A stretch of DNA of 64,000 nucleotides. Origin: Rhodobacteraceae bacterium bin131 (GTDB taxonomy: Bacteria; Pseudomonadota; Alphaproteobacteria; Rhodobacterales; Rhodobacteraceae). Both the position numbers and the translations under genes were made by a program. Positions 1-64,000 of the stretch are shown here, one piece after another. Position 1 is the stretch's first letter. Every line of letters begins with the position of its first letter. Below the pieces are notes generated by a model. It did no database searches. It was not told where the DNA came from and saw only the letters and a program-made list of their open reading frames with translations. The DNA is taken from assembly GCA_002239085.1 (NCBI GenBank), contig MPNP01000003.1, forward strand, positions 27,501 through 91,500. Reading direction: 5' to 3'.

Positions 1-1192
<1,192 letters not shown>

Positions 1193-1239
1193 TCTAGTAA
1201 AAGCTGAGTACAATTTAACTTGGTAAGTGTTTTCATTTG

Positions 1240-1356
1240 GTTTGGTGGTCATAGCGCGAGTGAAACACCCGATCCCATTCCGAACTCTGTGGTTAAGCAC
1301 CGTTGCGCCGATGGTACTGCGTCTTAAGGCGTGGGAGAGTAGGTCGCTGCCAAACT
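1240..1356 (+). rRNA. 5S ribosomal RNA
   Basis: tttggtggtcatagcgcgag...cccgatcccattccgaactc...gggagagtaggtcgctgccaaac; terminal helix pairs gtttggtgg with gctgccaaac. Ends approximate. Confidence 0.95.
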
Positions 1357-1419
1357 TAATGAAAACATGTTTGCAGTATTCCTGCTTCACACGAAAATGA
1401 TCGGACACAAAGTAACTAG

Positions 1420-1496
<77 letters not shown>

Positions 1497-1661
1497 TATT
1501 TAACTTTCTTTTTGGTACGCTTTTGAGGGCAAGTAAGCCCGCATAACCGCCTTGCACCTCTGCAATCAACTTTTTCTCGTTATTTTCAGTGACAGGGCGC
1601 AGGATTATTGAGCGCGTCTTGCCATTCACTTTTTATCAAATTCTTTAGCGGTTGATATGGC

Positions 1662-2062
1662 TTGATGCAGGTCAATCTTGCGTTGTTCCGCGGACTGGAA
1701 CCGCTGCTCTATGGTCGCCGCCGTTCCACTCTCAATTCCCGTCTGAGTCGTAGTCGCAATCGCACGTTTCCCTCAGCCCGTGCCATCCATGATTGGCTGT
1801 CCCGATGTCATGACGCCGCGGCAGCCCAGGTCCGAATCAAGGGCGAGGCCTCTATTTCACCACGGGCACCGGTATGACAAAACTTACACTACATCACACG
1901 GTATTGGTCCAACAGCAGATTGCCGCCCACGGTGTGACGCATCTGACCATTGATATCGATGCGACCATTATACCATCGGGTCAGAAAGAGTGCCTTTCCA
2001 CCTACCGTGCGGCAACGGGTCAGGTCCCCTATGTGAAGGGCTTTCAAACCCTGATGGGCTAG
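1662..2062 (+). pseudogene. IS1380-family-like transposase relic (frameshifted, truncated)
   Basis: Two out-of-frame pieces: ...TFPSARAIHDWLSRCHDAAAAQ... and ...HGVTHLTIDIDATIIPSGQKECLSTYRAATGQVPYVKGFQTLMG*. The motif DIDATxxPSGx(n)YRAATGQ resembles the IS1380 DDE region; most of the C-terminus is absent. Confidence 0.65.
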
Positions 2063-2208
2063 CATTGAAGCTGGAAGTATTCAGAATGATCTTTCTTTTA
2101 AGGACAGATTATCATTTTTTGACAAGGCGTTAAGGGAACCATATAACTTTGATGATTTTGACCTCGTTTTTTTCCGAGAGGGGTACACGTTCGCCAGAGC
2201 TGGGGTAT

Positions 2209-3723
2209 TCAGTGTGCAAACATTCCTTGGAATTGTTTGCGTAGGATATTTTTTTGAACCTTGCCCATAGTATTACGAGGCAGTTCTTCGAGAATAAGCA
2301 GCTTGCGGGGATGCTTGAACCGAGCCAGAGAATGGCGAACGGTCTCCATTATCGCATCGGTATCCGGTGTGACACCGTTCTCAGGGACGATCACCCCCAA
2401 CACGGTTTCTCCGAAATCAGGGTGGGGTACGCCAATCACCGCGCTTTCGAGAACATCAGGCTGACCGTCTAGAATGAGCTCAATTTCCTTGGGGTAGATG
2501 TTGTAACCGCCTGAGATGATCAGGTCCTTATTGCGGCCAATAATTTGGATATAGCCATCTTCGTCAATTTTGCCCAAGTCTCCGGTGATGAAAAATCCAT
2601 CCTCGCGTAATTCAGCGGCGGTCTTCTTGGGCATTCCCCAGTAGCCTTTAAAAACATTTGGCCCGCGCACTTCTATTTGTCCCACCTGGCCGTTTGGAAC
2701 AGTTCCACCAGTGTCGGGATTGGTAATCTTGATCTCTATTCCAGGTAGCGGAAAGCCCACTGTCCTTGCGCGGCGTTCGCCCTCATAGGGGTTGGACGTA
2801 TTCATGTTGGTTTCGGTCATACCGTATCGCTCAAGAATCCGATGACCTGTGCGCTTCTCAAATTGAACATGGGTTTCGGACAGAAGCGGGGCCGAACCGG
2901 ATACGAATAGGCGCATGTGCGCGACGAGGTCTTTAGTGAAGCGCTCATCGTTCAAAAGGCGTGTGTAGAAGGTCGGAACCCCCATCATGGTGGTTGCTTC
3001 TGACACCTGGCTAACGATCTGGTCTAGGTCAAACCTAGGCATAAAAATCATGCTGCTACCTGCTACGAGTGTAACATTGATGGCCACAAACAGCCCGTGT
3101 GTGTGGAAAATTGGTAAGGCATGCAAGAGGATATCTTTTGACGTAAAACGCCATTCCTTGGCCAAGGTCTGAGCATTCGAAAGTAGATTGTTTTGTGTCA
3201 ACATGGCACCCTTGGAACGACCGGTCGTTCCAGAGGTGTAGAGGAGGGCTGCCAAATCATTGCCCTGACGGTCGACGGTGGCAAAGCTCATAGGCATTAG
3301 CGCTGCCAGAGCCATCAAGGTTCCGCCGCCATCGGCATCTAGCGTTTCGATCTCAACGTTGAACTTCTTAGCCAAATCACCCAGCTTTTCTTTGCTTTTA
3401 CTGCCGCAAACGATTAGTGATGCACCGCTGTTTTCAATGAAATAGCTGAGTTCATCAACCGTGTAGGCCGTATTAAGGGGTAGAAAGATTAACCCAGCCT
3501 GTGCACAAGCCGCATAGAGCATCAGCGATTCCGGGGATTTTTCGACCTGGACGGCAACGCGATCGCCGGGCCGCAACCCAATCTGAGTCATCACATTGGC
3601 AATCTGTGCGCTTGTTGCAAGGAAGTCCATGTGAGTAATTACTTGACCATCAAGCAGACGCAAAAATGGCGTAGTTTTTCTAGCATGAATACCGAAGAGA
3701 GCATCGTAAAGAGGATTAGTCAT
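2209..3723 (-). CDS. matB: Malonyl-CoA synthetase (acyl-CoA ligase family)
   Basis: AMP-binding motif LLYTSGTTGRSKGAML, GRNKDLIISGGYNIYPKEIE; adjacent to malonyl-CoA decarboxylase and TRAP genes. Confidence 0.9.
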   Translation of the reverse strand: MTNPLYDALFGIHARKTTPFLRLLDGQVITHMDFLATSAQIANVMTQIGLRPGDRVAVQVEKSPESLMLYAACAQAGLIFLPLNTAYTVDELSYFIENSGASLIVCGSKSKEKLGDLAKKFNVEIETLDADGGGTLMALAALMPMSFATVDRQGNDLAALLYTSGTTGRSKGAMLTQNNLLSNAQTLAKEWRFTSKDILLHALPIFHTHGLFVAINVTLVAGSSMIFMPRFDLDQIVSQVSEATTMMGVPTFYTRLLNDERFTKDLVAHMRLFVSGSAPLLSETHVQFEKRTGHRILERYGMTETNMNTSNPYEGERRARTVGFPLPGIEIKITNPDTGGTVPNGQVGQIEVRGPNVFKGYWGMPKKTAAELREDGFFITGDLGKIDEDGYIQIIGRNKDLIISGGYNIYPKEIELILDGQPDVLESAVIGVPHPDFGETVLGVIVPENGVTPDTDAIMETVRHSLARFKHPRKLLILEELPRNTMGKVQKNILRKQFQGMFAH

Positions 3724-4981
3724 GAGTTTTCTTAGCTACAAAAAGTGTAATAGGTTTGGCCAATGTCCGAACTTCGGACGAAGCAACAACTTCGCGTGTG
3801 TTGGCGAAATTTTCATGGTTCTGTATGGTCTGTGGTAGGTCGTAAAGATAGCTTGCCATGGTACCGCCTGACTGGGATCGACCTTTTTCTGAAAGGTCGG
3901 CATCGGCATGTACGGCGTGAACAGTGGCTCCATTGCCAAGGTGGAACCGTGCCACCGGGTCAAAGGGAAGCCCACTACGGGATTTCGCGTTTAGTAGGTA
4001 ATGCGCAGCCAATGCCTTCATATTATCAGGTTCATCCGTGTTCCAGGTCAATCCCACCTGCTTTAGCCATTTTGTCAAACTGGGTATGGGTGACAGAGTG
4101 ACAAAGATATCCAGCCCAGATAGCTCTGCTGACAAATCTGCGGTGACCTGTTTGATTAAAGAGTTTCCAAACGAAATACCAGCGAGCCCAGCTTGGCAGT
4201 TAGAAATTGAATAGAACACTGCGGTATTCGCCTCGTCAGCAGATATTGTATTGCGATCTTCAGCCAATAGTGCCTGTACTGATCTGGGGATGCCCTTGGT
4301 CAGGGCAACCTCGACAAAGATCAGCGGTTCATCTGGCATTGACGGATGGAAGAACGCAAAACAGCGGCGATCCGTTGGTTCCAACCTGCGGCGCAGATCA
4401 TCCCAACTGTCGATGGCGTGTACTGCTTCGTAGGCAATGATCTTTTCCAAGATGTGCGCAGGGCTTTCCCAGCTGATCGGACGCAAGACAAGAAAACCGT
4501 GATTAAACCAAGAGGTAAAGAGGTGGCGGAAATCTAGGTCAAGTGCCTGAAGCTCCGAATACTTGCCACCTAACCTCAGTAAGTCGGCTCGCATCTTAAC
4601 CAGATATTTTGTAGCATTCGGCACGCTATTCAAACGACGGATCAGTTCTTGCCGTGCGGGCTCTGCAGCGACAACGAAGGCATGATAACTGACTTTGGAT
4701 GGTTTTCGTTCGTATTCTTCAAGTGCTGTGCGTACAGCTTCCGGATCAATGTTCATGCTAGAGGCGATGTAATGGAAAAACTCATACTTTTCCGAATCAC
4801 CTAGTTCGGCAAACCTAGTCAGAATCTCTTGAGCCAACATAAGCCCTGAAACCTCTCCCATCGATCCGACTAACGCGGTGGTTATTTCGGTCAGCGAACG
4901 ATCACCCTCAACCATCTCCGGTGTTTCGCGGCGATAACGCCGCTCGAACACCGTGGAAAGAAGATCGGCAAGCAAGCTCAT
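3716..4981 (-). CDS. Malonyl-CoA decarboxylase
   Basis: MCD-family sequence (FFHPSMPDEPLIFVEVALTKGIP; FGNSLIKQVTADL; FDPVARFHLGNGA). ATG at 4981 overlaps the dctM stop (ATGA). Confidence 0.9.
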   Translation of the reverse strand: MSLLADLLSTVFERRYRRETPEMVEGDRSLTEITTALVGSMGEVSGLMLAQEILTRFAELGDSEKYEFFHYIASSMNIDPEAVRTALEEYERKPSKVSYHAFVVAAEPARQELIRRLNSVPNATKYLVKMRADLLRLGGKYSELQALDLDFRHLFTSWFNHGFLVLRPISWESPAHILEKIIAYEAVHAIDSWDDLRRRLEPTDRRCFAFFHPSMPDEPLIFVEVALTKGIPRSVQALLAEDRNTISADEANTAVFYSISNCQAGLAGISFGNSLIKQVTADLSAELSGLDIFVTLSPIPSLTKWLKQVGLTWNTDEPDNMKALAAHYLLNAKSRSGLPFDPVARFHLGNGATVHAVHADADLSEKGRSQSGGTMASYLYDLPQTIQNHENFANTREVVASSEVRTLAKPITLFVAKKTHD

Positions 4982-6294
4982 ACTGCAGCTCCCATGATTA
5001 CATTTGGCAGCCAAGTAGCGAGGTCTGGAAACAGACTAAGCAAGATAATCGCCAACACCATGCAAGCTACAAAAGGTAGCGAACCAGTGAGAATGGTCTT
5101 CAAAGAGATATCTGGCGCAATGCCGTTAATCACATAAAGATTCAAACCCACAGGAGGCGAGATGAGGCCGATTTCCATATTTATCGTTAGAATAACTGCA
5201 AACCAAATTGGATCAAACCCTGCGGTCGTTATTATCGGCAACAAGATGGGTGCAGCCATAAGAATTACAGCGACCGGTGGAAGAAAGAACCCAGCAATCA
5301 ATAGAAAGATGTTAATTGCAATCATCAATACCCAGCGATTTACTTCCAAAGTTCCTATCCATTCTGCTATTGATTGAGTTATGTAAAGGGAAGACAACAT
5401 GTAGGAGAACACGCCAGCCGCAGCGATAATGAAGAGAATCATCACGCTTTCCTTGGTACTGTCACGCAGGACAACCCAAATCGCACTAGGGTGCCAAAGC
5501 TTGTATATGATGATTGCAATCAACAAGCAAAGTAATGCACCTACAGCAGCAGTTTCCGAGGGGGTGGCGATTCCTCCATACATGGCATAAAGTACACCTA
5601 AAATGATTGCAAGGAAGGGTAAGACGCGTGGCAGAATTTCGAGCTTTTCTTTCCAAGTGTAACTGACTGATCCAAGGCGTTCCGCATCACCTGACCGCCA
5701 TGTCGAATAAAGCGACCAAGCCATGAATAACCCCACAAGTAATAGGCCAGGAATTACACCTGCCAAGAACAAACGACCAATCGATGTCTCGGTTGCAATT
5801 CCATAGACGATCATTGTTACAGATGGAGGTATTAGAATGCCCAAAGTCCCGCCAGCAGCAATGGATCCTGCTGCAACGGTATCTGGATAGCCACGTTTGC
5901 GCATCTCTGGAATGCCCATTTTTCCGATCGCGGCACAGGTTGCTGGTGATGATCCCGACATGGCCGAGAACAATGCGCAAGCCCCAAGATTTGAAACTAC
6001 GAGACCTCCAGGTACACGTGTGAGCCATCGTTCTAAAGCTTCATAAAGATCGGCTCCAGCCCGTGTTGAAGCAACTGAAGCTCCCATGATGATAAACATC
6101 GGAATCGAGAGAAGCGCAAAATTGTCGAGTTTACCGAACAATATCTCGGGCATCAGCTCCAGTGAGCGAGGTCCATCGAAGATTATAAGGAATACCCCAG
6201 ATACGATCAGCAAACCAATGGCCACGGACACACCAGAAAATAGTATAAGAATGGTGGCAATTGCCACGATCCCACTGAGCAAAATTGGGTCCAT
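4978..6294 (-). CDS. dctM: TRAP transporter large permease (DctM family)
   Basis: Multi-TM; GGTLGILIPPSVTMIVYGIATETSIGRLFLAGVIPG; SPPVGLNLYVINGI. Confidence 0.93.
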   Translation of the reverse strand: MDPILLSGIVAIATILILFSGVSVAIGLLIVSGVFLIIFDGPRSLELMPEILFGKLDNFALLSIPMFIIMGASVASTRAGADLYEALERWLTRVPGGLVVSNLGACALFSAMSGSSPATCAAIGKMGIPEMRKRGYPDTVAAGSIAAGGTLGILIPPSVTMIVYGIATETSIGRLFLAGVIPGLLLVGLFMAWSLYSTWRSGDAERLGSVSYTWKEKLEILPRVLPFLAIILGVLYAMYGGIATPSETAAVGALLCLLIAIIIYKLWHPSAIWVVLRDSTKESVMILFIIAAAGVFSYMLSSLYITQSIAEWIGTLEVNRWVLMIAINIFLLIAGFFLPPVAVILMAAPILLPIITTAGFDPIWFAVILTINMEIGLISPPVGLNLYVINGIAPDISLKTILTGSLPFVACMVLAIILLSLFPDLATWLPNVIMGAAV

Positions 6295-6842
6295 TAGTTG
6301 TCTTCCAGACCAAACGGTTTGTCCGCACCAATCAGAACGGCGATGAAATCAGCAATCAATTGCAATAGCAACAGGCCAAAGCCCACAGGGATGGTCAGAT
6401 AGGGAATCCACAGGCGAACGCCCCATATGGTATCCGACCGCCAGCCACGTTCCCAGGCGATATGCCAGTATTCGTAACCGTAAAACAGCATGACCGAGAC
6501 GATAGCGATCGATAGTACCGAGGTTAGGATAAACATAAAGAACCGACTGCGTGGTGACAGCAAGATGGGGATTAAATCAACATTGACATGCCCGCGCAGG
6601 CGCTGCACGTACGGCAATCCGATCAATGTTGCAGCAATGACAAGATAGATAACGGCTTCGGTTTGCCAAACGGTCGAACCGTTCAGGACAAAGCGTATAA
6701 AGATCATCTGGCATGTGATTGCGACCGCAGCGACAATCATTCCAGCAGAAATCCAGCCAGCCAAAGTTGAAAGTGCTGCAACAGCTCGCAAAAAAGGGTT
6801 GTTTCCGACACGAGAAACAAAGGAGGTAGTTTGATTAGACAT
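6294..6842 (-). CDS. dctQ: TRAP transporter small permease (DctQ family)
   Basis: Four predicted TMs, GHVNVDLI motif, between dctP and dctM. Confidence 0.88.
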   Translation of the reverse strand: MSNQTTSFVSRVGNNPFLRAVAALSTLAGWISAGMIVAAVAITCQMIFIRFVLNGSTVWQTEAVIYLVIAATLIGLPYVQRLRGHVNVDLIPILLSPRSRFFMFILTSVLSIAIVSVMLFYGYEYWHIAWERGWRSDTIWGVRLWIPYLTIPVGFGLLLLQLIADFIAVLIGADKPFGLEDN

Positions 6843-6885
6843 CCTCAGATTCTTCTTTTTTAATTTTTAAGGTAAAGACGTTAAG

Positions 6886-6917
6886 GTTTTGGGGCCGGAT
6901 CATACCAGCCCCAAAAC
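6886..6917 (-). terminator. Intercistronic stem-loop after dctP
   Basis: Perfect arms gttttggggc (6886-6895) / gccccaaaac (6908-6917), immediately after the dctP stop and before dctQ. Confidence 0.7.
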
Positions 6918-6919
6918 GG

Positions 6920-7906
6920 TCACTCAACAGCCAACGCCATATCAAGCAGAGCTTGTCCATCTTTGACTTCTTCGACAAACTTGGCGTAAGATGTTTCTGT
7001 CGCCAGCGCACGCCAAGCATCGAAATCTTCTGCACTCATTTCAGCTATCTCAACACCCGCTTTTCGGAAAACTTCCGCAGAGGCCGCATCTTGCTTCTTT
7101 GCTTCTTCCAGATAGTATGCTTGAGCCTTTTCAGCTGCGCTCAAAAGTGTTGCCTGCTGTTTTTCGTTCAGGCCATCAAACTTGCTCTTATTCATCAAAA
7201 GTGGCTGATACATAAACCACAGGGCTACATCACCTGCTGGGGTGTAGCAACTGACTTGCTCGTATATACGGTACGATACAAACGAAGAAGAAGATGTATT
7301 GGCAGCCTGCAGCACACCGGTCTGAATAGCATTATAGATTTCTGACGACGCCATTGAGGCAATCGATGCGCCAGCTCCTGCCAGCATTTGTTCAAAGGAT
7401 TTACCTGCAGCACGCGTCTGCAGACCCTGAACGTCTGCTGGGCTGGTGATGCATTTATCCTTACCAGCAAAACCACCTGCGAGATAGCCGTGAACAAGAA
7501 CCATAACATCATCTTCAGCCATTTTAACTTCAAGTGCGTCCATGAATGGTGAATTTGTCAAACGAGCAGCGTGATCGTGGTTTTTTACTAAGCCTGGCAT
7601 GAGGGTCAGGTTATATGCAGGTTGCTGACCGCCCGCATAAGATAGTGGCAAAACCGTCATATCAAGCTGGCCTCGGCTTAATGGTTTGTACTGCTCGCGC
7701 GGATTGAAAAGTGATTTTGAGCCAAATATTTTTATTTCGAGGTCAACATCTGCAGCAGCAACCTCATCCGCCATAACTTCCGCCACTTTATGACGAATAT
7801 CCTTATTGGACCACTGGTGCGATAAGCGTAGTTCTTCAGCGTTAGCCAATGTATTCGCAGATGCAAAAACCAACGTGGTAACGATAGTTTTGAGTAAAAA
7901 TTTCAT
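6920..7906 (-). CDS. dctP: TRAP transporter solute-binding protein (DctP family), likely malonate
   Basis: Signal peptide MKFLLKTIVTTLVFASANTLANAEE; SRGQLDMTVLPLSYAGGQ; ALEVKMAEDDVMVLVHGYLAGGFAGKDKCITSPADVQGLQTRAAG. Confidence 0.88.
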   Translation of the reverse strand: MKFLLKTIVTTLVFASANTLANAEELRLSHQWSNKDIRHKVAEVMADEVAAADVDLEIKIFGSKSLFNPREQYKPLSRGQLDMTVLPLSYAGGQQPAYNLTLMPGLVKNHDHAARLTNSPFMDALEVKMAEDDVMVLVHGYLAGGFAGKDKCITSPADVQGLQTRAAGKSFEQMLAGAGASIASMASSEIYNAIQTGVLQAANTSSSSFVSYRIYEQVSCYTPAGDVALWFMYQPLLMNKSKFDGLNEKQQATLLSAAEKAQAYYLEEAKKQDAASAEVFRKAGVEIAEMSAEDFDAWRALATETSYAKFVEEVKDGQALLDMALAVE

Positions 7907-7929
7907 GATTCTCTCCTATGATAGATTGT

Positions 7930-8017
7930 CTAGAATATTCTAGGTTTTATTAGTCATAGATTAATATGCACACTAAGTCAAGTATTTTGTATACAAGAAT
8001 AAATCTCTTGAATATTC
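7930..8017. promoter_or_regulatory. Candidate GntR operator cluster between dctP and the GntR gene
   Basis: Perfect palindromes CTAGAATATTCTAG (7930-7943) and TTGTATACAA (7987-7996); second GAATATTC at 8010-8017. Confidence 0.5.
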
Positions 8018-8043
8018 CTTAAAAAGATGATAAGGCTAAACCT

Positions 8044-8700
8044 ATGAATAAGAACCAAGCTGATATCATTGCTGAACGTCTTCAAGAAGAAATTTTTAAC
8101 GGTAAAATTGCTAATGGGGACCGTCTTGACGAGGTTAGCCTTGCTAAGAAATATGGCGTTTCCAGAACTCCGCTAAGAGAAGCCTTACGAAAGATTGCTC
8201 ACTCTGGATTGGCGGAATTAATTCCACGGCGCGGTACCTTTGTTCGGCAGCCTAGTCTGGCTGAACTCATAGAAATGTTTGAAGTTATGGCAGAGATTGA
8301 AGCTGTGTGTGGACGTTTGGCCGCAAAGCGTATCTCTGACGAAGCTTTGGCAGAGCTGCATGATGCAAATGAAAAGTGCCAGAAAGCCGTTGAGGCACAG
8401 GATCCTGATTCTTATTATACCGAGAACGCGCGATTTCACAGAATTATCTATGAAGAATCAGGTAACAAATTTCTGGCAATTGAAGCAGGAAATTTACATA
8501 AACGCCTTCAACCATTCAGGCGCCATCAACTGAGATTGAGAGGCCGTATGGCACAATCCTTGAGTGAGCACAAAGCAGTCTTGGAAACCCTGGAAAGAGG
8601 CGATTCAGAGGCTACAGCTAACGCTCTGCGAGGCCATGTCGCAATCCAAGGAGAAAAATTCCATAGCTTAGTAGCTATGTTTAGGAATGCAGCTGAATAA
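8044..8700 (+). CDS. GntR-family transcriptional regulator (FadR/FCD type)
   Basis: N-terminal wHTH GDRLDEVSLAKKYGVSRTPLREALRKIAHSGLAELIPRRGTFVRQP and FCD-like C-terminus; divergent from the TRAP operon. Confidence 0.92.
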   Translation: MNKNQADIIAERLQEEIFNGKIANGDRLDEVSLAKKYGVSRTPLREALRKIAHSGLAELIPRRGTFVRQPSLAELIEMFEVMAEIEAVCGRLAAKRISDEALAELHDANEKCQKAVEAQDPDSYYTENARFHRIIYEESGNKFLAIEAGNLHKRLQPFRRHQLRLRGRMAQSLSEHKAVLETLERGDSEATANALRGHVAIQGEKFHSLVAMFRNAAE

Positions 8701-8914
8701 AGCGGTACTGTCGGTGAACAGGCAAGATACAGAAATTTACCCGTACCATTAGAATATACGACCAATGAAAATCAATTAAAACGCTTGTTAAATGAAATTG
8801 ATGCACTCGAAAAAAACATTTCATCTGAACGTTTAGAACATTCTAATCATCAGAGGAAAATAGATAGCATAGAGATGCGATTAAAATATTAAATTAAGAA
8901 ACGTGTTTGGGAGG

Positions 8915-8946
8915 AAAAGTTTCTTTTATACGGCGAAGAAACTTTT
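8915..8946. repeat. 11-bp perfect inverted repeat (possible terminator)
   Basis: AAAAGTTTCTT - 10 nt - AAGAAACTTTT. Confidence 0.6.
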
Positions 8947-9063
8947 GATAGGCTTTTATGGCTTTTTGATAAGCTCGGAGTTTTGTTAAGTAAATGCTCT
9001 TCAATAAGAAAATCATTAACATCTTTTGATGATGAGAAATGATCTAATGTATAAATTGAACCT

Positions 9064-9092
9064 GCAAAGTAAGTTTAGTCTTGAATCGTACC
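9064..9092 (+). repeat. Direct repeat copy 1 flanking the toxin-antitoxin module
   Basis: gcaaagtaagtttagtcttgaatcgtacc, near-identical to 9794-9822. Confidence 0.7.
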
Positions 9093-9158
9093 ATCATCCC
9101 TGCCAGTGTCGACTAAAAATATTATTCTATAAAAATCAATAAATTCGCTCGCATCAAT

Positions 9159-9485
9159 TTACTCGTTGAATATTTCAGTTAAAGCTGTGAGAACTTTGCT
9201 ACTTGTATTTGAATTAATGCTACCAAGTTTTTTGTATAAACGCATTTTGTTGACAGCACGAATTTGATCAAGAACAATCTCACCCTTTTTTCCTTGAAAA
9301 GTTGTTTGAATACGTGTTGGATAGTTTCGTATCGTTGATGTCATTGGAGCAGTAATAACTGTATTTAAAGCATTGTTCATTTCATCAGGAGAAATAATAA
9401 GGCATGGACGGGATTTCTTAATTTCTGCTCCCTTTGTTGGGTCAAGAGAAACAAGATAAACTTCAAAACGATTTACCATGTCCAT
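9159..9485 (-). CDS. MazF/PemK-family mRNA interferase toxin
   Basis: RFEVYLVSLDPTKGAEIKKSRPCLIISPDEMNNALNTVITAPMTSTIRNYPTRI...GEIVLDQIRAVNKMRL. Confidence 0.9.
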   Translation of the reverse strand: MDMVNRFEVYLVSLDPTKGAEIKKSRPCLIISPDEMNNALNTVITAPMTSTIRNYPTRIQTTFQGKKGEIVLDQIRAVNKMRLYKKLGSINSNTSSKVLTALTEIFNE

Positions 9486-9721
9486 TCATCTTCATCAAAA
9501 TTGTTTGATATGCCATCATCTATAAGAATTTCGTCATTATTTATTTGAGCATTACTAAAAGCTTCTGTCCACCCAATACGTGCTTGGTCAGGTTTTGATA
9601 TGATTAAGCGATTGTCTTTCATATCAATATCTACTATATTGCCAAGGTTACATTCTTTGAGATAATGGGAAGGAATAATAATTCCTTTAGAATTACCTAT
9701 TTTAGTTAAAGATATTTTCAT
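9473..9721 (-). CDS. MazE/AbrB-type antitoxin
   Basis: MKISLTKIGNSKGIIIPSHYLKECNLGNIVDIDMKDNRLIISKP; overlaps the toxin start. Confidence 0.88.
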   Translation of the reverse strand: MKISLTKIGNSKGIIIPSHYLKECNLGNIVDIDMKDNRLIISKPDQARIGWTEAFSNAQINNDEILIDDGISNNFDEDEWTW

Positions 9722-9793
9722 TGTATATACTCCATAGTGTAATTACAAAGTTATAACATTGTAATAAAAAGTCAAGCAACTTCTTTCAAGTCC

Positions 9794-9822
9794 CACAAAG
9801 TAAGTTTGGTCTTGAATTGTGC
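9794..9822 (+). repeat. Direct repeat copy 2 flanking the toxin-antitoxin module
   Basis: acaaagtaagtttggtcttgaattgtgcc, three mismatches to copy 1 over the 28-bp core. Confidence 0.7.
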
Positions 9823-10296
9823 CCCCGCACCAATAATTCGGAACTATTTAATCGCTAGGTGATAAGTTCGTTTCTCTAATGCTACAGTTTTTCCACGTCT
9901 TCTTCTCGAATCGCTTCACTGACTATACCCAATAACTCATGGAACAGATTTATTCCTTCAAAAGGGGCATAGATCTTTTTTCTGTTTGTCTAATTATCTT
10001 TTGCTTCATCAGGCTAATCCATGACATCACAAACACAGTATTGTTTTGAGTCGGACGTTTGGTCGCATTGTACCGTAATAGTTTGCTGCACTCATTTTGA
10101 AGCATGATTTTCTGAAGGTATTTGCCGTTCAGGTTCTGCGCAAATATCTAAATTGTTTTGCAATGACGCAGGCTCATTCATTTATGGCCGGAGTTCTTTA
10201 TTCTCTTTATCGTAAAGTATAAAAGTACTGCCGACAATTCAACCTGGAGTACCGTAAGACATTTTTGTTGCTCTAAAGTGGATTATCTTATTCCTA

Positions 10297-11859
10297 CTAC
10301 ACCCTTTGCAAAATGTATTCGTCAATATTTTTGACCTGCTCTTGGTTGACATTGAGTCCAAGCTTAGAGCGTCGCCAAAGGAAATCATCGGCACAACATA
10401 CCCATTCTTTATCAATCGTCCAATCAAGTTCTCTTTGGTAAATTGTTACGCCAAAATCAATGCCAAGGTCATTAACGTCACGAGCATCCTTTAACATCAA
10501 AAAGGCATCAGTTCCATACGATTGAAAGAGCCTTTGTGCCCAAGCCGTAGTTAAAAACGGAAATAAGGATTTGAGTTCAAGTGTCCGTTCTTTCACCTGA
10601 TCAAAACGAAAATCACCACCGGGTATCGGTGTGGAACTAGTCCAAGACCCATGCTTATTGTTGAGTATTGGTGCTATCTTATCAACGGCTGCCTCGGCTA
10701 ACTTGCGAAAAGTTGTTAATTTACCTCCTAAAATATTCAGTATTGGTGCTCCACCATCGGTGTTGACTTCAAGTTTGTAATCTCTTGTAGTTTTGGTCGC
10801 TGAGCTTGAACCATCTTCAATGAGGGGACGAATCCCAGAATAGGTCCAAAGAATATCTTTTTCACTGAGGGAAGTTTTGAGATACTCAGAGGCAACAGAT
10901 AAGAGATAGTTTTTTTCTTCTTCTGTACATTGAGGCAGTTTATTGATATCCGAATGGTCTGAGTCAGTTGTCCCAATTAGAGAATAATTTTTTTCGTAAG
11001 GGATAATGAAAATAATTCGACTGTCAGATCCTTGGAATATGTAGCATTTTTCATGATCGTAGAGTTTTCTTGTTACTATGTGGCTGCCGCGGACAAGCCG
11101 AATATGTTTGCGATTATTGTTTCTTATAGTTTGGCTGAGAAACTCATCAACCCATGGACCCGCCGCGTTAATAAGAATTTTTGATTGGATGGTTTGTTTG
11201 ATCCCTTGTGCATCCAGTTCAATTTGCCAGATGCCATCTTGTACGTAACACTTAACCACTTTGGTTCTGGTCATAATTTGAGCACCAAGATTACCGGCGG
11301 CACGAGCGTTAAGAGCTACAAGTCGAGAGTCATCAACCCAACAATCAGAGTACTCAAAGGCCTTTTTGAAATGCTCCTTTATTGGTTCGCCTGCTTGGTC
11401 TTGAGTTAAGTCAACCACCGCCATTTTAGGCAGGATTGTTTGACCAGCAAAACCGTCATATAAGATTAATCCAAGTTGAATGAGCCAAGGCGGGCGTCTC
11501 CCACGCATCCAAGGAATTATGGAAGTTAGTAGTTTAGAAGCAGGGGTGGTTTCTTCAAATCGCATCTCATTGTGAATGGGTAAGATAAATCGTAACGGCC
11601 AAGCAATGTGTGGCATGTTTTTGAGGAGAATGTCGCGCTCTTTCAAGGACTCCCTGACCAAGCGAAAATCAAAATATTCAAGATATCTCAATCCGCCATG
11701 AAGAAGTTTAGTTGAAGCACTTGAAGTGGCCGAGGCAAGGTCATGCATTTCTGCCAAAGCAACTTTCATACCCCTACCAGCAGCATCTCGTGCAATTCCA
11801 CAGCCATTAATCCCGCCACCAACGATAAAAATGTCATAGATTGGTGGATCAGATGACAT
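10297..11859 (-). CDS. glpD: Aerobic glycerol-3-phosphate dehydrogenase
   Basis: DIFIVGGGINGCGIARDAAGRGMKVALAEMHDLASATSSASTKLLHGGLRYLEYFDFRLVRESLKER; IGTTDSDHSDI. Confidence 0.96.
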   Translation of the reverse strand: MSSDPPIYDIFIVGGGINGCGIARDAAGRGMKVALAEMHDLASATSSASTKLLHGGLRYLEYFDFRLVRESLKERDILLKNMPHIAWPLRFILPIHNEMRFEETTPASKLLTSIIPWMRGRRPPWLIQLGLILYDGFAGQTILPKMAVVDLTQDQAGEPIKEHFKKAFEYSDCWVDDSRLVALNARAAGNLGAQIMTRTKVVKCYVQDGIWQIELDAQGIKQTIQSKILINAAGPWVDEFLSQTIRNNNRKHIRLVRGSHIVTRKLYDHEKCYIFQGSDSRIIFIIPYEKNYSLIGTTDSDHSDINKLPQCTEEEKNYLLSVASEYLKTSLSEKDILWTYSGIRPLIEDGSSSATKTTRDYKLEVNTDGGAPILNILGGKLTTFRKLAEAAVDKIAPILNNKHGSWTSSTPIPGGDFRFDQVKERTLELKSLFPFLTTAWAQRLFQSYGTDAFLMLKDARDVNDLGIDFGVTIYQRELDWTIDKEWVCCADDFLWRRSKLGLNVNQEQVKNIDEYILQRV

Positions 11860-12640
11860 GGTGGCTTTCCATGGAATTATCCTGAAGTGAAATTATCTCC
11901 GTACGCACTTTTGTAGCAACATCCAGGAATTCTTGCGGGGGAATTCCGTCGGTAATAAAGTAGTCTAATTCCGCAAGTCCACAGATTCGAACAGGAGCAT
12001 TTATCTTAAACTTTGAACAATCGGAGACAAGAATGCGCGTACGCGAATTGTGCAAAATAGCCCTGGCAACAGTAACCTCCCTTTGGTCAAAATCAAGTAT
12101 TGACCCATCGCTATCAAGCCCAGAAGCGCCAATAACAGCAAAATCAACTTTATACCGAGAAATAAATTCTACTGCTTCGCCCCCGACAACGGCTCCATCT
12201 TCTTGTCTCACATGCCCTCCAGCGAGAATCAAATCTTTGTTTGTGGTACCTGCTAGGAGGTTAATGATGTTAGTGTTGTTGGTGATGACAGTTAGTCCCG
12301 AATGGCCGATTAGGGATCGGGCAACCTGTTCGGTGGTTGTGCCAATATTGAGAGAGACGGAGCAGTCATTTGGAATCAATAAAGCGGCTCGAACTCCGAT
12401 TGCTTTTTTTTCATCTTGGTATAGTTTGCGCCGACTTATGTAATCATGGTTAGTGATTATCTTCAAGCGAATTGCGCCCCCATGGGTCCGTTTAAGTATC
12501 CCTCGGTCAGATAGATCATTGAGGTCAAGGCGAATCGTTTGCGTGGTGACATCAAACAATTTGGCAAGCTCCTCTACCCATACAGATCCTTGGGAGTTGA
12601 TTAAATCAATTATTTTTTGCCTGCGGTGTTCAAGTTCCAT
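11849..12640 (-). CDS. glpR: DeoR-family regulator (GlpR-like)
   Basis: RRQKIIDLINSQGSVWVEELAKLFDVTTQTIRLDLNDLSDRGILKRTHGGA; adjacent to glpD. Confidence 0.88.
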   Translation of the reverse strand: MELEHRRQKIIDLINSQGSVWVEELAKLFDVTTQTIRLDLNDLSDRGILKRTHGGAIRLKIITNHDYISRRKLYQDEKKAIGVRAALLIPNDCSVSLNIGTTTEQVARSLIGHSGLTVITNNTNIINLLAGTTNKDLILAGGHVRQEDGAVVGGEAVEFISRYKVDFAVIGASGLDSDGSILDFDQREVTVARAILHNSRTRILVSDCSKFKINAPVRICGLAELDYFITDGIPPQEFLDVATKVRTEIISLQDNSMESHHVI

Positions 12641-12745
12641 TTTTTTACAAAAGTGAAAATTTATCTTTGTTTTGATTTTAAATATATGTATTATTAAAGT
12701 TTAATTTGCGAAAATTAAATACAAACAAAGATTAAAGGAGGATTT

Positions 12746-14485
12746 ATGCATAAAATTTTGTTTGCTATTTTGTCTGCAATGACACTAGTGGTCTTCAGCA
12801 GTGCTGCTCGTGCCGATATGGCCGCTGCTGAGACATGGGTTGATAATGAATTCCAACCCTCAGTGCTTAGTCGCGACGAGCAGTTAGCCGAAATGGACTG
12901 GTTTATTGAAGCCGCCAAACCTTTCGCAGGCATGGAAATCAATGTACTTTCCGAGAGTATTCCAACTCATACCTATGAATCATCAGTTCTCACAAAAGCG
13001 TTTGAAGAGATAACTGGAATCAAGGTAAATCACCAAATTCTTGGTGAGGGCGAGGTCGTACAGGCTGTTCAAACACAAATGCAAACCGGTCGCAATCTTT
13101 ACGATGGTTACGTCAATGATTCAGATTTGATTGGAACGCATTCACGTCTACAGCTGGCTTATAATCTAACCGAAATGATGTCTAATGACTGGGCTGCAAC
13201 GACGTCTCCAACACTTGACCTAGACGATTTTATGGGAATTCAGTTTACCACTGGCCCAGACGGTAATCTTTACCAATTACCTGATCAGCAATTTGCTAAC
13301 TTATACTGGTTTCGTAAAGACTGGTTTGATCGGGAGGATTTGCAAGCGGCGTTTGAGGCCAAATATGGCTATCCACTAGGGGTTCCAGTTAACTGGTCGG
13401 CCTATGAAGATATCGCTGAGTTCTTTTCCAATGATGTTCAAGAAATTGATGGCGTTCCCATTTATGGACATATGGACTACGGTAAACGTGCTCCAGATCT
13501 CGGTTGGCGAATGACAGATGCTTGGCTATCAATGGCCGGAGCAGGTTCAATTGGTGAACCAAATGGTGTTCCCGTTGATGAATGGGGCATTCGTATGGAA
13601 GCCGGAACTTGCAATCCTGTTGGTGCTTCGGTATCTAGGGGGGGGGCAGCAAATGGTCCTGCGGCTGTATATGCCATTCGAAAATGGGATGAGTGGCTTC
13701 GAAATTACGCTCCTCCGGGTGCGGCATCTTATGATTTCTATCAATCATTGCCGGCATTGAGCCAAGGCAATGTGGCTCAACAGATTTTCTGGTATACTGC
13801 TTTTACTGCGGATATGGTTAAACCGCTGTCTGAGGGGAATAATACTGTTGATGCTGATGGCAACCCTCTTTGGCGTATGGCTCCATCACCGCACGGACCC
13901 TATTGGGAAGAAGGTCAAAAAGTTGGATACCAGGATGTTGGATCGTGGACATTTCTTAACTCCACGCCTTCCGATCGTGCTCAAGCAGCATGGCTCTATG
14001 CTCAGTTCGTGACTTCCAAGACCGTGGACACCAAAAAAAGCCATGTTGGTTTAACCTTTGCACGTGATAGTTCAGTAAGGCATGACAGCTTTACCGAGCG
14101 AGCTCCGAAACTGGGTGGATTAGTTGAATTTTATCGTTCACCCGATCGCGTCCGCTGGTCACCAACGGGAATTAATGTTCCAGATTATCCCAAGTTGGCA
14201 CAAATTTGGTGGCAACAAATCGGTGATGTTAACTCTGGTGCGTTTACTCCACAACAAGCAATGGACCGACTTGCCTCTGAGATGGATGTCACTATGGCTA
14301 GAATGCAAGCGGCCGATGAAGCCTCAGGAATCTATGGTGGGTGCGGCCCTCGTCTTAATGAGGAAAGAGATCCAAGTTATTGGCTGAATCAACCGGGTTC
14401 ACCAAAGGCTAAACTTGATAATGAGAAGCCACAGGGTATGACCGTTAACTATGACGAATTAATCGTTCGTTGGCAGTCGCAATAA
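12746..14485 (+). CDS. glpV: Glycerol ABC transporter substrate-binding protein
   Basis: Signal peptide; ~579-aa extracellular solute-binding protein; first gene of the glycerol-type ABC operon, divergent from glpR. Confidence 0.82.
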   Translation: MHKILFAILSAMTLVVFSSAARADMAAAETWVDNEFQPSVLSRDEQLAEMDWFIEAAKPFAGMEINVLSESIPTHTYESSVLTKAFEEITGIKVNHQILGEGEVVQAVQTQMQTGRNLYDGYVNDSDLIGTHSRLQLAYNLTEMMSNDWAATTSPTLDLDDFMGIQFTTGPDGNLYQLPDQQFANLYWFRKDWFDREDLQAAFEAKYGYPLGVPVNWSAYEDIAEFFSNDVQEIDGVPIYGHMDYGKRAPDLGWRMTDAWLSMAGAGSIGEPNGVPVDEWGIRMEAGTCNPVGASVSRGGAANGPAAVYAIRKWDEWLRNYAPPGAASYDFYQSLPALSQGNVAQQIFWYTAFTADMVKPLSEGNNTVDADGNPLWRMAPSPHGPYWEEGQKVGYQDVGSWTFLNSTPSDRAQAAWLYAQFVTSKTVDTKKSHVGLTFARDSSVRHDSFTERAPKLGGLVEFYRSPDRVRWSPTGINVPDYPKLAQIWWQQIGDVNSGAFTPQQAMDRLASEMDVTMARMQAADEASGIYGGCGPRLNEERDPSYWLNQPGSPKAKLDNEKPQGMTVNYDELIVRWQSQ

Positions 14486-14497
14486 AATAATTGATAA

Positions 14498-14520
14498 GAG
14501 GGTGTCATTCCGGCACCCTC
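14498..14520 (+). terminator. Intercistronic stem-loop after glpV
   Basis: GAGGGTG tcattccgg CACCCTC followed by TT. Confidence 0.75.
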
Positions 14521-14540
14521 TTAGATCTATCTAATATGCA

Positions 14541-15617
14541 ATGATTGAACTCAAAGGGGTATCAAAACTCGTTGGCAAGGTGGTTCATATCAAGCCAACT
14601 ACGATGATTTTGGAACCAGGACATTTTAATATATTACTAGGTGCGACTGGATCAGGAAAAACATCACTTATTAAACTTATTGCCGGGCTTGATTCTGTGT
14701 CAACGGGTCAAATTGTGGTTGACGGTCAAGACGTGACTCGAATTAATACTCAACAACGTAATGTAAGTCTTGTTCATCAATTCTTTGTCAATTATCCAAA
14801 TATGACTGTATTTGAGAACATTGCTTCTCCATTGAGAGTTGCGAGATTAAGATCTATTGACATTCAATCCAAAGTAGAAGAGGTGGCTAACCTCTTACAA
14901 CTCGGGCCAATGTTATCGCGTTATCCAAACGAACTATCAGGTGGACAACAGCAACGTACAGCTCTTGCTAGGGCAATTGTCAAAGAGAGTAAAGCGATAT
15001 TCCTTGATGAACCTCTTGCCAATCTAGATTATAAACTGCGTGAAGAACTCCGTGAGCAACTTCCAACATTGTTTAAGGACCGTGGCAGTGTGGTCGTTTA
15101 CGCGACATCAGAACCAGAGGAAGCCTTGATGTTAGGAGGTAAGACAGCATTACTCGATGATGGGCATGTTTTACAATATGGACCGACTGCAGAAATTCAT
15201 CGTAACCCAACAAGTCTTAATGCCGCAAAAGTGTTTTCAAATCCCCCCATTAACTCAATTGCGATAACTAAGAAAGGTAAGATGGCACAGCTTAAGAATG
15301 GCTTGAAATGGCTTCTAGAGGGCTCTTCTTCTCAATTATCCGATGGTAACTATATCATGGCGATTCATCCACATCACATATCACCCATAAGAACGTGTGA
15401 GACCGACATTGAGTTAGGCGGAGAAGTGATTGTCACTGAATTATCCGGTTCTGAATCAAGCGCACGTTTTAAATGTGCCGAAAATATCTGGGTATCTCTT
15501 ACTTCAGGTGTGCATCCTTACAATGTTGGTGAGCATCATGATTTTTATATGAATCCAAAAAATTGTTACTATTTCACTCCTGACGGTAATCAAGCGGTAG
15601 ATCGTGGCACAGATTAG
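14541..15617 (+). CDS. glpS: Glycerol ABC transporter ATP-binding subunit 1
   Basis: Walker A GATGSGKTS, signature LSGGQQQR, Walker B AIFLDEP; H-loop region reads YATSEPEEA. Confidence 0.87.
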   Translation: MIELKGVSKLVGKVVHIKPTTMILEPGHFNILLGATGSGKTSLIKLIAGLDSVSTGQIVVDGQDVTRINTQQRNVSLVHQFFVNYPNMTVFENIASPLRVARLRSIDIQSKVEEVANLLQLGPMLSRYPNELSGGQQQRTALARAIVKESKAIFLDEPLANLDYKLREELREQLPTLFKDRGSVVVYATSEPEEALMLGGKTALLDDGHVLQYGPTAEIHRNPTSLNAAKVFSNPPINSIAITKKGKMAQLKNGLKWLLEGSSSQLSDGNYIMAIHPHHISPIRTCETDIELGGEVIVTELSGSESSARFKCAENIWVSLTSGVHPYNVGEHHDFYMNPKNCYYFTPDGNQAVDRGTD

Positions 15618-16680
15618 ATTGTCAGATCTTAAACACAGCTATTATCCTGATCCTAATGCGGCTGAGGATTATGCTCTCAAAGAAATTAATCTCACTTGGA
15701 AAGACGGCGGGGCATATGCTTTGCTTGGGCCCTCAGGATGCGGCAAAACTACACTTCTTAATATTATTTCTGGTTTGTTAACACCCTATCAGGGAGAAGT
15801 ATTTTTTGATGGTGTAAACGTAACACGGGAGCCACCTGATCGTCGTAATATCGCCCAAGTTTTCCAATTTCCAGTGATCTACGATACGATGTCAGTCTGG
15901 GATAATCTTGCGTTTCCCTTAAAAAATCGTGGTGCAGATAATAACGAAGTAGCACGCAGGGTCAATGAAATTGCCGAAATGCTTGAAGTCACTCCTTTGC
16001 TCAAGGTTCAAGCCGCTGGATTAAGTCCTGACAATAAGCAAAAGATTTCTTTGGGGCGCGGACTCGTTCGCGAAGATGTCAATGTGGTGATGTTTGATGA
16101 ACCTCTAACTGTCATTGACCCGCATTTAAAATGGCAATTACGATCAAAACTTAAGGAACTCCACCAAAAGGTGGGTATTACAATGATTTATGTCACTCAT
16201 GATCAGACGGAGGCTCTTACTTTTGCCGATGAGGTTGTCGTCATGAATGATGGTGAAGTTGTACAAATTGGAACACCAGTTGAACTATTTGAACGACCCG
16301 AGCATACATTTGTAGGTCATTTCATAGGATCTCCTGGAATGAATATTATTGCATGCGAAGCTGAGGGAAAAAAGGCAAGGTTTGAGGGATTTGAAGTTGA
16401 ACTTGAGGGCCCGATTACCGATTCAAAAGGATTTCTGGCAATAGGTATTAGGCCTGAGCATGTATCAGTAAGTCATCATAAAGGTATACCAGCTCGATTA
16501 GCTAAAGTTGTTGATTCAGGACGGCATTATATTGTGAACGCTTGGGTCGGTAAAACTGAAATTAAAGCCATAACATACGAACCTTTACCAGGACTTAATT
16601 CTGAAATTTATCTGACATTTCAGCCAGAAAAAACTAGAGTTTACTGTGATGGTCGGTTAGCAACAGAGGTGACGCCTTGA
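15604..16680 (+). CDS. glpT: Glycerol ABC transporter ATP-binding subunit 2
   Basis: Walker A GPSGCGKTT, non-canonical signature LSPDNKQKISL, Walker B VVMFDEP, H-loop YVTHDQTEA. Confidence 0.87.
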   Translation: MAQIRLSDLKHSYYPDPNAAEDYALKEINLTWKDGGAYALLGPSGCGKTTLLNIISGLLTPYQGEVFFDGVNVTREPPDRRNIAQVFQFPVIYDTMSVWDNLAFPLKNRGADNNEVARRVNEIAEMLEVTPLLKVQAAGLSPDNKQKISLGRGLVREDVNVVMFDEPLTVIDPHLKWQLRSKLKELHQKVGITMIYVTHDQTEALTFADEVVVMNDGEVVQIGTPVELFERPEHTFVGHFIGSPGMNIIACEAEGKKARFEGFEVELEGPITDSKGFLAIGIRPEHVSVSHHKGIPARLAKVVDSGRHYIVNAWVGKTEIKAITYEPLPGLNSEIYLTFQPEKTRVYCDGRLATEVTP

Positions 16681-17540
16681 AAACAGTCAATCAAAAAGGG
16701 TGGTTATTTGTATTGCCGGTATTGTTCTTGGTTACCTTCAATGCCCTGATTCCCATGATGACAGTTGTGAACTATTCGGTACAGGAGACATTTGGCAACA
16801 ATCAATTTTTCTGGCAAGGTTTAGATTGGTTTGAACAAATATTAAGATCGGACCGTTTTCAAGCTGCTCTGAGTCGCCAGTTTCTGTTTACAGCAACTAT
16901 ATTAGCTATTGAAGTTCCTTTGGGTGTGATTATTGCACTCTCAATGCCAAGAAAAGGATTCTGGGTACCCATATGTTTGGTACTCATGTCAGTTCCAATG
17001 CTTATTCCATGGAATGTTGTTGGGGCCATGTGGAACATTTTCACACTCCCCAAAATAGGTATGCTTGGATACTTCATGAATGATGTTCTAGGCATCCAAT
17101 ATGACATGACCCAAGATCCACTTGCGGCGTGGATCACAGTTGTCGTTATGGATGTTTGGCATTGGACTTCGCTGGTCGTTTTGCTTTCGTATGCCGGTCT
17201 TGTATCTATTCCTGATGCGTTTTATCAGGCCGCCAAAATTGATGGTGCTTCAAGTTGGGCAGTATTTCGCTATATTCAGCTTCCCAAAATGAAAACTGTT
17301 CTAACGATTGCTATTCTGTTGCGGTTTATGGACAGCTTTAACATTTACACTGAGCCCTTCGTTCTAACCGGTGGTGGGCCAGGTAACTCAACGACATTAT
17401 TGTCAATTGATTTGGTAAAAATTGCTCTCGGACAATTTGATTTAGGACCAGCAGCTGCTATGAGCTTAATTTATTTTGCCATAACGCTATTGGTGAGTTG
17501 GGTCTTTTACACACTGATGACAAAGGATGATCAAAAGTGA
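16677..17540 (+). CDS. glpP: Glycerol ABC transporter permease
   Basis: Multi-TM MalF-like permease with EAA-like motif QAAKIDGASSWAVFRYIQLPKMK. Confidence 0.87.
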   Translation: MKTVNQKGWLFVLPVLFLVTFNALIPMMTVVNYSVQETFGNNQFFWQGLDWFEQILRSDRFQAALSRQFLFTATILAIEVPLGVIIALSMPRKGFWVPICLVLMSVPMLIPWNVVGAMWNIFTLPKIGMLGYFMNDVLGIQYDMTQDPLAAWITVVVMDVWHWTSLVVLLSYAGLVSIPDAFYQAAKIDGASSWAVFRYIQLPKMKTVLTIAILLRFMDSFNIYTEPFVLTGGGPGNSTTLLSIDLVKIALGQFDLGPAAAMSLIYFAITLLVSWVFYTLMTKDDQK

Positions 17541-18334
17541 ACACAAGAAATCTCATTCCCATTTTATATATCCTTTTTTTGATGTTGCCAATTTATTGGC
17601 TCCTCTCCATGAGCTTCAAAACAACGAATGAAATTCTATCTGGGTTTTCGTTATTTCCCAAGACATTTACGCTTGATAATTACATCACGATCTTTACCGA
17701 CCCAACTTGGTACTGGGGTTATTTGAATTCCATTTTTTATGTATCGATAAATACCGTTTTATCTGTCGCCGTTGCCTTGCCGGCAGCGTATGCGTTTTCG
17801 CGGTATAGATTTCTCGGTGATAAGCAATTGTTCTTTTGGTTGCTCACCAATCGTATGGCTCCTGCGGCTGTCTTTGCTCTTCCCTTTTTTCAATTGTATT
17901 CCTCAATTCAATTATTTGATACGCATTTGGCTGTTGCATTAGCCCATACTCTTTTTAATGTTCCCTTGGCTGTATGGATTCTTGAAGGATTTATGCGCGG
18001 AATTCCAAAAGAGCTTGATGAGACTGCCTTTGTTGATGGATATGGATTCGGTAGGTTTTTTGTCGTCATTTTTCTACCGAATATTAAAGCGGGCGTTGGA
18101 GTCGCCGCATTTTTTTGTTTTATGTTTTCTTGGGTTGAAATGTTGTTGGCAAAAACATTAACAGCCGTAGAAGCAAAACCCATTGCAGCGGTAATGACGC
18201 GGACCGCTTCAAGCGCTGGATATGAACTTGGATTGTTAGCTGCGGCGGGTGCCCTCACGATTATTCCGGGTGCCATAGTGATTTGGTTTGTCCGCAACTA
18301 CATTGCCCGCGGTTTTGCCCTCGGGAGGGTCTAG
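17537..18334 (+). CDS. glpQ: Glycerol ABC transporter permease
   Basis: Multi-TM MalG-like permease, ELDETAFVDGYGFGRFFVVIFLPNIKAG. Confidence 0.87.
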   Translation: MNTRNLIPILYILFLMLPIYWLLSMSFKTTNEILSGFSLFPKTFTLDNYITIFTDPTWYWGYLNSIFYVSINTVLSVAVALPAAYAFSRYRFLGDKQLFFWLLTNRMAPAAVFALPFFQLYSSIQLFDTHLAVALAHTLFNVPLAVWILEGFMRGIPKELDETAFVDGYGFGRFFVVIFLPNIKAGVGVAAFFCFMFSWVEMLLAKTLTAVEAKPIAAVMTRTASSAGYELGLLAAAGALTIIPGAIVIWFVRNYIARGFALGRV

Positions 18335-18335
18335 C

Positions 18336-18737
18336 ATGCGATTGTTAATTCCATTAGTTCTTCTTCCTGAAACCGTTTTAGCTCAAGCTCAATCGGGTTG
18401 GGGAAATGTTGGTCAAAAAGAGGAGCAGGGGTTCTCATGGACTCAACCCTTATGGCCAGAGTTATGGATGGCTTGGACACCGGCAACGTTTGCCTTCTTT
18501 GTTGGAATCCTTTCGTCCATAGCTTGTATCGGTTTACTTGAAATATTTATTTTCCGCGATGGTATTGAGCGAAAAGGAGTGTTTGGCTTAACAACTACTC
18601 TTGGGGACCGGTTATTTATTTCGCTGTTAGGGTCGGCATTTATTTTTTTGGCATGGTTAGGTGTGTTCGGTCAACCCATATGGATTCCCGTTATTGTCGC
18701 CATGGCATGGATGATATTTGTTTTTGCAAAGGTATAA
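18336..18737 (+). CDS. glpU: Small membrane protein of the glycerol ABC operon (DUF2160-like)
   Basis: Starts 1 nt after the glpQ stop; MRLLIPLVLLPETVLAQ leader, WTPATFAFFVGILSSIACIGLLEI, GDRLFISLLGSAFIFLAWLG. Confidence 0.72.
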   Translation: MRLLIPLVLLPETVLAQAQSGWGNVGQKEEQGFSWTQPLWPELWMAWTPATFAFFVGILSSIACIGLLEIFIFRDGIERKGVFGLTTTLGDRLFISLLGSAFIFLAWLGVFGQPIWIPVIVAMAWMIFVFAKV

Positions 18738-18917
18738 CCATTCGTATTCCGACTTGGGTCTAAGGGGTCACGTTTGGCATGGTGGTTATGGCATTGATTC
18801 ACTCAATACTCTTCTGAATGATTATCATATTATCAGTCAAGGCCTTGAGCCATCTAGCAAATCCAATTAATCCTTCCTAAATACTCTCCTCTATAGCCTT
18901 AAGAATAGATAGGAAAA

Positions 18918-19778
18918 TTGAATATGGAATCTGAGATACAAGATACACCAACCAAAGGGTCATGGTTAGCGCGCGTGAGACGTAAAATATTCCCCAAAAA
19001 AGAAAAGCCCTTGGTGGCAGTCATTCGCTTGGAGGGAATCATTGCCGCGAGTGCAACGGTTCGCCAAAATCAAATCAGTGATCATACACTTGAACCCATT
19101 ATTGGAAAGGCATTCAAAAAGGGTAAACCTAGAGCCGTTGCGTTGGTGATCAATTCCCCTGGCGGGTCACCCGTGCAAAGTGCTTTGATTGCCAGCCGGA
19201 TAAGAAACTTGGCTAAAGAGAAAAGTATTCCTGTCTATACGTTTATTGAAGATGTGGCCGCTTCAGGGGGGTACTGGCTAGCCGCTGCCGGTGACGAAAT
19301 CTACACCGACCCAAGTTCAATCGTTGGCTCAATCGGGGTTATCTCATCAAGTTTCGGTTTTACCGACTTAATCAAGAAAATCGGGGTTGAAAGAAGAGTT
19401 CACACGGCGGGTAAAAATAAGAATATCCTTGATCCATTTCTTCCAGAAAATCAAGATGATATTGATATACTCAAGGGTATTCAAACCGAGATTCATAACC
19501 AATTCATTGACTATGTCAAAGACCGTAGAGGTGATAAAATACAAGATGAGACTGTGTTCACGGGTCAGTTCTGGACAGGCACAAAGGCCATTGAAATGGG
19601 TCTTGCTGACCAAATCGGCCATCTTGCTCCAACAATGAAGGCAAAATTCGGAGAAAAGGTACGGTTCATGCACTACACCAAGAAAAAGAAATTTTTATCT
19701 TCCCTTAGCTCCCAACTAGCCGAAGCATTGCTTGGTGTCCTCAAATCCGAAGCGCTTTGGGCTCGTTACGGTCGTTAA
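18918..19778 (+). CDS. S49-family (SppA-like) peptidase
   Basis: VALVINSPGGSPVQSALIASRIR; EDVAASGGYWLAAAGDEIYTDPSSIVGSIGVISS. Confidence 0.93.
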   Translation: MNMESEIQDTPTKGSWLARVRRKIFPKKEKPLVAVIRLEGIIAASATVRQNQISDHTLEPIIGKAFKKGKPRAVALVINSPGGSPVQSALIASRIRNLAKEKSIPVYTFIEDVAASGGYWLAAAGDEIYTDPSSIVGSIGVISSSFGFTDLIKKIGVERRVHTAGKNKNILDPFLPENQDDIDILKGIQTEIHNQFIDYVKDRRGDKIQDETVFTGQFWTGTKAIEMGLADQIGHLAPTMKAKFGEKVRFMHYTKKKKFLSSLSSQLAEALLGVLKSEALWARYGR

Positions 19779-19784
19779 TCGATC

Positions 19785-21305
19785 TTATTCTTTTTGGTTT
19801 TGGATTGCTGCTATTTCAGCCGTGATATCTTTTGTTTGACTGTACAATCTCTTGAAAAGAGGATATGTTTTCTCGTAAATGGGCTGCGATTGAGCGGTAA
19901 TCGATTGCTTAATCGGGTTCCATTGGGTTATATCTTCCTTTTTAACCCGGCCTAAGGCGAGTGCGGCTAAAAATGAATTTCCATAGGATGCTCCAAGGGA
20001 ATGCTTACAAATATGCTGATCAATGTTACACATGTCCGAAGTCGATTGAATCCAAGTATTGTTTTTTGTTCCTCCGCCAACAGCAATTACCTTGCTGGGA
20101 AATGCTCCCGCATCTTGATAGGTATCCAAAACCCATCGAGTTCCTGTTGCAATCCCTTCTAACAACGCCCGAAACATGTCAGCCCGACTATGGGTAAGAT
20201 TGAGTCCACAATACATTCCCCGAGCATTGGGGTCGTGAATCGGCGTTAATCCACCAGAGAAGTAGGGCAGAAATAGCAAGCCATTTGCACCCGATGGTGA
20301 TTGGGAGGCTTCAGCTTCAAGCCGTGAAAATATATCCTGAGTTGACAAATCTTTGGCAAAACGGTCTTTAAACCAGTGTGTTAGGGTTCCCGCCGTTGGT
20401 ACACTTGCCATTACTGCAAACTGGTTATGAAACAGCCACGGTGCATACCAAAGCTGAGGATTGGATTTTTTCTCATTTTCAAGCTCAATTATGAAAATGG
20501 TTGAACCATACATCATCATCATGTCACCATTATCCTGAACTCCGATACTAACGGCTTCAGCCGCGGCATCAATTGTTCCACATGTGACAGGAGTTCCGGG
20601 CATCAGCCCTGTTTTCTCGGCAGCCTTTGGTGTTAAAGTGCCAATGATATCACTAGACCAAGCAAGTTTAGGTAACATGTCTAGGGGTATTTCGCTTGAG
20701 AGTTCATCGGTCCAGTCAAGGCGAGTAATATCATACCAAGGAGCAAAATTGACGGCAGTAAAATGGTCAATCACATATTCTCCAGTCAGCTGATAAACAA
20801 CGTAACTCGTTGAAGTGAGAATTTTTGAAGTCTGGCGCCAGAGGTCAGGATGGGTTTGTTTAAACCACAAGGCTTTTGGCCCTGTAGACTGAGTTGTCAA
20901 TGCATTACCACATTGTCGGAATATTCTATCGCCACCGATTTGTTCTGTGAGTTCCTTAATTTGGGATGTTGAACGAGTGTCAACGCCGTAAAGAATCCCA
21001 TTAGTGAGAGGGTGCCCTTCTTGATTGACCGGTAGCATACATGGTCCAATCGCTGAAGTTGCTATTCCAATAATTTGTTTTGGGTCAATATCAGAAGAGT
21101 GAAGCAGTTTATTGGCAATAAACACAAAGTCATCCCACCAATCCTCATTGGGTCGATGCTCTGCCCAACCGGGGTGGGGTACAATAAGCTTGTGAGGTTT
21201 TGATGCCGAGGCAATGACGTGTCCATGTAGATCCGCAATGACCCCTTTGGTTTCATAAGTGCCGATATCAATCCCTAAAGTATATTCCATACATTTTCTC
21301 TTCAA
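19785..21305 (-). CDS. FGGY-family carbohydrate kinase (xylulokinase-like)
   Basis: LGIDIGTYETKGVIAD; GTPVTCGTIDAAAEAVSIGV; VIAVGGGTKNNTWIQSTSDM. Confidence 0.88.
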   Translation of the reverse strand: MKRKCMEYTLGIDIGTYETKGVIADLHGHVIASASKPHKLIVPHPGWAEHRPNEDWWDDFVFIANKLLHSSDIDPKQIIGIATSAIGPCMLPVNQEGHPLTNGILYGVDTRSTSQIKELTEQIGGDRIFRQCGNALTTQSTGPKALWFKQTHPDLWRQTSKILTSTSYVVYQLTGEYVIDHFTAVNFAPWYDITRLDWTDELSSEIPLDMLPKLAWSSDIIGTLTPKAAEKTGLMPGTPVTCGTIDAAAEAVSIGVQDNGDMMMMYGSTIFIIELENEKKSNPQLWYAPWLFHNQFAVMASVPTAGTLTHWFKDRFAKDLSTQDIFSRLEAEASQSPSGANGLLFLPYFSGGLTPIHDPNARGMYCGLNLTHSRADMFRALLEGIATGTRWVLDTYQDAGAFPSKVIAVGGGTKNNTWIQSTSDMCNIDQHICKHSLGASYGNSFLAALALGRVKKEDITQWNPIKQSITAQSQPIYEKTYPLFKRLYSQTKDITAEIAAIQNQKE

Positions 21306-21601
21306 TTACTCAACAAGATAAGACTGATGAATTCAGCTCCGATAAATCCGATTTTAAGGTATTGAATTCATAATTCCAAAGCAAAAAATTAATCAATGAT
21401 GAACACAGTGATTAAGCGGTAATCATGCAGTCAGCTATTGTTAATAAAACTGTTTTTGTTTGCCAATGGAAGAATTGTGAATAGCAGTTTATGAAATTAT
21501 TTTCATACACTATTCTAATATAAGAATAGGGCTAGCAACGTACTCGGCATATTAACCTTAAATTACAATGACTTAAATCCGACTTGAAGGATAGGCGTGA
21601 G

Positions 21602-22411
21602 ATGAATCAAGAACAGAAAGACAAGACATCTAAGCAAGCAGCTTTAATAACGGGTGGCGCGATTCGGCTTGGCAAGAAAATGGCTTTAGCGTTGGCCGGC
21701 CGAGGTTATGATATTGCCCTCCACTATCATAAGTCACGTGATGAAGTCACGAAAACTCAAGAAGAATTATCACAATTGGGTGTTAAGGTTGTTACCCTCC
21801 AGGCAGACCTTACTGATGACCAAGAGATAATTGAATTGATTCCCCGCACAGTTCAAGCATTGAAAACTCCAATCAATCTGTTGGTAAATAACGCCTCAAT
21901 TTTCAAAAATGACTCAATTGAAAATGCGACACTAGAGAGTTGGGATGAACACATCTCAACTAACCTGAAAGCCCCATTCTTCTTAACTCGTGATTTTGTC
22001 AACCAATTGCCAATGGTAGATGTTGAAGATACTGGCACACCGTTATCTTCAGGTTTAGTTGTCAATATAGTTGACCAACGCGTGCTGAAACCAACGCCTT
22101 ATTTCGCCACTTACACAGTAGCGAAAATGGCTTTGTGGTCACTGACCCGATCAGCGGCGATTGCACTTGCTCCTAAAGTTAGGATCAATGCAATTGGTCC
22201 TGGGCCAACAATTAAGGCCAAAAATCAAAGTCTTTCGCATTATAATAATCAACGGTTCAACACAATTCTTCGTCGGGGATCAAATCCCAATGAAGTTGTC
22301 GCAGCATTAAACTACTTGATTGACGCACATTCTGTAACCGGGCAATTGATCTGCCCTGATGGGGGACAGCATTTAACATGGAATCCCAAGTATAATGGTG
22401 AGGACTATTAA
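21602..22411 (+). CDS. SDR family oxidoreductase, pteridine-reductase/FolM-like
   Basis: ALITGGAIRLGKKMALALAGRGYDIALHYHKS; LLVNNASIFKND; YTVAKMALWSLTRSAA. Confidence 0.8.
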   Translation: MNQEQKDKTSKQAALITGGAIRLGKKMALALAGRGYDIALHYHKSRDEVTKTQEELSQLGVKVVTLQADLTDDQEIIELIPRTVQALKTPINLLVNNASIFKNDSIENATLESWDEHISTNLKAPFFLTRDFVNQLPMVDVEDTGTPLSSGLVVNIVDQRVLKPTPYFATYTVAKMALWSLTRSAAIALAPKVRINAIGPGPTIKAKNQSLSHYNNQRFNTILRRGSNPNEVVAALNYLIDAHSVTGQLICPDGGQHLTWNPKYNGEDY

Positions 22412-22448
22412 CCAATTGATTCAATTTAAGGTGTAGGGGCTAATCGCA

Positions 22449-24338
22449 ATGACTCAACCAAATCCTGAAACGTCCGAAATTCCTTTTGAGGAAAATCCGA
22501 GTTCGGGATTAAGTGGAATTGAATGTATTCGTCATTATGTCACCCAACTTGATGATAGTCCAGGAGTTTATCGGATGTTAGGGGCAAAGGGAGAGGTGCT
22601 TTATGTTGGTAAAGCACGCCATTTAAACAACCGGGTGCGAAGTTATTTGAATCCAGCAAGTATGGGCCAACGGATTGAGCGAATGGTTCATAAGACGACG
22701 TCTATGATGTTTCTTTCCACCAAGACCGAAGCAGAGGCCTTGCTATTAGAGCAAAATTTAATCAAGCAACTTAAACCTGTCTATAATGTCTTGCTCCGTG
22801 ATGATAAAAGTTTCCCAACGATATTTCTATCGCATCACCCTTATCCTCAAATCAGAAAACATCGGGGCCGCAAAGAAAAAAAAGGAACTCATTATGGACC
22901 CTTTGCCTCAACTCGTGCAGTCAATAATACCATCAATCAATTACAAAAAATATTCCTTATTCGAGATTGCTCAGATGCAACATTTAACAATCGCACTCGA
23001 CCCTGCCTACAATATCAGATCAAACGATGCTCAGCCCCCTGTGTCGGCTATATCAATAGCGATGAATACGCCCGAACCGTTGCAAATGTCAGAAGTTTTT
23101 TATCGGGCAAAACGTCACGCATACAAAAGCAACTGGCCGACCAAATGGATTATTCAGCACGCCACTTGGAATTTGAGAAAGCTGCGGCATTGCGTGACCG
23201 GATCCAAGCATTGACTCAAATTCAATCAGTTCAAGGAGTTAACCCCCAGTCCGTTAAAGAAGCCGATGTGGTCGGTTTGTATAGAGAAGGGAGCTTTGCC
23301 TGTGTACAAGTCTTCTTTTTCCGGGCCAATCAAAATTGGGGAAATAAGTCTTTCTTTCCGAAAACAGGGGAGGGAGCTCTCGAAGATGAAATCCTGCAAG
23401 CCTTTATTGGCCAGTTTTACAATAATAATGCTCCACCTAGGGAAGTTATTTTGTCGCATGAAATTGAAGATCCAGATTTGATTGCTCCCATACTGAGTGA
23501 AAAACTTGGTCGTAAGGTTAAATTGACTATCCCTCGACGAGGTGAAAAAGCCATGCTTGTAGAGAATGCAGTTCGTAATGCCAAAGAGGTTTTGCTGAGG
23601 CAACTATCAGAAATGGCCAACCAAAAGCGTCTCTTAACCAAATTGGCTCAATCCTTTAACTTGCCAAACACGCCAAAGAAAATTGAAGTTTACGATAATT
23701 CGCATATTCAGGGAGCATATCAATATGGAACAATGATTGCTGTCGGGATGGAAGGTTATCTCAAATCTTCTTACCGAAAATTTAAAATCAAAAATTCTGA
23801 ACTATCACCTGGTGATGACTATGGTATGATGCGTGAAGTATTCACCCGGCGATTTAAAAAGCTCATGGAGGAAACTCCTTCTGAAGGAGAAAACGATTGG
23901 CCCGATTTAGTCATTATTGACGGTGGAAAAGGTCAGCTCCAAGCAGTAAGGCAAACTTTAGAACAAATTGGAGTCGGTGAAATTAATCTAGTGAGTGTCG
24001 CAAAAGGAGCAAATCGGCAACAGGATATTGAAACTATTCATTTTACTGATGCACCTAAAATGCAGTTAGACAAAAATGATCCTGTACTTTTTTTTATTCA
24101 AAGAATGCGCGATGAAGCGCACCGGTTTGCTATCGGAACCCATCGAAGTGCTAGAAGTAAGGCGATGAAAACATCCTCGCTAGAGAGAATTCCGGGAGTC
24201 GGAGCAAAGCGAAGAAGGGCATTGTTATCTCATTTTGGTTCACCCAAGGCGGTTGCAAGTGCCGCATTAGACGACCTCAAAGCGGTTGAGGGGATTTCCG
24301 GCCAACTGGCAGAGGTGATTTATGACCATTTTCGCTAA
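22449..24338 (+). CDS. uvrC: Excinuclease ABC subunit C
   Basis: GIY-YIG N-terminus (SPGVYRMLGAKGEVLYVGKARHLNNRVRSYL), UvrB-binding and C-terminal HhH (LERIPGVGAKRRRALLSHFGS). Confidence 0.97.
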   Translation: MTQPNPETSEIPFEENPSSGLSGIECIRHYVTQLDDSPGVYRMLGAKGEVLYVGKARHLNNRVRSYLNPASMGQRIERMVHKTTSMMFLSTKTEAEALLLEQNLIKQLKPVYNVLLRDDKSFPTIFLSHHPYPQIRKHRGRKEKKGTHYGPFASTRAVNNTINQLQKIFLIRDCSDATFNNRTRPCLQYQIKRCSAPCVGYINSDEYARTVANVRSFLSGKTSRIQKQLADQMDYSARHLEFEKAAALRDRIQALTQIQSVQGVNPQSVKEADVVGLYREGSFACVQVFFFRANQNWGNKSFFPKTGEGALEDEILQAFIGQFYNNNAPPREVILSHEIEDPDLIAPILSEKLGRKVKLTIPRRGEKAMLVENAVRNAKEVLLRQLSEMANQKRLLTKLAQSFNLPNTPKKIEVYDNSHIQGAYQYGTMIAVGMEGYLKSSYRKFKIKNSELSPGDDYGMMREVFTRRFKKLMEETPSEGENDWPDLVIIDGGKGQLQAVRQTLEQIGVGEINLVSVAKGANRQQDIETIHFTDAPKMQLDKNDPVLFFIQRMRDEAHRFAIGTHRSARSKAMKTSSLERIPGVGAKRRRALLSHFGSPKAVASAALDDLKAVEGISGQLAEVIYDHFR

Positions 24339-24353
24339 AGTTATGAGTTACAA

Positions 24354-24947
24354 ATGAACCAGCCTCATTCAATGATCACATTCCCAACTTACCTGACTAT
24401 TTTTAGGCTGCTGGCGATTGGGGTCATCGCACTAGGTTTCTTGGTTCTTAGTCGACCACTTGCCGATATTATTGCCTTGGTTGTTTTTTTTGTGGCGGCC
24501 ATAACCGATTTTTTTGATGGTTTGATTGCCCGAAAGTTTAAGCTTGAATCAATTCTCGGCAAGATTTTAGATCCCATCAGTGATAAAATCCTAGTGTTAA
24601 TCGCATTCTTGCTGATTATTGCATTTTATGACCTTCCTAACTGGATAATTATACCCGTGGGAATCATCTTTTTTAGAGAGCTATTCATTACCGGGTTAAG
24701 GGAATTTCTTGCATCGCGAAACTTATCTATTGGTGTCAGCTTTGTCGCCAAACTAAAAACTTTACTGCAAATGCTAACGATCAATGTCATTTTTATTTCA
24801 GGCATCACTGTAGGTGGCTCTAATTTAGGCCAATCTCCACTCTTGGAATTGATTTGCATTGCGTTGATTTGCGTATCAGCCATGCATACATTGTTCACGG
24901 GTTGGTTGTATTTTGTTAAGGGCATTCAAATTTTGGAAAAGAGTTAA
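24354..24947 (+). CDS. pgsA: CDP-diacylglycerol-glycerol-3-phosphate 3-phosphatidyltransferase
   Basis: CDP-alcohol phosphatidyltransferase motif DFFDGLIARKFKLESILGKILDPISDK. Confidence 0.94.
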   Translation: MNQPHSMITFPTYLTIFRLLAIGVIALGFLVLSRPLADIIALVVFFVAAITDFFDGLIARKFKLESILGKILDPISDKILVLIAFLLIIAFYDLPNWIIIPVGIIFFRELFITGLREFLASRNLSIGVSFVAKLKTLLQMLTINVIFISGITVGGSNLGQSPLLELICIALICVSAMHTLFTGWLYFVKGIQILEKS

Positions 24948-25195
24948 TGGTCAGAGTATTGTATTTTTCATGGATCAGGGAGAGGGTTGGAGTTAACCAT
25001 GAGGTGATTGATACCAATGCTCAAACCGTCAGGAAGCTTGTTGAAGAACTAAAACAAAGAGATGAACGGTACAGTTTTGCTTTTTCTGACCTCTCATCGG
25101 TAAGGGTTGCTATTGATCAGAATATGGGTGACTTTGAATCTGACATCACCCAAGCCAAAGAGATCGCTCTATTTCCACCAATGACGGGTGGTTAG
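24947..25195 (+). CDS. moaD: Molybdopterin synthase sulfur carrier subunit
   Basis: Ubiquitin-like fold ending ..FPPMTGG; overlaps moaE. Confidence 0.93.
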   Translation: MVRVLYFSWIRERVGVNHEVIDTNAQTVRKLVEELKQRDERYSFAFSDLSSVRVAIDQNMGDFESDITQAKEIALFPPMTGG

Positions 25196-25652
25196 ATTGA
25201 AGATTTCGATTCAAAAAGCTCCATTTCATATTGCTGATGAGCAACAAATGCTTCAAGCTGCCAATCCTCACGTAGGAGCAATTGTCAGTTTTACAGGTGT
25301 TGTACGAAATAATCAGCACAACACCCTCAAGGAATTATTTATTGAGCATTATCCAGGAATGACCGAATCAGCTCTGAGGAAAATGGCACAGAGAGCCATA
25401 GCACGTTGGAACCTTGACGGATGCACTGTAATTCATCGGGTGGGTAGTCTTCTTCCTGGAGAAGATATTGTTCTTGTAATCACGGCATCTAGCCATCGTC
25501 AGGAGGCGTTTAATGCAGCTGAGTTTATGATGGATTACCTCAAATCAAAGGCACCATTCTGGAAAAAAGAAATCGCACTTGATGGTGCTGAATGGGTTGC
25601 CAGTCAAACCCATGATGAAGTTGCCTTAGACAGGTGGAACGAACTAGGGTAA
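25188..25652 (+). CDS. moaE: Molybdopterin synthase catalytic subunit
   Basis: GAIVSFTGVVRNNQ...LFIEHYPGMTESALRKM; HRVGSLLPGEDIVLVITASSHRQEAFNAAEFMMDYLKSKAPFWKKE. Confidence 0.95.
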   Translation: MVRLKISIQKAPFHIADEQQMLQAANPHVGAIVSFTGVVRNNQHNTLKELFIEHYPGMTESALRKMAQRAIARWNLDGCTVIHRVGSLLPGEDIVLVITASSHRQEAFNAAEFMMDYLKSKAPFWKKEIALDGAEWVASQTHDEVALDRWNELG

Positions 25653-25680
25653 GAGGCCACCTAGATTAAAGAGATTACAA

Positions 25681-26013
25681 CTATTCATGCTTCGTGAGTT
25701 CAAAAATGCGGTCTTTGAGTTCATAAAGTTGACTTTGCAGTCTTCTGTTTTCCTCAAGATAAGCAACATTTTGCTGATTAAGTTCTTCGATTCTCGCTTC
25801 TAATGCGGCTTTTTCTTGCTGTAAATTCATTTTCTCTTGCTCAGTCTGCAGTTCAATCTGATTGATATAATTATTTAGGTTTTTTACGATATGGTCATCT
25901 TCACTTAAGCGAGGACGAAATAGTTTTGAGTAGAGTTTTTCGCCAAGCCAACCAAAAGCTATCAGCACTAACCCGACGACTATAACAAACACTATGAGTT
26001 CAACCCTATTCAC
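25681..26013 (-). CDS. Hypothetical protein, one TM plus coiled coil
   Basis: MNRVELIVFVIVVGLVLIAFGWLG then charged heptads; upstream of, and co-oriented with, the OmpA-like gene's strand. Confidence 0.65.
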   Translation of the reverse strand: MNRVELIVFVIVVGLVLIAFGWLGEKLYSKLFRPRLSEDDHIVKNLNNYINQIELQTEQEKMNLQQEKAALEARIEELNQQNVAYLEENRRLQSQLYELKDRIFELTKHE

Positions 26014-26033
26014 GCTGACTAGCCTATTCTAAA

Positions 26034-27890
26034 TTAATTTTTATCATTATTAATCATGGGTTCAATTACAATCCGTCGGTTTTGAGCGCGCCCTTCTTTA
26101 GTAATATTGCTTACGATTGGATATAATTCACCATAACCGACGGCGACAAAATTATCAATGGGAACACCTGCAAGACTTATCGCAAATAATACCGCATTTG
26201 CTCGATCTTGACTGAGTTGAAGATTGCGGTTGGAATTACCTGAACTGTCTGTGTGGCCGCCGATTTCCCATTTAAAGTGAGCACAATCCTTCAGAGTCGG
26301 TACGATTGCTAGAATAATGGATTCAGTGGATTCATTGATAGCAACTGAACCGGAATCAAAAGTTATTTTCTGATTATCAAGAACCTGATTTAATCCATCT
26401 AAACATTCCTCAATTGTAGGTAAATTAACCGCAAATATGCTCGTATCAACGACGACATTGATTGAGTAGTTATCACGTCCAAGTTTGGAGTTCAACTCAG
26501 CAATAATCTGATCTAAGCTTTCTTGTGAAGCCGATGTTCCATTGATGAATAGGGAATTAGTATGAATTAGCACTTCACCTTCATATAACAAATCCAGAGC
26601 TTGCATTCCCGCAACTAGCAAGTTGAAATTAATTGGTGGGGCATTGGTATCAACAGTTAAAAAATTACCGATTTGTTGAGGTAACAGTTCTGAATCAACC
26701 ATACTGATAATCATTTCTCGTGAAAGGGCATCGCTTGCCGTTCCATTAATTGATATAAGACCTTCAACGCCTTTCAAAACCCTGAGGTCATAAAGTTGTT
26801 CAAATTCTTGATTACTGTCGGCAGCAATCACTTGTAATGTGAATTCTTCGCTGACCGCATTTTGCGCGGATTGTGTGATTTCAATGATTTGCGTATCGCT
26901 AAAATTCATTGGAGTTGTAATCAAAACTGATGTGTCAGAGACGGTGAGGCTAATTCCATCTTTTGCGACCAGAACTTCAACAAGGTTGGTCAGGGTTTGT
27001 ACCCAGTTCTCCGTGGGTTGCCCCAATGCCAGCAAGCAATTGACATCATCTTTGTTTAATTGTTCAGCGAGTTTCGAATTGAGCTGCTCTAATTGCTCTG
27101 GGGTTTCGGTATAGCAAGCCGTTAAATCATGCCCGTTACTGGCAAAGGAGATCTGAAACCGGTAGGGATTAATTCTTGGTAAAGGAGCGGTGATATCAAG
27201 GTTTAATTCAACTTCTGGTGGCTTGATATTATTAATTGTATTAATAGCACTTGTGGCTTGGCTTTGAGTATCGAAATAACTGGAAATTGCAATGGTATTT
27301 CCGGCCACAGAAATCACTCCCGAATCCAGAAGGCTGAATATTTCTGGGACGAATTCAATGGCAACAATTGATGCGGGTTCAAGTTCAATCTCTTTTGATT
27401 GAGTATAATCTAAAAGGGTGAGGCCAAGTTTTCGACTTTTCAGATTAGCAACAAAATTGGCATGAATTTCTTCGGTTGGAAATTGCCCAAAAATCAAAAC
27501 TTCCTGATTTTCCAGCAGAAACTCAAGATTATAATCTTGCGATTGTGTGTATGAATCGTGCTTAACTTCAATTTGGTCAACAATTTGTTGGGGGTTAATC
27601 ACTTGCCTCGCCGACGCGATGAAATGAAGGTAGTCAAATTGTTGCGGGGCAATTCCTGTGAAGACGACCTGACTACCGCTTGGTACGGCGGTAAGCCAAT
27701 GATTCTGCTGAGTTGCAATTAACTCATTAATTACTTTACGGGTATGACTTTCTTGATAGACAACGATAAATAAAGCAACCAAACTGACAAGTAGCAGGGC
27801 CAGGAAACAGTAAAGCAGTAGAAATTTGTGAGGAGTATTGAGGTACTCCACAAACTTTTGCTTCAATAAAATTTGAATATCTTTATTCAA
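26034..27890 (-). CDS. OmpA-family protein, N-terminal TM with long repeat-rich region
   Basis: C-terminal OmpA-like domain WEIGGHTDSSGNSNRNLQLSQDRANAVLFAISLAGVPIDNFVAVGYGELYPI...RAQNRRIVIEP. Confidence 0.82.
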   Translation of the reverse strand: MNKDIQILLKQKFVEYLNTPHKFLLLYCFLALLLVSLVALFIVVYQESHTRKVINELIATQQNHWLTAVPSGSQVVFTGIAPQQFDYLHFIASARQVINPQQIVDQIEVKHDSYTQSQDYNLEFLLENQEVLIFGQFPTEEIHANFVANLKSRKLGLTLLDYTQSKEIELEPASIVAIEFVPEIFSLLDSGVISVAGNTIAISSYFDTQSQATSAINTINNIKPPEVELNLDITAPLPRINPYRFQISFASNGHDLTACYTETPEQLEQLNSKLAEQLNKDDVNCLLALGQPTENWVQTLTNLVEVLVAKDGISLTVSDTSVLITTPMNFSDTQIIEITQSAQNAVSEEFTLQVIAADSNQEFEQLYDLRVLKGVEGLISINGTASDALSREMIISMVDSELLPQQIGNFLTVDTNAPPINFNLLVAGMQALDLLYEGEVLIHTNSLFINGTSASQESLDQIIAELNSKLGRDNYSINVVVDTSIFAVNLPTIEECLDGLNQVLDNQKITFDSGSVAINESTESIILAIVPTLKDCAHFKWEIGGHTDSSGNSNRNLQLSQDRANAVLFAISLAGVPIDNFVAVGYGELYPIVSNITKEGRAQNRRIVIEPMINNDKN

Positions 27891-27894
27891 GGTT

Positions 27895-28851
27895 TTAAAA
27901 CACTATGGCTAAAGCGAGGCCGAATGCTATCAATAGGCCACAATCACGATTAGACCGAAACACGCTTAAGCAAATTTCGGGTGAATTTATATTCAGCTTT
28001 TTCAACTGCCAAATTAAATGTCCAGCAAAGAGAAATAATGAGGTGAGAGTAATTATTAAACTAATGGGATTAAAAAATTGCCAATTCCAACTTGCTAGAA
28101 TCGCTCCACCCAACAATAGGACTGTTAATATACCAAATACACCAAGCCACAACTTGGTGTGACTTCCAAACAACAAAGCTGTTGACTTAATTCCAGAAAT
28201 TATATCGTCAGTTCTGTCTTGATGAGCATATATCGTATCATAAAATATTGTCCACATGATTCCAGCCCCATACAGCAGTAATGGTGGTAAGTCTAATGAA
28301 CCAGTATGCGCAGACCATCCCACTAGCGCTCCCCAGTTAAAGGCAATACCGAGAAAAATCTGAGGCCACCAAGTAAACCGTTTGGCAAAAGGATATATGA
28401 TCACAGGAATCAGTGATATTAAACCGATAAGAATTGTAAAGAAATTAAAAGTGAATAATATTAGTGTGGCCAGTAAGCTTTGAACACCCAACCACAAATA
28501 GGCATTTTGTCGCGAAACTCGGCCCGATGGTAAGGGCCGAGATTGAGTTCTGGCGACTAGAGCGTCGAGGTGATGGTCTGTTAAGTCATTCCATGTGCAC
28601 CCCGCACCTCGCATTAAAACCGCTCCAAGAAAGCAGCCAATCAATATCCATAAGTCAAATATACGGGGCTCATTGGTCGCATTGATGGCAAGCAAAAGTC
28701 CCCACCAACATGGAATAAGTAATAGCCACCAACCGATCGGACGGTCCCATCTTGACAGTTGTAGGTAAGGCAGGAACCAGTCTGGAGATAAATGCTCAAC
28801 CCAAACATTTTGAGCGGCATCACTGACTTTTTGCACAGATATTTTTTTCAT
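27895..28851 (-). CDS. ubiA: 4-hydroxybenzoate octaprenyltransferase
   Basis: RWDRPIGWWLLLIPCWWGLLLA; RGAGCTWNDLTDHHLDALVARTQSRPLPSG; YDTIYAHQDRTDD. Confidence 0.95.
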   Translation of the reverse strand: MKKISVQKVSDAAQNVWVEHLSPDWFLPYLQLSRWDRPIGWWLLLIPCWWGLLLAINATNEPRIFDLWILIGCFLGAVLMRGAGCTWNDLTDHHLDALVARTQSRPLPSGRVSRQNAYLWLGVQSLLATLILFTFNFFTILIGLISLIPVIIYPFAKRFTWWPQIFLGIAFNWGALVGWSAHTGSLDLPPLLLYGAGIMWTIFYDTIYAHQDRTDDIISGIKSTALLFGSHTKLWLGVFGILTVLLLGGAILASWNWQFFNPISLIITLTSLFLFAGHLIWQLKKLNINSPEICLSVFRSNRDCGLLIAFGLALAIVF

Positions 28852-28885
28852 TGGTAAAAATAAGGACGAATTCTAAATCATATGA

Positions 28886-29632
28886 ATGGGATATCATAAA
28901 AACAGATCACGACTATATGTTGAAAATTCTCTCATTAAAGGGGAGATTATTGCCATTCAAGGTAGTCAATTACATTATCTAAATCATGTTTTAAGGATCA
29001 AGAAAGGACAGACAGTTGCGCTTTTTAATGGACGGGATGGGGAATGGCTTTGTGAAATCAGGGAAATAGTCAAGAAAGAGGTCAACGTGATTTGTATCAA
29101 ACAAACTGCTTTGCAAGTCAATTTACCAGACATATGGTTTCTCCCTGCACTTTTGAAAAAATCCCGAATGGATTTCGCCGTTGAAAAAGCGACTGAAATT
29201 GGCGTTTCAAAAATTATTCCGATTGTGACCGAGTACTCACAAATGACACGAACATCAATTGACCGACTGCAAAAAATTGCCATTGAAGCAACTGAACAGT
29301 GTGGTGGTGTTTCGGTTCCCAAGGTATCTCATTTAGCAAAACTCAAAGAAATTCTTCGTGATTGGGACAAAAATCGTCTGCTGTTGTTTTGTGATGAAGA
29401 AAAATTAAACTTTAATTCTCTCAACTTTGCTACAAATAGACAATGTCCTTTAGCAGTATTAGTTGGCCCTGAAGGAGGGTTCTCAAATTGTGAGCGCACA
29501 ATGATAGCTTCCTACCCATTTGTTAAGCAAGTGTCTTTGGGGTCGAGAGTGTTGCGGGCTGAAACAGCGGCTGTTGCGGCTCTGACATTGACGAATTTGC
29601 TAATCAAAGATGATTCAAAAAGTAATATTTGA
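28886..29632 (+). CDS. rsmE: 16S rRNA (uracil(1498)-N(3))-methyltransferase
   Basis: DFAVEKATEIGVSKIIPIVTEYSQ; EQCGGVSVPKV; LAVLVGPEGGFSNCERTMI; SLGSRVLRAETAAVAAL. Confidence 0.93.
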   Translation: MGYHKNRSRLYVENSLIKGEIIAIQGSQLHYLNHVLRIKKGQTVALFNGRDGEWLCEIREIVKKEVNVICIKQTALQVNLPDIWFLPALLKKSRMDFAVEKATEIGVSKIIPIVTEYSQMTRTSIDRLQKIAIEATEQCGGVSVPKVSHLAKLKEILRDWDKNRLLLFCDEEKLNFNSLNFATNRQCPLAVLVGPEGGFSNCERTMIASYPFVKQVSLGSRVLRAETAAVAALTLTNLLIKDDSKSNI

Positions 29633-29748
29633 AGTCACGGCGAGTTAATAGTATTTCTCATTATTGGACTATTCCTTTCTCTATCGCAGTTTTTGAGAAA
29701 TTTTATTCAATCTTTCCATCCAATTCCACAGCATCAATAGGATAAGTT

Positions 29749-31137
29749 ATGTCAATTCCACAAAAGGGTGGAAAAAAAATAGAATCATTTGAGCAGTTAG
29801 TCAGTTTTTTTGAGGCTGGCTGTAAACCGAAGTCACAATGGCTTATTGGTACTGAACATGAAAAATTTGGCTTTAACCGAATCACTCATCAACCCCTCCC
29901 TTATGAAGGTGAATGCTCGATTAAATCGTTGCTTGAGGGGTTAAGAAACTCGTTTAATTGGCAGCCCATTTTTGAAGGCGAAAACCTAATTGGATTGGCT
30001 AAAAATGGAGCTAATATTTCATTAGAGCCGGGTGGTCAGATTGAACTTTCAGGTGCTCCATTACACACTCTGCATGAAACTGAAGTTGAGTTAAACCAGC
30101 ATATTAGGGAAATTGCTCAAATAGGACACTCAATTCAAGCGGAGTTTCTAGCCATTGGGGCTGCACCAGAATGGACCCACGAACAGATGCCTATTCTCCC
30201 GAAAGCGCGCTACAAGCTCATGACTGAGTACATGAAGAAAGTTGGTCGATTTGGGGTCAACATGATGTACAGAACTAGCACTGTCCAAGTTAATTTGGAT
30301 TACAGTTCTGAGACTGACATGGTACAGAAGTTTCGCGTTGCCCTAGCATTACAACCCGTAGCCACGGCTCTTTTTGCTAATTCGCCTTATTTTGAGGGTA
30401 AACAAACAGGCTATATGTCCAATCGGAGTCGATTTTGGCAAGATTTGGATTCCTCACGTACTGGTATGCTGCCTTTCGTTTTTGATGAAGGGTTTGGATT
30501 TGAACTTTGGACAAATTACGCTCTGGATGTTCCAATGTATTTTGTCATTCAGAATGGTGATTTTCTGGATGCTAGAGGCCTTTCTTTTCGTTCATTTATG
30601 CAGGGTAAGTTACCAATATTACCAAACCAATTGCCGATGGATTCTGATTGGGCCAATCATCTCACGACCATTTTTCCTGAAGTGAGAATAAAAAAATTTA
30701 TGGAAATGCGCGGTGCGGATATGGGGTCGTACAATCATGTTCTTGCACTTTCTGCATTCTGGGTTGGGTTAATTTATGATCAAACTGCATTGGATGCAGC
30801 ATGGGATTTGGTCAAGGGATTCGATGAGGAAACAAGAGAAAATCTTCGTATTCAAGCGTCTAAACATGGGCTGAAGGGAGCCCACAATGATATTCGTATC
30901 CTAGATTTAGCCCGTGAGGCTCTGAAAATATCAGAAGCCGGTCTTAATTCTCGCCGTCAAGCGGCAAAAGGAATCAACCATATTGATGAGTCACAATATT
31001 TGAGTCCACTTAAGGAAGCACTTCAGAACGGTCTTTCACAAGCTGAAGTTCTTACTAAAATGGGTGAGGAAAAATGGAAAGGGAATCTCAGCTCAATATA
31101 CGATTATTGTCGAATTGGGACGGATGTTGATACCTAA
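29749..31137 (+). CDS. gshA: Glutamate-cysteine ligase (plant/proteobacterial type)
   Basis: WLIGTEHEKFGF; GANISLEPGGQIELSGAPL; RFGVNMMYRTSTVQVNLDYSSETDM. Confidence 0.95.
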   Translation: MSIPQKGGKKIESFEQLVSFFEAGCKPKSQWLIGTEHEKFGFNRITHQPLPYEGECSIKSLLEGLRNSFNWQPIFEGENLIGLAKNGANISLEPGGQIELSGAPLHTLHETEVELNQHIREIAQIGHSIQAEFLAIGAAPEWTHEQMPILPKARYKLMTEYMKKVGRFGVNMMYRTSTVQVNLDYSSETDMVQKFRVALALQPVATALFANSPYFEGKQTGYMSNRSRFWQDLDSSRTGMLPFVFDEGFGFELWTNYALDVPMYFVIQNGDFLDARGLSFRSFMQGKLPILPNQLPMDSDWANHLTTIFPEVRIKKFMEMRGADMGSYNHVLALSAFWVGLIYDQTALDAAWDLVKGFDEETRENLRIQASKHGLKGAHNDIRILDLAREALKISEAGLNSRRQAAKGINHIDESQYLSPLKEALQNGLSQAEVLTKMGEEKWKGNLSSIYDYCRIGTDVDT

Positions 31138-31230
31138 TTGAGGATTGCAACTCTTGAGAGGACAACTCATTGTGTAGATCAGTTATTTATTAAAGCCAAC
31201 CTTATGGTAGTTCCTTTCAAAAATAAAAAC

Positions 31231-31845
31231 TCATAATTTTATTTTTGATTCTTTTCCAGCAAAAATGCGTTGGATATTGGGCCGGTGTTTAAGTCCGATG
31301 AAAATCAATGCTAAAACTGCAAACCACAAGTAATTAAAGTTCCCTAAAATTATCAAAACAAGTGGATAGGCTAAGGCTGATAAAAGGGAGGCAAGCGAAG
31401 CGATTCTAAATATTCCAGCAACCCCACACCAAATTAAAGCTACTACTATTCCAGCCAAGGGTGTCGCGGCGAAAATGACACCAAAAAAAGTTGCAACTCC
31501 CTTACCCCCTCTAAATTGATGCCAAATCGGCCATAGGTGACCAAAAAAACAAGCAAGTCCAACAACTTGCACAATTATTGGGTTTTGTGTGACAAACCAA
31601 GCAGCAAGGACGGGTAAGAATCCTTTGGCTAAATCCAAGATCAAGGTGAGAGCAGCTGCCAGATAATTTCCTGTTCTTAGAACGTTAGTCGTTCCAATGT
31701 TCCCTGATCCAATGTTCCTTAAATTCCCTAGCGAAAATATTCGCGCCATTAACAGCGAAAACGAGATTGAGCCAACCAGATAAGCTAAAATGATTAGTAC
31801 GGCTATGGAGACTGTATTAGGCTGTAATAATTCTATTTCACTCAT
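31231..31845 (-). CDS. plsY: Glycerol-3-phosphate acyltransferase
   Basis: AYLVGSISFSLLMARIF..LRNIGSGNIGTTNVLRTG; GHLWPIWHQFRGGKGVATFFGV. Confidence 0.95.
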   Translation of the reverse strand: MSEIELLQPNTVSIAVLIILAYLVGSISFSLLMARIFSLGNLRNIGSGNIGTTNVLRTGNYLAAALTLILDLAKGFLPVLAAWFVTQNPIIVQVVGLACFFGHLWPIWHQFRGGKGVATFFGVIFAATPLAGIVVALIWCGVAGIFRIASLASLLSALAYPLVLIILGNFNYLWFAVLALIFIGLKHRPNIQRIFAGKESKIKL

Positions 31846-33118
31846 GGCTAAACACGCTTATGCCACCAACCAGAGTATGCAGTATCTTTCCCTGAAGAGT
31901 TTGCCTATCAAAGGGGGTGTTTTTAGATTTTGAGTTGAGTTTATGTCGATCAAGTATAAAAGGGAAGTTGGGGTCAAATACGATAAGGTCAGCTAGGTAG
32001 CCTTTAGCAATTTGACCAGTTTCCAAACCAAATCGACGAGATGGATTTAAGGACAGGGCCCTAAATAGCTGGAGTAAACTTAAATCTCCAGAATGAAAGA
32101 GTCTTAAAGCAACGGGTAATAGCGTTTCAAGGCCAACTGCTCCGCTCGCGGCAGCTTCAAAGGGTAATCGCTTTGTTTCTTCGTCTTGGGGAGTATGCAT
32201 TGAGCACAAGATTGAAATTGTTCCGTCTCGTAAAGCTTCAATAACTGCTTGACGGTCATCCTCAGATCTGAGCGGTGGTTTGACTTTAAAAAAAGTTCGA
32301 TAATCGCCAACATCAAAGTCATTTAGGGACAAATGGTGTATGGAAACTCCAGCAGAAATATCAAGTCCACGCTGTAAAGCATCTTTAAAGATTCTAACGC
32401 CAATGGCAGTCGTAATTTGGTCTGCGTGGTAAATTGCTTTGGTCCCTTCAACTAGAGCGAGGTCTCTTTCCAAACCAATTTTTTCAGCATAAGTTGGTAC
32501 ACTTGCAAGACCCTTAAGTGTAGCGAATTGGCCAGATGTTGCAGATGCCCCTTCACTCAACCAAGGATCTTGAGGGTGCCCCATCACTAAAACATTATTT
32601 TGGGAACAGTACTTCAGGCAATTTGCCATGATTTTTGAATTTTTAACAAAGAGGTCACAATCTGAAAAAGCCACTGCACCGGCATGTTTTAAAAGTGCGA
32701 TTTCCGCGATTTCGTTACCTTCCCGTCTTTTGGTAAGTGTGGCCATGGGATAAATTCGAATGTTTGTTGCCGATTGAGCTCGACGAACGAAAAATTCAAG
32801 AGTCTCAGGATTATCAATTGATGGGGTCGTATCGGGTCGAGTAATCATGGTTGTAATACCACCTCTTGCCGCAGCTAGTCCAGCTGTACGAAAGCTTTCT
32901 TTATGGCGTTCCCCAGGTTCCCCAATTTTGACGCCAACATCAATAATTCCTGGAGCGACATATTGCCCCTTGCAGTCAATGGCCTCAGTATCAGATTTGC
33001 TATTATATGGTCCCGATTGAACCTCAATGATTTGGTCACTTTCTACCGCAATCCAGCCGCAAAATATGTCCTCAGAGGTCGGATTGATTATTTTGGCATT
33101 GTGCAAAATCAGCGTCAT
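31838..33118 (-). CDS. pyrX: Dihydroorotase homolog, probably non-catalytic (PyrX/pDHO-type)
   Basis: Amidohydrolase architecture next to pyrB, but the HxH metal motif is replaced: [15 protein letters not shown] instead of DxHVHxREPG. Confidence 0.85.
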
Positions 33119-34050
33119 AGCGAGTTCGATTTCTTTTCGTGTTGAGAATCACATAGGAGTTGCATGACAGCCATACGTGTCGCAACACCGATTTCAACCT
33201 GATGCTGAATGACCGAATAGTTGATGTCGTCAGCAAGGTTACCATCAATTTCTACGCCACGGTTCATCGGCCCAGGATGCATGACAATAGCGTCTTTTTT
33301 CGCATACTTTAAGTTATTGTAATTCAGTCCAAATTCACTGTAATACTCTCGAATTGAAGGAACATAGGCGGCCTGCATACGCTCGGTTTGTAATCGAAGC
33401 ATCATGACGACATCAACATCAGTTATCCCGTCTACCAAATTATTGTAAACCTCCACTCCAAATTCACTGATATTCGCTGGAATAAGAGTGCTAGGGCCGA
33501 CTAACCGAACGCAATTGTTCATTTTGCTTAGTAGAAGCAGATTAGACCTAGCTACGCGCGAATGTTTGATATCACCACAGATTGCAATTGTAAGACCTGT
33601 AAGGGATTTCTTTGCTTGTCTAATTGTCAATGCATCAAGTAGAGCTTGGGTGGGATGTTCATGGGTTCCATCACCAGCATTTATGACTGAGCAATGAACT
33701 TTGTCAGCAAGTAGGCTTGGAGTTCCTGAAAGGGGATGACGAATGGCCAGCAAATCAGGTCGCATGGCATTCAATGTCATAGCGGTATCAATAATTGACT
33801 CTCCTTTGCGTAAGGAACTTTGTTGGATGCTCAGATTCATGACATCAGCGCCTAATCGCTTGCCGGCAATTTCAAAGCTAGCTTGAGTTCTAGTGGAACT
33901 TTCAAAAAACAAGTTAATGAGCGTTTTACCTGCCAGCAAATTTGAATGTTTTACTTCTTGGCGATTAACTTCAATAAAGTTTTCGGCATGGTCTAAAATC
34001 GACTCAATTTCCGAAACTGAAAGAGTTTCGACGCTTAACAGATGTTTAAT
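33115..34050 (-). CDS. pyrB: Aspartate carbamoyltransferase catalytic subunit (start codon uncertain, likely ATT)
   Basis: [51 protein letters not shown]. Conserved N-terminal sequence [41 protein letters not shown] lies upstream of the TTG at 33939. Confidence 0.9.
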
Positions 34051-34247
34051 AACTATTGTCCTTTTAAGTTGATGTATCGCAGGTCAAGGTATTTAATACA
34101 GAATTTTACTTGGAAATACTATTAAAGCAGAAGAGGTTATAAATTTTGCAAAAAATTAAGATGAAGGTGGAAAGAACTATTAATCAGCATCACAATTCAA
34201 AACGGAAAAAATCATTGTTTAATTGCTACACCCTAGTGAAATTAGAC

Positions 34248-34329
34248 CCATTGACAACCGACATCTAGCTGAATAGAGCTCTAAGAACTCTTTTATTTAT
34301 CATTCTGTATAGCGCGCCATTGACAACCG
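34248..34329 (+). repeat. Pair of 13-bp direct repeats ccattgacaaccg (34248-34260, 34317-34329)
   Basis: Exact 13-nt match spaced 69 bp, in the gap between pyrB and the catabolic island. Confidence 0.7.
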
Positions 34330-34731
34330 GTAGCTAGCAAGTACTGGTTGGCATTGAATATCTCACTCAAGCAGGTTTTACGTGATCGCCACATACGCAC
34401 TTGGGTAGAAAAAAGTTATTATCACTTCCCACTCCTCTTCGGTCACATCACATTGCATATAATTGTCAACTCGCATATATTTATCTCAAGCGGGCTTGTC
34501 CCACGGCAGCATGTTATACCTCCTTTTTTTTGCTAATGTTTGAAGGTGTAACATACACGTATGCAAGGTCTTTTGTTACCTCATTGATTTATGGAACAGG
34601 CTCTTAGACATGATTTGCAAACGAATCTCATATCAAAAACAACATGAAGTCCGACTGAATGACAACATTTTAATTTGGAAACGACTTCTCTCTAAACCTA
34701 AAGCAAGGTGCTCCTTCCCTTGACTATCATC

Positions 34732-36369
34732 TCAGTCTGACAATATCCATCTCTTAGCCAATTGTAAGGCAAGCAAGCGTGAAAAAAATCTTGCTTGATA
34801 AAGATTACCACCAGTCATCCACAAACCGGATTGAGCAGTTTCGACCCACATATTGCGTTGCTCACCGATCCAGGGGCCTGGATCCCCTTTGGTTCCAGAT
34901 CCGTAGCCCCAGCAGGGACCAATACGCTTGGCAGTTTCTGGATCAATCAATGCACTAACCCAGTCGGTCATGTTACCATAGCCAGTGGCATAGATTACTG
35001 TATCAGTCGTGATTTCTTCGCCACTTGTCAAATGAACGGCGTATCTCGATAGATGCTTGATACCTTGCCCCGAACGGATTTGGATGCTCCCTTCTATCAC
35101 CATCTCTGAACCACCTACATCAATGTAGTAACCTGACGCAGTACGACGATATTTCATACCAAGACCAGTTCCGTCTTCGGCAAAATCCACTGTAAAACCG
35201 GCATCAGTTAAGTGTTGATAAAAGCTCTGACGGTCCTTGCGAATGCCATCCCAAATGGCCCGATGCTTAGTTTCTAACAAACGAAGAGGGACTGAGGCCT
35301 GTATGATATCTGCCCTATCAACTGTGATTCCCTTGGCTAAAGCTTTGGCCGAATAAAGCGATCCTAAAATCCGCTCGCAATAATCTTGCTGGTTTACAAC
35401 CAAAGTTGATGAACGTTGGATCATGATCGGATGTGACCCGTTTAATGCCAGATCGGAAGCTATATCATGAGCAGAGTTATTGGCTCCAACTATAACAACG
35501 GGTTTACCAACAGATGCCACCCCGCTTTTATAATCACTGGAATGCATCTGAAAACCCTCAAAAGTTTCTTGTCCATCAAATTTTGGTACCTTTGGAAAGC
35601 CTGAAAGTCCAAGTGCAACTACCAAATGGGTAGGATTCAGAATTTGTGTTTCGCCATTCTTGCAAATTTTAGCGTGCCAATTACCCCGCGTTTCATCATA
35701 ACGAGCACAAGTTAATTTAGTACTGGTCCAAATGTTGAGCGCGAGCTCATTAGCATACTTCTCCAACCAATCCCCCATCAAATCTTTGGGGGTGAAGACT
35801 GGCCAATCCTTGGGGAATGGCTTAAAAGGCATGTGGTTGTACCAGACAGGATCATGTAACACGAGACTGTCATAACGCAACCTCCACTGGTCGCCTACAC
35901 ATGGATATTTGTCGATGATTAGATAGGGTACACTGAGTTCTTGCAGTTGTGCTCCCAAAGCTAGCCCTGCTTGACCACCTCCCACGACAAGCACGTATGG
36001 CGAAGTCTCTTTTGTGGTTTTGTCGTATTTATGCGGTAAATCATTGAGCATTGTAAAGAGGCTGGTACAAAGGTCATCTTCGACATATACATAACCTCTA
36101 CCCGGCCCTTCCTTGGTTTGAAAGCGAAAGAAACCTTCATTGTCACATGGCTTACCTTCGAAATGCACCCCCTCAAAACCGGCTGCTGATGCATGATTCG
36201 AGCCAAATTGTGCGATGGCTTTACGCCCCTCAATGGTTTGTAGACTCCAACCGAAAGGTAGATAATCACGCCAAAAACCACCTTCATCAAACAACTCTGA
36301 GATGCGTGTTCCATCCCCAGTAGCAACAATTTCAGTAAAGTCGGATAACCATTCTGCGGCGTGTTTCAT
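34732..36369 (-). CDS. Class B flavin-containing monooxygenase-like protein with N-terminal NTF2-like domain
   Basis: VLVVGGGQAGLALGAQL; KPVVIVGANNSAHDIASDLA; NTF2-like N-terminus (WLSDFTEIVATGDGTRISELFDEGGFWRDYLPFGWSLQTIEGRKAI). ATG at 36369 avoids overlap with the upstream gene. Confidence 0.85.
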   Translation of the reverse strand: MKHAAEWLSDFTEIVATGDGTRISELFDEGGFWRDYLPFGWSLQTIEGRKAIAQFGSNHASAAGFEGVHFEGKPCDNEGFFRFQTKEGPGRGYVYVEDDLCTSLFTMLNDLPHKYDKTTKETSPYVLVVGGGQAGLALGAQLQELSVPYLIIDKYPCVGDQWRLRYDSLVLHDPVWYNHMPFKPFPKDWPVFTPKDLMGDWLEKYANELALNIWTSTKLTCARYDETRGNWHAKICKNGETQILNPTHLVVALGLSGFPKVPKFDGQETFEGFQMHSSDYKSGVASVGKPVVIVGANNSAHDIASDLALNGSHPIMIQRSSTLVVNQQDYCERILGSLYSAKALAKGITVDRADIIQASVPLRLLETKHRAIWDGIRKDRQSFYQHLTDAGFTVDFAEDGTGLGMKYRRTASGYYIDVGGSEMVIEGSIQIRSGQGIKHLSRYAVHLTSGEEITTDTVIYATGYGNMTDWVSALIDPETAKRIGPCWGYGSGTKGDPGPWIGEQRNMWVETAQSGLWMTGGNLYQARFFSRLLALQLAKRWILSD

Positions 36370-36373
36370 GCCA

Positions 36374-37519
36374 TTACATCCAATCTGTAAAATCTGTGAG
36401 CCTATTGAGGGAAGGCGGGTGCACAAGGCCTGGAACCGAGGGTAACTCAACCCTTCCATCTTCAATGTTGATCACATCCCCACAGAGTTCAGAGCGAAGT
36501 AGGTTTTCGTTTACGTCTACCTCGCAATAGGAACTCTTGCCTATGGCAGCACTAACTGAAAGGGCCGCAACCTGTCCTACTGCGGTTCCCATGAAATGCG
36601 GCCAGATTAATACATCCTCAGGCATGTTTTTTGCTAGATCAAGTGCACCAGAAACACCGCCCCATTTAGCTACGTCCGGTTGGAGCACTTTTATGCCGGC
36701 TCGAGTCAGGGCAAGGAAATCTTCAATTCCATAAATATTTTCCCCCGCTGCGAGTGGGATATCTGTACTTGCAACGAGTTCTTCCCAGTCTGAATGTGGT
36801 GAGTCGGAACGCAGTGCTTCTTCGGCGAAATATGGCTCATAAGCCTCAATATCCCGCAGTGCTACCTTAGCCTGTTCCAGGGTCCAAGTTTGATTGCTAT
36901 CCACCATGATACGAGACCCGGCAGGAATTAGTTTGGCAGCATTTTCAACGATTTTTGCATTACCATGTTCGGCAAAACCAATCTTGAGCTTAAAATAGGT
37001 TTGCCCCAGCTCGGTATGAAAGGGGATTAGTTGCTCAAGATCCTCGGCATTGATCGAGGACGCATATGAGCGTGCCTTGGTAGACTGGAGTCCCATAAAC
37101 TGGGCAAATGAAACGCCTTCATGGCGCAAGGCAATATCCCAAAGCGCCGTATCAATTCCTGCCAGAATATGCTCAAATACTTGCGACTGACCTATATGGA
37201 GAAAGTAAAGGGATAAGGTTTTACGTAACACCTCTTGGACTTCGTGTGGTTCAGAAAAGGAAAAACCTCGCAAATGAGTCTCTATGACATCCTCAATGAT
37301 ATTTGCTTTATGTGTGTTGGCCCGAGGTGGGAAATTCGCCCAGATCTCGCCCCACCCATAACAGCCTGAACTATCCTCAATCTTGACCAAGAGAGCAGGA
37401 CGAGTTGGCATGGTCCCAAGTGCCATTTTTGGTGAGTAAGTTCCTGATGCACGGATTGGAAAGGCCTTGATCCGGGCAATTTTAATAGTGTCTTGAAAAT
37501 TCATCTCATGACGCAACAT
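36374..37519 (-). CDS. Enolase-superfamily (mandelate racemase-like) sugar-acid dehydratase/racemase
   Basis: YFKLKIGF (KxK), MVDSNQTW, FAEEAL, AAGENIYG metal-ligand series, and Asp/His (QPDVAKWGG / WPHFMGTAVG). Confidence 0.88.
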   Translation of the reverse strand: MLRHEMNFQDTIKIARIKAFPIRASGTYSPKMALGTMPTRPALLVKIEDSSGCYGWGEIWANFPPRANTHKANIIEDVIETHLRGFSFSEPHEVQEVLRKTLSLYFLHIGQSQVFEHILAGIDTALWDIALRHEGVSFAQFMGLQSTKARSYASSINAEDLEQLIPFHTELGQTYFKLKIGFAEHGNAKIVENAAKLIPAGSRIMVDSNQTWTLEQAKVALRDIEAYEPYFAEEALRSDSPHSDWEELVASTDIPLAAGENIYGIEDFLALTRAGIKVLQPDVAKWGGVSGALDLAKNMPEDVLIWPHFMGTAVGQVAALSVSAAIGKSSYCEVDVNENLLRSELCGDVINIEDGRVELPSVPGLVHPPSLNRLTDFTDWM

Positions 37520-37663
37520 AGGCGGCTTGTTTGGTGGTGTGGGAATTCACTGCCGTCGGCCCAACTGAATAGGGTCAGTACCTGATTTTTTTGGACGGGT
37601 TATCGAGATGGACGGTCTCATAGGATATTTTACTGGAATCAAATTCATACTGAAGTCCATGAG

Positions 37664-38647
37664 TTACCCCTTCTTCAGTATCACCTGACGGGCTGCATCC
37701 GCAATGGCCGGCGCGTCTAGACCGAACTTGTTCATCAGATAAGGCGTAGTTCCACCTTCACAAAATTGATCCTTAACACCCACTCGTTTGAATGGCAGAC
37801 CAATACCTTCCTCAACAAGAACTTCTGCCACTGCTGATCCAAGTCCACCAATAATGCTATGGTTTTCGGCAGTTACAATTGCACCGGTCCTAGTGGCACT
37901 TTCAATTATCAACGCCTGATCAAGCGGCTTAATTGAGGCCATATCTACAACTCTTGCCTCAATACCTTCTTTGGCAAGAGTATCTGCAGTTGCCAAAGAT
38001 TCCTTTACACATAGTCCAGCCGCGATAATGGTCAAATCAGTACCCTCACGCATGATCACACCTTTACCTACCTTCAAGCTTTGGGGTATGAAATCTGGTG
38101 GAGTTGTTTCGGGGCGTTTCATGCGAAGGTAGACGGGGCCGTTCCAATCAAGGGCAAGCTTGACCATGGCGGCATGATATTCAGGTCCCGAAGGCTCAAA
38201 AATAGCCATATTAGGGACAGCACGCATGATGGCGATATCCTCAATAGCCTGATGCGAAACTCCGAGCATTGTGGCAACACCGGGCAGAAAGCCCACAATT
38301 TTAACTGGTAGGTTCGGATAGGCGACTTGCATGGTAATCTGATCAAGTACGCGTTTGGTGATAAAGGCGCAAAAGGAATGGCAGAAAGGAATTTCACCAG
38401 ACCGGGCCATGCCTCCAGCAATGCCGATCATATTCGCTTCAGCAATACCTACGTTGTGAAACCGTTCGGGCAGTTCGTCGCGAAACAGGTCGGTTTCAGT
38501 AGGGGGAACCAAATCGGCACAAAGTGCTACAATACGTGGGTCAGTCTTCGCCACCTTGACCAATGCATCACCATAGGCTCGTGGTAATGGCTTAAACGAT
38601 CGATTGATGAAATCAGCTGCCTCAAGCTGGGTCAATGTCTCGGTCAT
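37664..38647 (-). CDS. Split transketolase, C-terminal (pyrimidine-binding) half, pair 1
   Basis: RFHNVGIAEANMIGIAGGMARSGEIPFCHSFCAFITKRVLDQI; C-terminal transketolase domain; 4-bp overlap with the N-half. Confidence 0.92.
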   Translation of the reverse strand: MTETLTQLEAADFINRSFKPLPRAYGDALVKVAKTDPRIVALCADLVPPTETDLFRDELPERFHNVGIAEANMIGIAGGMARSGEIPFCHSFCAFITKRVLDQITMQVAYPNLPVKIVGFLPGVATMLGVSHQAIEDIAIMRAVPNMAIFEPSGPEYHAAMVKLALDWNGPVYLRMKRPETTPPDFIPQSLKVGKGVIMREGTDLTIIAAGLCVKESLATADTLAKEGIEARVVDMASIKPLDQALIIESATRTGAIVTAENHSIIGGLGSAVAEVLVEEGIGLPFKRVGVKDQFCEGGTTPYLMNKFGLDAPAIADAARQVILKKG

Positions 38648-39477
38648 AACAACGCCTCCAATTCAGTGCGTGCACTTGCGGCGACCTCTTGAGGAAACCG
38701 GAGTTGGTGGAACATCAACCCTTCAAGCGAAGTAACTCCTTTACCCATCAACGTGTTGGCCTTGATAAAGCTGGGTTTGCCTTTGGTCTCTCGTGCCGAA
38801 TCATAGGCGGCAAGTAAAGCCTCAATGTCGTTACCATCCACTTCTTGGCAAGCAAAGCCAAAGCTTTCCATCTTGTTTATGAGCGGTTCAAGCGACATTA
38901 CAAGATCCATTGCCCCTTCCGATTGAACAAAATTATAATCAACAATAATACAGAGATTGTCGAGTCCCTGGGCTCCGGCTAACATCGCTGCTTCCCAAAT
39001 TTGACCCTCTTGCATCTCACCATCCCCGATGATCACGTAAAAGCGGTTTGCCCGGCCTTGGCGCTTGGCTGCCAAAGCACAGCCCACGGCCACGGACAGG
39101 CCTTGACCCAGCGAACCACAGGTGGCCTCCACAAATGATCCTAAGCGCTCAGATGAGTTAATCTCAAGTGGTGAGCCGTCGGTGACATAGGTTGCCAAAT
39201 CAGCCACATTAAAAAAACCTCGCTCAGCGAGAGCGGCATAGAATATCGCAGTGTTGTGGGCAGTAGTCAAGAAAATTCGATCACGATTCGGCCAAGTTGG
39301 ATCGGCCGGGTCAATAGTTGCCTCGGCAAAGTAGAGTGTGGTAAAAATATCTGCCGCCCCAAGTCCTTGTTGTACATAACCCTGACCTGATGGGGCCACC
39401 ATATCTACTACATGTAGTCGCAATCGCGTAGCAATATTTGTCAATTCATGCAGATTATGTTTCACTTTCATGTTCAA
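38644..39477 (-). CDS. Split transketolase, N-terminal (TPP-binding) half, pair 1
   Basis: GSLGQGLSVAVGCALAAKRQGRANRFYVIIGDGEMQEGQIWEAAMLAGAQGLDNLCIIVDYN. Confidence 0.92.
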   Translation of the reverse strand: MNMKVKHNLHELTNIATRLRLHVVDMVAPSGQGYVQQGLGAADIFTTLYFAEATIDPADPTWPNRDRIFLTTAHNTAIFYAALAERGFFNVADLATYVTDGSPLEINSSERLGSFVEATCGSLGQGLSVAVGCALAAKRQGRANRFYVIIGDGEMQEGQIWEAAMLAGAQGLDNLCIIVDYNFVQSEGAMDLVMSLEPLINKMESFGFACQEVDGNDIEALLAAYDSARETKGKPSFIKANTLMGKGVTSLEGLMFHQLRFPQEVAASARTELEALL

Positions 39478-39495
39478 CCTGTGTTAAGATAAAGA

Positions 39496-39509
39496 TATAA
39501 AGCTTTATA
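39496..39509. promoter_or_regulatory. Candidate GntR operator (14-bp perfect palindrome)
   Basis: TATAAAGCTTTATA in the 57-bp divergent intergenic region between transketolase pair 1 and the GntR gene. Confidence 0.55.
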
Positions 39510-39534
39510 CCTTTGAAATAGAAGGATTGTCAAC

Positions 39535-40245
39535 ATGGATCTTCAATCAATGCGACGAACGGCAGTTCCATTGCACGCAGAAGTTGCTGAAGTGCTCCGC
39601 CACCAGATACTGTCAGGTAGTCTTGTGTCGGGAACTCGCCTGCCTACTTTGCACAAGTTGACCGAACAGTTGGGCGTAGCCCGGATGACTGTGGTACAAG
39701 CGATGAATACTCTTGAGGAAGAGGGGCTGATTGAAAAGCATTCTGGACGAGGAACCTTTGTCAAAGACGTGAAGCGGCCACGGAAACACACGCTTCAACT
39801 TAAAATGGAGATTTCACAAATCTATGCCATGGTCGATCATTTGAAAGTTTCAGTTCGCAAGAAATTTGCTGCAATAGAAAAGACCGATGATGGTCGTTAT
39901 TTCCGCTATTTACGCCGTATCCATGCCAAATGGGGCAAGCCGTTTTGCCAAGTGGATATTAAGCTGGATGATCGAATTTTTGAAAAAGCCCCGGAGCGAT
40001 TCGAGGAAGAAATTGTTGTGACGGTTCTTAAAGATCTCGGTGTTTCAATTACAAAAGCCCGACAGAATGTAACAATTTCCTATGCTGATTTTGCCATGGC
40101 CGAGGCACTTGGTATCAAAGTGAATTCAGCGGTGTTTCGTGTAACAAGGGAATTTATGGACGGCGAAGGACAGCTTATTTATTCGGCGATTCTCTACTAC
40201 CCGAGCGACCTTTTGGAATTTGAAATGGAGTTTACTGTTGACTGA
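39535..40245 (+). CDS. GntR-family regulator (HutC/UTRA type)
   Basis: LRHQILSGSLVSGTRLPTLHKLTEQLGVARMTVVQAMNTLEEEGLIEKHSGRGTFVKD; UTRA-like C-terminus. Confidence 0.9.
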   Translation: MDLQSMRRTAVPLHAEVAEVLRHQILSGSLVSGTRLPTLHKLTEQLGVARMTVVQAMNTLEEEGLIEKHSGRGTFVKDVKRPRKHTLQLKMEISQIYAMVDHLKVSVRKKFAAIEKTDDGRYFRYLRRIHAKWGKPFCQVDIKLDDRIFEKAPERFEEEIVVTVLKDLGVSITKARQNVTISYADFAMAEALGIKVNSAVFRVTREFMDGEGQLIYSAILYYPSDLLEFEMEFTVD

Positions 40246-40274
40246 CATATCTCTTGATGTTTCAGAATATTGGC

Positions 40275-40307
40275 TTGACTTTTATAATTGAGCATGTAAA
40301 GATACAT
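40275..40307 (+). promoter_or_regulatory. Candidate promoter/operator of the tctC operon
   Basis: TTGACT (40275-40280), then ATGTA-AAGA-TACAT inverted repeat (40294-40307) overlapping the expected -10 region. Confidence 0.4.
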
Positions 40308-40456
40308 ACATCTAGACCATTAAGGCATTTCTAAGTGATCTTGAAGCAAGGTTGTCTGGAAAAATTGGCCTTTAAACTGGGGTTAATGAAACAGTTTCAA
40401 ATTTTTTCAAATGGTATGGAAGTAATTTGAGGCGTTTAAAGAATGGAGAGTAAACT

Positions 40457-41425
40457 ATGAATCTTATCAAATTTGCCGTTTCGAGTATTGCGGTTTTGTG
40501 GTTGAGCATGGGGGTCGCATTAGCAGAATGGCCAGAAAAACCAATCACCTATGTTGTTAGTTTTGGGGCCGGTGGAAACGCAGACATTGTCGCACGAATG
40601 AATGCCGAAGTTCTTTCAAAGGAATTGGGTGTTCCAGTCAACGTTATTAACAAGCCAGGCGGAGCGCATATCCCAGCAACTATGTCTGTGGCTGAAGCCC
40701 CTGCCGATGGTTATACTTTATTCAACTGGTCACCACCATCTTTCATGATTGTACCACTAACGCGTGAGACACCTTATACTCCGCTTGAGGATTTTATTCC
40801 GCTTTTTGCAGGAATATCGGCCTCAAATGCACTTTATGTACGTGGAGATAGCCCTTACAATACATTTGAAGAGTTCCTTGAGGGAGCTAGGGAAAATAAG
40901 CTTACCATTGGCGTAAACAATCTAGGCGCACCCCCCAACTTGTCAGCAGTCCAATTAGCAAATGAGTTTGGGTTGGAATTCAAGACATTGGCATTAAAAA
41001 CTGTTCCTGCTACGATGGCAGGCTTGATCGGTGGTCAAGTAGATGTGGCCGTTGGTCAAGTTGCTTCAATTCACGCCTACCAAGATGGCGAGGTACGCCC
41101 CTTGATTATCCTTGATAATGGACGTCAGCCTTATATGGAGAAAGACTTGCCAGGTGTACGTACTGTGGGTGAAGCCTTCCCAGGTAAAGAGGCCGGTGTC
41201 TGGGTCCATGGTGGTTTGGCTGTTAAGGCTGGTACACCACAAGAGATAGTTGACAAGCTGTTAGAAGCATCCAAGCCCATGGGTGAAGAAGAGTTTATCT
41301 CTCAGGTTCCCAAATCTGTCGGTTACAACTGGGTGCATGGAGTAGATGAAACAACAGCCTTAATCCAGGCGGGGATTGACCTTTATTCCCCAATCCTAGA
41401 TGGTCTTGGCCTTCTCCACAAATAA
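40457..41425 (+). CDS. tctC: Tripartite tricarboxylate transporter (TTT) substrate-binding protein
   Basis: Signal peptide then EWPEKPITYVVSFGAGGNADIVARMNAEVLSKELGVPVNVINKPGG. Confidence 0.93.
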   Translation: MNLIKFAVSSIAVLWLSMGVALAEWPEKPITYVVSFGAGGNADIVARMNAEVLSKELGVPVNVINKPGGAHIPATMSVAEAPADGYTLFNWSPPSFMIVPLTRETPYTPLEDFIPLFAGISASNALYVRGDSPYNTFEEFLEGARENKLTIGVNNLGAPPNLSAVQLANEFGLEFKTLALKTVPATMAGLIGGQVDVAVGQVASIHAYQDGEVRPLIILDNGRQPYMEKDLPGVRTVGEAFPGKEAGVWVHGGLAVKAGTPQEIVDKLLEASKPMGEEEFISQVPKSVGYNWVHGVDETTALIQAGIDLYSPILDGLGLLHK

Positions 41426-41442
41426 CTTGTGGTATGATCTTG

Positions 41443-41475
41443 GACACCGTACAATATGGGAGCATGTACGGTGTC
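41443..41475 (+). terminator. Intercistronic stem-loop after tctC
   Basis: Perfect 11-bp arms GACACCGTACA / TGTACGGTGTC, 11-nt loop, no T-tract. Confidence 0.75.
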
Positions 41476-41496
41476 TATGATTTGAGGTAGTAATTC

Positions 41497-41958
41497 ATGT
41501 TCATCCAACGAATTGCCAACACTGTATTTGCGGTTTTGGTTATTCTGGTAAGTTCCTATTTCGCTTGGGTTGCTGAAGGGTTTGAAGCGACAGGTTTGTT
41601 GGCGAGCTCAGGCTTACCGTCAAAATTTTTTCCACAGTTGATGCTAGGCGCCATGGTTGCCTGTGCAATCATCGTCTGTTACCTATATGGGGTAAAGGGC
41701 GAAGCAGGTGGTGATACTGGCGAGACTGTGTTCGGCAATAAAGGGGATGCACGTCGTGGGATATTGATGCTGGCTGTCTCAGTTGCATGTTATCTCACCT
41801 GGCGTAGCTTTGGTTTTATTCCCATGGCTTTACTGCTCGGGCCATTATCTTTGTTGGCTATGGGGATCAAACAACCTTTGATCTATGCAACCGTTTGGGT
41901 GCTCACTGGATGTATCTATATTGTCTTTACCTACCTACTTGGGATACAGTTGGTATAA
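41497..41958 (+). CDS. tctB: TTT transporter small permease
   Basis: ~153-aa four-TM protein between tctC and tctA. Confidence 0.85.
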   Translation: MFIQRIANTVFAVLVILVSSYFAWVAEGFEATGLLASSGLPSKFFPQLMLGAMVACAIIVCYLYGVKGEAGGDTGETVFGNKGDARRGILMLAVSVACYLTWRSFGFIPMALLLGPLSLLAMGIKQPLIYATVWVLTGCIYIVFTYLLGIQLV

Positions 41959-41965
41959 TCTTATA

Positions 41966-43462
41966 ATGATAGAACCAAACGCACTCGCGATTGCAATTGG
42001 CCTATTGGCTGACCCCTTTACCATCACTTTGTTGATAGTGGGTATTATTCTTGGGATAATCATTGGTATCTTGCCTGGCTTGGGGCCACCTATTGCGATC
42101 GCATTGGCACTCCCATTTACCTTTTATATGGAAACGGTTCCTTCAATGATTCTATTGCTGGGGATTTATTCAGCCGCAATTTACGGAGGGTCAATCTCTG
42201 CAATCGCCGTCGGCATTCCTGGAACTGGAGCAGCAATAGCGACCGTTCAAGACGGGCATAAGATGTTTAAGGATGGTAGGGGAGGTGAGGCGCTTGGTTT
42301 TTCTCTGACCGGTTCAATTATCGGAGGACTATTCAGCGTCGTCTGTTTGGTTGTGATTTCACCTTTATTAGCAAGTCTTGCGGTCAAGTTCGGCCCACGT
42401 GAATACCTAGCTATCAGTGTCTTTGGCCTCATTGTTGTGGTTCGTGTGGCGGGCAAGAGCCTGTCAAAAGGACTTCTTATGGGCACAATGGGTATTTTCC
42501 TAACCACTTGGGGGCTGGATGAGTTAAATGGTACAGAGAGGTTCACATTTGGTACATACCATCTTTATGAGGGTCTCCCACTCGTCCCTTTTCTGGTTGG
42601 TCTATTCGCTGTATCAGAAGTGTTGATTGGGTCAGAGCGGGCTTTGCAGAGGACCAAATTCAATATGGACAGTTTGAAGGTTAAACTACCTAGTTTAAAA
42701 ACTTTATCCGGTTTGAAAGATGTGATACTGCGTTCCTCAATTATTGGAACAATCATTGGAATTATTCCAGGTGAGGGAGCGGCTGTAGGTGCCTTTTTTG
42801 CCTATTCAGAGGCCAAACGACGCTCAAAGACGCCTGAGGCATATGGTACCGGGATTCCAGAGGGAATTGTTGCCCCCGAGACGGCTAATAATGCAACTGT
42901 TGGTGGAGCCTTAGTACCTACATTGACTCTTGGTGTGCCAGGAAGTCCTGCGGCTGCAGTATTGCTTGGTGCTTTGCTGATCCAAGGTCTTACCCCAGGG
43001 CCAAAGCTCTTTAGTGACCGTCCTGATTTGATGTATGCGATTTTTATTGGTTTGTTCGTGATCAACATTCTTATGATGTTTATTGGTCTGGTAGCGATCC
43101 GTTTTGCTGCACGGCTGATCATGGTACCGACATCGGTTATTGTACCGACGGTATTGTTGTTGAGTTTTGTTGGGATTTACTCAGTCTCGTATTCATTCTT
43201 CAATGTAGGTGTGCTTTTGGGTGCTGGTATTCTTGGTTACGTGGTTCGTAAACTCGGTTATTCCATAGCACCTTTGTCCATTGGCTTTGTTTTGGGTCCC
43301 ATCCTCGAGAATTCCTTGCGCCAATCCCTGACCATCGCAGATGGATCAATTGTCGAGTTCTTCAATACACCCATTGGTCTGACGATTTACGCAGCACTAG
43401 CGTTGACTATCTTATTGGGGCCAATTACTTCGCGGCTTAGGGGAAGATCAGCCAAAGCATGA
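41966..43462 (+). CDS. tctA: TTT transporter large permease
   Basis: GIILGIIIGILPGLGPPIAIALALPFTFYMETVPSMILLLGIYSAAIYGGSISAIAVGIPGTGAAIAT; second IGIIPGEGAAVGAFFAYSEAKRRSK. Confidence 0.95.
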   Translation: MIEPNALAIAIGLLADPFTITLLIVGIILGIIIGILPGLGPPIAIALALPFTFYMETVPSMILLLGIYSAAIYGGSISAIAVGIPGTGAAIATVQDGHKMFKDGRGGEALGFSLTGSIIGGLFSVVCLVVISPLLASLAVKFGPREYLAISVFGLIVVVRVAGKSLSKGLLMGTMGIFLTTWGLDELNGTERFTFGTYHLYEGLPLVPFLVGLFAVSEVLIGSERALQRTKFNMDSLKVKLPSLKTLSGLKDVILRSSIIGTIIGIIPGEGAAVGAFFAYSEAKRRSKTPEAYGTGIPEGIVAPETANNATVGGALVPTLTLGVPGSPAAAVLLGALLIQGLTPGPKLFSDRPDLMYAIFIGLFVINILMMFIGLVAIRFAARLIMVPTSVIVPTVLLLSFVGIYSVSYSFFNVGVLLGAGILGYVVRKLGYSIAPLSIGFVLGPILENSLRQSLTIADGSIVEFFNTPIGLTIYAALALTILLGPITSRLRGRSAKA

Positions 43463-44952
43463 CCCATCAACCGAACATATTAATTATCTATGCCGACCAG
43501 ATGCGGTATGATGCTATGGGTTGTGCCGGTAATTCTGTGATTAAGACTGCTAATATCGACAGATTATCAATGGAAGGTGTGCATTTTAGCCAAGCCTATA
43601 CGAGTTATCCGCTTTGTTGCCCATTTCGAGCTTCGGTTCTGACTGGTAAATATGCACAAGGCCACGGGATGATTCAAAATCATTTTCCATTGCGCAACGA
43701 TCAAGGGTTCCTGGCCGAGTATATGCGCGATGCTGGCTATCGCACCGGATATATCGGCAAATGGCACTTGGAAGGTGGACCCAAACCAGGTTTTGTCCCG
43801 CCTGACCGGCGCTTTGGCTTTGATCATTTCATCGGATTTAACCGCGGACACTATTACAGGTCCTCGATTTATTTTGATAATGAAGGCCAAGCTTATCACT
43901 CAGAAAGATATGAGCCAGATTATCAAACTGACCAACTGATGGAATTTATTGATACCTCGGTCAAGGCTGGAGATAACAAGCCATTCTTAGGTTATATCAG
44001 TTATGGCCCTCCGCATTTTCCCATGGATATGCCGGATTATCTCCGCCAGATTTACGACCCAGACAAGATTCCTCTCCCACCCGGTGTGCCGGACCCAGAT
44101 TTACAGTCGAAGGTACAAAAACACCGCAACGAAGTCCTTTGCTTTGGCGACAAACGGTCTGGGCACAAGAGTCATGCGTCGCATGAAACCAAAGAGGTTG
44201 GAGAGGTTGAGACTGAAGCCGAAATTCGTGAGTTTATCGCTGAGTATTACGGTATGATTCATAATATTGATTGGAACGTTGGCCGTATCCTCAACCAACT
44301 TGATGCACTTGGGGTGACCAATGATACGGTGGTGATCTTTATGTCCGACCATGGCGATATGTGTGGACAACACGGGTCTTTTTGTGGAATCAAGAATCAA
44401 GCATACCGTGCGTCTATGCATGTACCATTGATCGTGCGTTACCCAGAACGATTCCAGCCAAAACGGACCGAAGCGATGGTTGATGTCGGGGTCGATATGA
44501 TGGCCACTCTCTTTGATCTTGTGGGGATAGAAATGCCAGGTGGACGTGATAGCCAATCCTATCTGTCGGCACTTGACGGTACAAGCGAAACAGCACGTGA
44601 TTCCATATGGTACCAAGTATTCACTCAAACTGGAGGAAACCCGCATGAATTTGCCCCATTTGCTGAACGTGGAATCCGTACCAAAGACTGGCTCTATATG
44701 CGACGCAAGAACCACCGTGCCATGCTTTTCGATCAGCGCAATGATCGAAACGAATTAAATAATCTGGTTGATGATCCCACTTATGCTCAATTAATGGATG
44801 AGTTTGATGTGAAATTAGATATACATATGAAAACCACTGGAGATGATTGGGATATGGCCGCCGACTTTCCTCCACCAGATTGGGTGACCCATGCACAGGC
44901 TGAAGAGTATCTTCAAAAGGTGCTCCTGCCAAAATCCAAAAACGTACCATGA
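43459..44952 (+). CDS. Cys-type sulfatase (alkaline phosphatase superfamily), no signal peptide
   Basis: FGly motif CCPFRASVLTGK (CxPxR); PNILIIYADQMRYDAMGCAGN; IFMSDHGDMCGQHG. Confidence 0.94.
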   Translation: MTHQPNILIIYADQMRYDAMGCAGNSVIKTANIDRLSMEGVHFSQAYTSYPLCCPFRASVLTGKYAQGHGMIQNHFPLRNDQGFLAEYMRDAGYRTGYIGKWHLEGGPKPGFVPPDRRFGFDHFIGFNRGHYYRSSIYFDNEGQAYHSERYEPDYQTDQLMEFIDTSVKAGDNKPFLGYISYGPPHFPMDMPDYLRQIYDPDKIPLPPGVPDPDLQSKVQKHRNEVLCFGDKRSGHKSHASHETKEVGEVETEAEIREFIAEYYGMIHNIDWNVGRILNQLDALGVTNDTVVIFMSDHGDMCGQHGSFCGIKNQAYRASMHVPLIVRYPERFQPKRTEAMVDVGVDMMATLFDLVGIEMPGGRDSQSYLSALDGTSETARDSIWYQVFTQTGGNPHEFAPFAERGIRTKDWLYMRRKNHRAMLFDQRNDRNELNNLVDDPTYAQLMDEFDVKLDIHMKTTGDDWDMAADFPPPDWVTHAQAEEYLQKVLLPKSKNVP

Positions 44953-44959
44953 GTGAATT

Positions 44960-45931
44960 ATGCTGCTGAAAGGCGTTCGCAGTTTTGACCCTGCACCATT
45001 TGACGAGATAAGTTATGATCTATGCCGGCGTCGTAAAAATGTGGTGATCATAAGTGCGGACCTCAGTAAATATTGCCAAGTATTTCGAGTGAAAAACGAG
45101 TTACCAGAGCAGCATCTTGATGTGGGCATGGCCGAGCAAAATTTGCTGTCAGTAGCAGCTGGAGTAGCTAGGTCAGGATTGATTCCGGTGGCAACCTGTT
45201 TTGCTTGTTACATTACCCGGCGAGCTTATGATCAGATGATGATCTGCATGGGTACCGGATCGGGACCGGGAACAAATCGAGCGGAAGGGCCAACCAATAT
45301 CGCTATTGGCTTTACCCCTGGCATCGCCAACCCAGCTCGAATCCATCATCAAGCCGCTGAGGACCTAGGCATGGTGCGTGCGATTCCCAATGCAACCGTG
45401 ATTGATCCCATGGATCCAACGGATTTTCGTGCAGCCCTTAACACCGTTGTCGATCTGCCAGGACTGACCTATATCCGTGGTCATCGCGGTGATACACCGC
45501 TTTTGCTTGACAGCAAGAAATTTAACTTTGAGATTGGAAAAACCTACCCATTGAAGCGAGGTAAGGGGCTCGGGATAATCGCGACAGGTCTTGGCACCCA
45601 ATGGGCGCTTGAGGCTTCTGCTCTACTGAGCGAACGAGGAGTCGACCACTCCCTCCTTCATGTGCCGACAATCAAGCCTGTAAATGAAGATGAGATTGCA
45701 GATTTTTCTTTTGCCCACGACCAAATTGTAACGGTGGAAAATCATCAGATTGTCACTGGGCTTGGATCATTGGTGGCAGAAATTATCTCTGACATTGGAG
45801 GAGGGCCGCCAGTAAAACGTTTTGGCCTACCCAATCGATGGGCACCAGGTGGATCTCTGGCTTATATCCGTGCGCAACTCGGCCTTGATGCCCAGACACT
45901 TGCCAATGATATTGCGGAGAATGTACGGTGA
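44960..45931 (+). CDS. Split transketolase, C-terminal half, pair 2
   Basis: LDVGMAEQNLLSVAAGVARSGLIPVATCFACYITRRAYDQM; C-terminal transketolase domain. Confidence 0.91.
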   Translation: MLLKGVRSFDPAPFDEISYDLCRRRKNVVIISADLSKYCQVFRVKNELPEQHLDVGMAEQNLLSVAAGVARSGLIPVATCFACYITRRAYDQMMICMGTGSGPGTNRAEGPTNIAIGFTPGIANPARIHHQAAEDLGMVRAIPNATVIDPMDPTDFRAALNTVVDLPGLTYIRGHRGDTPLLLDSKKFNFEIGKTYPLKRGKGLGIIATGLGTQWALEASALLSERGVDHSLLHVPTIKPVNEDEIADFSFAHDQIVTVENHQIVTGLGSLVAEIISDIGGGPPVKRFGLPNRWAPGGSLAYIRAQLGLDAQTLANDIAENVR

Positions 45932-46773
45932 GAAGCAACCACTGTATACTGGAATTGGAAATCATTGCTGCTAGGATCCGACGCAATGTACTCGAGATTT
46001 GTCGCCAGCGTGGCGGGTATGCAGCGCAAGGGGTGGCCCTCGCAGACATCGCGGCGTGCCTTTATTTTGATGAGTTGCGTCCAGATAATGAGGGCTGGTA
46101 TTATGACCGGTTTGTTTTGTCGAACGGACATGACGCGATCATGACATACAGTGCCTTGGCAGAAACTGGTCACTACACAATGGACGAATTGCGGACCTAC
46201 AATGCAGATGGAACAAAAGTGGATCAAAGTCCGATTGAAGGTCAGTTAGGGTTTGAGATTACAGCAGGTTCCCTAGGTCAAGGTCCAAGCCAAGCCGCAG
46301 GGTTGGCTTGGGGTTTACGCCAACTAGGATCAGACCAGCGAATCTATTGCCTCTTTTCCGATGGCGAGCTGCAAGAGGGTAATGTCTGGGAAGGAGCGAT
46401 GTTCGCTGCCCACCAAAAGCTTGATAATCTTTGCTTTATCGTCGACAATAACGATATGCAAGCTTCGGGTCATCCTGGTGATGTGATGAGGGTTGAACCA
46501 GTACACGACAAGTTTACTGCCTTTGGTTTTCAAGTTCGCCGGATTAGTGTTATGGATATATCGGAATTACTTAACGCGTTTGAAGAGGCACGAAATACTA
46601 AGGGCAAGCCCTTTGTCGTGGTCTGTGACACCCGTCTGTGGGATGGGATTGATTGCCTGCAAAAAGTGCTACCAATGGCACATTATACTGCCAAAAATGC
46701 CGTCGATTGGGATAAAGGGTTGGACGAGGTCAATGAGACATTGATTAGATTGAAGGCAGAACTGAATGGTTGA
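45928..46773 (+). CDS. Split transketolase, N-terminal (TPP-binding) half, pair 2
   Basis: GSLGQGPSQAAGLAWGLRQLGSDQRIYCLFSDGELQEGNVWEGAMFAAHQKLDNLCFIVDNND. Confidence 0.91.
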   Translation: MRSNHCILELEIIAARIRRNVLEICRQRGGYAAQGVALADIAACLYFDELRPDNEGWYYDRFVLSNGHDAIMTYSALAETGHYTMDELRTYNADGTKVDQSPIEGQLGFEITAGSLGQGPSQAAGLAWGLRQLGSDQRIYCLFSDGELQEGNVWEGAMFAAHQKLDNLCFIVDNNDMQASGHPGDVMRVEPVHDKFTAFGFQVRRISVMDISELLNAFEEARNTKGKPFVVVCDTRLWDGIDCLQKVLPMAHYTAKNAVDWDKGLDEVNETLIRLKAELNG

Positions 46774-47545
46774 TTTACCCCTGAGCGGCAAGGTCGCAGT
46801 TATTACCGGGGCAGGGCGAGGTATCGGGAAAGCGATTGCCCTGCGTTTTGCCAAAGAAGGTGCAGATGTCGCGCTCTGTGCGCGTTCGCAAAACGAGCTA
46901 AGCGAGGTAAGCTCGATTATTAGTCGGTTCGGTAGTGCCTGTTTTACCTTACCGATTGATATGGCCAACCCTGCCCAGGTCAAGAGCTTTTGTGATCAAA
47001 TTAGTCATGAATTCGGTACAACGGACATAATTGTCAACAATGCCGGTGCCTATCTTGAGCGTGGAGCGTTTGAAGATTCTGACCCCGATCTATGGTGGAA
47101 AACCCTGGAAATCAATGTCCGTGGACCCTACCTGATTACCCGCCATTTGATTGCGAGAATGAATAAAGGAGGCAAGATAATCAACCTTTCCTCTGGCAAA
47201 GGCTATAGTGCAGGTGTAAATAGCAGTGCTTATCATGTCTCAAAGGCTGCATTGAATATGATGACCGAGAGTTTGGCCAATGAGCTTTGGTCCAGAGACA
47301 TAGATGTAAACACTTTGGTCCCTGGGCCTACAGCCACAGCGACTTTTGACAATGCTCCCCAAGGGCAAGAACGCTCACCGGAGGAAATTCTTGCCCAAGA
47401 CCGCAGTGCTTTACCCAAGGGACTTCCTGCATGGGAAAGAGTGAAACATCCTGATGAAGTGGCTGAATTTGCACTTTATCTTGCTACGCGTCCCGTAGGA
47501 GGGCCCACAGGTCAAATTTATTCGCTTGCCCGCCGTCCACTGTAG
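46766..47545 (+). CDS. SDR family oxidoreductase
   Basis: AVITGAGRGIGKAIALRFA; IIVNNAGAYLERG; YHVSKAALNMMTESLANEL. Confidence 0.93.
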   Translation: MVDLPLSGKVAVITGAGRGIGKAIALRFAKEGADVALCARSQNELSEVSSIISRFGSACFTLPIDMANPAQVKSFCDQISHEFGTTDIIVNNAGAYLERGAFEDSDPDLWWKTLEINVRGPYLITRHLIARMNKGGKIINLSSGKGYSAGVNSSAYHVSKAALNMMTESLANELWSRDIDVNTLVPGPTATATFDNAPQGQERSPEEILAQDRSALPKGLPAWERVKHPDEVAEFALYLATRPVGGPTGQIYSLARRPL

Positions 47546-47583
47546 ACTGTTCATGTGCATGTCTAAATAAACAAGCCTCAGAA

Positions 47584-48543
47584 ATGACAGTTCAACCCTC
47601 GCAAAAGCCAAACAGGAAAACCTGCTGTAGTCCCGCCCGTAACGAGAATGTGCATAATGCGAGTGTCCAATCAATCACAAAGAAAAAAACTCATGTGAAT
47701 TTTGCGACTGTCGAGGTGCCCGGTGGCATTGCCTTTTTGGGAACGAATAATCCACAGATTCCCGACGATGGCGAGAGACCATTGTGTAAAAAGCGAATAA
47801 AACCGTTTCGAATAGGTCAGACAGTTGTGACGAATCAAGAATTTCAGAAATTTGTCAATGAGACGGGATATGAAACCGACGCAGAGCGTTTTGGTTGGAG
47901 CTTTGTCTTTTGGTCTGAAGTTTCCAAACAGGTACCAGTTACCAAAGGTGTACATGGTGCCAGTTGGTGGCGACGTGTGGATGGGGCGACTTGGAAAGAC
48001 ATAAACGGCCCAGGAACAGAGGCTGAGGTTTGGTATCCGAATCATCCAGTTGTTCAAGTCTCGCACGCGGATGCCAAGGCCTATGCCAAGTGGGCAGGTG
48101 GGCGGTTGCCGAGTGAGTTGGAATGGGAACATGCTGCTCGTGCTGGTCAGGGGGATATTCGGTTTCCTTGGGGTGATACCGAACCCAATGATTCTAACAA
48201 TTTCCCTTGTAATATTTGGCAAGGTGAATTCCCGTTCTTAAACACAGGTGTAGATGGATGGAGAACAACCGCACCGGCAAAATCCTATCTACCGAACGCT
48301 TTTGGATTGTACAATATGATTGGCAATGTGTGGGAGTGGGCAGCTGATGCCTATAGAGTTAAATCACGAAAAAAACATGTACGCCGACAAATGAACCAGA
48401 TGCAGGGGTTTAAATTGCTTAAAGGGGGATCATTTATTTGTCATCGCAGCTATTGTTATAGATACCGGATAGCGGCTAGAACAGGTAATTCACCGGATAG
48501 TTCAGCAACCCATCAAGGGTTTCGGGTTGTGTGGGATAAGTGA
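47584..48543 (+). CDS. Formylglycine-generating enzyme (sulfatase-modifying factor)
   Basis: PGGIAFLGTNNPQIPDDGERP; GRLPSELEWEHAARAG; NVWEWAAD; catalytic Cys pair GGSFICHRSYCYRYRIAARTGNSPDSSATHQGFRVV as in SUMF1-type FGEs. Confidence 0.95.
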   Translation: MTVQPSQKPNRKTCCSPARNENVHNASVQSITKKKTHVNFATVEVPGGIAFLGTNNPQIPDDGERPLCKKRIKPFRIGQTVVTNQEFQKFVNETGYETDAERFGWSFVFWSEVSKQVPVTKGVHGASWWRRVDGATWKDINGPGTEAEVWYPNHPVVQVSHADAKAYAKWAGGRLPSELEWEHAARAGQGDIRFPWGDTEPNDSNNFPCNIWQGEFPFLNTGVDGWRTTAPAKSYLPNAFGLYNMIGNVWEWAADAYRVKSRKKHVRRQMNQMQGFKLLKGGSFICHRSYCYRYRIAARTGNSPDSSATHQGFRVVWDK

Positions 48544-48581
48544 TGCTATTTTGGCCCATAAGAGTGCCTCATTCACAAGGA

Positions 48582-48729
48582 TGATCCCAATGGCATCGTT
48601 CTATATCACGTCCTCTCAGTATCGGTTTCAGAATTTCCTCCGATTTTGATCTTCATCAATCAAACGGTCCCGAACAGATTTGTTAATGATAAACGCCTCA
48701 TTAAGTCCGGTAACAATTCCGGAGTAAAT
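48582..48729 (-). pseudogene. Relic of a Type IIG/Eco57I-TaqI-like adenine methylase-restriction enzyme (specificity region)
   Basis: Minus-strand translation IYSGIVTGLNEAFIINKSVRDRLIDED..(frameshift)..KSEEILKPILRGRDIERCHWD; recurrent motif of TaqI-like C-terminal specificity domains. Confidence 0.65.
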
Positions 48730-48819
48730 GGATGTATCATGTTCGGATTTTTACCTATCCATGGATTATAGAGTTAGTATCATGTAATATTTCGGAACAG
48801 GTTACGAATTCATAAACTT

Positions 48820-49665
48820 ATGGAACTGGCAATAAGCATGGAAAATGATTTGAATTTGAAGGCAATATTGCAGTATCAAATTGATCTAGGTGTTGATGAA
48901 GCTATTACAGCAAATACCTTCAATCGCTTTAAGGAGACCAAACTTCAAGGTCAAAAAAAACCTGAAAGAATTCTCTCACCAAAACCTATTCAATCCAAAC
49001 AAAGAAATAATTCATTACTCAGAGAGCAAAAATCCTCAAGTGTAGATAATACTGCAAATGAGGCAAAACTTGTTGCGGAAAAGCTGGTATCCGAAGTTCA
49101 AACACTTGATGACTTAAAAAATTCAATAGAAGCATTTAACGGCTGTGATTATCGTGAAACAGCAATCAATCTTGTTTTTGCTGATGGCAACCCAAAGGCA
49201 AAGATAATGGTAATTGGGGAAGCCCCAGGTCAAGATGAGGATAAACAAGGGTTACCTTTTGTTGGTCGGTCAGGCCAGCTTTTAGACAAAATTTTTTCGG
49301 AAGCTGGACTCAGTCGAAAAAGCAATGATTCATCAACGGCGATTTATATCACAAACGCTGTAAACTGGCGACCACCAGGAAATAAGACACCACCACCAGA
49401 AGTAATTGATATGTTCCGACCATTCATTCAAAAGCACATTGAGTTGGTCAATCCAAAAATTCTCGTACTTACAGGAAATTCATCGTGTAACGCAATTATC
49501 AATCGGGGCGGAATTACAGGACTGAGAGGAAAATGGATTAAGGGAGAGCGGTATTTCATAATGCCAATTGTACACCCTGCGTTTTTACTTAGAAATCCAA
49601 AAGTTAAGCGGGATACTTGGAACGATATACTGAAAATAAAGCAAAAATTACGGGAGCTAAGTTAG
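48820..49665 (+). CDS. Uracil-DNA glycosylase family 4
   Basis: KIMVIGEAPGQDEDKQGLPFVGRSGQLLDKIFSEAGLSR; IYITNAVNWRPPGNKTP; VHPAFLLRNP. Confidence 0.94.
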   Translation: MELAISMENDLNLKAILQYQIDLGVDEAITANTFNRFKETKLQGQKKPERILSPKPIQSKQRNNSLLREQKSSSVDNTANEAKLVAEKLVSEVQTLDDLKNSIEAFNGCDYRETAINLVFADGNPKAKIMVIGEAPGQDEDKQGLPFVGRSGQLLDKIFSEAGLSRKSNDSSTAIYITNAVNWRPPGNKTPPPEVIDMFRPFIQKHIELVNPKILVLTGNSSCNAIINRGGITGLRGKWIKGERYFIMPIVHPAFLLRNPKVKRDTWNDILKIKQKLRELS

Positions 49666-50001
49666 GGATTAACTCTAACAAAGCACCATTAATCAATCAG
49701 TTAATTTGGTGATTTAAATAACTGCTTGACACAAATGAAAGCAGGAAAAGCTTGCTACTCCAATGAGAATCCACTGATGTTCTGGCTTGCGGGATACGAA
49801 CATCTTTAATGCAGGGAAGGCATCGGCTATCCCTGTAAAGGGTGAAATAAGCGTATCGGATGTTTATATATCATTCTCTTTTGGGGAATGCTGACCATAG
49901 TGTTATTTTTAATTTGAAGTTTGCTAACTCAGCTTGATTGGATTGACATCGTTCCCCTTTAAGTGAATTACATATTATCGTTTGGCAACCAATGAATCAT
50001 T

Positions 50002-50538
50002 ATGAATTTAAGTTCTGAAGTAAATTTCATCCCAGTCAACATCGCTATCTTGTCAATTTCAGACACTCGCGATTTGTCTAATGATAAATCGGGCGATATT
50101 ATTCAAGATAGGGCTCTTGAGTCCGGTCATTCGCTCCATGAGCGTCTGGTAATTAAGGACGACTTCAATGATATAACCCAACAACTCCAGCTTTGGGTCA
50201 ATGATAATACAGTTGATGTCGTCATCACAACTGGGGGAACAGGCTTGACAGGACGCGATGTAACAGTTGAAGCGCACCAAAGTATTTATGAAAAGGAAAT
50301 CCCCGGTTTTGCAATTATTTTTGCTCAGCTTTCCTATACCAAAATAAAAGCTTCTGCCGTTCAGTCACGTGCTTGTGCAGGAGTAGCCAAAGGCACCTAC
50401 CTCTTTGCCTTGCCGGGCTCCCCAAGTGCTTGTATTGACGCATGGGACGGCATCCTCAAAACACAACTAGATGTCAGAAATAAGCCGTGTAATTTTGTAG
50501 AAATCATGCCACGACTAGACGAACATCGTAGAAAATAA
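50002..50538 (+). CDS. moaB: Molybdenum cofactor biosynthesis protein B
   Basis: VNIAILSISDTRDLSNDKSGDIIQ; VDVVITTGGTGLTGRDVTVEA; LFALPGSPSACIDAWDGIL. Confidence 0.93.
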   Translation: MNLSSEVNFIPVNIAILSISDTRDLSNDKSGDIIQDRALESGHSLHERLVIKDDFNDITQQLQLWVNDNTVDVVITTGGTGLTGRDVTVEAHQSIYEKEIPGFAIIFAQLSYTKIKASAVQSRACAGVAKGTYLFALPGSPSACIDAWDGILKTQLDVRNKPCNFVEIMPRLDEHRRK

Positions 50539-50593
50539 TTTTTTACTACCTTCGTTCAATTATTTCCTTTCCAAACCAATAAATGCCTAGTCA

Positions 50594-51739
50594 ATGAAAT
50601 TAGACCTCAACTATCCAGCAATTGCTGACCTACGGAGAAAGGCCAAACAAAGGATTCCTCATTTTGCCTTTGAATATCTTGATAGCGGTACAGGCAGTCG
50701 CGAATTAGGAGTGTCCGAAAATCGCCAAGCCCTTGACCAGGTCAAGTTTTTACCAACAATCCTGAAGGGTGAAATCAAATTCCAACTGGACCAAGAATTT
50801 ATGGGCGAAACCTTCTCCTACCCCTTTGGTATCGCACCAGTAGGAATGGCAGGAGCCATGTGGCCTGGGGCCGAGAAAATTCTTGCGCGCATTGCTAACG
50901 AATTCAATATCCCGTTTAATTTATCCACAGTTGCCACAGCTAGTCCTGAAGATATCGGGCCAATTGCCAGAAATAGGGGATGGTTTCAATACTATCCAGC
51001 ACGAGACAGAGACATTCAGAAAGACATGTTAAGACGGGTTAAAAACTCTGGATTTACAGCATTAGTGGTCACACTGGATGTTCCTGGAGAAAGTCGACGT
51101 GAGCGGCAAAGGAAAGCGTTTCTTGAGTTGCCCTTCAAATTAAATTATAAATTGATTCTATCTATTCTATCGCGACCGGCATGGTGTAAAGCCATACTCT
51201 TTGAAGGAATTCCTCGGATGAAATTCCCTGAGAGCTATACGAATTTCGAAAACAAGGGGCGGTTCACCCATGTAGGCAAAAGCATAAGAGGGTATCCAAA
51301 TTGGGACGATTTCAAGCGGCTTCGTGAGGATTGGCCTCTAAAACTTATTGTCAAGGGAGTATTAGACTCAGAGGATGCAAAAAAGTTAATTGACGAAGGG
51401 GCTGATGGAATCTGGGTTTCTAATCATTCTGGACGTCAATTTGAAGGAGGCCCAGCAGCCATCAACCAACTACCGAAAATTAGGGAGGCCGTGGGTGATA
51501 ACTACCCACTTGCATTTGATTCAGGTCTTGAAGGGGGGTTAGACATTCTCCGTGCCTATGCCTTGGGGGCTGACTATGTGTTTCTCGGTCGAGGTTTCAT
51601 TTATGCGGTGGCAGCATTTGGAAGCACAGGTGCAAAGCATTTGGTCAATATTTTAGCTGAGGACTTGAAGTCGAATATGGCTCAGATTGGTATTTCCCAC
51701 CCCAATAATGCTCAGCTTAGATTGATTAAGCAGAGTTAA
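50594..51739 (+). CDS. FMN-dependent alpha-hydroxy acid dehydrogenase (LldD-like)
   Basis: RIPHFAFEYLDSGTGSRELGVSENRQALDQVKFLPTIL; LKLIVKGVLDSEDAKKLIDEGADGIWVSNHSGRQFEGGPAAINQLPKI. Confidence 0.92.
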   Translation: MKLDLNYPAIADLRRKAKQRIPHFAFEYLDSGTGSRELGVSENRQALDQVKFLPTILKGEIKFQLDQEFMGETFSYPFGIAPVGMAGAMWPGAEKILARIANEFNIPFNLSTVATASPEDIGPIARNRGWFQYYPARDRDIQKDMLRRVKNSGFTALVVTLDVPGESRRERQRKAFLELPFKLNYKLILSILSRPAWCKAILFEGIPRMKFPESYTNFENKGRFTHVGKSIRGYPNWDDFKRLREDWPLKLIVKGVLDSEDAKKLIDEGADGIWVSNHSGRQFEGGPAAINQLPKIREAVGDNYPLAFDSGLEGGLDILRAYALGADYVFLGRGFIYAVAAFGSTGAKHLVNILAEDLKSNMAQIGISHPNNAQLRLIKQS

Positions 51740-51756
51740 GTGTTTTGAAAATAGTA

Positions 51757-52671
51757 TCAGCACCCAGTGAACTCATAGGCATTGTCGGGAGTTACGACAG
51801 TAAATATTGTTTTTGAAAGGTCAAACTCTCCAGAACTATTGAGTTTGTCGCCCTGTGAGTGAAATTGCCAAACACCATTTTCTTCCTGTCTTCCTTCGGG
51901 GTGATGAAAATAAAGCAATTGAGTTGGATCCTCAGCAATTGAAGAAAAAGGAGGTTTAATGCTCATGTCATCAAACCTGATTTGTACATATAAATCAAAA
52001 AATTTGTTTGATTCCTCATACCAACAACGATTTTGATTAAATACGGTGTTAAACTTTAATTGTTCGGGCTGATTATCCAGAGCATCTAAAATTTTTTGCC
52101 TAGGCAAATTCGCTTGGGGGTCAAGAATAATTTCAATGGGTTCATAAATTGGAATACATACCTCTTCACAAATTCCAAAAACCAACTCACCTTTGGCGTA
52201 GATGATTTCACCTTCATTGATAGGATATAAGCTGACGGGGAATATGACTGTGTTGGTATAGCCAATAAATGGTTCTGAATCCTGATATGACAGTGTGGGA
52301 GTTGGCCAGTTAATGTGGGTCGTTTTCAAGTTTGTCGTTTCTTCCCAGTCAAAAAACATAGGGAATCCATCTGAACCACTCATGCGCCAATAGGTTTTCC
52401 AGCCTGGGCTTAAATCAACTTGAATACCGATGTAATGGAGTTCATCTCCATTGAATTGTGACCGCCAACCCGAATCTAAATTATATTGATAAACATTTTC
52501 AAAGTTATCAAAACTAAATGATAAAAGTTTTTTTGCTGTTGGTTGCTGAAGTTCTGGATTACTATTCCACAAAGGAATGTTCAATTGTGCTTGAAGCGGT
52601 AATAATAAAATTAAATTAAGTATTATGCTTGTTACAATTGGGACGATAATTGAAATCCTGACTTTAAACAT
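51757..52671 (-). CDS. DsbD N-terminal-domain-like periplasmic protein
   Basis: GIQVDLSPGWKTYWRMSGSDGFPMFFDWEET; YAKGELVFGICEEVCIPIYEPIEIIL. Confidence 0.75.
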   Translation of the reverse strand: MFKVRISIIVPIVTSIILNLILLLPLQAQLNIPLWNSNPELQQPTAKKLLSFSFDNFENVYQYNLDSGWRSQFNGDELHYIGIQVDLSPGWKTYWRMSGSDGFPMFFDWEETTNLKTTHINWPTPTLSYQDSEPFIGYTNTVIFPVSLYPINEGEIIYAKGELVFGICEEVCIPIYEPIEIILDPQANLPRQKILDALDNQPEQLKFNTVFNQNRCWYEESNKFFDLYVQIRFDDMSIKPPFSSIAEDPTQLLYFHHPEGRQEENGVWQFHSQGDKLNSSGEFDLSKTIFTVVTPDNAYEFTGC

Positions 52672-52714
52672 ATTTAGAGTTTAATTTGGAACACTTCTTT
52701 GCGTATTTTAAATT

Positions 52715-53350
52715 ATGATCCGTTTTGATATACCGTTTAATTTAAAACAATTTGATACTAAACACTTAGAAAAACTAGGTGCAAATCAACCGAATTCACA
52801 ATATTTTGCGGGTTGCTTGCTGATTGCCATGCCCTCAATGGAAGATCCATACTTTAAGGAAAGCGTTGTCTTGCTATTAGGTCACGATGATTCCAAGGCC
52901 TTGGGAATTGTTATCAACAAACCAACCGGCTATATGCAATTTGGGGTCCCCAATGAACATGGCGATGCCGAGATTGATCACAGTACCCAACTTCCTGTTT
53001 ATTCCGGCGGCCCTGTCGACGGAGAACTTGCTATGATCGTTCATTCCCATTGTCGAACCGAATACGATACAACCCAGGTTGTCAATGAATACTTCAGCAT
53101 TACTAGTAATATCATGATTCTTGAAGATATTTACCGTGGTGAAGGCCCTGCGTATAATATCTTTTCCTTGGGCTATTCTAGCTGGGAGCCGGGTCAACTA
53201 GAAAGTGAAATCCAGGCCAACGCATGGCTTGTGAGCAACAGTTCACTTGAACTTGTTTTTAAAACGAGCACGGATGAAAAATGGTCTGCTGCGATCCGCT
53301 CGCTCGGAGTTAACCTCGCGCATGTTTCGATGACTGGAGGATCAGCTTAG
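52715..53350 (+). CDS. YqgE/AlgH family protein (UPF0301)
   Basis: FAGCLLIAMPSMEDPYFKESVVLLLGHDDSKALGIVINKP; PVYSGGPVDGE; FSLGYSSWEPGQLESEIQANAWLV. Confidence 0.93.
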   Translation: MIRFDIPFNLKQFDTKHLEKLGANQPNSQYFAGCLLIAMPSMEDPYFKESVVLLLGHDDSKALGIVINKPTGYMQFGVPNEHGDAEIDHSTQLPVYSGGPVDGELAMIVHSHCRTEYDTTQVVNEYFSITSNIMILEDIYRGEGPAYNIFSLGYSSWEPGQLESEIQANAWLVSNSSLELVFKTSTDEKWSAAIRSLGVNLAHVSMTGGSA

Positions 53351-53366
53351 GAAAACTTTGTGGGAA

Positions 53367-54332
53367 TTAGCCCGCCATTGAGGCCCTGCGAAGTCTGTCA
53401 TTGATTGTAATACCTAAACCACTATTAGGTATCGGGGCTATCGCAATCATAGTATATTCTTGGGAAATAGCTGCTTGGTCGGCATCACGGAGGATGGCAA
53501 ACAGATTCTTTGCGGCTTCTTTTAAACAACCAGATTCAGATAAATTAAATGAGTTTTTTCCTTTAGTCTGTCCAAATGCGACAAACAGTTCACCCTCTTT
53601 GAACCGATTCGCATTCAACCTGAGCGGTGTCTTAGGAGAATAATGCTTTGCTAGGGTGCCGGGTGAGAGTACATTAGTTGAATGAAAACTTAGGTCAATT
53701 TCAATTCCTGTATCTTTTTGAATCTCTTCAACAGGTATAGAACCATGTCTCAGCAATCTAAAGTGACCCTGATAATACGTTAAGACTGTTGACTCAACCC
53801 CGTGTTCGCATTGTCCACCATCAATCACGGCATCAATCTTGCCATGCAAATCCTGCAAAACATGTTGAGGGTGGGTTGGGCTTACTCTTCCTGATTGATT
53901 GGCCGATGGGCCTACCAACGGTACGCCGCAGTGGCAGATAAAACGCAAGGTAATTGCGTTAGCGGGGACTCGTACGGCTAGAAAATCAGAATTGGAGCTT
54001 ACCCGTGACGGAATATTAACAGAATCAGCCTTGGGCAAAATCAAAGTTAATGCCCCTGGCCAATATCGCTTAGCAAGAATGTGTGAGGCTTGATTGAATT
54101 GAACAATTTGCGCCGCTTTAGAATAACTTTCAACATGGATAATGAGAGGATTAGTTGAGGGGCGTCCTTTGACACAAAACACTTTTTGTACTGCCGTATC
54201 GTTGTAAGCATTAGCCCCAAGTCCATAGACTGTTTCAGTTGGAAAAGAAACAAGTCCACCTGACTGTATTATTCTAGCAGCGTGCTCAAGATCTTTTGTA
54301 CTCGGTGTCAAAATCTGGGTGTGTATATTCAT
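53367..54332 (-). CDS. tsaC: L-threonylcarbamoyladenylate synthase
   Basis: Sua5/YciO/YrdC: GGLVSFPTETVYGLGANAYNDTAVQKVFCVKGRPSTNPLIIHV; GPSANQSGRVSPTHPQHV; LSPGTLAKHYSPKTPL. Confidence 0.93.
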   Translation of the reverse strand: MNIHTQILTPSTKDLEHAARIIQSGGLVSFPTETVYGLGANAYNDTAVQKVFCVKGRPSTNPLIIHVESYSKAAQIVQFNQASHILAKRYWPGALTLILPKADSVNIPSRVSSNSDFLAVRVPANAITLRFICHCGVPLVGPSANQSGRVSPTHPQHVLQDLHGKIDAVIDGGQCEHGVESTVLTYYQGHFRLLRHGSIPVEEIQKDTGIEIDLSFHSTNVLSPGTLAKHYSPKTPLRLNANRFKEGELFVAFGQTKGKNSFNLSESGCLKEAAKNLFAILRDADQAAISQEYTMIAIAPIPNSGLGITINDRLRRASMAG

Positions 54333-54415
54333 TTAATGTACTAGATTTTCTAATAAGGAAGATATATTCAGTTCCAACACTACACCTAAGATATGCAATT
54401 TTGCCATTCAATCAT

Positions 54416-56119
54416 ATGAACTATTCAACATTAATCGACGACTACACACTCATTTTCAAGTCAATGTTTGATTTGAAAGAATTATTAGCTTCAAGCCCAT
54501 ATGAACATATTGATTTAGACGATACAGAGATCACCTTAGAGACAATTTCTCAAGTTGCGCAGTCCACCCTGGACCCACTTCAGCGTTCTAGTGATTTGCA
54601 CCCGGCAGAGCTTGTCAATGGAATTGTCCAAACTCCACCAGGATTTGAAAATGGTTACAAAACTCTTGCAGAGTTGGGAGTTATGGGAATGACAGCAGAG
54701 ACCAAATACGGTGGGTCAGGGTTTCCATATTTAGTACAAAATGCTGTTAATGAGATGATCAATGGAGCCTGTATTTCACTGTGCCTCAACCCACTCCTTA
54801 CCCAGAGCCAAATTGAAGCCCTACAAAAATTTGCTTCAGAACCAATCAAGGAATTAGTTATCCCCAAACTTGTTTCCGGCGAGTGGTATGGGACTATGAA
54901 TATTACCGAAGCACAAGCGGGGTCAGATGTTAGCGGTATTCAAACTGAGGCCAAATTAGGTCATGACCAAAAGTATCGTGTTACGGGGCAAAAAATATAT
55001 ATTAGTTGGGGAGATGCAGATTTTGTCAAGAATGTATGCCACTTAGTACTTGCAAGGGTTCCCGACGCTCCCAAGGGAACCAAGGGCCTATCGTTGTTTC
55101 TGGTTCTCAAGTACTTGGAAGACGCACAAGGAAATTTCACCAAACTCAATCGGTTAAAAGTGCTTTCTTTAGAGAAAAAACTCGGGTTACATGGCTCACC
55201 AACAGCGACCATGTATTTTGATTCGGCAGAGGCTTTATTAATTGGTCAGCCGAATAAAGGACTCGAAGCAATGTTCGCAATGATGAACAGCGCAAGGCTT
55301 GGAGTTGGAAGTCAAGGTTTGGGCGTTGCCGAGGCAGCATTTCAAAAAGCCAAAGCATATGCTTTGGACAGACAGCAGGGCTCAGTTAATGGACAACCGC
55401 AAGTAATTATTCAACATCCTGATATTCAAAGAATGTTGGCAATAATGCGGGTGCAAATTTTTTCGGCCCGGGCAATATGCTCAGCTTGTGCTTATGCTCT
55501 TGATAAAGCGAAAATGAAAAATGAAAAATACTGGCATGACCGGGCTGCTCTGCTAACACCAATTGCCAAATTTTATGGCTCCGAAACAGGAGTGGAAGTG
55601 TCCAATTTGGCAATTAGAATATTCGGAGGTATTGGATATATTGAAGCGACAGGAATGACTCAATATCTGCGAGATTCATTAGTCACGACCATTTACGAAG
55701 GAACAAATGGAATTCAGGCTCATGATCTCGTGATACGAAAATTGGGTAAAAATGGCGAAATTCTCTTTAATATTCTTTCAGAAGTCGAAGCGTTTTGCCA
55801 AAATACTCCCGAATTATCCAACCAATATGTTGAGGAACTTGAAAGAGCAGGTAAAGAAATTGCACACACGACACAATGGATTATTAAACAGGTCAATAGC
55901 TTTGAAGTTAAAGCTGGTGCTCAAGCATATATGCGAGCATTGGCTACATACCTTGGCTCCTTCTATCATTTACAAAGATATCATTTCTTCACAGCGAATG
56001 AAAAGCAAATGGACCTCTTAGAAGTTTGCTTTTCACGATTTCTACCTTATGTCTACCCCTTGTGTACTGAGGTAAAAGCAGGCCATTCAGGGCTTGAAGA
56101 ATTCGTATCAACATTATAG
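54416..56119 (+). CDS. Acyl-CoA dehydrogenase
   Basis: GTMNITEAQAGSDVSGIQTEA; LGLHGSPTATMYFDSAEALLIGQPNKGL; YLRDSLVTTIYEGTNGIQAHDLVIRKL; ATG at 54416 chosen over the 5'-extended ORF. Confidence 0.93.
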   Translation: MNYSTLIDDYTLIFKSMFDLKELLASSPYEHIDLDDTEITLETISQVAQSTLDPLQRSSDLHPAELVNGIVQTPPGFENGYKTLAELGVMGMTAETKYGGSGFPYLVQNAVNEMINGACISLCLNPLLTQSQIEALQKFASEPIKELVIPKLVSGEWYGTMNITEAQAGSDVSGIQTEAKLGHDQKYRVTGQKIYISWGDADFVKNVCHLVLARVPDAPKGTKGLSLFLVLKYLEDAQGNFTKLNRLKVLSLEKKLGLHGSPTATMYFDSAEALLIGQPNKGLEAMFAMMNSARLGVGSQGLGVAEAAFQKAKAYALDRQQGSVNGQPQVIIQHPDIQRMLAIMRVQIFSARAICSACAYALDKAKMKNEKYWHDRAALLTPIAKFYGSETGVEVSNLAIRIFGGIGYIEATGMTQYLRDSLVTTIYEGTNGIQAHDLVIRKLGKNGEILFNILSEVEAFCQNTPELSNQYVEELERAGKEIAHTTQWIIKQVNSFEVKAGAQAYMRALATYLGSFYHLQRYHFFTANEKQMDLLEVCFSRFLPYVYPLCTEVKAGHSGLEEFVSTL

Positions 56120-56126
56120 CAGTTCA

Positions 56127-57152
56127 ATGAAATTAATATTTCCATACCACGACAAGCCTTCGGGTCATCTCCCAGTTCAAATTAATGAAGACATTTATTG
56201 GTACAGGCTTCCATTGCCTATGGCACTTGACCATGTCAATGTTTATGCCATTGAGGAATCAAGGGGATGGACAGTAATAGATACCGGTTTTTACTCTGAT
56301 AGGGGAGTTGATATCTGGAAAAAAATTATTTCTGAAAACTTTGGTGGAAAGCCAGTTAAGAGAGTTGTTGTGTCTCATTATCATCCCGACCATGTGGGCA
56401 TGGCTGGTTGGTTTAAGCGGCAATTCAATGCTGATATTTACGCCACTCGTATCTCGTGGCTATTTGCGCGAATGCTTACCCTTGATGTTCATGAAAAGCC
56501 TACCCCTGAAGCTCTAAACTATGTCAAAGCTTCGGGTGTAAGCAAATCACGACTAGATCAAATAAAACAATCTCGACCGTTTAACTTTGCTGATTGTGTT
56601 CATCCCATACCCTTGGGGTTTAAGCGATTACAAGAGGGCGATTGGCTAAAAATAGGATCTCGTAATTGGGAAGTCCGAATCGGGAGTGGACACGCCCCAG
56701 ATCATGCGACTTTCTGGTCTGAGGATGGGAAAATCTGTATCGGAGCCGACCAGTTTTTGCCAGATATTACATCTAATGTTGGCGTGTATGCCAGTGAACC
56801 CGATGCCAACCCTTTAGGAGATTGGTTGAATTCTTGTCAGAGATTTTTAAAAATGGCCAATGAAGACATTCTTGTTTTACCAGGTCACAAGGCGCCATTT
56901 CGAGGGCTCAAGACGCGCCTACAAGAGCTGATTGACCATCACCACGGGTGCTTGGCTGTGCTGACTAGAGAATTAACAAAACCGACAACAGCAATCGATT
57001 GTTTTGATAGTGTGTTCGGCCGAAAAATACCCGATAAGGAATTTGGTTTGGCTCTTGCCGAGACAAATGCTCACTTGAATTTTCTCTTATGGCAAAATAA
57101 AATAAATCGAACACAACGAGAAGGGGTCAACTATTGGCAAAATTCAGGTTAA
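56127..57152 (+). CDS. Metallo-beta-lactamase fold hydrolase
   Basis: VVVSHYHPDHVGMAGWFKRQF (HxHxDH); GSGHAPDHATFWSEDGKICIGADQFLP; LPGHKAPF. Confidence 0.92.
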   Translation: MKLIFPYHDKPSGHLPVQINEDIYWYRLPLPMALDHVNVYAIEESRGWTVIDTGFYSDRGVDIWKKIISENFGGKPVKRVVVSHYHPDHVGMAGWFKRQFNADIYATRISWLFARMLTLDVHEKPTPEALNYVKASGVSKSRLDQIKQSRPFNFADCVHPIPLGFKRLQEGDWLKIGSRNWEVRIGSGHAPDHATFWSEDGKICIGADQFLPDITSNVGVYASEPDANPLGDWLNSCQRFLKMANEDILVLPGHKAPFRGLKTRLQELIDHHHGCLAVLTRELTKPTTAIDCFDSVFGRKIPDKEFGLALAETNAHLNFLLWQNKINRTQREGVNYWQNSG

Positions 57153-57240
57153 CCATAAATTATAGATGAAAATCAAATCAAATTGGGTAAAATTTGTCTT
57201 TTCATGAAAAACAAAGTCACAAAATCAGGACAATTGCAAA

Positions 57241-57378
57241 ATGGAAAAAACCAAAAAAATTGAAAATGAATTGTTGAAATCAAGAGAAGTAAATTTCACT
57301 AAGTTCCTTCAATACTCTAGGAATGTCGTTATAATTTCAATTCTTGTGCTGATATTCCTTGCCATATTCAACAGCTAA
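57241..57378 (+). CDS. Small single-TM protein, resembles aa3-type cytochrome c oxidase subunit IV (COX4_pro_2)
   Basis: 45-aa ORF below the track cutoff: MEKTKKIENELLKSREVNFTKFLQYSRNVVIISILVLIFLAIFNS*. Confidence 0.55.
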   Translation: MEKTKKIENELLKSREVNFTKFLQYSRNVVIISILVLIFLAIFNS

Positions 57379-57440
57379 ACCGAGAGGATAAAGCAACTCT
57401 GTGGTTACGATTACTGTGGTGAGCGATTAAGTAAGATTGG

Positions 57441-57477
57441 AGCAACCCTGAGGACTCAGGTAAGCCATAAGGTTGCT
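57441..57477. terminator. Stem-loop terminator-like element downstream of rpsU
   Basis: gcaacc...cctgaggactcagg...ggttgcttt: outer gcaacc/ggttgc and inner cctgag/ctcagg pairings. Confidence 0.5.
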
Positions 57478-57684
57478 TTAATAACCGCCATTCATCTGGG
57501 CTTTTTTTCGAGCGAGTTTTCTGGCTCGTCGGATTGCCTCCGAGCGTTCACGTGCCTTCCGGACGGATGGTTTTTCGTAATGTTGTCGCAACTTCATTTC
57601 GCGAAACACTCCTTCACGTTGAAGTTTCTTTTTTAAGGCTCTCATGGCCTGTTCAACATTATTATCTCTTACATTTACATGCAT
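57478..57684 (-). CDS. rpsU: 30S ribosomal protein bS21
   Basis: [62 protein letters not shown]. Confidence 0.97.
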
Positions 57685-57859
57685 TAAGCACCATCTCCTA
57701 ATATAAACTTCTTAAAATTAGTTCTCACTGATGACATATAATTAGTTTAATACGCAATAATTTAAAGATTGTATATCCTTCAATTTGCAAAATATGTATG
57801 ATTAAACTACCATAAGTATAGAAGTAATTCTAATCAAATTTACTAGTTCTAGGTCTGTC

Positions 57860-58531
57860 ATGAATATCCCAAAGAATCGTCACACTCAAATTTTTGACAC
57901 AAAACTTAAAATTCTACAGCAGGCATCGCGATTTGTTCCTTTTGACGGTTGGTCAAGAAGTTGCTTTATTGAGTCTGTTCAAAACGCTGAAGTCAGTCTT
58001 GATGAGGCCTATTTCGTGTTTCCTAAAGGAGCACGTGATTTGGCTATATTTTTTCATGAGTATGGCGATACAAAGATGCTTGAACACCTCCAAAATGAAA
58101 ATTTTGAAGATTTATCTTATAGTGAAAAAATCGCTCAAGCAGTATGGCTTCGGATTAAGGTCATTGAGTCCGAGCGGCATTTAGTTAGAAGAGGCATCGC
58201 CTATTTTTCGCTCCCGCAAAATTTTGCCTTGGGAACAAGCCTTATTTGGGCAACAGCTGATAAAATTTGGAATTTCTTTGAAGATCATTCTGAAGATTAC
58301 AATTGGTATTCCAAACGGATGATATTATCAGGTGTAATCACCTCCGCATTGTTTTTCTATATTGGTGATGAGTCGGAGGGAAATATGGAAACCAAATTCT
58401 TTATTGACCGCCAGATTGCTAAAGTTATGAGTTTTGAAAGATACAAATCCTATGCCCAAAACAATCCAATAATGTCTCCTGTGTTTAGGATTATGGAGCG
58501 ATTTATAAAGAAACCATCATCCAAAATTTAA
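57860..58531 (+). CDS. COQ9-family ubiquinone biosynthesis accessory protein
   Basis: FPKGARDLAIFFHEYGDTKML; IAQAVWLRIKVIESERHLVRRGIAYFSLPQNFALGTSLIWATADKIWNFFEDHSEDYNWYSKRMILSGV. Confidence 0.9.
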   Translation: MNIPKNRHTQIFDTKLKILQQASRFVPFDGWSRSCFIESVQNAEVSLDEAYFVFPKGARDLAIFFHEYGDTKMLEHLQNENFEDLSYSEKIAQAVWLRIKVIESERHLVRRGIAYFSLPQNFALGTSLIWATADKIWNFFEDHSEDYNWYSKRMILSGVITSALFFYIGDESEGNMETKFFIDRQIAKVMSFERYKSYAQNNPIMSPVFRIMERFIKKPSSKI

Positions 58532-58587
58532 TGAGTGGTTTTGTTTGCTTGATGACCAATTTGAATCATTACACCAATTGAATTCTA

Positions 58588-59571
58588 ATGCGAGTCATTA
58601 AAATCTCTCAGCCCGGTGGTCCCGAAGTTTTAACTTTGGCCTCGCGCCCGATTCCAAAGCCTACAGGCAATCACATTCTCATAAAAAATAAAGCTTCAGG
58701 AGTTAATCGCCCCGATGTTCTCCAGCGTATGGGGACTTATAATCCTCCCGAAGGAGCAAGCGACCTTCCCGGACTAGAATGTTCAGGAGAAGTCGCAGCC
58801 ATTGGTGAGAGGGTCAGACGATGGAATGTCGGTGATAATGTATGTGCCCTCTTGCCTGGCGGAGGGTATGCTGAGTATTCATTGACCCATGAAGACCATG
58901 CTCTACCCATCCCTCAAGGGATGAATTTTATTGAAGCCTCGGCAATCTGTGAAACTCACTTTACCGTATGGAGTAATGTATTTGTTCGAGGAAAATTAAA
59001 AGCCGGTGATACGTTCCTTGTACATGGCGGTAGTTCGGGTATAGGAACGACGGCAATTCAACTTGCGAATGCATTCGGAGCAAGGGTCTTTACGACTGCA
59101 GGGTCGGAGAAAAAGTGTAATTTGTGTCGCCAACTCGGTGCTGAACTTGCCATTAATTATCAGTCTGAAAATTTTGGAGAAATAATTCGCTCACATACCG
59201 AAGGACAAGGAGTGAATGTTATACTTGACATGGTCGGGGGCGACTACATGCCTAAGAATTTAAGAATTTTAGCGACTGATGGCATTTTGGTACAAATCGC
59301 TTTTTTGAAAAATCCAAAGATTGAACTTAATTTTGCCTCCTTGATGGTTCGCAGACAGACCATAACAGGCAGCACACTGCGCCCTCAATCCGATTTGGCA
59401 AAGAGTAAGATTGCGGATGATTTACGGCAACATGTTCTACCCTACTTAAATTCAGGTCGAATTAAACCGATTATTGATTCCGTTTATAAACTTGAAGATG
59501 TCGCCGAAGCTCATTCTAGGATGGAATCTTCGACTCACATGGGTAAGATTGTTCTAACGATGGACGAGTAG
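58588..59571 (+). CDS. NAD(P)H-quinone oxidoreductase (MDR/zeta-crystallin type)
   Basis: RPIPKPTGNHILIKNKASGVNRPDVLQRMGTYNPPEGASDLPGLECSGEV; VHGGSSGIGTTAIQLANAFGARVFTTAGS. Confidence 0.94.
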   Translation: MRVIKISQPGGPEVLTLASRPIPKPTGNHILIKNKASGVNRPDVLQRMGTYNPPEGASDLPGLECSGEVAAIGERVRRWNVGDNVCALLPGGGYAEYSLTHEDHALPIPQGMNFIEASAICETHFTVWSNVFVRGKLKAGDTFLVHGGSSGIGTTAIQLANAFGARVFTTAGSEKKCNLCRQLGAELAINYQSENFGEIIRSHTEGQGVNVILDMVGGDYMPKNLRILATDGILVQIAFLKNPKIELNFASLMVRRQTITGSTLRPQSDLAKSKIADDLRQHVLPYLNSGRIKPIIDSVYKLEDVAEAHSRMESSTHMGKIVLTMDE

Positions 59572-59687
59572 GCCCGAAAGAGATTAAATGTCAACCGAAC
59601 AAGCACTTCTATTGTCCCGACCAATTATATTACTATTTCGTTAAATCAGGTTCAAACCAACGCATTCAGAAAATCAGTGGGAAAATT

Positions 59688-60278
59688 ATGAAACCTATAA
59701 TGTCCAAGGCCACAGCCGTATGGCTGATTGATAATACCTCTCTTACCTTTGACCAGATCGCCAAGTTTTGTGGTTTACACTTGCTTGAAGTTGAGGGTAT
59801 GGCAAATGACGATGTTGCTGTAGGAATTATGGGATTAGATCCGATTGCTGGAAATCAACTTGACCGAGAAGAACTCGATAAAGCTGAAGCAGATCCAGAC
59901 TATGAACTCAAATTAAAGGTGCTTCCCTCGCATACTGCACCTAAAAAGCGCCCCGGGCCACGATATACACCATTAGCTAAGCGCCAAGATCGCCCCACAG
60001 CTATTCTTTGGTTAATCAAGAACCATCCTGAACTGAGCGATAGCCAGATTAGTAAATTAATTGGAACAACGAAAACCACCATTAACGCAATCCGGAATCG
60101 TACCCATTGGAACATCTCAAATATACATCCGATTGATCCAGTCGCATTAGGGCTGTGTAAGCAGGTCAGCCTTGATCAAGCAATTGAAAAAGCGCAAGAA
60201 ATGAAAGAAAAGAAGAATGCGGGTCCTGACCATCAAAGCGGCCTAAAAATGAATTCTTCAAAAGGTCGCAGTCAATAA
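59688..60278 (+). CDS. DUF1013 / TrcR-like cell cycle transcriptional regulator
   Basis: MSKATAVWLIDNTSLTFDQIAKFCGLHLLEVEGMANDDVAVGIMGLDPIAGNQL; QDRPTAILWLIKNHPELSDSQISKLIGTTKTTINAIRNRTHWN. Confidence 0.9.
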   Translation: MKPIMSKATAVWLIDNTSLTFDQIAKFCGLHLLEVEGMANDDVAVGIMGLDPIAGNQLDREELDKAEADPDYELKLKVLPSHTAPKKRPGPRYTPLAKRQDRPTAILWLIKNHPELSDSQISKLIGTTKTTINAIRNRTHWNISNIHPIDPVALGLCKQVSLDQAIEKAQEMKEKKNAGPDHQSGLKMNSSKGRSQ

Positions 60279-60378
60279 ATTCAACTCAGTAAAAATTCCA
60301 AATAGTTGGTTTCAAAGCAAAAAAATATTTTATTGGTATTTAAATCGTAGTTTTAATGAGATTTAATATCCCATTCCC

Positions 60379-60735
60379 CTAGTCATCTTTTTCAATCTGG
60401 CATTGAAGAGGGTGCTCGTTTTCTTTGGCTAAGCGAACGACTTGAGTCGCTTTTGTTTCAGCAATTTCGTGCGAAAATACCCCAACAACTCCAACCCCTT
60501 GAGTATGAATGGCAAGCATTAAATTAACGGCTTGCTCCATCTGCAAATTAAATACTCGTCTTAATATAAAGACCACAAACTCCATGGGCGTGTAATCGTC
60601 ATTAAGTAAAAGGACTTTATACATAGGTGGGCGGTCTTCTTGTTCATCTTCACGCTCCAAAACAAGCGAATCGTCCTCAGTACCAGGTTTAATGTCCTCA
60701 TCGCCTATTGGACCCAGAATGATTTTTGAATACAA
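60379..60735 (-). CDS. clpS: ATP-dependent Clp protease adaptor ClpS (TTG start proposed)
   Basis: [64 protein letters not shown]. The longer ORF overlaps the divergent HAD gene. Confidence 0.9.
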
Positions 60736-60808
60736 CTTATCCCCCGAAAATTTAAGGCAAAATTTAATATAATTATTAACACTAAAGTTATAAGATTGGA
60801 ATGATCGT

Positions 60809-61513
60809 ATGCTCACAACTATTGCCTTTGATGCCGATGATACCTTATGGCGAAACAACTCTCATTTCACCATTACCGAAACAACATTTGCAAATTTGCT
60901 CCAAGAATACTCACAAACCAAAGACCTAAATAAGCAACTTCTTGAGACAGAAAAGCAAAATCTGAATTACTATGGGTATGGTGCCAAGGGTTACACTCTA
61001 TCAATGATTGAAACGGCGATTGAAGTTACCCAAGGGCGAGTGCCCACGACGATTATTTCACAATTATTAGATCTCGGCCGAGAACTCCTTAGATATCCAA
61101 TTGAACTATATTCAGGCGTTGAAGAAGTCTTGCACGAATTACAAGGCGAATATCGAATCATTTTAATTACCAAAGGTGATTTGCTTGACCAAGAACGTAA
61201 AATTTCACAATCAGGTTTAGCCGACCAATTTGAAACGATTAACATTGTCAGTGAGAAGTCTAAAGAAGTTTATCAGAAGATATTTAAAGATGTTGGAGTT
61301 GACCCGACAAATGCATTAATGGTTGGAAATTCCTTGCGCTCTGATATCATTCCACCCCTAGAGATTGGCTCTTATGCTGTACTTATTCCAAATCAGGATG
61401 AATGGATTTATGAAAATGAAGGACAAGTACCAACTCATTCAAAGCGCTTTTTTGAAATAAAGAATATTTCTGAACTACCAAAGACTGTCAAAAAAATTGT
61501 TGAATCATTATAA
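60809..61513 (+). CDS. HAD-family hydrolase
   Basis: [60 protein letters not shown]. Confidence 0.9.
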
Positions 61514-61601
61514 ATTTTCAAAGTAAAACCTATTATAGTATGCTATAACAAAAATAAATAATTCAGAATTAAAATAACAATTGAGGGATGGCAGAGCAGT
61601 C

Positions 61602-62969
61602 ATGTCTATTTTTTACCACCACCGAAGTTGGCTATTAGGTTTCCTAACAGTCTTAATTGTCACAACTTTTTTACCCCTTAGTGATGCTAAATCGGCTCAA
61701 TACGCCGCCGTAATAATGGATGCAAGAAGCGGAAAAGTTTTGCATTCGTCTAACGCTAACACCAAACTTCATCCGGCCTCATTAACCAAAATGATGACCC
61801 TCTACGTTGCTTTTGAAGCTGTTGAAAATGGTGAAATTTCACTTGATAAAAAGATCACTATTTCAAAAAAAGCATCCCAAGAAGTTCCATCAAAAATGTA
61901 CTACAAGGCGGGAACTAAAGTAAGCTTCAGGTACTTAATCAGAGCTGCTGCACTACGTTCTGCGAATGATGCCGCAACGGCAATCGCTGAGGCCGTTGCC
62001 GGAAGTGAGAGAGCATTTGCTAACCGGATGAATTTAGTTGCTCGCATGATGGGAATGAAAAACACTCATTTTGTTAATGCTCATGGGCTCACTGAAAATG
62101 GTCATTATTCCACTGCAATGGATATGTCCAAATTGGGTCGCCATGTCATTTACGATTATCCAGAATATTTCCATCTGTTCTCAAAAATAGATATGTATGC
62201 GAGTGGAACACAGATCTATAATTCGAATCGCCGGTTTTTAAAAGCCTACAGTGGTGCGGATGGCATAAAAACAGGATATACAAGCAAGGCTGGCTTTAAT
62301 CTTGTCGCAACGGCTAAAAGGGGAAACAAGCGTATCATCACAACAGTATTTGGTGGTCGTTCGGTTGTCACTCGAAATAACGAAGTCGCAAGATTAATGG
62401 ACATAGGATTCAATAAAGCGGCCTCTAATGTTCGGTTAGTAAAACCCCAAACTCCGCCTTATAGCCGCTTTTCCATAAACGGTATAGCCCTCGCTGAATT
62501 AGATGCTCCGCTTTTACGACCAAATAATAATTTCAAAACTATTGAAGAGGTTGTGGTCGTGGAATCAACGACTGAAATTGATAAACTATTTTCAGACCCA
62601 AACATCACTGAAATCTATGCCGGGGATACCTTTGACCCGCCAACACCTGATGAAAAAGAAAAATCGCTCTTTAAAAATATTCCCCAACGGCCTATTGAAT
62701 TAACGGCTCTAAAAGGATTAGATGATTTGACACGAAACGCAGGAGTTAGTTTAGGATTGTTTTATTCCAAGCAGCAAGCCGATAAAAAGTCGATAGAGGT
62801 GTTTCTGGCGGTGCCTAGAGAACTCCGGACGCCAGCAAAAGAGCACATCGTTGAAGTTAATAATAATTATCAGCTCCAATTTATTTGGCTGACTGAAGCA
62901 CAGGCCGTCAGGGTCTGTGAGACATTGAGTCATCGAGGTCAAGAATGTGAAGTTCTATACCTAGGATAA
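61602..62969 (+). CDS. D-alanyl-D-alanine carboxypeptidase (PBP5/6-type) with C-terminal SPOR-like region
   Basis: LHPASLTKMMTLYVAF (SxxK), RSANDAATAIAE (SxN), DGIKTGYT (KTG). Confidence 0.93.
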   Translation: MSIFYHHRSWLLGFLTVLIVTTFLPLSDAKSAQYAAVIMDARSGKVLHSSNANTKLHPASLTKMMTLYVAFEAVENGEISLDKKITISKKASQEVPSKMYYKAGTKVSFRYLIRAAALRSANDAATAIAEAVAGSERAFANRMNLVARMMGMKNTHFVNAHGLTENGHYSTAMDMSKLGRHVIYDYPEYFHLFSKIDMYASGTQIYNSNRRFLKAYSGADGIKTGYTSKAGFNLVATAKRGNKRIITTVFGGRSVVTRNNEVARLMDIGFNKAASNVRLVKPQTPPYSRFSINGIALAELDAPLLRPNNNFKTIEEVVVVESTTEIDKLFSDPNITEIYAGDTFDPPTPDEKEKSLFKNIPQRPIELTALKGLDDLTRNAGVSLGLFYSKQQADKKSIEVFLAVPRELRTPAKEHIVEVNNNYQLQFIWLTEAQAVRVCETLSHRGQECEVLYLG

Positions 62970-62989
62970 AAGTATAAGATGATTCGAAG

Positions 62990-64000
62990 TTAGATATTTT
63001 GAAAGGCCGCCGCTAGAAGCCGTTTGGTATAATCGGTTTTGGGTTCGTTAAAAACGGCTTGAGTTGGACCACTTTCAATGACATTGCCTTGATACATAAC
63101 AAGAATGTTATGGGATAGAGCTTTAACCATCCTGAGATCATGGCTGATAAAAAGATAAGTAAGGTTTTTATCGGCTTGAAACTTTAGGAGTAATTCCACA
63201 ATTTGAGCCTGAACTGTTCGGTCTAAAGCCGATGTGGGTTCGTCAAGTAGAATCAATTCTGGTTCAAGAACCATTGTGCGAGCTATAGCTATTCTCTGCC
63301 GCTGCCCTCCCGAAAACTCATGAGGATATCGCTCAAGAAATTCTTCCGAAAGTCCCACTTCCTTTAAAATGTTGATGGTAAGTTCTTTTCGTTCTTGTGC
63401 AGAAATGGACTTATGAATACGGAGACCCTCCGAGACAATTTGTTCAACGGTCATCCGGGGGGAAAGGGAACCATAGGGGTCTTGAAATACAATTTGCATG
63501 TGCCGCCGAAATTTTCTGACGACATTTTTGGGTAGCTGATCTAGACGGTTGTTATTGAAGCTAATTGACCCTTCAGAGGCAATAAGCCGCAATAGAGCGA
63601 GAGCAATGGTCGTTTTGCCGGATCCTGATTCGCCTACAATCCCTAAAGTTTCGCCTTGTTTTATCGCGAATGTTGCGTCATTGACTGCTTTTACATAACC
63701 AACAGTATTACGAAGTAAACCCCGTTTAATTGGGAACCAAACCTTCAAATTAACGACGTCAAGAATATTCTTAGATTTTTTTTTGCTCGCGGAAAGAATC
63801 CCTTTGGGTTCAGCGGCAAGAAGTGCTTGGGTATAAGGATGTTCGGGTTGAGAAAAAATCTTCTTCTTTGATGCTGACTCAACGATTTCTCCCTCTTTCA
63901 TAACAAGGACGCGGTCAGCTATTCCCTCTACGATGTTTAAATCATGGGTGATAAACAACAAACCCATCCCAATGTTTTCTTTCAGGTCGGCAAGGAGTTG
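62990..64000 (-). CDS. Dipeptide/oligopeptide ABC transporter ATPase, fused two-domain type (5' end outside window)
   Basis: Frame stays open to 64000 ([31 protein letters not shown]); C-terminal ATPase [53 protein letters not shown]. Confidence 0.92.

What the first reader, a model, noticed from the sequence alone, without database searches (positions are those of the whole stretch)
34732..48543. Candidate undescribed catabolic system: sulfatase, dedicated FGE, two split transketolases, TTT importer, enolase-superfamily dehydratase, FMO and SDR around one GntR
Seen: two divergent operons share a 57-bp region with a HutC-type GntR gene. Minus strand: transketolase N-half, C-half, enolase-superfamily enzyme, FMO. 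Plus strand: GntR, tctCBA, sulfatase, transketolase C-half, N-half, SDR, FGE. Most junctions overlap or are tightly spaced. The block sits between housekeeping genes (pyrB and UDG/moaB). Known: sulfatases of the CxPxR type need FGly; split transketolases occur in specialised sugar pathways such as SqwGH of the sulfo-transketolase route and AptAB of apiose catabolism. Inference: a small sulfated (sugar-like or polyol-like) acid is imported, desulfated, oxidised or dehydrated, then cleaved by 2-carbon transfer. No sugar kinase or aldolase is present in the block, so this is not a recognisable known pathway. The substrate is unknown.
Basis: partly seen in the sequence, partly recalled or inferred. 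Interest (0 to 1): 0.75.

Follow-up and report, generated by a model that had tools for sequence, protein, structure and literature searches.

The report
Conserved sulfate-ester uptake and breakdown cluster
These thirteen neighbouring genes look like a kit, shared by many marine and sponge-dwelling bacteria, for importing a small sulfate-bearing molecule, cutting off its sulfate and breaking its carbon skeleton by a route not yet described; the molecule itself is still unknown.

Summary
Thirteen genes (34732-48543) form two divergent runs around a GntR/UTRA regulator. The encoded parts pass family tests: TTT importer, FGly-type sulfatase (C53-x-P-x-R), true FGE with both active-site cysteines, two split thiamine-diphosphate 'transketolases', an MR-subgroup enolase-superfamily enzyme, an SDR and a flavin monooxygenase.

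The block is a real unit. In 34 GTDB loci with the sulfatase at >=60% identity (Alpha- and Gammaproteobacteria), GntR and TctCA are linked in 26/26 with enough upstream sequence, a TK1-type pair in 25/26, the enolase-like gene in 20/22. Downstream of the sulfatase, 24 of 31 loci carry the second TK pair and the other 7 an acetolactate-synthase-like TPP enzyme; none has both or neither. In congeners pyrB and UDG are adjacent, so here the block is an inserted cassette.

Relatives add an aldehyde dehydrogenase. Both TK pairs keep the ThDP machinery but lack substrate-binding residues of ordinary transketolases.

Best reading: import, cytoplasmic desulfation and TPP-based C-C cleavage of a small organosulfate, distinct from sulfo-TK and choline-sulfate routes. 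Substrate and step order are inferred.

The parts
34732..36459 (-). Type II flavin monooxygenase of Baeyer-Villiger type (SnoaL/NTF2-like N-terminus + FMO domain)
   Evidence: Best PDB match 8acs = JsFMO, 505 bits, E 1.7e-150; catalytic His-Asp pair and Tyr of JsFMO (PMC10028610) align to H204, D205, Y446 (counted from the TTG at 36465) and are conserved in orthologs
36374..37519 (-). Enolase superfamily, mandelate-racemase subgroup (acid-sugar dehydratase/racemase type)
   Evidence: PF13378/PF02746; K177-x-K179, D207, E233, E260, D282, H308 invariant in 22 orthologs; nearest structure 3ddm of unknown function; all NCBIfam equivalogs below cut-off
37664..38647 (-). Split TPP enzyme pair 1, C-terminal half (TK1-C)
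   Evidence: PF02779/PF02780; substrate loop GFLPG...LGVSHQ replaces THAG...GEDGASHQ
38644..39477 (-). Split TPP enzyme pair 1, N-terminal half (TK1-N)
   Evidence: PF00456; GDGEMQEG kept, SGHPG and GHP motifs lost
39492..39513 (.). Candidate GntR operator, AAGATATAAAGCTTTATACCTT, in the shared divergent region
   Evidence: Palindrome core TATAAAGCTTTATA; only 0/1-mismatch site for the operator pattern in the window; right half-site TRTRCC is readable in the 21 intergenic regions compared, the left arm is degenerate in some
39535..40245 (+). GntR/UTRA (HutC-type) regulator
   Evidence: PF00392 + PF07702; present in 26/26 loci with enough flank
40457..41425 (+). TctC solute-binding protein
   Evidence: PF03401; nearest structure BugD 2f5x
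41497..41958 (+). TctB small membrane subunit
   Evidence: PF07331 above cut-off
41966..43462 (+). TctA large membrane subunit
   Evidence: PF01970, 476 bits; start moved by ortholog alignment
43459..44952 (+). Cytoplasmic S1-type FGly sulfatase
   Evidence: PF00884 + PF16347; D13, Q14, C53, P55, R57, K101, H103, D297, H298, K312 invariant in 33 orthologs; choline-sulfatase model 174 bits against cut-off 433
44960..45931 (+). Split TPP enzyme pair 2, C-terminal half (TK2-C)
   Evidence: PF02779/PF02780; loop GFTPGIANPARIHHQ
45928..46773 (+). Split TPP enzyme pair 2, N-terminal half (TK2-N)
   Evidence: PF00456; SDGELQEG kept, SGHPG and GHP lost
46766..47545 (+). Short-chain dehydrogenase/reductase
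   Evidence: PF00106/PF13561; linked in 18 loci of the first clustering
47584..48543 (+). Formylglycine-generating enzyme
   Evidence: PF03781 229 bits; C286 and C291 (CHRSYC) invariant in 14 orthologs; only FGE-family gene found in the assembly

Best explanation
The block is a self-contained catabolic cassette for a small organic sulfate ester, controlled through the GntR/UTRA regulator. TctCBA imports the intact sulfate ester. The FGE oxidises Cys53 of the sulfatase to formylglycine, and the cytoplasmic sulfatase releases sulfate. The resulting hydroxy compound is oxidised by the SDR (with ALDH/GMC in relatives) to a ketone or acid. The flavin enzyme inserts oxygen next to a ketone by Baeyer-Villiger chemistry, and the enolase-superfamily enzyme abstracts the alpha-proton of a hydroxy-carboxylate (dehydration or epimerisation). 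Two thiamine-diphosphate enzymes then cleave C-C bonds of acyloin or 2-oxo intermediates to feed central metabolism. Shown by sequence: gene content, catalytic residues, linkage, co-inheritance and interchangeable modules. Inferred: that transport and desulfation come first, the order of later steps, the C2 nature of the cleavages, and that the ligand is an acid-like marine metabolite.
For: Linkage: in 34 loci with sulfatase >=60%, TctCA + GntR 26/26, TK1 or a divergent TK pair 25/26, enolase-like 20/22, TK2 or ALS-like TPP enzyme 31/31. Sulfatase distances correlate with those of every other gene tested, r 0.64-0.95, permutation p 0.001. The sulfatase tree places gammaproteobacterial Thioalkalivibrio HK1 inside a clade of Rhodobacteraceae/Geminicoccaceae, consistent with transfer as a unit. 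Catalytic residues of sulfatase, FGE, enolase-like and FMO invariant or nearly so. Every one of 17 carrier genomes checked has an FGE-family gene. The genome has a normal full-length transketolase elsewhere, so the split pairs are extra. Two different monooxygenase types occupy the system in different clades, one related to a proven BVMO, the other with type I BVMO motifs: a shared chemical step. A parallel cluster in relatives (L154, L155) joins TK2-like pairs, SDRs and a TRAP importer with choline-sulfatase-type sulfatases.
Against: No substrate, activity or expression evidence. TTT receptors usually bind carboxylates, and whether TctC binds the sulfate ester is untested. The monooxygenase is missing from several loci with flank on both sides (for example L054), so it may be accessory. 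The window lacks the aldehyde dehydrogenase found in 13 loci; its best homologs elsewhere in the genome are only 29-33% identical. L050 has no TK1 pair or enolase-like gene in the held flank. Mirror-tree correlations partly reflect shared ancestry.
Confidence: 0.72

Rival explanations
1. It is a sulfo-TK-like or apiose-like sugar pathway: a sulfated sugar or sugar acid is desulfated and its ketose is cut by genuine transketolases that pass glycolaldehyde units to glyceraldehyde-3-phosphate.
For: Split TK architecture; enolase-like enzyme in the acid-sugar dehydratase subgroup; sulfo-TK cuts a sugar into three C2 units (PMC9594981).
Against: No isomerase, mutarotase or sugar kinase in the block; both TK pairs lack the His and Asp positions that the genome's own transketolase and the split CoTK keep.
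Confidence: 0.2
2. It is a choline-O-sulfate or similar quaternary-amine sulfate pathway, with the flavin enzyme acting on the amine and ALDH/GMC acting as betaine-aldehyde/choline dehydrogenases.
For: Parallel clusters L113, L154, L155, L048 have sulfatases above the choline-sulfatase cut-off; GMC in relatives is choline-dehydrogenase-like and the ALDH hits betaine-aldehyde dehydrogenases.
Against: Window sulfatase scores 174 against the 433-bit choline-sulfatase cut-off; the enolase-like and TPP enzymes have no role in betaine formation; the monooxygenase is closest to a ketone-oxidising type II FMO, not trimethylamine monooxygenase.
Confidence: 0.08
3. The 'sulfatase' is a phosphonate or phosphate ester hydrolase, and the system breaks down a phosphonate or phosphate ester.
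For: Same superfamily; PhnF-like score of the GntR protein (77 bits, below cut-off); phosphonate monoester hydrolases among PDB hits.
Against: PehA model 188 against 900; K101-x-H103 present in 33/33 orthologs, the pair expected of sulfatases (own knowledge); best PDB hits are sulfatases; no phosphonate gene in the block.
Confidence: 0.06
4. Two unrelated operons (a TTT-sulfatase unit and a TK-enolase unit) are neighbours by chance and merely share an intergenic region.
For: TTT + sulfatase units occur without TKs at about 40-53% sulfatase identity (L048, L051, L052, L057).
Against: 25 of 26 orthologous loci keep both, across two classes and different genome sites.
Confidence: 0.03

Closest known systems
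Sulfo-transketolase pathway of sulfoquinovose (SqvD-SqwGH-SqwI)
   Same: Split TPP enzyme cleaves a sulfur-bearing carbon compound in successive steps (PMC9594981)
   Different: Acts on a sulfonate, uses an isomerase and ordinary ketol transfer; here a sulfatase removes sulfate, no isomerase is present, and TK substrate-binding residues differ
Choline-O-sulfate utilisation (betC with dehydrogenases)
   Same: Cytoplasmic FGly sulfatase releasing a small alcohol that is then oxidised
   Different: Sulfatase fails the choline-sulfatase model; TTT importer, enolase-like, BVMO and TK pairs have no counterpart
Apiose/apionate catabolism (AptAB split transketolase)
   Same: Specialised split transketolase in a sugar pathway (own knowledge)
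   Different: No kinase or isomerase in the block; no sulfatase in the apiose system (own knowledge)
JsFMO and other type II FMOs
   Same: SnoaL-like N-terminus and His-Asp...Tyr catalytic set, Baeyer-Villiger activity on ketones (PMC10028610)
   Different: Characterised in vitro on model ketones; here placed in a conserved organosulfate cluster
Split transketolase of Carboxydothermus hydrogenoformans (6yaj/6yak)
   Same: Two-gene architecture, ThDP motif, closest solved relative of TK1-N and TK2-C, the halves searched
   Different: Keeps SGHPG, GHP, THAG and GEDG motifs that both pairs here have lost

Membership tests
S1 FGly sulfatase | C-x-P-x-R formylglycine motif, metal ligands, catalytic Lys/His | tested here: met
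   All invariant in 33 orthologs
S1 FGly sulfatase | Hydrolysis of a sulfate ester | not testable with these tools
   Needs enzyme assay
Choline-sulfatase (TIGR03417) | Score above the equivalog cut-off 433 | tested here: not met
   173.8 bits
Phosphonate/phosphate ester hydrolase PehA | Score above the equivalog cut-off 900 | tested here: not met
   188 bits
Aerobic FGE | PF03781 domain with the active-site cysteine pair | tested here: met
   229 bits; C286/C291 in 14/14 orthologs
Classical transketolase | ThDP/metal motif (GDG...N) and catalytic machinery | tested here: met
   Both pairs
Classical transketolase | Substrate-binding His/Asp positions (SGHPG, GHP, THD/THAG, GEDG motifs) | tested here: not met
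   Lost in both pairs, kept in the genome's own transketolase and in CoTK; residue roles from own knowledge
Sulfo-TK pathway | Sulfosugar isomerase SqvD (PF02952) with SqwGH | tested here: not met
   No isomerase among the 13 genes; rest of genome not searched for it
Apiose pathway (AptAB) | Split TK with apulose kinase and apiose isomerase | tested here: not met
   No kinase or isomerase in the block; definition from own knowledge; rest of genome not searched
Enolase superfamily, MR subgroup | K-x-K, three acidic metal ligands, His-Asp dyad | tested here: met
   Invariant in 22 orthologs
Named acid-sugar dehydratases | Score above an NCBIfam equivalog cut-off | tested here: not met
   Best 89.8 against 311 for galactonate dehydratase
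Type II FMO (BVMO-active) | SnoaL-like N-terminus, His-Asp pair and Tyr of JsFMO | tested here: met
   Alignment to 8acs over both domains, catalytic residues conserved
Tripartite tricarboxylate transporter | TctC + TctB + TctA above Pfam cut-offs in one operon | tested here: met
   103, 38 and 476 bits

The most novel reading that the evidence does not exclude
An undescribed organosulfate degradation route, widespread in marine and sponge-associated Alpha- and Gammaproteobacteria. After desulfation the carbon skeleton is opened by Baeyer-Villiger oxidation and taken apart by two split TPP enzymes that are no longer sugar transketolases but acyloin- or 2-oxo-acid-cleaving enzymes, one of them exchangeable with an acetolactate-synthase-like enzyme (often with an E1/E2 complex nearby).
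Probability: 0.4. Interest if true: 0.78.

Novelty: new variant of a known kind. Interest (0 to 1): 0.6.

Why it matters
Organosulfates are a large but poorly charted part of marine dissolved organic matter, and few small-molecule sulfate-ester pathways are known (own knowledge). This cassette gives a testable importer, regulator site and enzyme set. It recurs in named strains (HIMB11, Pacificoceanicola onchidii XY-301) and in genomes from lineages known as sponge symbionts (Candidatus Rhodobacter lobularis, Thioalkalivibrio sp. HK1; host from own knowledge). Its two TK pairs may be a new functional class of split TPP enzymes, and it places type II FMOs, characterised on model ketones, in a conserved metabolic setting.

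Tried and rejected
Choline-sulfatase and PehA identities rejected on score. Chance adjacency rejected on linkage. Enolase and TK homologs in plasmids are below 60% identity and sit in other contexts, so they do not reveal the substrate. A class-wide enolase search (385 genomes) and a phylum-wide TK1-N search (399 genomes) found no close relative of either outside this cluster; the nearest TK1 relative (57%) lies beside a TonB receptor and an aminotransferase-like gene. A strict claim that the ALS-like enzyme replaces TK2 genome-wide was softened: at least 5 of the ALS-like genomes searched carry a 58-59% TK2-N paralog elsewhere, itself part of a second cluster that is sulfatase-linked in some genomes. 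The ALS-like loci fall mostly in one clade, so the exclusivity (Fisher p 4e-7) is not many independent events. The home-made gene finder called shadow ORFs in GC-rich loci, which were set aside. Literature searches were empty or off-topic. No structure was predicted, as catalytic residues could be read from alignments.
Full report
Observation. Family assignments are firm: TctC/B/A all above Pfam cut-offs, a PF00884 sulfatase, an FGE, two split transketolase-family pairs, an MR-subgroup enolase-superfamily enzyme, an SDR, a GntR/UTRA regulator and a flavin monooxygenase. TctA most likely starts at 41966 and the monooxygenase at 36459 (and inspection). By eye, neither the sulfatase nor the FGE carries a signal peptide, so desulfation is probably cytoplasmic; this is inference from the N-termini, not a prediction program.

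It is a unit. The same genes occur in the same order in four congeners. A scan of GTDB genomes gave 47 loci, 34 with the sulfatase at >=60% identity, in Rhodobacteraceae, Geminicoccaceae, Granulosicoccaceae, Thioalkalivibrio sp. HK1 and others. With at least 5 kb of upstream sequence, 26/26 have GntR and TctCA. Twenty-one have the TK1 pair; L020, L021 and L022 have a divergent TK pair in the same slot, L054 has it downstream, and L050 has none. With 9.5 kb upstream, 20/22 have the enolase-like gene. With 2.8 kb downstream, 24/31 have TK2 and 7/31 an ALS-like TPP enzyme, never both and never neither. Distances of the sulfatase correlate with those of all other genes. The sulfatase tree mixes classes.

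Insertion. In five congeners (G001, G002, G005, G006, G008) pyrB and UDG are direct neighbours, a few hundred bases apart, and in the four of them that carry the block it lies on another contig. Here the block sits between those two genes, with a weak IS4/5-transposase remnant (20.9 bits, below the cut-off) at its left edge. The block therefore behaves as a movable cassette.

Catalytic residues. Sulfatase: D13, Q14, C53, P55, R57, K101, H103, D297, H298 and K312 invariant in 33 orthologs. FGE: C286/C291 invariant in 14. Enolase-like: K177, K179, D207, E233, E260, D282 and H308 invariant in 22. TK pairs: the ThDP motif (GDGE/SDGE...N) and the histidine of the LS.GH region are kept. But the SGHPG, GHP, TH and GEDG motifs, present in the split transketolase of Carboxydothermus and in the genome's own full-length transketolase, are replaced (SGQGY/RGGYA, EIN/EGQ, GFLPG/GFTPG, with a one-residue deletion) in both pairs and in the orthologs compared. 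In ordinary transketolases those positions contact the sugar or its phosphate (own knowledge), so these enzymes probably use other donors.

Monooxygenase. The window enzyme matches 8acs over both domains (505 bits). 8acs is JsFMO, a type II FMO shown to carry out Baeyer-Villiger oxidation of ketones, with catalytic His, Asp and Tyr (PMC10028610). Allowing for what reads as a 16-residue numbering offset of the deposited chain (the HD pair of the paper falls 16 positions later in the chain), those align to H204, D205 and Y446. Granulosicoccaceae and L050 carry instead a type I BVMO (FNGPVHHTALWP and GGVWFWNRYP motifs, 22% identical to the window enzyme over 222 residues). No locus holds both. 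Two enzymes of different type but like chemistry in one conserved cluster argue that a Baeyer-Villiger step belongs to the pathway.

Other modules. An aldehyde dehydrogenase lies in 13 loci, often between the enolase-like gene and TK1-C; a GMC oxidoreductase in at least three; E1 (and E2) components in eight. In relatives a second cluster joins TK2-like pairs (55-64% identity), SDRs (one about 54% to the window SDR in L153 and L155), a zinc alcohol dehydrogenase, a TRAP importer and, in L154 and L155, sulfatases above the choline-sulfatase cut-off. L113 joins a choline-sulfatase-type sulfatase, ALDH, GMC oxidoreductase, GntR and an enolase-like homolog. So importer + cytoplasmic sulfatase + oxidation + TPP cleavage may be a recurring design.

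Regulation. The 57-bp divergent region carries AAGATATAAAGCTTTATACCTT (39492-39513), the only 0-1 mismatch match to the operator pattern in the window; the right half-site is readable in the 21 loci compared, the left arm varies. The pattern was written after looking at these sequences, so this is a candidate operator only.

Mechanism. Import by TTT, FGly-dependent desulfation, oxidation, Baeyer-Villiger oxygenation, alpha-proton chemistry on a carboxylate, and two TPP cleavages. Content and residues are shown; order and substrate are inferred. Sulfo-TK and apiose routes share the split TK architecture but their isomerases and kinases are absent from the block. Choline-sulfatase identity fails on score. 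I rate the general reading at 0.72 and the more specific novel reading at 0.4.

Noticed in passing
window 34293-34476, minus strand: Weak remnant of an IS4/5-family transposase (DUF4096, 20.9 bits against cut-off 34.3) between pyrB and the block, probably frameshifted; a 22-bp direct repeat at 34248 and 34317 lies nearby.
   Followed up: partly
window 33115-49665 against G001, G002, G005, G006, G008: pyrB and UDG are direct divergent neighbours in five congeners, so the block is an insertion at this site in the window genome; four of those congeners carry the block on another contig and no close sulfatase was found in G005.
   Followed up: yes
L154, L155 (also L151-L153, L014): Second cluster with a TK2-like split TK pair, SDRs, zinc ADH and TRAP importer (L151 and L014 partial); L154 and L155 also hold sulfatases above the choline-sulfatase cut-off.
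   Followed up: partly
L113 3698-10301: Parallel set in the same family: choline-sulfatase-type sulfatase, ALDH, GMC oxidoreductase, GntR and an enolase-superfamily homolog (36%), near a TRAP-type transporter.
   Followed up: partly
L048 3103-11497: Phaeobacter sp. J2-8: rhamnonate-dehydratase-like enolase, TTT genes, PdxA-like dehydrogenase and two sulfatases in tandem, suggesting another organosulfate-acid pathway.
   Followed up: no
L156 (G000 C207) 1652-9541: Second sulfatase of the window genome (CGPSR motif) beside TRAP transporter genes, an ALDH, a GST-like protein and an SDR.
   Followed up: partly
L110 7347-10137: Sulfitobacter sp. THAF37 plasmid: enolase homolog (35%) beside TauE/SafE sulfite exporter and divergent TTT genes.
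   Followed up: no
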